IMG/VR virus record: IMGVR_UViG_3300027631_002180
Span: 1-21,634 of that record
From: a virus
Direction: 5' to 3' (one strand)
DNA length: 21,634 nt
Position numbers and translations under genes: made by a program
Shown here: positions 1 through 21,634 of the stretch, piece by piece
How positions within the stretch are numbered: position 1 is the first letter of the stretch
Layout: every line of letters starts with the position of its first letter
The notes under the pieces: model-generated
The model's input: only the letters and a program-made list of their open reading frames with translations
What the model was told of the DNA's origin: nothing
Database searches by the model: none

Positions 1-4842
<4,842 letters not shown>

Positions 4843-4845
4843 TTA

Positions 4846-5172
4846 TTAAACTCCGAAGCTGGAACCGCAACCGCATGTTGATTTTGCGTTGGGATTTGTT
4901 ATACTGAATGTGCTGCCTTGTAGATCTTCTTTGTAATCTATTTCTGCGCCTGTGAGATACTGCATGCTCATTGCATCTACTAATACCTTAACATCGTTGG
5001 TTAGTGGGACTTCAAAATCGTCTTCGTTGACTATTTCGTCAAATGTGAATCCATAACTGAATCCGCTACAGCCGCCACCTTGGACAAATGTACGTAAAGA
5101 TAAGTTTGGATTGTTTTCTTCTAGTAGAAGATCTAGTATTTTTAGTTTGGCAGAATTGGAAATAGTAAGCAT
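4846..5172 (-). CDS. A-type iron-sulfur cluster carrier (IscA/ErpA/HesB family)
   Basis: A 108-residue protein with the family's three invariant cysteines: C35 in [12 protein letters not shown], and C100/C102 in the C-terminal STCGCGSSF. Length matches the family (about 105-115). A-type carriers receive Fe-S clusters from a scaffold and hand them to apo-enzymes in the cytoplasm. I chose ATG at 5172 because AAGGA lies 5 nt upstream and a late promoter lies at 5189-5197; an upstream in-frame TTG (5199) would begin inside that promoter. The stop is 3 nt before the giant structural gene, so the two are probably one late transcript. Which paralogue (ErpA, IscA or SufA) it resembles most cannot be decided by eye. 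Several Fe-S enzymes encoded in this window are plausible clients (inference). Confidence 0.93.
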
Positions 5173-5188
5173 AGTGTTCCTTGATATA

Positions 5189-5197
5189 GTATTTATC
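5189..5197 (-). promoter_or_regulatory. T4-type late promoter for the Fe-S carrier / structural operon
   Basis: Reads GATAAATAC on the minus strand and ends 16 nt before the ATG at 5172. The identical 9-mer precedes the tail fibre gene at 9778-9786, and close variants precede other late-type genes here. T4 late promoters are TATAAATA read by the phage sigma factor gp55. Confidence 0.75.
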
Positions 5198-5198
5198 A

Positions 5199-5215
5199 AA
5201 GGTTTTTATAACCTT
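5199..5215. repeat. Inverted repeat in a divergent intergenic region
   Basis: AAGGTT-TTTAT-AACCTT, a perfect 6-bp inverted repeat with a 5-nt loop, between the divergent Fe-S carrier and zinc-ribbon genes. It could be an operator or a small leader hairpin. It is short enough in A+T-rich DNA to be chance. Confidence 0.35.
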
Positions 5216-5226
5216 AATGTAAATAC

Positions 5227-5517
5227 ATGATGTTCATTGGTACAGAATTTCGTCAAACACAATATGTTCGCAGCAGCAATCGCGGCAAACACCACACCTA
5301 TGTTAGAAACAAAACTGTGGTAGTTTTGAAGTGTGATGCGTGTAATACTATTTTTACAAGAGACAAGGGCAACATGGACCCAAACAGATTATCAAACAAT
5401 TTCTATCATGTTTGTGAGCACTGTGATGCCAAGAAGTTTGCTCAATTAAAAGGCGTTGAAAGCAGGAATGTGTGGAGTATGCCCGCCAGTAGCCTCAAGA
5501 CACTAGACCAACTCTAG
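5227..5517 (+). CDS. Small zinc-ribbon protein, conserved phage hypothetical
   Basis: A 96-residue basic protein with two CXXC knuckles, CDAC at about residues 36-39 and CEHC at about 63-66, plus nearby His. This is a treble-clef or zinc-ribbon layout. The stretch GNMDPNRLSNNFYHVC resembles small zinc-binding proteins I have seen in T4-like marine phages, but I know no assigned function; nucleic-acid binding is the default guess. Tandem ATGs at 5227 and 5230 follow an in-frame stop at 5215. No good Shine-Dalgarno is visible, so the exact start is uncertain. The 3' end overlaps the convergent superoxide dismutase gene by 23 bp, which argues against any terminator between them. Confidence 0.75.
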   Translation: MMFIGTEFRQTQYVRSSNRGKHHTYVRNKTVVVLKCDACNTIFTRDKGNMDPNRLSNNFYHVCEHCDAKKFAQLKGVESRNVWSMPASSLKTLDQL

Positions 5518-6028
5518 CACTGATAACGTTCCAATTCATTATTTTCCACTGATTGCTGAGATATGATTTTTTGTCTGCTTGATAATCTAAAGCAAACGCA
5601 TGTTCCCACCAATCAATCAACACTATGATATCCATCCTGATTTCGTGATTTTTAATAGTTTTGATAGAGCCATCACGTGCCAAGTATGCCCACCCACTAC
5701 CCTGTATCTTCATGGCTGTTTTTTCAAATTCTTCTTTGAATTTGTCAAATGCTTTAAAGTGTTTGGTAATAAACTCACCAGCTGATCCACTGGGTTCATT
5801 TGATGCTGTGGGTTTTTGAAACTGAGTAAAGTACAAGTCGTGTAAAAATGCTCCTGCTTCATTGAAGTCAGCATCACCTTCTCCGTCGTTGAACCGAGTC
5901 ACATATGCCTTGTATAACTTGCCATAGTGATACTTGATGGTGTCTTCACTTTTACTGGGCTCCAAGTCATCTTTGGCATAGGGTAACTTGGTTTGGACCA
6001 ATGTCTTGGGTGTTTTACCCTCGTTCAT
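5495..6028 (-). CDS. sodB: Iron-type superoxide dismutase (Fe/Mn SOD family)
   Basis: Converts superoxide to hydrogen peroxide and oxygen. The alpha-hairpin domain (KLPYAKDDLEP, then TIKYHYGK) and the alpha/beta metal domain (QGSGWAYLARDG, then LIDWWEHAFALDY) are both present. Numbering from the ATG at 6028, metal ligands align as H34 (YHYGK), H63 (FLHDLYF), D139 and H143 (DWWEHA). The residue matching Gln69 of E. coli SodB is Gly, and His128 (NHE) fills the position of Mn-SOD Gln146. That pattern is known from mycobacterial Fe-SOD and favours iron. The gateway His30 is replaced by Leu. No signal peptide, so it is cytoplasmic. Start is uncertain: in-frame ATGs at 6061 and 6055 also exist and none has a clear Shine-Dalgarno. 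I prefer 6028 because it gives a normal N-terminal length and leaves room for a promoter. Confidence 0.93.
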   Translation of the reverse strand: MNEGKTPKTLVQTKLPYAKDDLEPSKSEDTIKYHYGKLYKAYVTRFNDGEGDADFNEAGAFLHDLYFTQFQKPTASNEPSGSAGEFITKHFKAFDKFKEEFEKTAMKIQGSGWAYLARDGSIKTIKNHEIRMDIIVLIDWWEHAFALDYQADKKSYLSNQWKIMNWNVISARVGLVS

Positions 6029-6070
6029 GGTGATATGTCGTATAAAATTGTACATAACCATATTTAGCGA

Positions 6071-6079
6071 TATAAATAC
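6071..6079 (+). promoter_or_regulatory. T4-type late promoter for the H1-like gene
   Basis: TATAAATAC, a perfect T4 late core, ends 18 nt before the ATG at 6098, with GGAGG (6083-6087) between. Spacing matches the other late sites in the window. Confidence 0.78.
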
Positions 6080-6097
6080 TCTGGAGGATAATATACC

Positions 6098-6382
6098 ATG
6101 TTAAACGCAATTAAAAAATTATTTGGAATCAACCCATCAGATGCTGCTGTACCAGTAGAGCCAGCAGCTCCTTACAAGATCGATCCATTACCTGCGGGTA
6201 CTGAAGCAGCCATTATAACTACCCCTAATACTGTGGTAGTTGTAGCAGATGCTGTTGTACCAGCTGAGGTTGTTAAAGCAGCGCCTGCTAAACGCGGTCC
6301 AGCTAAGCCAAAAGCAGTTAAACCAGCTGTTGTAAAAGCACCAGCGGCTCCTAAAAAACCACGTGCTACTAAATCAGTTTAA
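6098..6382 (+). CDS. Ala/Pro/Lys-rich histone-H1-like small protein
   Basis: A 94-residue protein. Residues 1-10 are a short amphipathic start (MLNAIKKLFG), about 14-60 are Ala/Pro/Val-rich with few charges, and the last ~35 residues are a basic low-complexity tail built from AK, KP and AP units (for example APAKRGPAKPKAVKPAVVKA). Such tails resemble histone H1 and bacterial H1-like proteins, and they are expected to be disordered and to bind DNA. A strong Shine-Dalgarno (GGAGG, 10 nt upstream) and a perfect late promoter suggest abundant late expression, so a role in genome condensation or packaging is possible (inference). It overlaps the convergent uvsE by 14 bp. Low complexity means similarity to histones may only reflect composition. 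Confidence 0.78.
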   Translation: MLNAIKKLFGINPSDAAVPVEPAAPYKIDPLPAGTEAAIITTPNTVVVVADAVVPAEVVKAAPAKRGPAKPKAVKPAVVKAPAAPKKPRATKSV

Positions 6383-7391
6383 GTTCTACAGCCCGGTTGT
6401 ACACTTGGGCACTGGATAAATTCTTGCCCTTGCTTTCGCACATGATGTCAAAGTGTTCCCAGAAGCTGAGAGCCCAGTCAGTCACAGGTTGATTCCAATA
6501 CCAGTCACTGTGTGCCCGCATCTTTTGTTTTTTGTAGCCTGCAGCCAGCAGTGCCGCATGGTCTGGTAACACATCAACGGGATGATCAATCAGCACATCT
6601 TCTCTACTCACACTGTAATGGCACACTGGCCTTACACCGCGCCACGAATCAATAATACGTTTGACTCTATCGTCTGTGGGGTGAATATATTCCCCAGTGC
6701 GAATCCAGTGATGGTGAATATCCAACACTAGCGCACAATGATCCACTAGCTCAATGCTGCTATCCACACCCCAACAATTTTCATCATTCTCGATGGTAAT
6801 ACAATTACGAGCTTCTGGACTCAGTTTGGTTAGCGTTTCTTTGATTCCTTCTGGACCACGCTTGCCTGAGATATGCACATTGATCTTCATGTCTTGGAAT
6901 GTTTTGCCAAATCCCATCCAACGGGCCATGTCAGCATGATATTCAAATTCTTCAATGCTACGTTCCACAATGCCGGGATTTTCACTGGCCAACACACAGA
7001 ACTGTCCAGGATGAAAACTGATACGCACATCATGTTTGCGAGCAGCTTCGCCCACTGGGGCAAATATCCGTTCGCAATGCCGTTGTTGGTCTGGCTGTTG
7101 CCACCATGTAATCCAATCTTTTTCTGTGTATCCACTCAGCATTTCTGATCCAATACGCATCATTCTGCGTTCAGCAGGCAACTGTGCCACACGTTCAATC
7201 ATCTTCACAGCGGCGCTGGTGTTGTGATTCATCAGGTCATATTGACGCTGTTCAGATTCCAGCGGATGTTCACGAAGCCACCGCATGGTGGTACTGCGAC
7301 CATTCAGCACCCTGTTGTCGGCATTTACTTTCATACCTCGTACTTCGGAGGCATCATCTAGCCATTTACAAGCGTAACCAATTCGTTTCAT
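6369..7391 (-). CDS. uvsE: UV-damage endonuclease UvsE/UvdE (TIM-barrel AP-endonuclease-like)
   Basis: A 340-residue protein of the UVDE family, which nicks DNA 5' of UV photoproducts (pyrimidine dimers, 6-4 products) and abasic sites to start alternative excision repair. Metal-binding and catalytic positions are visible in order, numbering from ATG 7391: H127 (SFHPGQF), H173 (NVHISG), E201 (ITIENDE), D224 with following His (LDIHHHW), H258 (CHYS), H294 (AHSDWYW) and E319 (CESKGKN). The N-terminus (RIGYACKW) is typical of the family. ATG 7391 is preferred over an in-frame TTG at 7400. No Shine-Dalgarno is visible. A strong sigma70-type promoter with an embedded inverted repeat sits directly upstream, implying early and possibly repressible expression. 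The 3' end overlaps the H1-like gene on the other strand. Confidence 0.95.
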   Translation of the reverse strand: MKRIGYACKWLDDASEVRGMKVNADNRVLNGRSTTMRWLREHPLESEQRQYDLMNHNTSAAVKMIERVAQLPAERRMMRIGSEMLSGYTEKDWITWWQQPDQQRHCERIFAPVGEAARKHDVRISFHPGQFCVLASENPGIVERSIEEFEYHADMARWMGFGKTFQDMKINVHISGKRGPEGIKETLTKLSPEARNCITIENDENCWGVDSSIELVDHCALVLDIHHHWIRTGEYIHPTDDRVKRIIDSWRGVRPVCHYSVSREDVLIDHPVDVLPDHAALLAAGYKKQKMRAHSDWYWNQPVTDWALSFWEHFDIMCESKGKNLSSAQVYNRAVELKLI

Positions 7392-7410
7392 AATACACAA
7401 TCAATAAAAA

Positions 7411-7440
7411 TGGACATGTTATATTATAACACCATGTCCA
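7411..7440. promoter_or_regulatory. Inverted-repeat operator candidate over the uvsE -10 element
   Basis: Perfect 8-bp arms TGGACATG (7411-7418) and CATGTCCA (7433-7440) flank 14 nt containing the -10 box. Inside, GTTATA-T-TATAAC (7418-7430) is a second near-concentric palindrome. Placement on the -10 is what a repressor site would show; no regulator can be named. Confidence 0.5.
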
Positions 7441-7451
7441 TCCACAGTCAA
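7423..7451 (-). promoter_or_regulatory. Sigma70-type promoter for uvsE
   Basis: On the minus strand: TTGACT (7451-7446), 17-nt spacer, TATAAT (7428-7423). Expected start of transcription is near 7416, about 25 nt before the ATG. Same design as the promoters at 8229-8257 and 11032-11060. Confidence 0.8.
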
Positions 7452-7459
7452 CTTGTTGT

Positions 7460-7651
7460 TCACCAATGTCTAATCACGTTTGCAATAATAAAACAACAGG
7501 TAACACTGTGAAGTAACACCCAAAAAGTTTTAAGGAATAATGCAATCCTTGCTTCTCTCAAAGTAAGAATTGGCACGTCTGGTCGATCACTGTCCGAGCT
7601 TCCCATCAAATGACCAGTTGCTCTGGCCCAAACTCGTTCTAAACTATTCAA
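7460..7651 (-). CDS. Small membrane protein, conserved-looking phage hypothetical
   Basis: A 63-residue protein: a polar N-terminal half (to about residue 35), then one hydrophobic helix (about 38-60, including FWVLLHSVTCCFIIANVI) ending in RHW, so a single-pass inner-membrane protein with the C-terminus at the helix end. The start is TTG at 7651, overlapping the QueD-like stop as TTGA, with GAGGA 9 nt upstream inside that gene. The ribosome site and overlap argue for a real, translationally coupled gene. I recall similar short 'IIANxxxHW' proteins in T4-like phages but cannot assign a function; a lysis or membrane-stress role would be a guess. Confidence 0.65.
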   Translation of the reverse strand: MNSLERVWARATGHLMGSSDSDRPDVPILTLREARIALFLKTFWVLLHSVTCCFIIANVIRHW

Positions 7652-8154
7652 CTTAGCAAATCCTCATTCCACTCTCTGTGTCCTTCACGGAATGCCATAT
7701 TGGCCTGTGTCTCACGTACTTCTACCTTGTAACACCAAAGACGAGCTGCTTCTCCTGGTCCCCACATTTCTGGAATGTAAACACCATTCACATACTTGTA
7801 CAGCATGTCGCTGAGTCCTTCACAACCCAAACGTGGCAGTATTACTACCTTGGCCATTTTCTTTTCTTGTAGCAGTTTATATGTGGCCATTTCTGGATCA
7901 TCTTCTGCCACAATAAGTGTGTGGTCAAATTGATCTTCCAGTGTCTTTTTGAGTTCTTTTAGGCCACCATAATCAGCAGCCCAATTACGAACATCTAAGT
8001 CGTTTGTTCCAAAATAGAACTTCATGCTGAAGCTGTAGCCATGAATTAGATTACAGTGGCTATCACTACGCCATTGTCTGTAAGCACATGGAAATGCGTC
8101 CACGTATTCTTTTGTGCTTTGATACTTGTATACTACTGGTTGTAAATTTGCCAT
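7648..8154 (-). CDS. queD: QueD / 6-pyruvoyl-tetrahydropterin synthase family protein, variant zinc site
   Basis: A 168-residue T-fold protein. The family converts dihydroneopterin triphosphate to 6-carboxy-tetrahydropterin (QueD, towards preQ0 and queuosine or 7-deazaguanine DNA bases) or pyruvoyl-tetrahydropterin. Seen: catalytic Cys34 in SHCNLIHGY, D77/H78 in FDHTL, the substrate-anchoring Glu148 in VRETQ, and Glu112 in CEGLS. Of the three zinc histidines of canonical QueD, only H38 is clear. The AAH position reads A-Y25 and the HGH motif reads HGY40. So this is a divergent branch whose metal site or activity may differ. AGGAG lies 6 nt upstream of the ATG, and a sigma70-type promoter lies at 8229-8257. 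The downstream small membrane gene is coupled. The 105-nt upstream gap holds only this promoter and a leader. Confidence 0.85.
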   Translation of the reverse strand: MANLQPVVYKYQSTKEYVDAFPCAYRQWRSDSHCNLIHGYSFSMKFYFGTNDLDVRNWAADYGGLKELKKTLEDQFDHTLIVAEDDPEMATYKLLQEKKMAKVVILPRLGCEGLSDMLYKYVNGVYIPEMWGPGEAARLWCYKVEVRETQANMAFREGHREWNEDLLS

Positions 8155-8228
8155 TGTTATCTCCTAAGATTAAGCAATGGCATGCAGAGTTTATATTGCG
8201 GGATGAATGCCTAAGTCCGCATAAGTTA

Positions 8229-8257
8229 ATTGTATAGATTTATTTAGACAAAGTCAA
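8229..8257 (-). promoter_or_regulatory. Sigma70-type promoter for the QueD-like operon
   Basis: On the minus strand: TTGACT (8257-8252), 17-nt spacer, TACAAT (8234-8229). It begins just past the tail fibre stop (8260) and gives a leader of about 70 nt. The leader contains a weak GCGG...CCGC stem but no recognisable riboswitch. Confidence 0.7.
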
Positions 8258-8259
8258 TG

Positions 8260-9756
8260 TTATTGGCTACCAATCCGACCAAACCCTGCCCATTGTCCTG
8301 GTGTGCCTTCTGTCACGCACACCCATCCGATATAACTGTCTGTACCTGGATTTGTATTCCAGCAAATGTCACCCTTGTTGAAATAATGATGAGCCTCAGT
8401 GGGCGCACTGTGTCCTGAAGTAAATCGTTTACCTCCAATGCTGACATCACCGTTTACACTGAATTGTAAACTTGGATCTGGATTATTGATGTTCACACTC
8501 AGCGGACCAAAAACTTTTACAGGTTTTGATTGTGCCAGTTTTGTTCCTATTGTAATTTGTGTTGAATCTCCAAATAAGATTGGAACCTCACCAACTCCAA
8601 TAGTCATCTCTGTTGAGTTGTATAATCCGTTTGGCATCAAACGAGTAGTGCCAACTTGAACGCCAGCCGTAAAAGATCCACGCTCCGCATCAAGCGAATT
8701 GGTTATGGTATTACCTGAAACTGTTACATTATCTAATACACCCACTGATGTTAAACTACTATGTGTTACAGATGCACCTAGTGTGTTTTCACTCAGCGCA
8801 AGAGCATTATTGATATAATAAGATTTACCAGAGCCAAGGTCAATGTTTTCACTGGACCACAATCGAGTTGGCCCGCTCATCATTACAAGTTGTGCAGAAA
8901 ATGTTGGGTCTGTCCAAGCCAACCCCAAACCAAACGCACTCGTGTCTCTAGTACCCGAGAACTGTAGCGGATGTGTTCTATCAATTCTGTTGTCTGTCAC
9001 AACACTTCCGGCATTGATGACACCATACACATTCAACACGCCGCCGCCGTGTACCGGATCTCCAACGTTGACTTCCCCACTGTTTTTAATAGTGACACGG
9101 GGAATGTTGTCTGTGGTAATGGTTAAGTCATGGCAACTGACAGTTCCAAAACTACCAACGCCAATGCTAGGACTACCAATGCCAAGTTCAACGTTATTTT
9201 CAATAATGGTAATAGCTGAGCTGGGATCTTCTGTACCTATTCCTAACTTATTGAAATTGGTGTTAAAAAATGCAAATTCACCAATGCTTACATCACCGGA
9301 AACATTTAGTTTTGACAGTGTACCCACGCTGGTTAAACGACTGCTGGTGATGCCGCCGCCCAATGCTGTTGCACTGATTACTGGAATATTATCAATGCTA
9401 TAAGTGGAATTTGCAGAAATATCCAGATTGGCATTTGTCCATAGACGGTTTCCTAACCGGTACGCCAGTTGTGTTTGTCCAACACCGTGAGTCCAGCTGA
9501 AACCCTTTCCGTTTAATTCGCTTTCGGTGTTGTAAATCCAATCACCAACACTGGCTAGATTGCCGTTATCTGTAACTAAATTCTTAACATTGATAGTTTC
9601 AGCTTCAATAGTTCCAGCAACTGATAAGTTCTGGTTTATGCGAACATTGCCTGCAACGTTGATTGCGCCGGCATGTTGTACATCTCCGCGGGTGTTTAAC
9701 AGCGTTAAATCTGCTATTGCAACGGTTGTATCTTGGATATCAAATAGTTTAGACAT
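8260..9756 (-). CDS. Tail fibre / receptor-binding-type structural protein
   Basis: A 498-residue beta-rich protein, poor in Cys and rich in Gly, Ser, Asn and Thr. N-terminal repeats of the type 'GNVRINQNLSVAGTIEAETINVKNL' (shown in part) resemble triple-beta fibre shafts. Two copies of a ~65-residue module (about 85-150 and 278-345) follow. The C-terminus (about 459-495: YFNKGDICWN, then GWVCVTEGTPGQW.GFG) matches the end found on many phage tail fibres and spikes. The ATG at 9756 is chosen over an in-frame ATG at 9789 because the late promoter GATAAATAC begins right after the latter and a GAGAG ribosome site lies before the former. It follows the 399-residue gene on the same strand, but with its own late promoter. 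Confidence 0.85.
   Translation of the reverse strand: MSKLFDIQDTTVAIADLTLLNTRGDVQHAGAINVAGNVRINQNLSVAGTIEAETINVKNLVTDNGNLASVGDWIYNTESELNGKGFSWTHGVGQTQLAYRLGNRLWTNANLDISANSTYSIDNIPVISATALGGGITSSRLTSVGTLSKLNVSGDVSIGEFAFFNTNFNKLGIGTEDPSSAITIIENNVELGIGSPSIGVGSFGTVSCHDLTITTDNIPRVTIKNSGEVNVGDPVHGGGVLNVYGVINAGSVVTDNRIDRTHPLQFSGTRDTSAFGLGLAWTDPTFSAQLVMMSGPTRLWSSENIDLGSGKSYYINNALALSENTLGASVTHSSLTSVGVLDNVTVSGNTITNSLDAERGSFTAGVQVGTTRLMPNGLYNSTEMTIGVGEVPILFGDSTQITIGTKLAQSKPVKVFGPLSVNINNPDPSLQFSVNGDVSIGGKRFTSGHSAPTEAHHYFNKGDICWNTNPGTDSYIGWVCVTEGTPGQWAGFGRIGSQ
8707..9504 (-). repeat. Internal duplication in the tail fibre
   Basis: Two diverged copies of one protein module, about 9295-9504 and 8707-8925. 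Shared landmarks in order: G(F/L)xWT, an (N/T)RLW motif, N(L/I)D(I/L), xYxI(D/N)N, ALGG/TLGA and SxLTSVGxL followed by a VSG strand. This marks a duplicated fibre-shaft domain. Confidence 0.7.
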
Positions 9757-9777
9757 AGATAAAGTACTCTCTTTGGA

Positions 9778-9786
9778 GTATTTATC
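9778..9786 (-). promoter_or_regulatory. T4-type late promoter for the tail fibre
   Basis: GATAAATAC on the minus strand, 21 nt before the ATG at 9756 and identical to the site at 5189-5197. Confidence 0.75.
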
Positions 9787-9800
9787 CATGTTTTGATTGC

Positions 9801-11000
9801 TTACTGTACTTTAAGTAGGATTGTGTCTTCACCAATACGCCCATTCATCTTGGTGTCTGTGGCATTGATATCCTCTAAGAACTTGCGTAGAGCAATCTTG
9901 CCTGCTGACTTGAACTCTTTGAGTTTGTCTTCTGGCTTGCGAATAGTCTTTTGCACACTTTTAAACTCGTCAAAGTTGGTAATTGTGGTGCCTTTGACAT
10001 TCAGCGTGTTGAACTCACTGGCCACGTACTTGCCCAACTTGCGGGTTTTGGTGTTGAAAATCCACAATTCTCCAGCACCAATGATATCAGTGGGGTTAAT
10101 ACTCACAAGTTTTAGAGGCTCGTTGGTTTTCATAAACTTGAGTTTGGCCACAAGTTTTTCCTTGCTCACAGCTTTGGTCTTACGTGGAGCACGATTAACT
10201 TTGGCTTCTTGAGCCAGCATGTCGCAAGCCATTGCAATTTCTTGATAGAACACAATCATATTTTTAACTTGCTTACGGCTGCGGTGACTGTAGCCTTCTC
10301 GCAATTGATCGTCAGCTTTGCCACTAGCAAGTTCCAACAGCTCATTCAAATCACGCTCGTAAAAACCTTTGATAATACGTGCATGAGCAGCTTTAACTTC
10401 TTTGCCTTTCAGCAAGTTCAGCATCTTAAATGCTTTTGGATCAAAGTTTTCTGGATCAGTTTGAAAACTTTCAATAGCGTCTTCAATTTCCTCAGTCATA
10501 CGCATTGCACTTTCGCGCACACGCTCTTGAATAGTTGGCTGAACCGCTGTACTTTTAACTTCCACAACCGCAGCTTCGTCTATGTCGTCTTTGCCTTGCT
10601 CAACAATTTGAACAATTTCATTACGCAACCAAGCAGTGGTATCACGGCCCTTGTTAAAATCTTCACGCACAGCTGGCATACCACGCAGCAAACAACTTGC
10701 AATGGCACCCATGGTGATGTTGGTACGATTATCTTTGGTACGTTTGTAAGCAGCAATGTCTTCTTTGGTGCAACCAATATTAGTCATCCACTTGACAACT
10801 GCTGGCTTCAAATCCTTACCGCTGAACTCCATGCGGTAGTAGCTCATGGCACTGTGAAAGTGACGCAAGAATTGGTCAGTGTTCATATCTTCGCAAGTGT
10901 CCCATTTCGGACTGTAGTCCTTTTTGGCATTCTCGCGAACAGTCACACTGGTGACTTTTTTTGCTTTGGGTTTGATCTTTACGCCTGCTACTGTAGCCAT
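9801..11000 (-). CDS. Conserved T4-like phage protein of unknown function (399 residues)
   Basis: A soluble, highly charged protein with no signal peptide or membrane helix. The N-terminus (1-30) is basic. About residues 150-250 are helical and charged, including LREGYSHRSRKQVKN. The C-terminal ~110 residues hold the strongest landmarks: LVSINPTDIIGAGELWIFNT, KGTTI.NFD, SVQKTIRKPEDKLKEF and a final NGRIGEDTILLKV. I recognise this C-terminal pattern from uncharacterised proteins common in T4-like cyano/pelagic phages; I know no experimental role. AGGAG lies 6 nt upstream of the ATG, and a near-perfect sigma70-type promoter stands 32-60 nt upstream. Expression is therefore likely early and strong, arguing against a virion role. 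DNA or RNA binding would fit its charge but is unproven. Confidence 0.85.
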   Translation of the reverse strand: MATVAGVKIKPKAKKVTSVTVRENAKKDYSPKWDTCEDMNTDQFLRHFHSAMSYYRMEFSGKDLKPAVVKWMTNIGCTKEDIAAYKRTKDNRTNITMGAIASCLLRGMPAVREDFNKGRDTTAWLRNEIVQIVEQGKDDIDEAAVVEVKSTAVQPTIQERVRESAMRMTEEIEDAIESFQTDPENFDPKAFKMLNLLKGKEVKAAHARIIKGFYERDLNELLELASGKADDQLREGYSHRSRKQVKNMIVFYQEIAMACDMLAQEAKVNRAPRKTKAVSKEKLVAKLKFMKTNEPLKLVSINPTDIIGAGELWIFNTKTRKLGKYVASEFNTLNVKGTTITNFDEFKSVQKTIRKPEDKLKEFKSAGKIALRKFLEDINATDTKMNGRIGEDTILLKVQ

Positions 11001-11031
11001 TTTCTGCTCCTAGTTTGTTAAACAATAATGT

Positions 11032-11060
11032 ATTATAGCACCTATTTACATTCAAGTCAA
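11032..11060 (-). promoter_or_regulatory. Sigma70-type promoter for the 399-residue gene
   Basis: On the minus strand: TTGACT (11060-11055), exactly 17 nt, TATAAT (11037-11032), about 31 nt before the ATG at 11000. One mismatch from the E. coli consensus overall. Confidence 0.82.
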
Positions 11061-11064
11061 ATAT

Positions 11065-11080
11065 TTTTGGATAACCAAAA
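11065..11080. repeat. Inverted repeat between divergent promoters
   Basis: TTTTGG-ATAA-CCAAAA, a perfect 6-bp inverted repeat directly behind the -35 box of the early promoter and 5 nt before the late-type box of the opposite operon. Possible operator; chance is also possible. Confidence 0.4.
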
Positions 11081-11085
11081 TACTG

Positions 11086-11094
11086 ATTAAATAC
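11086..11094 (+). promoter_or_regulatory. Probable late promoter for the sugar operon
   Basis: ATTAAATAC, differing from the GATAAATAC consensus seen here by two bases, 21 nt before the ATG at 11116. A TATAAT hexamer follows at 11098-11103, but with no -35 box at the right distance. Confidence 0.5.
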
Positions 11095-11115
11095 TACTAT
11101 AATTTAAGGAACGTG

Positions 11116-12039
11116 ATGAAGAAAGTTCTCATAACAGGATTGTCAGGATTCATTGGCGGATATCTCCAAAATCGTTTAGCAAACCAATATCAAATTTTTG
11201 ATTTGGCATGTGACTTGTTGGACAAGGAAGCAATTGACAATCGATTAGCCGAAGTTGATCCAGAGTTCATCATCCATTTGGCTGCACGAACTGAAGTGGA
11301 AAAGAGCTTTTATGAGCAAACAACTTTTAGCCAAATCAATTATGTTGGCACTGTGAACATGATTGAATCAGCTAGGCATTTGAAAAATCTCAAACTGTTT
11401 GTGTTTAGCAGCACAATGGAAACTTACGGTTGGCAACCTGAAAGCGATTTGATTCGCGACGGTAAACCGTTTACTTTGCCAGTGTTTGATGAGTCAACCA
11501 AACAATATCCCAATGCACCCTATGCTGTGGCCAAAGTTGGTTGCGAACTTTATTTAGAATATGCACACCGATCGTTTGATTTTCCATTCTGTGCATTTAG
11601 ACAAACCAACACATATGGCAGACATGACAATGACTTCTTTGTGGTGGAACAAATTATTACACAGATGTTAGCCAACCCAGATGAAATTAATTTAGGCTAC
11701 GGTAAGCCTTACAGAAACTTCTTATGGATTGATGATTTAATTGAATTGTATGCTACTGTGTTAGAAAAATCAGAACAAGCTAACGGAGAAATTTTCTGTG
11801 TTGGCCCTGATAATGCACTTACTATTGAAAGTTTAGTTGAAAAGATAGCCACCAAGATGAACTGGGAAGGCAAAGTCAATTGGAATACAAAACCTAAACG
11901 TGATGGCGAGATCTATGTTCTAAACTCCACGGCAGCAAAAGCAGAACGCCTACTAGGATGGAAACCAACAGTTGATTTAGATACAGGTCTAGATAGAACT
12001 ATAGAGCTCTGGAAAAGCAAGAAAAATGAATCTAATTAA
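11116..12039 (+). CDS. Extended SDR: NAD-dependent sugar epimerase/dehydratase/reductase
   Basis: A 307-residue Rossmann-fold protein. The nucleotide-binding GLSGFIG is at 8-14, an AAR motif follows at ~56, SST at 98-100, and the catalytic Tyr136/Lys140 pair is in YAVAK. The extended-SDR C-terminal end is LLGWKPTVDLDTGL. The motif after the active Ser reads T-M-E instead of the T-D-E of 4,6-dehydratases, so an epimerase or 4-ketoreductase role is more likely. Next to an RfbH-type dehydrase it is the natural candidate for the final ketoreductase of a 3,6-dideoxysugar (inference). AAGGA lies 5 nt before ATG 11116; a GTG directly upstream (11113) is less likely. It overlaps the dioxygenase gene by 14 bp, so the two are co-transcribed. 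Confidence 0.87.
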   Translation: MKKVLITGLSGFIGGYLQNRLANQYQIFDLACDLLDKEAIDNRLAEVDPEFIIHLAARTEVEKSFYEQTTFSQINYVGTVNMIESARHLKNLKLFVFSSTMETYGWQPESDLIRDGKPFTLPVFDESTKQYPNAPYAVAKVGCELYLEYAHRSFDFPFCAFRQTNTYGRHDNDFFVVEQIITQMLANPDEINLGYGKPYRNFLWIDDLIELYATVLEKSEQANGEIFCVGPDNALTIESLVEKIATKMNWEGKVNWNTKPKRDGEIYVLNSTAAKAERLLGWKPTVDLDTGLDRTIELWKSKKNESN

Positions 12040-12766
12040 TCTTAATAATTTAACATCTGCATTTGCAAACTATAAATCTAGTCCGTTTGATCATTGCGTT
12101 ATTGATAACTTTTTATCAAACCCAGAAGTAATTGAGTCTGAATTTTTAGATTATAGTTCGCCTCATTGGTTAGAGTACAACAATCTTGTACAGCACAAAA
12201 AACTTAATTGTGATTGGTTTCTATTTCCTAAAAATACATATCAGTTGATTGCATATTTAAATTCTTCTGAATTTGTAGATATGCTTTCTAAGTTTGTAGG
12301 TTGTAAACTATATAGTGATCCAGGATTACAAGCAGGTGGCTGGCATATGCATGGCACCGGTGGTTCCCTTAATCCACATCTCGATTACTCTATACATCCA
12401 AAACTACCTTTACAACGTAAACTTAATCTTATAATTTATCTTAGTAGCGATTTTAAAGAAGAACACGGTGGCCACTTTGGTCTATGGACTGGTACCGATA
12501 CTCCTGATACACTAGTTAAAGAAGTGTCACCATCATTCAACCGTGCTATTATTTTTGATACTACACAGAATTCGTGGCACGGTCTTAGTCGTGTCTGCAA
12601 TACTCCAGAAGGTGTATATAGGAAAAGCATAGCAATTTATTACTTAACAGACCTTCAAGAGGACACAGATACTCGATCCCGTGCTCTATTTGGGTTAGTC
12701 GGCAATCAGCAAGCAATGGCAGATGAAGTAAATTCTTGCCCGCATTTAATTACAAATAAAAAATAG
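12026..12766 (+). CDS. 2-oxoglutarate/Fe(II)-dependent dioxygenase (prolyl-4-hydroxylase-like fold)
   Basis: A 246-residue protein with the double-stranded beta-helix metal triad: H118-x-D120 in NPHLDYSIHP, distal H185 in NSWHGLS, and the basic 2-oxoglutarate anchor in YRKSIAIYYL (R199/K200). The KLNLIIYLSSDF...HGGHFGLW strand pair is typical of phage and bacterial 2OG oxygenases. It uses Fe(II), O2 and 2-oxoglutarate to hydroxylate a substrate, which the sequence does not identify; protein side chains, sugars or nucleobases are all known for the superfamily. It lies inside the NDP-sugar operon, 13 nt before the RmlB-like gene, so a sugar or glycoprotein substrate is a reasonable guess. No signal peptide. 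Only a weak Shine-Dalgarno; the overlap with the SDR gene suggests coupling. Confidence 0.85.
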   Translation: MNLINLNNLTSAFANYKSSPFDHCVIDNFLSNPEVIESEFLDYSSPHWLEYNNLVQHKKLNCDWFLFPKNTYQLIAYLNSSEFVDMLSKFVGCKLYSDPGLQAGGWHMHGTGGSLNPHLDYSIHPKLPLQRKLNLIIYLSSDFKEEHGGHFGLWTGTDTPDTLVKEVSPSFNRAIIFDTTQNSWHGLSRVCNTPEGVYRKSIAIYYLTDLQEDTDTRSRALFGLVGNQQAMADEVNSCPHLITNKK

Positions 12767-12779
12767 GAAATATTCAATA

Positions 12780-13799
12780 ATGAAAAAAACAGTACTTGTT
12801 ACCGGTGGCGCAGGATTTATAGCACACATGGTAATTGAAACTATTTTAGATAGGACTGACTGGAATATTATTACAATTGACCGTTTAGACTTTTCAGGTA
12901 ACTTACATAGACTGCACGAAGTAGTTGCAGAACGACCAGAACATAAATCTAGAGTTAAATTTGTGTTCCACGATATGAAGTCGGAATTTAATGAACAAAT
13001 ATCAAATGCTATTGGCAATGTTAACTACATCTTGCACATCGGAGCTGCATCACATGTAGACCGGTCAATTGAAAATCCAATGGCATTTGTCTTAGACAAT
13101 GTTGTGGGCACTTGCAATGTTCTAAACTTTGCAAGAACTTGTACTAATTTAGAAAGATTTATCTACTTTAGTACAGATGAAGTGTTTGGGCCTGCACCTG
13201 ATGGAGTAGAGTATGACGAACGTGCTAGATATAATTCAACCAATCCGTATTCTGCTAGTAAAGCAGGAGGTGAAGAACTGGCTGTTTCTTATCATAACAC
13301 ATACAAACTACCTGTTTACATTTGCCATACTGTAAATGTGTATGGGCATAGACAACATCCTGAAAAATATATTCCTAAGTGTATTAAACATATTCTTAAT
13401 GACACTGAAATACTAGTACATGCAGATCCAGTAACCGACAAGCCTGGATCTCGACACTATGTACATGTTAAGGATGTAGCAGATGCATTATTATTCATTC
13501 TAGACTTGCCTCAAGACGTTTTTGAAAATGACTACGGCGGCGCCAAGTGTCCTAAATTTAACATTATTGGTTATACTGAGTTAGATAATTTAGAGATTGC
13601 ACAAGTGATTGCTAAGTGTATGGGTAAGGAACTAAAATATAAACTTGTAGATTTTAATACAGTAAGACCAGGATTAGATTTAAGGTATTCATTAAGTGGC
13701 GACTTGTTAAAAAAATTAGGATGGTCACCTCAAATGTCGTTTGAAGAACGTATACAAGAGTTAGTTGATTGGACATTGGAACATAGGCATTGGTTATAA
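12780..13799 (+). CDS. RmlB-type NDP-glucose 4,6-dehydratase
   Basis: A 339-residue extended SDR close to dTDP-glucose 4,6-dehydratase, which makes NDP-4-keto-6-deoxyglucose, the first committed step to most deoxysugars. Seen: GGAGFIA at 9-15 (the last Gly of GxxGxxG is Ala), the RmlB nucleotide-loop pattern DFSGNLHRL, ASHVDRSI, the dehydratase triad motif STDEVFG at 131-137 (D133/E134), catalytic Y157/K161 in YSASK, and the C-terminal RPGLDLRY...LGW. It looks like RmlB rather than the RfbG-type CDP-glucose dehydratase, although an RfbH homologue (normally CDP-dependent) follows. So the nucleotide carrier is open. AGGAA about 10 nt upstream overlaps the dioxygenase stop. Its stop overlaps the rfbH start by 1 bp (TAATG). 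Confidence 0.9.
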   Translation: MKKTVLVTGGAGFIAHMVIETILDRTDWNIITIDRLDFSGNLHRLHEVVAERPEHKSRVKFVFHDMKSEFNEQISNAIGNVNYILHIGAASHVDRSIENPMAFVLDNVVGTCNVLNFARTCTNLERFIYFSTDEVFGPAPDGVEYDERARYNSTNPYSASKAGGEELAVSYHNTYKLPVYICHTVNVYGHRQHPEKYIPKCIKHILNDTEILVHADPVTDKPGSRHYVHVKDVADALLFILDLPQDVFENDYGGAKCPKFNIIGYTELDNLEIAQVIAKCMGKELKYKLVDFNTVRPGLDLRYSLSGDLLKKLGWSPQMSFEERIQELVDWTLEHRHWL

Positions 13800-15121
13800 T
13801 GGAAAAAAATAATATTTTAAATAGTGTTTCAGATTTTATCAAAGATAAAAATAGTAAAAAGACTTGGGTAGCTGGTAAAGACTTTGTAAACTATGCTGGT
13901 CCTTACTTTGACGAAAATGAAATTGTATCAGCAGTATCTACTTTGTTAGACGGCTGGTTAGTAATGGGCTCAAAGTCTGTAGAGTTTGAGAAGAAATTCC
14001 CCAAGTACTTTGGCAAAAACTTTGGCATATTGACTAACTCTGGGTCTAGCAGTAATTTGTTAATGATGGCATCGCTTACTAGTAAGCGTGGTTATAATTT
14101 GCCCAAGGGAACAAAGGTATTAATGCCCATTGCAGGTTTCCCCACAACACTCAACCCTACGCTACAAGTTGGATTTGAACCCGTGTTTGTTGATATTGAG
14201 TTAGACACACTTAATTTAGATCTAACCCATGCAGAAGAATTAATTAAAGAACACAATATTCGTGTGATTACCTTTGCACACGTTTTAGGCAACCCGCCTA
14301 ACATGGATCGAGTGATGGAGTTAGTTAACAAGTATGACATGATTCTATTAGAAGATTGTTGCGATGCACTTGGATCTACTTATGACGGTAAACCACTAGG
14401 AACATTTGGAGAAATGGCTAGTTGCAGTTTCTATCCAGCACACCACATGACCATGGGCGAAGGTGGTTTTGTTTCTTGCAATACCTACGAACAGGAAGTC
14501 TTGTTACGTTCATTCCGCGAATGGGGTCGTGGTTGCTATTGTGTAGGGCCAGAGGCAAACAAACTAAAGTGCGGCTCGTGCGGCAAACGTTTTAATGAAT
14601 GGATACCTACAATGCCAGGTGAAATATTTGATCACAAATATGTCTATGATGAAATTGGTTACAACTTAAAACCAATTGAATTACAAGGTGCAATGGGTCT
14701 TGAACAAATTAAAAAGTTAGATGAGATACATGCATTACGTAAAAGAAATTATAAATTACTTTTTGATATCTATTCTAAGTACGAGGATTTCTTCCACTTG
14801 CCTAGGGCACAGGCTAAGGCAGATCCAAGTTGGTTTGCATTTCCATTAACTATTCGTGAAGATGCACCATTCAAACGTAGTGATATTGTCGACTATCTAG
14901 AAGAGAATCTAATTCAAACTCGTCCTTACTTTGCAGGCAACATTATGTTACAGCCGGCATATTCGCATATTATGGACCCACAGCAAGCTAAGGACAACTT
15001 TCCTGTTGCTACTTTTACAATGACTAATACGTACTTTCATGGAACTAGTCCTGTAATTACACCCGAGCAAATTGCTTATATTGGTGAAAAAGTTGACGGC
15101 TTTATGAGCCTATATAAATAA
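13799..15121 (+). CDS. rfbH: RfbH/E1-type NDP-4-keto-6-deoxyglucose 3-dehydrase (DegT/DnrJ/EryC1 fold)
   Basis: A 440-residue PLP/PMP-fold protein. In SFYPAHHMTMGEGG, His215 stands where aminotransferases have the PLP-binding Lys. This is the hallmark of E1/RfbH, which uses PMP and an Fe-S cluster to remove the C3 hydroxyl, leading to 3,6-dideoxyhexoses (abequose, paratose, tyvelose, ascarylose). Cysteines match the E1 [2Fe-2S] pattern: C188, then 57 residues, C246-x-C248 in WGRGCYC, and C261 in CGKRF. The last gap is longer (12 instead of 7 residues) and has an extra C258. The ATG at 13799 overlaps the RmlB stop as TAATG; in-frame TTG 13790 is less likely. A partner reductase (E3-like) and a sugar nucleotidylyltransferase are not in the window. 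Confidence 0.92.
   Translation: MEKNNILNSVSDFIKDKNSKKTWVAGKDFVNYAGPYFDENEIVSAVSTLLDGWLVMGSKSVEFEKKFPKYFGKNFGILTNSGSSSNLLMMASLTSKRGYNLPKGTKVLMPIAGFPTTLNPTLQVGFEPVFVDIELDTLNLDLTHAEELIKEHNIRVITFAHVLGNPPNMDRVMELVNKYDMILLEDCCDALGSTYDGKPLGTFGEMASCSFYPAHHMTMGEGGFVSCNTYEQEVLLRSFREWGRGCYCVGPEANKLKCGSCGKRFNEWIPTMPGEIFDHKYVYDEIGYNLKPIELQGAMGLEQIKKLDEIHALRKRNYKLLFDIYSKYEDFFHLPRAQAKADPSWFAFPLTIREDAPFKRSDIVDYLEENLIQTRPYFAGNIMLQPAYSHIMDPQQAKDNFPVATFTMTNTYFHGTSPVITPEQIAYIGEKVDGFMSLYK
15113..15120 (+). promoter_or_regulatory. T4-type late promoter inside the 3' end of rfbH
   Basis: A perfect TATAAATA formed by the last rfbH codons, 18 nt before the GTG at 15139, with AGGAG between. Spacing equals that of the site at 6071-6079, so it is unlikely to be just coding sequence. 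Confidence 0.65.
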
Positions 15122-15138
15122 AAAAACAGGAGATATTC

Positions 15139-15489
15139 GTGTATAAACTAGCATTAATAGAAATCGTGGACAAATATACAATTGCATCTTTAAAATTTGA
15201 CAAGGGTTTAGATTGTAAACCAGAATTAGATTTTTATAGAGAACAATTAACTGATTACGATATGGAACTTATCGCAGATGAGTTAGCGGAATTAAAAGAA
15301 ATCCACAGCCAGATCTGGGACCGAGAAAACGATTTTAAAAAGTTCACAGTGGAACACAAGTATCCTGTTGAAGAAGTTGCACGCCGTGCAATTGAAATTC
15401 GTAATATTAACAACGAACGATATGTTGTTAAGAATAAGATCGCTGAAAAACTCAACGATCCTATTAGAGAAGTAAAAAAATACGGTTAA
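15139..15489 (+). CDS. DUF6165-like protein of glycan gene clusters
   Basis: A 116-residue, mostly helical, soluble protein. Three landmarks fit the DUF6165 pattern as I recall it: the opening ALIEIVDKYTIASLKF, the central E-L-KEIHSQIWDRENDF, and the closing NNERYVVKNKIAEKLN...EVKKY. This family is often found in polysaccharide biosynthesis loci; its molecular role is unknown to me. The start is GTG, supported by AGGAG 6 nt upstream and by a late promoter at 15113-15120. The stop codon shares TTAA with the convergent glycosyltransferase-like gene (4-bp overlap), so the two halves of the island meet here with no terminator. Confidence 0.75.
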   Translation: MYKLALIEIVDKYTIASLKFDKGLDCKPELDFYREQLTDYDMELIADELAELKEIHSQIWDRENDFKKFTVEHKYPVEEVARRAIEIRNINNERYVVKNKIAEKLNDPIREVKKYG

Positions 15490-17243
15490 AGATCTTTTAA
15501 ACTATCCCACAAGTCGTCGACCGATAACGACAACAGGTGATTTCTATTATATTCTAATGTATCTCTTAAAATAGGAAATACCTGTTCTAATTTTTTCTTA
15601 CCTTCATCAGTGGTATAAAATTTTATCTGATTAGCTATAAAATCATGTTTTTCAAAACCCTCTGGCATTGAATCGTAAGACTCGTCAAATAGTTCTGGGA
15701 AGGATTTAAAACCGTATCGACGTAAAGTAGCAAGATGATGCATGGGTCCTACTACAATAAATGGATGGCAACAAAAAATAAGTTTGTAAATTTTTTCAGT
15801 TATATGGGACGGCATGCCATCACCACCGATGTGAGTTTCAGTTACAATTGAAAAATAAGAATTTCCAATCCAAGACGGATTAATTAGCGATCCACCTATA
15901 AGAGGGTCGCTTAGATCAAAAGAGTCATCTTCTACTTTCTTTATTTCTATGCCAGGGCTAGATCTGACATAATCGATAAATTTTTGTTGTTCTTCGTTGG
16001 TATTAGAATTTTGCCAATTTACACAAAATTCATTAAACACACTGTAGCCTTCGTTATTTCCAAACGGGGAGACCATACCATTCCAAGAATGCATGCCGTA
16101 ACCTAACAAGTTTTTATATTCCATACGTTTATAAAATACATACCTGTGGTAAACGATTCTATTGTTAAGATATAAAAACAGATAGGATTTATTTTTATAA
16201 TTATTACAGTAAATTTCCAACCAGTCAATACTATTTGAAGATTCAAGAATTTTAGGAGTTATATATCCGTAAGTATTAAGATCTTTAAATTTTACTAATT
16301 TTTTGTTTGGATCTTCTTTGCGCATTTCTGCTTTGTATTTTTCTACTCGTCTTTCAATAGTAGAATCTGCTCCAGCAAATATGATATTATCAAGTCTTGT
16401 AATCTTTAATAGACGGCATATATTTTCAACTTGTCTATGTATTACTGAAAAATCCCAAACGTCGTCAATTGGAGAAAAGATTGGTTCAAAACTACATAAC
16501 AATAATATCTTAAGACGATCCTGATTAATAAGATCTATAATTTGTTTACTCAATAAAAGTAACGGCCAGCTATAACTGTATTCTGCAACAGTTATTACTA
16601 TAGGATATACGTTGAAATCGTTTTTATAATTATCAATGTCTGATAACGATATGCAATTCATATTATAGTTTTTAGTTTCTAATGAAAATCTACCGTTTTG
16701 AAAAGAAAAATTATCTACTATCTGTTGAGTAGATTCAGATTTAATTTTGAGGTTTCTAATAAAGACAGTACCTTCTTGTTGTATAGGAAGCGGACTATCA
16801 AGAGCTCCTATGTGCAAATGAATAATACCAGACTCGCTTGGCGCCATTTCAATAGTAACACTAGTCCACTTTGACTTTAACAAGTGTTCGTCAGAATTAA
16901 AAGATTGGCCGCCTAAAAATTTCCAACTACCTGAATCTAAAATAGAAATATTACAATTAGGAGCTGTTCCTAATTTTATATCTACTGTAACCTGGTATAC
17001 TGTATTTTTCAATACTTCGTGTCGTGAATATAAATCCCAGGACTCCGAAGTTAACTTACATAAAATTTCTTTTTCAGTATACGGATCCCATTTGTAATTT
17101 TTTAACAAATGTTTGTTAATATCATAAGCCCAGCAAATAAAGTAAGGGCATGTGTTGTAACTCTCATGAAAAACACTTGTTATATTGCCTATTAATTTAT
17201 TTGAGCTTCCACTCGAATTACTAAAAACAAAATTCACTTTCAT
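15486..17243 (-). CDS. Glycosyltransferase-like protein with N-terminal beta-sandwich domain
   Basis: A 585-residue protein. Residues about 65-170 are beta-strand rich (VYQVTVDIKLG, WTSVTIEMAPSESG, VFIRNLKIKS) and look like a jelly-roll, carbohydrate-binding-type module. Residues about 350-580 carry a pattern shared with the gene at 19875-21005: FLYLNNR....HR, (T/S)ETH (468-471), ITEKIYKLI (481-489), HPFIVVGPMHHL, GFKSF and DESYD (520-524). That C-terminal signature is common in phage and metagenomic proteins thought to be GT-B-like transferases with a nucleotide-sugar-binding TEK-type motif; activity is not proven. It overlaps the radical SAM gene before it by 4 bp (ATGA), with GGTGA before its ATG. 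Base composition is strongly A+T-rich. Confidence 0.72.
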   Translation of the reverse strand: MKVNFVFSNSSGSSNKLIGNITSVFHESYNTCPYFICWAYDINKHLLKNYKWDPYTEKEILCKLTSESWDLYSRHEVLKNTVYQVTVDIKLGTAPNCNISILDSGSWKFLGGQSFNSDEHLLKSKWTSVTIEMAPSESGIIHLHIGALDSPLPIQQEGTVFIRNLKIKSESTQQIVDNFSFQNGRFSLETKNYNMNCISLSDIDNYKNDFNVYPIVITVAEYSYSWPLLLLSKQIIDLINQDRLKILLLCSFEPIFSPIDDVWDFSVIHRQVENICRLLKITRLDNIIFAGADSTIERRVEKYKAEMRKEDPNKKLVKFKDLNTYGYITPKILESSNSIDWLEIYCNNYKNKSYLFLYLNNRIVYHRYVFYKRMEYKNLLGYGMHSWNGMVSPFGNNEGYSVFNEFCVNWQNSNTNEEQQKFIDYVRSSPGIEIKKVEDDSFDLSDPLIGGSLINPSWIGNSYFSIVTETHIGGDGMPSHITEKIYKLIFCCHPFIVVGPMHHLATLRRYGFKSFPELFDESYDSMPEGFEKHDFIANQIKFYTTDEGKKKLEQVFPILRDTLEYNRNHLLSLSVDDLWDSLKDL

Positions 17244-18601
17244 TTTTTGTCACCATTTGGATAGAACAAATTTGATATACTTGGTATATAATCGGCAATA
17301 TTAATTTCTCTGTGGTCGTCTAATACGTGTATTCTTTCTTTAAATATATTAAATAATCCAGGATCGTCTGGAGTTTTTAATTCATTAATCAGTAGGTGTA
17401 TCTTAGAATCTAATCCTGGAAACTCTTTCAGTATCTGACTATCGGATAGATATTTTGTCAGTTTGTATATTGCTATTGCTTTAAGGTTGTCTGGTAATAA
17501 ATTAATACGTTGTTCTTCGGGATACATAACTAGGTTAATATTATAAGGCCATTCTTTAAAATACGGATATTCGTTGGCCCGATCCTCTAACCAGTACAAT
17601 AAATCAACAAGATCCATAATAGTTAAAATACTAACAGTGATATTAGTAAGTATTTTAACATTTGGATACTTCATATATTCTTTAGCTGCAATATAATTTT
17701 TACTAATTTGACTCCACTTACTAGGAAATCTCGAATAGTTGTTTACTTTATCATATCCGTCAATACTTGCAATAAGCTCAAATTTCTTATACTTGGGCAT
17801 CAACTCGAAAAACTTTTTATTTAAATTTGTAAAGTTACTAGAGATGAATACTGTTATATTTTTTGCATAATCTTTTTCAACACAATAATCCAATGTCTTT
17901 AAAACAAACGGCATTAATGTAGGCTCGCCTCCTGCAAAACTTAAAATTTCTAAGTTAGGCGCAATCTTTTCAAAGTTTTTCCATACGGCTTCGTTGTCGT
18001 CCCATCCTACTTCACTAACATTCTTCCATAATTTATTGTTCTCTGTAATGCCAGGAGTAGTAGACTTTGACATAAATCTACCATCTTTGATTTCGATGCC
18101 TTTAAATTTTGTAGATAGTTCTGTTAGTTCTTTAGCAACTTGCGAACTATCGTAACTGTTACACATAACACATTTAATATTACATAGATTACTAGGCTTT
18201 AACTCTAATATAACTGGAGTATGCCTAGCCATGTAGTGGCTTTTTATAGTATTATCAACTAGTGTAAGTGCGTTAATATCGTTTTTGTATTCGTTAACAG
18301 ATCGTTTCCTCATACTGGCATCGCCGTCTCGAATACATAGGTCACAAGATTGCGGAATACGACCTTCTGTGAGATCCTGTCGAAGAGTCTGCATAAATTT
18401 ACTATTCCATGCAGTATCAAATGTATCACCGTTAGCTATACTAATGACAGGGCCGTCACCCCAACTATGATACATGGGTTGAAATTGGTAACAACAGGGT
18501 TTTAAATGTCCAGCTGGATTCGTGCTTAATTCTAAGAAAGGATAAAAACAAAATGTTTTACTTTCAATTATTTCTTTTCTTAATTTGTTAATATCATCCA
18601 T
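17240..18601 (-). CDS. N-terminal-twitch radical SAM protein (copy 1)
   Basis: A 453-residue protein. The radical SAM CX3CX2C motif is C140/C144/C147 (SNLCNIKCVMC), and GGEP at 224-227 is the SAM-binding strand. Auxiliary-cluster cysteines lie before the core, the layout of 'twitch domain-containing radical SAM' proteins: C18, C36/C37 in HLKPCCY, C86/C89 in CDLC. The order is therefore permuted relative to SPASM enzymes. It would use two 4Fe-4S clusters; the substrate is unknown. It is paralogous to the gene just upstream (18602-19885), whose stop directly abuts this ATG, and it overlaps the next gene as ATGA, so the four minus-strand genes form one tight operon. AGGAG lies 11 nt before the start. 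Confidence 0.88.
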   Translation of the reverse strand: MDDINKLRKEIIESKTFCFYPFLELSTNPAGHLKPCCYQFQPMYHSWGDGPVISIANGDTFDTAWNSKFMQTLRQDLTEGRIPQSCDLCIRDGDASMRKRSVNEYKNDINALTLVDNTIKSHYMARHTPVILELKPSNLCNIKCVMCNSYDSSQVAKELTELSTKFKGIEIKDGRFMSKSTTPGITENNKLWKNVSEVGWDDNEAVWKNFEKIAPNLEILSFAGGEPTLMPFVLKTLDYCVEKDYAKNITVFISSNFTNLNKKFFELMPKYKKFELIASIDGYDKVNNYSRFPSKWSQISKNYIAAKEYMKYPNVKILTNITVSILTIMDLVDLLYWLEDRANEYPYFKEWPYNINLVMYPEEQRINLLPDNLKAIAIYKLTKYLSDSQILKEFPGLDSKIHLLINELKTPDDPGLFNIFKERIHVLDDHREINIADYIPSISNLFYPNGDKK

Positions 18602-19885
18602 TTAGACATTATCTCCTAAAAGTAATGCAGACTTTACTTTATTCATTTCAGGAATAGTTGTGAATGTATTTTCGTCTCTTATATGATCTAATTGACGAGT
18701 TATTTCAATGAAACTTTTTGCAGCAACTTTATCAAAGGGTGTTGTAAGCTCGTGAAGAATATAAGAGAATCTACTTGAAATATCAGTTTCGTATTTCTTG
18801 TTATATTCAGCAACAAAAGTTTCTAATTTCTCGATGATTTTTTTCTTAAAATCGTCTGGCAATATACGCACATGATAATGTTTGGGATCCATTAGCATGT
18901 TAATAAAGAAATTGTCATAATTAATGCCAAACTCTTTCTTGGATTTGACAACACCGAAGTTGATTAATTCTGTAACTATTTCGGGCAATCTTGAAACATT
19001 CCATGCTCCAATAGTTAGACCTGGACGTACAATGATATTATCCAGTTCCATCATTGCTTTAAGATTTGCCTCTACTTTACTCCATACTGTTCCTGCACGT
19101 ATTAATTCGGCACGTTCGCCAATTTCATCAATGCTAGGCCATACTTCGATTTTACCGTGATCCCATTGACGCCAGTAGTCCAACACATTTTTGCCGCCAT
19201 ATGTGAGTGTACTGGCATTTGTGTTATATGAAATGCGTACATCAAAACGTTTGTGTTCAACTAGCATGTCTAATATTTGCCAATGTTCTGGCATCATCAA
19301 GGGTTCGCCGCCCGCAAAATAAATCTTTTCTACATGATCAACTTGTTCTTTTAAAAAGTCAAAATTAGTCAAGTCGTTGACACTGGCTATATTCCAAACT
19401 TTATCCTGTTCGTCAATCCATTTTAATTTCTTAGCATCAGGCACCCATGTTGAACTGTAGCGTGGCCCACAGCTGCGACATTTAAAATTGCAAAGATTAC
19501 TAAAACGGAAATCCCAATATTTGAGCTCCATATTAGTACAGGTACCGTCAGGTTCTGTAATATGGGGAATCTCTTTTAAAACATCGGGAAAGTCTCTAGC
19601 ATGATGCACTCGTCCACTTTCGCCTGTTACACGTTCTTGATCAAAACATTTGTTACATATTTCCGGCTCTATACCGTTGATCATGTCTTTGCGAACGGAC
19701 TTCATGTTATCGCTGTTCCAAATCTCTTCAATTGATTGCGTATTTAAATCGCCAGCAAAATAGTTGTGTGTACTGGTCAAACAGCATGGGATAACTTTTC
19801 CACTAGGTTCAAACGCAAGATGCATCCATGGAACAGCACATACCGTTTTTCTAAATTCGCTTATGTCTTTAATTTTAATTGGCAT
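18602..19885 (-). CDS. N-terminal-twitch radical SAM protein (copy 2)
   Basis: A 427-residue protein with the same architecture as its neighbour. Pre-core cysteines are C16 (VCAVPWMHLAF), C34/C35 (VIPCCL) and C77/C80 (CNKC), following the typical EIWNS..M..VR linker. The radical SAM motif is C132/C136/C139 (CNFKCRSC), and GGEP is at 192-195. Two 4Fe-4S clusters are expected, with SAM cleaved to start radical chemistry. Such proteins are frequent in T4-like marine phages, usually near glycan genes; the substrate is not known. The start has AGGA about 6 nt upstream inside the preceding gene, with which it overlaps by 11 bp. The stop is immediately followed by the ATG of copy 1. Confidence 0.9.
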   Translation of the reverse strand: MPIKIKDISEFRKTVCAVPWMHLAFEPSGKVIPCCLTSTHNYFAGDLNTQSIEEIWNSDNMKSVRKDMINGIEPEICNKCFDQERVTGESGRVHHARDFPDVLKEIPHITEPDGTCTNMELKYWDFRFSNLCNFKCRSCGPRYSSTWVPDAKKLKWIDEQDKVWNIASVNDLTNFDFLKEQVDHVEKIYFAGGEPLMMPEHWQILDMLVEHKRFDVRISYNTNASTLTYGGKNVLDYWRQWDHGKIEVWPSIDEIGERAELIRAGTVWSKVEANLKAMMELDNIIVRPGLTIGAWNVSRLPEIVTELINFGVVKSKKEFGINYDNFFINMLMDPKHYHVRILPDDFKKKIIEKLETFVAEYNKKYETDISSRFSYILHELTTPFDKVAAKSFIEITRQLDHIRDENTFTTIPEMNKVKSALLLGDNV

Positions 19886-21005
19886 TGTGATCCTGTGCGT
19901 ATAGTATGTTACTTATGTCGCTGTGCAAGCGATCTTGGAAATTCCTACATCGTTCAATAAAGGTACGATGATTATGTTCGAATATGGGATACATTTCTTT
20001 CATAACTTCGTGCAGGTCTTCTCGGTTTATAAAATCCAAACTGGCCTGTATTGCTAGTTCTATTCGACGTTCGTTATCAGATTCAAGATCGTAACTCTCA
20101 TCAATGTATCCGCTAAATGTTTGGTAGCCCAACTTCCTAAAATGTTGCAAACTATATTGTCCATTTATCATGACAAATGGTTGAAAGTATTTTATAGGTT
20201 TATATGTTTTTTCAGTAAAGAAAACATGACTAACATGTGTTTCACTTATGATGTGCAAATAACTTTGATAAAATTTTTCGACGTTTCTGTCTATAATACA
20301 TGTTTTATGCCAGTCTTCTTGATCAAATTGGATTGGTAGTTTTATTGGTGTCTTGAATTCCAATTCCAAGTTATCCCACTGTGTATTATACGTTGGGTAG
20401 TTTTCGATGAATTTTTTCTTACCATACGCTTGCCATTCCGCTCTGAAATAATGAAAACTAAGCAATCCTTGATCTCTATATGGGTATAATCCGGTGACTA
20501 ATGCAAATCTATGGTCACGGGCTCTCTGATTTAAGCAAATAAATTTATACGGTCTGCGTTCGTCTTTAAAAATAAAATGAGTTCCAGATCGACATTCTTT
20601 AATAAAGTTATTTTCAAAGCTGGCAGGCTCCCACGAGTTACAAAATACAGATTTATATTTTAAAGATCCAATTACATTACCAGTAAGAAAAACAATTTTA
20701 TCATCTGATAAATTGTAGGAGTGTTGAATATCAAATATATCCTGTTCGTAATGCTGCCAGTTAGCAGCCTCGTGATAATGGTATATCAATATTAGACAAT
20801 TGCCTTGATATATAGAATTTAAAATTAAATCCGGTATTACTACGTAGGGTATACTATGAGAGTCCTTGGGCAAGAAAATTGGATAGAAAAATTTAGTGGC
20901 CGGAATTTCACTTACTACAATAAAAAACGGTATGTCTAAAACATTCGAATAGTTACCATTTCGATTAGAGTGATCTATGTATAATGTTATTGGCGTTAAG
21001 TCCAT
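19875..21005 (-). CDS. Glycosyltransferase-like protein (phage type)
   Basis: A 376-residue soluble protein. Motifs, in order: YKFICLNQRARDHRFALVTGLY region (~153-174), SETH (254-257), FTEKTYKPI (263-271), PFVMINGQYSLQHFRKLGY (276-294) and DESYD (302-306). The last four recur in the same order in the 585-residue gene at 15486-17243, so the two share a catalytic-type C-terminal domain but differ at the N-terminus. The set resembles GT-B-type fucosyl/glycosyltransferase-like proteins in phage genomes; donor and acceptor are unknown. It overlaps the upstream partial gene by 10 bp and the following radical SAM gene by 11 bp. No convincing ribosome site is visible, so translational coupling is likely. 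Confidence 0.72.
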   Translation of the reverse strand: MDLTPITLYIDHSNRNGNYSNVLDIPFFIVVSEIPATKFFYPIFLPKDSHSIPYVVIPDLILNSIYQGNCLILIYHYHEAANWQHYEQDIFDIQHSYNLSDDKIVFLTGNVIGSLKYKSVFCNSWEPASFENNFIKECRSGTHFIFKDERRPYKFICLNQRARDHRFALVTGLYPYRDQGLLSFHYFRAEWQAYGKKKFIENYPTYNTQWDNLELEFKTPIKLPIQFDQEDWHKTCIIDRNVEKFYQSYLHIISETHVSHVFFTEKTYKPIKYFQPFVMINGQYSLQHFRKLGYQTFSGYIDESYDLESDNERRIELAIQASLDFINREDLHEVMKEMYPIFEHNHRTFIERCRNFQDRLHSDISNILYAQDHNAN

Positions 21006-21634
21006 AGGCTATCTCTAGCCTTGATAAGACGAATCATCATGGCTTCGTCTTCTGCTTCGTAGGCTGCTTCAATTTCTTGTAGCAATGCATGAGACTTATC
21101 GCTCATGGCTTCAAGTTCGGGACTTCTATCACCGCTAAAACTTAACTTGCCGCCATTGGCAATACGACTTGCTTCACAGTAGTCTGTCCATCCACTGGCA
21201 TCATGTGGGTCAGGACGAGCACGATAGGTCACAGTCCACCATGTGTAAAGTTCTTTGATTTCTCGGGCACGTTCTGCTTGACCAGTAGGTTTGCCGTGAT
21301 CGGGATCAGTTTCTTCTATACCCCAGTCTGATCCCATGGTTAAAGTCATTGCCCAGTCGAGGTGATCAATGCCCGCTTGAGCACAACGCCAAGTGCGCCA
21401 ACGCCACCAACCACTGGCCCAGAATGGTGGATTGTATTTGGCACGGTCTTCAGCACTACCCCAAGCAATATGACTCCATGCTGATTCTATCTCAACAAAA
21501 TCCACCAACTCATTGAATAAGCAAGGCAAAAAGCGGTTCCCCACATCCCGCCATTGACCCGGCTTAATATCCCGGGGATGAGCGGTAAGACTATTAGTGC
21601 GAGTAACCCAACGGTTGTTAATGTAGTACTTGAT
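20996..21634 (-). CDS. Unknown phage protein, 5' end beyond window
   Basis: The frame is open from the window edge (21634) to the TGA at 20996, giving 212 residues of a longer protein; a GTG at 21544 is internal rather than the true start. It is Trp-rich (for example WASGWWRWRTWR and ELYTWWTV) and acidic near the C-terminus. The stretch RDIKPGQWRDVGNRFLP, then LFNELVDFVEIE, is the best conserved-looking part; I recall similar hypothetical proteins in large phages but no function. G+C is higher than in the island genes downstream, so this gene likely belongs to the phage backbone and marks the island border. No membrane segment is seen. Confidence 0.75.
   Translation of the reverse strand: MKYYINNRWVTRTNSLTAHPRDIKPGQWRDVGNRFLPCLFNELVDFVEIESAWSHIAWGSAEDRAKYNPPFWASGWWRWRTWRCAQAGIDHLDWAMTLTMGSDWGIEETDPDHGKPTGQAERAREIKELYTWWTVTYRARPDPHDASGWTDYCEASRIANGGKLSFSGDRSPELEAMSDKSHALLQEIEAAYEAEDEAMMIRLIKARDSLWT

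Follow-up and report, generated by a model that had tools for sequence, protein, structure and literature searches.

Here we asked whether a phage gene cluster directs the synthesis of a 3,6-dideoxyhexose and, if so, on which nucleotide carrier this chemistry would proceed. The 3,6-dideoxyhexoses are strong surface antigens, known from bacterial O-antigens, where they are made via CDP or GDP sugars. The cluster lies in a window of 21,634 nucleotides (the whole stretch of viral DNA analysed, itself a fragment of a phage genome; IMG/VR record IMGVR_UViG_3300027631_002180). An initial annotation had recognised in it an SDR, an RmlB-like 4,6-dehydratase and an RfbH-like enzyme, and all three open reading frames are indeed present, but it had overlooked two others of the same region, a 2OG-Fe(II) oxygenase (12026-12766) and a short frame at 15139-15489. 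The features of the region are the following:

11116-12039, + strand: P0001, extended SDR with Ser-Tyr-Lys SDR motifs (ATG start; GTG at 11113)
12026-12766, + strand: P0002, 2OG-Fe(II) oxygenase (PF13640, E 6e-15), first gene of the variable cassette
12780-13799, + strand: P0003, RmlB-type (dTDP-type) NDP-glucose 4,6-dehydratase, 339 aa (TIGR01181 match)
13173-13181, + strand: T132-D133-E134 dehydratase motif of P0003
13799-15121, + strand: P0004, RfbH/E1-type NDP-4-keto-6-deoxyhexose 3-dehydrase, 440 aa (NF011936, phmmer, AlphaFold/Foldseek, tree)
14360-14362, + strand: Cys188 codon of P0004, predicted [2Fe-2S] ligand 1 (aligned with E1 C193)
14441-14443, + strand: His215 codon of P0004, replacing the PLP-binding Lys (aligned with E1 His220)
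14534-14542, + strand: Cys246 and Cys248 codons of P0004, predicted [2Fe-2S] ligands 2 and 3 (E1 C251/C253)
14579-14581, + strand: Cys261 codon of P0004, predicted [2Fe-2S] ligand 4 (E1 C261; 12 residues from C248)
15139-15489, + strand: small protein with a weak DUF6165 match (PF19662, E 5e-4, below cut-off), ending the + strand run
15486-17243, - strand: putative glycosyltransferase, 585 aa, convergent and within the variable region

Identity of the 3-dehydrase and its branch of the family

Searches with P0004 gave a match above the cut-off of the NCBIfam RfbH equivalog NF011936 (446.8 bits against 423, with cyanobacterial matches above cut-off at 658-764 bits) and about 38% identity to E1 (PDB 3bcx; phmmer E = 3.9e-102). 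The AlphaFold run that included cellular sequences produced a model with a pLDDT of 95, whose top Foldseek match was again E1 (3bcx, E 2.7e-42, TM 0.88/0.91), and the run based on viral sequences only had pLDDT below 50 at residues 213-220, around His215, and at 243-287, the cysteine loop. H215, C188, C246, C248 and C261 of P0004 align with E1 H220, C193, C251, C253 and C261, bearing out the earlier reading that a histidine occupies the position of the PLP lysine. The four cysteines had also been named correctly, and the statement that the first three follow the E1 spacing is exact, since P0004 has C-x57-C-x1-C-x12-C and the final step in E1 is x7. The histidine and the four cysteines, the fourth included, are invariant in 81 of 81 sequences (P0004 and 80 viral relatives) and in every row of the 85-row alignment A3.

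Two of the checks that had been suggested, structure prediction against E1/RfbH and a phylogeny with DegT aminotransferases, gave the same answer: E1 was the best structural match, and in the tree P0004 grouped with the His/4-Cys dehydrases, leaving the Lys-type aminotransferases and the ColD-type enzymes outside. A true Lys-type DegT sugar aminotransferase was rejected on this placement and on the histidine at 215. Taking sequence and structural model together, P0004 is an E1/RfbH-type 3-dehydrase with a predicted cluster and predicted catalysis.

Within the tree, P0004 falls in a separate clade of phage and a few cellular RfbH proteins (SH-aLRT 100). In 44 of 44 members of this clade an interval of 11-12 residues separates the third and fourth cluster cysteines, whereas the same interval is 7 in 61 of 61 members of the E1 clade; the C-x57-C-x1-C-x7-C spacing from which P0004 departs is a trait of the E1 clade and is not known as a family requirement. 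As judged from the aligned sequences, this is a distinct, phage-rich RfbH branch with a longer Cys3-Cys4 interval, and relatives of P0004 are encoded on at least 410 viral contig stretches. A phage-encoded RfbH is real but not new by itself, as published lists of viral genes (PMC10653327, PMC11295528) already include rfbH; a search of the literature on K12452 among viral AMGs found no paper.

Nucleotide carrier and source of reductant

Genomic context strengthened the earlier suspicion of a dTDP rather than a CDP carrier. No RfbF-like gene was found in the 80 viral rfbH loci, and among cellular loci such genes occurred in 0 of 10 of the same clade versus 33 of 70 others (Fisher p 0.004). RfbG over the cut-off and the nucleotidyltransferase PF00483 were each found in none of 30 viral rfbH records, and E3-type reductases (PF00175, PF00111) in none of 29 each. 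The scanned ORFs of the window likewise include no RfbF, RfbG or E3/RfbI, although, the window being a fragment, an RfbF, RfbG, E3 or ThDP gene could lie elsewhere in the phage genome. Loci of the E1 clade (L141, L104, L132 and L095) bear RfbG at 472-507 bits, and a Nostocales locus of the P0004 clade (L133) bears a dTDP-glucose 4,6-dehydratase at 380 bits, over the cut-off of 365.1. A dTDP-type dehydratase accompanies rfbH in 72 of the 80 viral loci. P0003 itself scores 242.8 bits with TIGR01181, below the same cut-off, and 65.3 with the CDP-type TIGR02622, and retains T132-D133-E134 and Y157xxxK161. Because the genes for CDP sugars, the nucleotidyltransferase and E3 are absent, and the partner dehydratases are of the dTDP type, among the sampled viral members, we infer from gene context that the carrier is likely dTDP and that the reductant likely comes from the host. 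Against dTDP counts the cyanophage RN05-S relative, in which a nearby gene is annotated as cytidylyltransferase. The earlier suggestion that the carrier may be new went too far, since SpnQ, a [2Fe-2S] relative acting on a 2-deoxy substrate, is already known to use dTDP.

The competing explanation that survives best is a classical CDP pathway, in which P0004, like E1, would use CDP-4-keto-6-deoxyglucose as substrate, supplied either by the host or by the products of phage genes beyond the fragment, and P0003 would serve another sugar. It agrees with the score of P0004 above the RfbH equivalog cut-off, with the fact that E1, its best structural match, is a CDP enzyme, and with the occurrence of P0003 relatives in phages that lack rfbH. 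We nevertheless consider it unlikely, though deserving of attention, in view of the failure to find RfbF-like genes or RfbG in any of the viral rfbH loci and records sampled, the prevalence of dTDP-type dehydratases beside viral rfbH, the separate clade with its different cluster spacing, and the overlap of 1 bp between the P0003 stop and the P0004 start.

A variable cassette beside a backbone SDR

Positions 12026-15489 form a swappable sugar-modification cassette of a T4-like aquatic phage, one that probably extends to about 17240. Closely related phages carry other genes in place of the cassette, and the slot is hypervariable. The P0002 oxygenase has 318 viral relatives, a minority of them near rfbH, and relatives of the 15139-15489 protein are encoded close to P0003-like dehydratases in three loci (L050, L051 and L069). 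A pattern scan of viral contigs gave no relatives for either this protein or that of 15486-17243; the latter has no Pfam match, and its C-terminal part is related to the protein at 19875-21005 (E 8e-10). Named phages yielded no megablast match to the window.

P0001, as had been observed, lacks the dehydratase TDE motif and carries SSTMETYG in its place. The further idea that it is the ketoreductase of the pathway did not hold: a phage whose record lacks rfbH (L194; 97.2% DNA identity over 5122-12015) retains P0001 at 94% identity, and 25 of the 26 SDR-bearing records searched are likewise without rfbH, one having both. It was accordingly rejected as a demonstrated pathway member and is a phage backbone gene adjoining the cassette. 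P0001 being also the only finishing-reductase candidate in the window, with no RfbJ/RfbS-type reductase, RfbF, RfbG or E3 seen, the abequose/paratose product that had been proposed is left unsupported. One could still suppose that P0001 was recruited from the backbone as the finishing ketoreductase or epimerase, making SDR, 2OG oxygenase, RmlB and RfbH one working pathway. Its SDR catalytic residues, its same-strand coding overlap with the frame starting at 12026, and the presence of an SDR beside rfbH in 70 of 80 viral loci speak for this, the window offering no other candidate; yet those SDRs belong to clusters 2 or 11 and P0001 to another type, which, together with its persistence in phages without rfbH, renders the idea improbable.

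The coupling of an RmlB-like 4,6-dehydratase to the RfbH-like gene was confirmed, with motifs intact and the genes overlapping. P0003 has relatives at 62% in T4-like cyanophages, in a group annotated 'nucleotide-sugar epimerase', and its closest relatives in other phages mostly occur without rfbH; the usual partner of viral rfbH is a cluster 1 dehydratase about 30% identical to P0003. The exact pairing of P0003 with P0004 consequently rests on gene adjacency, and in two loci (L050 and L069) P0003-like and rfbH genes sit in separate operons. These separate operons and the hypervariable slot would suit an accidental adjacency, with P0003 and P0004 as independent genes not acting in sequence; such a coincidence seems more doubtful still, given their overlap, the near-universal pair of 4,6-dehydratase and 3-dehydrase around viral rfbH, and the requirement of P0004 for a 4,6-dehydratase product. 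Least credible is that P0004, with no reductase encoded (E3-like in 0 of 29 viral records), is mainly a PMP/PLP aminotransferase, as SpnQ transaminates without reductase (PMC8987622), or a hydrolytic ColD-like dehydratase, for its catalytic residue is His and not Lys, the four cluster cysteines missing from ColD-type enzymes are invariant in all aligned relatives, and the lack of E3 is no bar to reductive chemistry because SpnQ works with generic ferredoxin or flavodoxin reductases.

As a whole, a cassette of dTDP-type dehydratase and E1-type 3-dehydrase fed by a host reductant is the best explanation, and one we hold to be probable though far from secure. P0003 would strip the C6 hydroxyl from an NDP-glucose, most likely the dTDP-glucose of the host, to give NDP-4-keto-6-deoxyglucose, with whose 4-ketone the PMP of P0004 would form a Schiff base. 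His215 would then abstract the proton at C4' of PMP and the C3 hydroxyl would depart, leaving a glucoseen intermediate that a host ferredoxin or flavodoxin system may reduce via the [2Fe-2S] cluster (C188/C246/C248/C261), and NDP-4-keto-3,6-dideoxyhexose is the predicted outcome. For most related phages the likely continuation is ThDP-dependent carbon branching at C4 followed by SDR reduction, and the final sugar would presumably be joined to a surface glycan of the phage or of its host.

ThDP enzymes lie near rfbH in 72 of 80 viral loci and belong to the decarboxylase, alpha-keto acid dehydrogenase 2 and transketolase superfamilies, the only ThDP superfamilies known with ketone acceptors (PMC12247030). 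The window holds no ThDP gene; a Pirellula contig has rfbH, SDR and rmlB together. We propose tentatively, with a confidence just short of even, that an RfbH subfamily made up mostly of phage members, its [2Fe-2S] loop lengthened, yields dTDP-4-keto-3,6-dideoxyglucose from host dTDP-glucose and host reductant, as a hub from which interchangeable ThDP enzymes would derive many C4-branched dideoxy sugars, the window being a version in which no ThDP step is apparent.

Relation to known systems

What appears new from these sequence comparisons is the separate and widespread phage branch, its longer cluster spacing, the dTDP-type partners and the putative interchangeable carbon-branching enzymes nearby. 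If this scenario is true, phages would have a deoxy- and branched-sugar chemistry of their own, drawing on the dTDP-glucose of the host, which would bear on virion decoration or host-surface remodelling by phages. It also supplies a defined set of enzymes in which to look for a new NDP-sugar and to learn what the longer cluster loop does.

Among known systems, RmlB has in common with P0003 the TDE and YxxxK motifs, and TIGR01181 is the best match of P0003, which differs in scoring below the equivalog cut-off and in its epimerase-annotated cyanophage group. ColD (GDP-4-keto-6-deoxymannose 3-dehydratase) is a PMP-dependent His enzyme with the fold of P0004, but it has no Fe-S cysteines and lies outside the His/4-Cys clade. 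SpnQ, the dTDP-4-keto-2,6-dideoxyglucose 3-dehydrase of the spinosyn pathway, which uses generic ferredoxin/flavodoxin reductases (PMC8987622), has the His and [2Fe-2S] motif, and its carrier is the one that we infer for P0004, but its substrate is a 2-deoxy sugar and the scanned ORFs of the window include no 2,3-dehydratase. YerE of the yersiniose A pathway is a ThDP enzyme that takes the 3-dehydrase product as keto acceptor, as the ThDP genes near viral rfbH may do; the Yersinia pathway is CDP-linked, whereas split enzymes resembling PDH-E1 and transketolase also occur in viral loci, and no ThDP gene lies in the window. Finally, E1/AscC/RfbH (CDP-6-deoxy-L-threo-D-glycero-4-hexulose-3-dehydrase of Yersinia pseudotuberculosis, 3bcx) and P0004 have in common the fold, the histidine, the four cysteines and about 38% identity, and P0004 differs from it in its separate clade, in a Cys3-Cys4 interval of 12 rather than 7, and in a neighbourhood where CDP genes and E3 are missing and the partner is a dTDP-type dehydratase.

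The RfbH-type enzyme and its subfamily

The 440-aa protein encoded at 13799-15121 (P0004) is an E1/RfbH-type enzyme. It scored 446.8 bits on the curated RfbH model (cut-off 423) and could be aligned over its whole length with E1 of Y. pseudotuberculosis (E = 3.9e-102), His220 and C193/C251/C253/C261 of E1 corresponding to His215 and C188/C246/C248/C261 of P0004 by positions counted from the alignment. These five residues are invariant in the window and 80 viral relatives, and throughout an 85-row alignment including cellular members. The structure model built from that alignment (pLDDT 95) had E1 (PDB 3bcx) as its top PDB match (E = 2.7e-42, TM 0.88/0.91), with ColD and all aminotransferases ranking below it. 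Because P0004 matches the E1 fold and His215 aligns with His220, this residue likely faces the cofactor. The initial annotation had recognized an E1/RfbH enzyme from the same residues and had proposed structural and phylogenetic comparisons; profile, structure and tree all bear this identity out.

P0004 belongs to a distinct RfbH subfamily. Relatives are encoded in at least 410 viral stretches, the best 80 at 77-86% identity, and in cellular genomes the closest match reached 64% (one Pirellula MAG contig) and the next 49%. The tree placed the window within a 31-row clade of viral sequences and the Pirellula contig, united at SH-aLRT 100 with a 13-row group from cyanophage, marine and huge phage, Nostocales, Nitrosomonadaceae, Nitrospirae and others, and E1 in a separate 61-row clade. 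The fourth-cysteine spacing is 11-12 in 44/44 members of the window's clade versus 7 in 61/61 of the E1 clade, with no exception. Most RfbH matches in Nostocales-order genomes scored 658-764 bits on the RfbH model, and the two from HT-58-2 in the window's clade scored 369-374, below the cut-off. The Pirellula contig (L085:529-3895) carries rfbH, an SDR and rmlB downstream of a transposase-like ORF, rfbH and rmlB each being 64% identical to their viral counterparts; phage-to-bacterium cassette transfer or an assembly chimera is possible.

Phage carriage of rfbH alone is already known, since the gene was previously listed among viral genes (PMC10653327, PMC11295528). A non-exhaustive literature search found no description of the separate clade, the longer cluster loop, the consistently dTDP-type context or the swappable ThDP partners.

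Gene order and the swappable cassette

The window, a 21,634-base IMG/VR virus fragment, has tail-fibre-like, A-type Fe-S carrier, SOD, UvdE and QueD genes in its left part, followed by:

11116-15489, + strand: in order, SDR (P0001), 2OG-Fe(II) oxygenase (P0002), RmlB-like dehydratase (P0003), P0004 and a small DUF6165-like protein
from 15486 on, - strand: putative glycosyltransferases and two radical SAM proteins, converging on the + strand run

Coding regions overlap by 14 bp between P0001 and P0002 and by 1 bp between P0003 and P0004.

The region between 12026 and about 17240 forms a swappable cassette next to the SDR, itself a backbone gene, because a 161 kb relative (L194) keeps the SDR without rfbH anywhere in its record and another (L193) has yet other gene content at the site. 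L194 is 97.2% identical to the window over 5122-12015 (94% protein identity for the SDR); the similarity stops at the SDR end and picks up again within the radical SAM gene near 17,450. A single one of the 26 records that carry an SDR relative also contains rfbH, at another place in the record. These observations leave unsupported the earlier suggestion that the SDR could be the pathway ketoreductase, though it might nonetheless act on the RfbH product.

Several neighbouring genes were also recorded. The two 'twitch' radical SAM proteins (17240-19885, - strand) exceed the NF033640 cut-off; in L194 a different 900-aa relative adjoins its radical SAM proteins. The L193 site encodes a small cytidylyltransferase-fold-like protein (L193:6912-7343; MKIVLVTGGFDPLHSGH...). 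On the - strand lie the backbone UvdE-type endonuclease and QueD-like PTPS genes (6369-8154), and the genes for the A-type Fe-S carrier and for an Fe/Mn superoxide dismutase (4846-5199 and 5495-6061); the carrier could in principle aid Fe-S cluster supply.

Neighbouring enzymes and the nucleotide carrier

Within seven genes of rfbH at the best 80 viral loci, many of which are fragmentary and non-independent (as are the 28-30 records searched), a 4,6-dehydratase was found at 72, an SDR at 70 and a ThDP enzyme at 72, with neighbour families assigned from ORFs by mechanical rules and blastp clustering. By type, the ThDP enzymes resemble acetolactate synthase (split or whole), PDH-E1 or transketolase. 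According to a review (PMC12247030), decarboxylase, alpha-keto acid dehydrogenase 2 and transketolase are the only three ThDP superfamilies known to accept ketones, and YerE attaches a C2 unit to CDP-3,6-dideoxy-4-keto-glucose. In the simplest reading for the viral loci, where we infer all functional steps, RfbH would form a 4-keto-3,6-dideoxy sugar, to which exchangeable ThDP enzymes would add a branch. The window holds no ThDP gene; the fragment may not include it.

At 32 viral loci (clusters 3 and 4) the acetolactate-synthase-like enzyme is divided between two briefly overlapping ORFs, of which the C-terminal one keeps an intact ThDP motif. The rfbH neighbourhoods of L006, L009, L010, L016 and L027 combine a ThDP enzyme with a cyclase resembling 3-dehydroquinate synthase, an SDR and an aldolase-like gene. 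Eleven viral loci (L002, L006, L007, L008, L013, L014, L016, L028, L029, L032, L055) encode a second, ColD-like DegT enzyme with the His and no Fe-S cysteines; as these genes mostly adjoin gmd-like and fcl-like genes, a GDP-colitose-like route is suggested for these phages as well.

The nucleotide carrier of viral RfbH is likely dTDP, on genomic context rather than proof, because of the P0003 profile, the absent CDP genes and the dehydratase partner at L133 versus those of the E1 clade. By profile score P0003, whose TDE and YxxxK motifs are intact, is of the dTDP type (TIGR01181 242.8 bits versus TIGR02622 65.3), though under the TIGR01181 equivalog cut-off. In the 30 viral rfbH records searched, no sugar nucleotidyltransferase was found and no RfbG reached the cut-off. 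Near rfbH, RfbF-like genes were present at 0/80 viral loci and 0/10 same-clade cellular loci, versus 33/70 other cellular loci (cellular contrast: Fisher p 0.004, relatedness and contig ends ignored). L133, a same-clade Nostocales locus, has a dTDP-glucose 4,6-dehydratase over cut-off, whereas four E1-clade loci have RfbG at 472-507 bits.

E3-type reductases were absent from the viral records (PF00175 0/29, PF00111 0/29), which is accounted for by the precedent of SpnQ, a [2Fe-2S] relative that works on a dTDP sugar and receives its electrons from generic ferredoxin/flavodoxin systems (PMC8987622). With SpnQ as precedent for dTDP use, the suggestion that the carrier might be new goes too far, although the SpnQ substrate is a 2-deoxy sugar.
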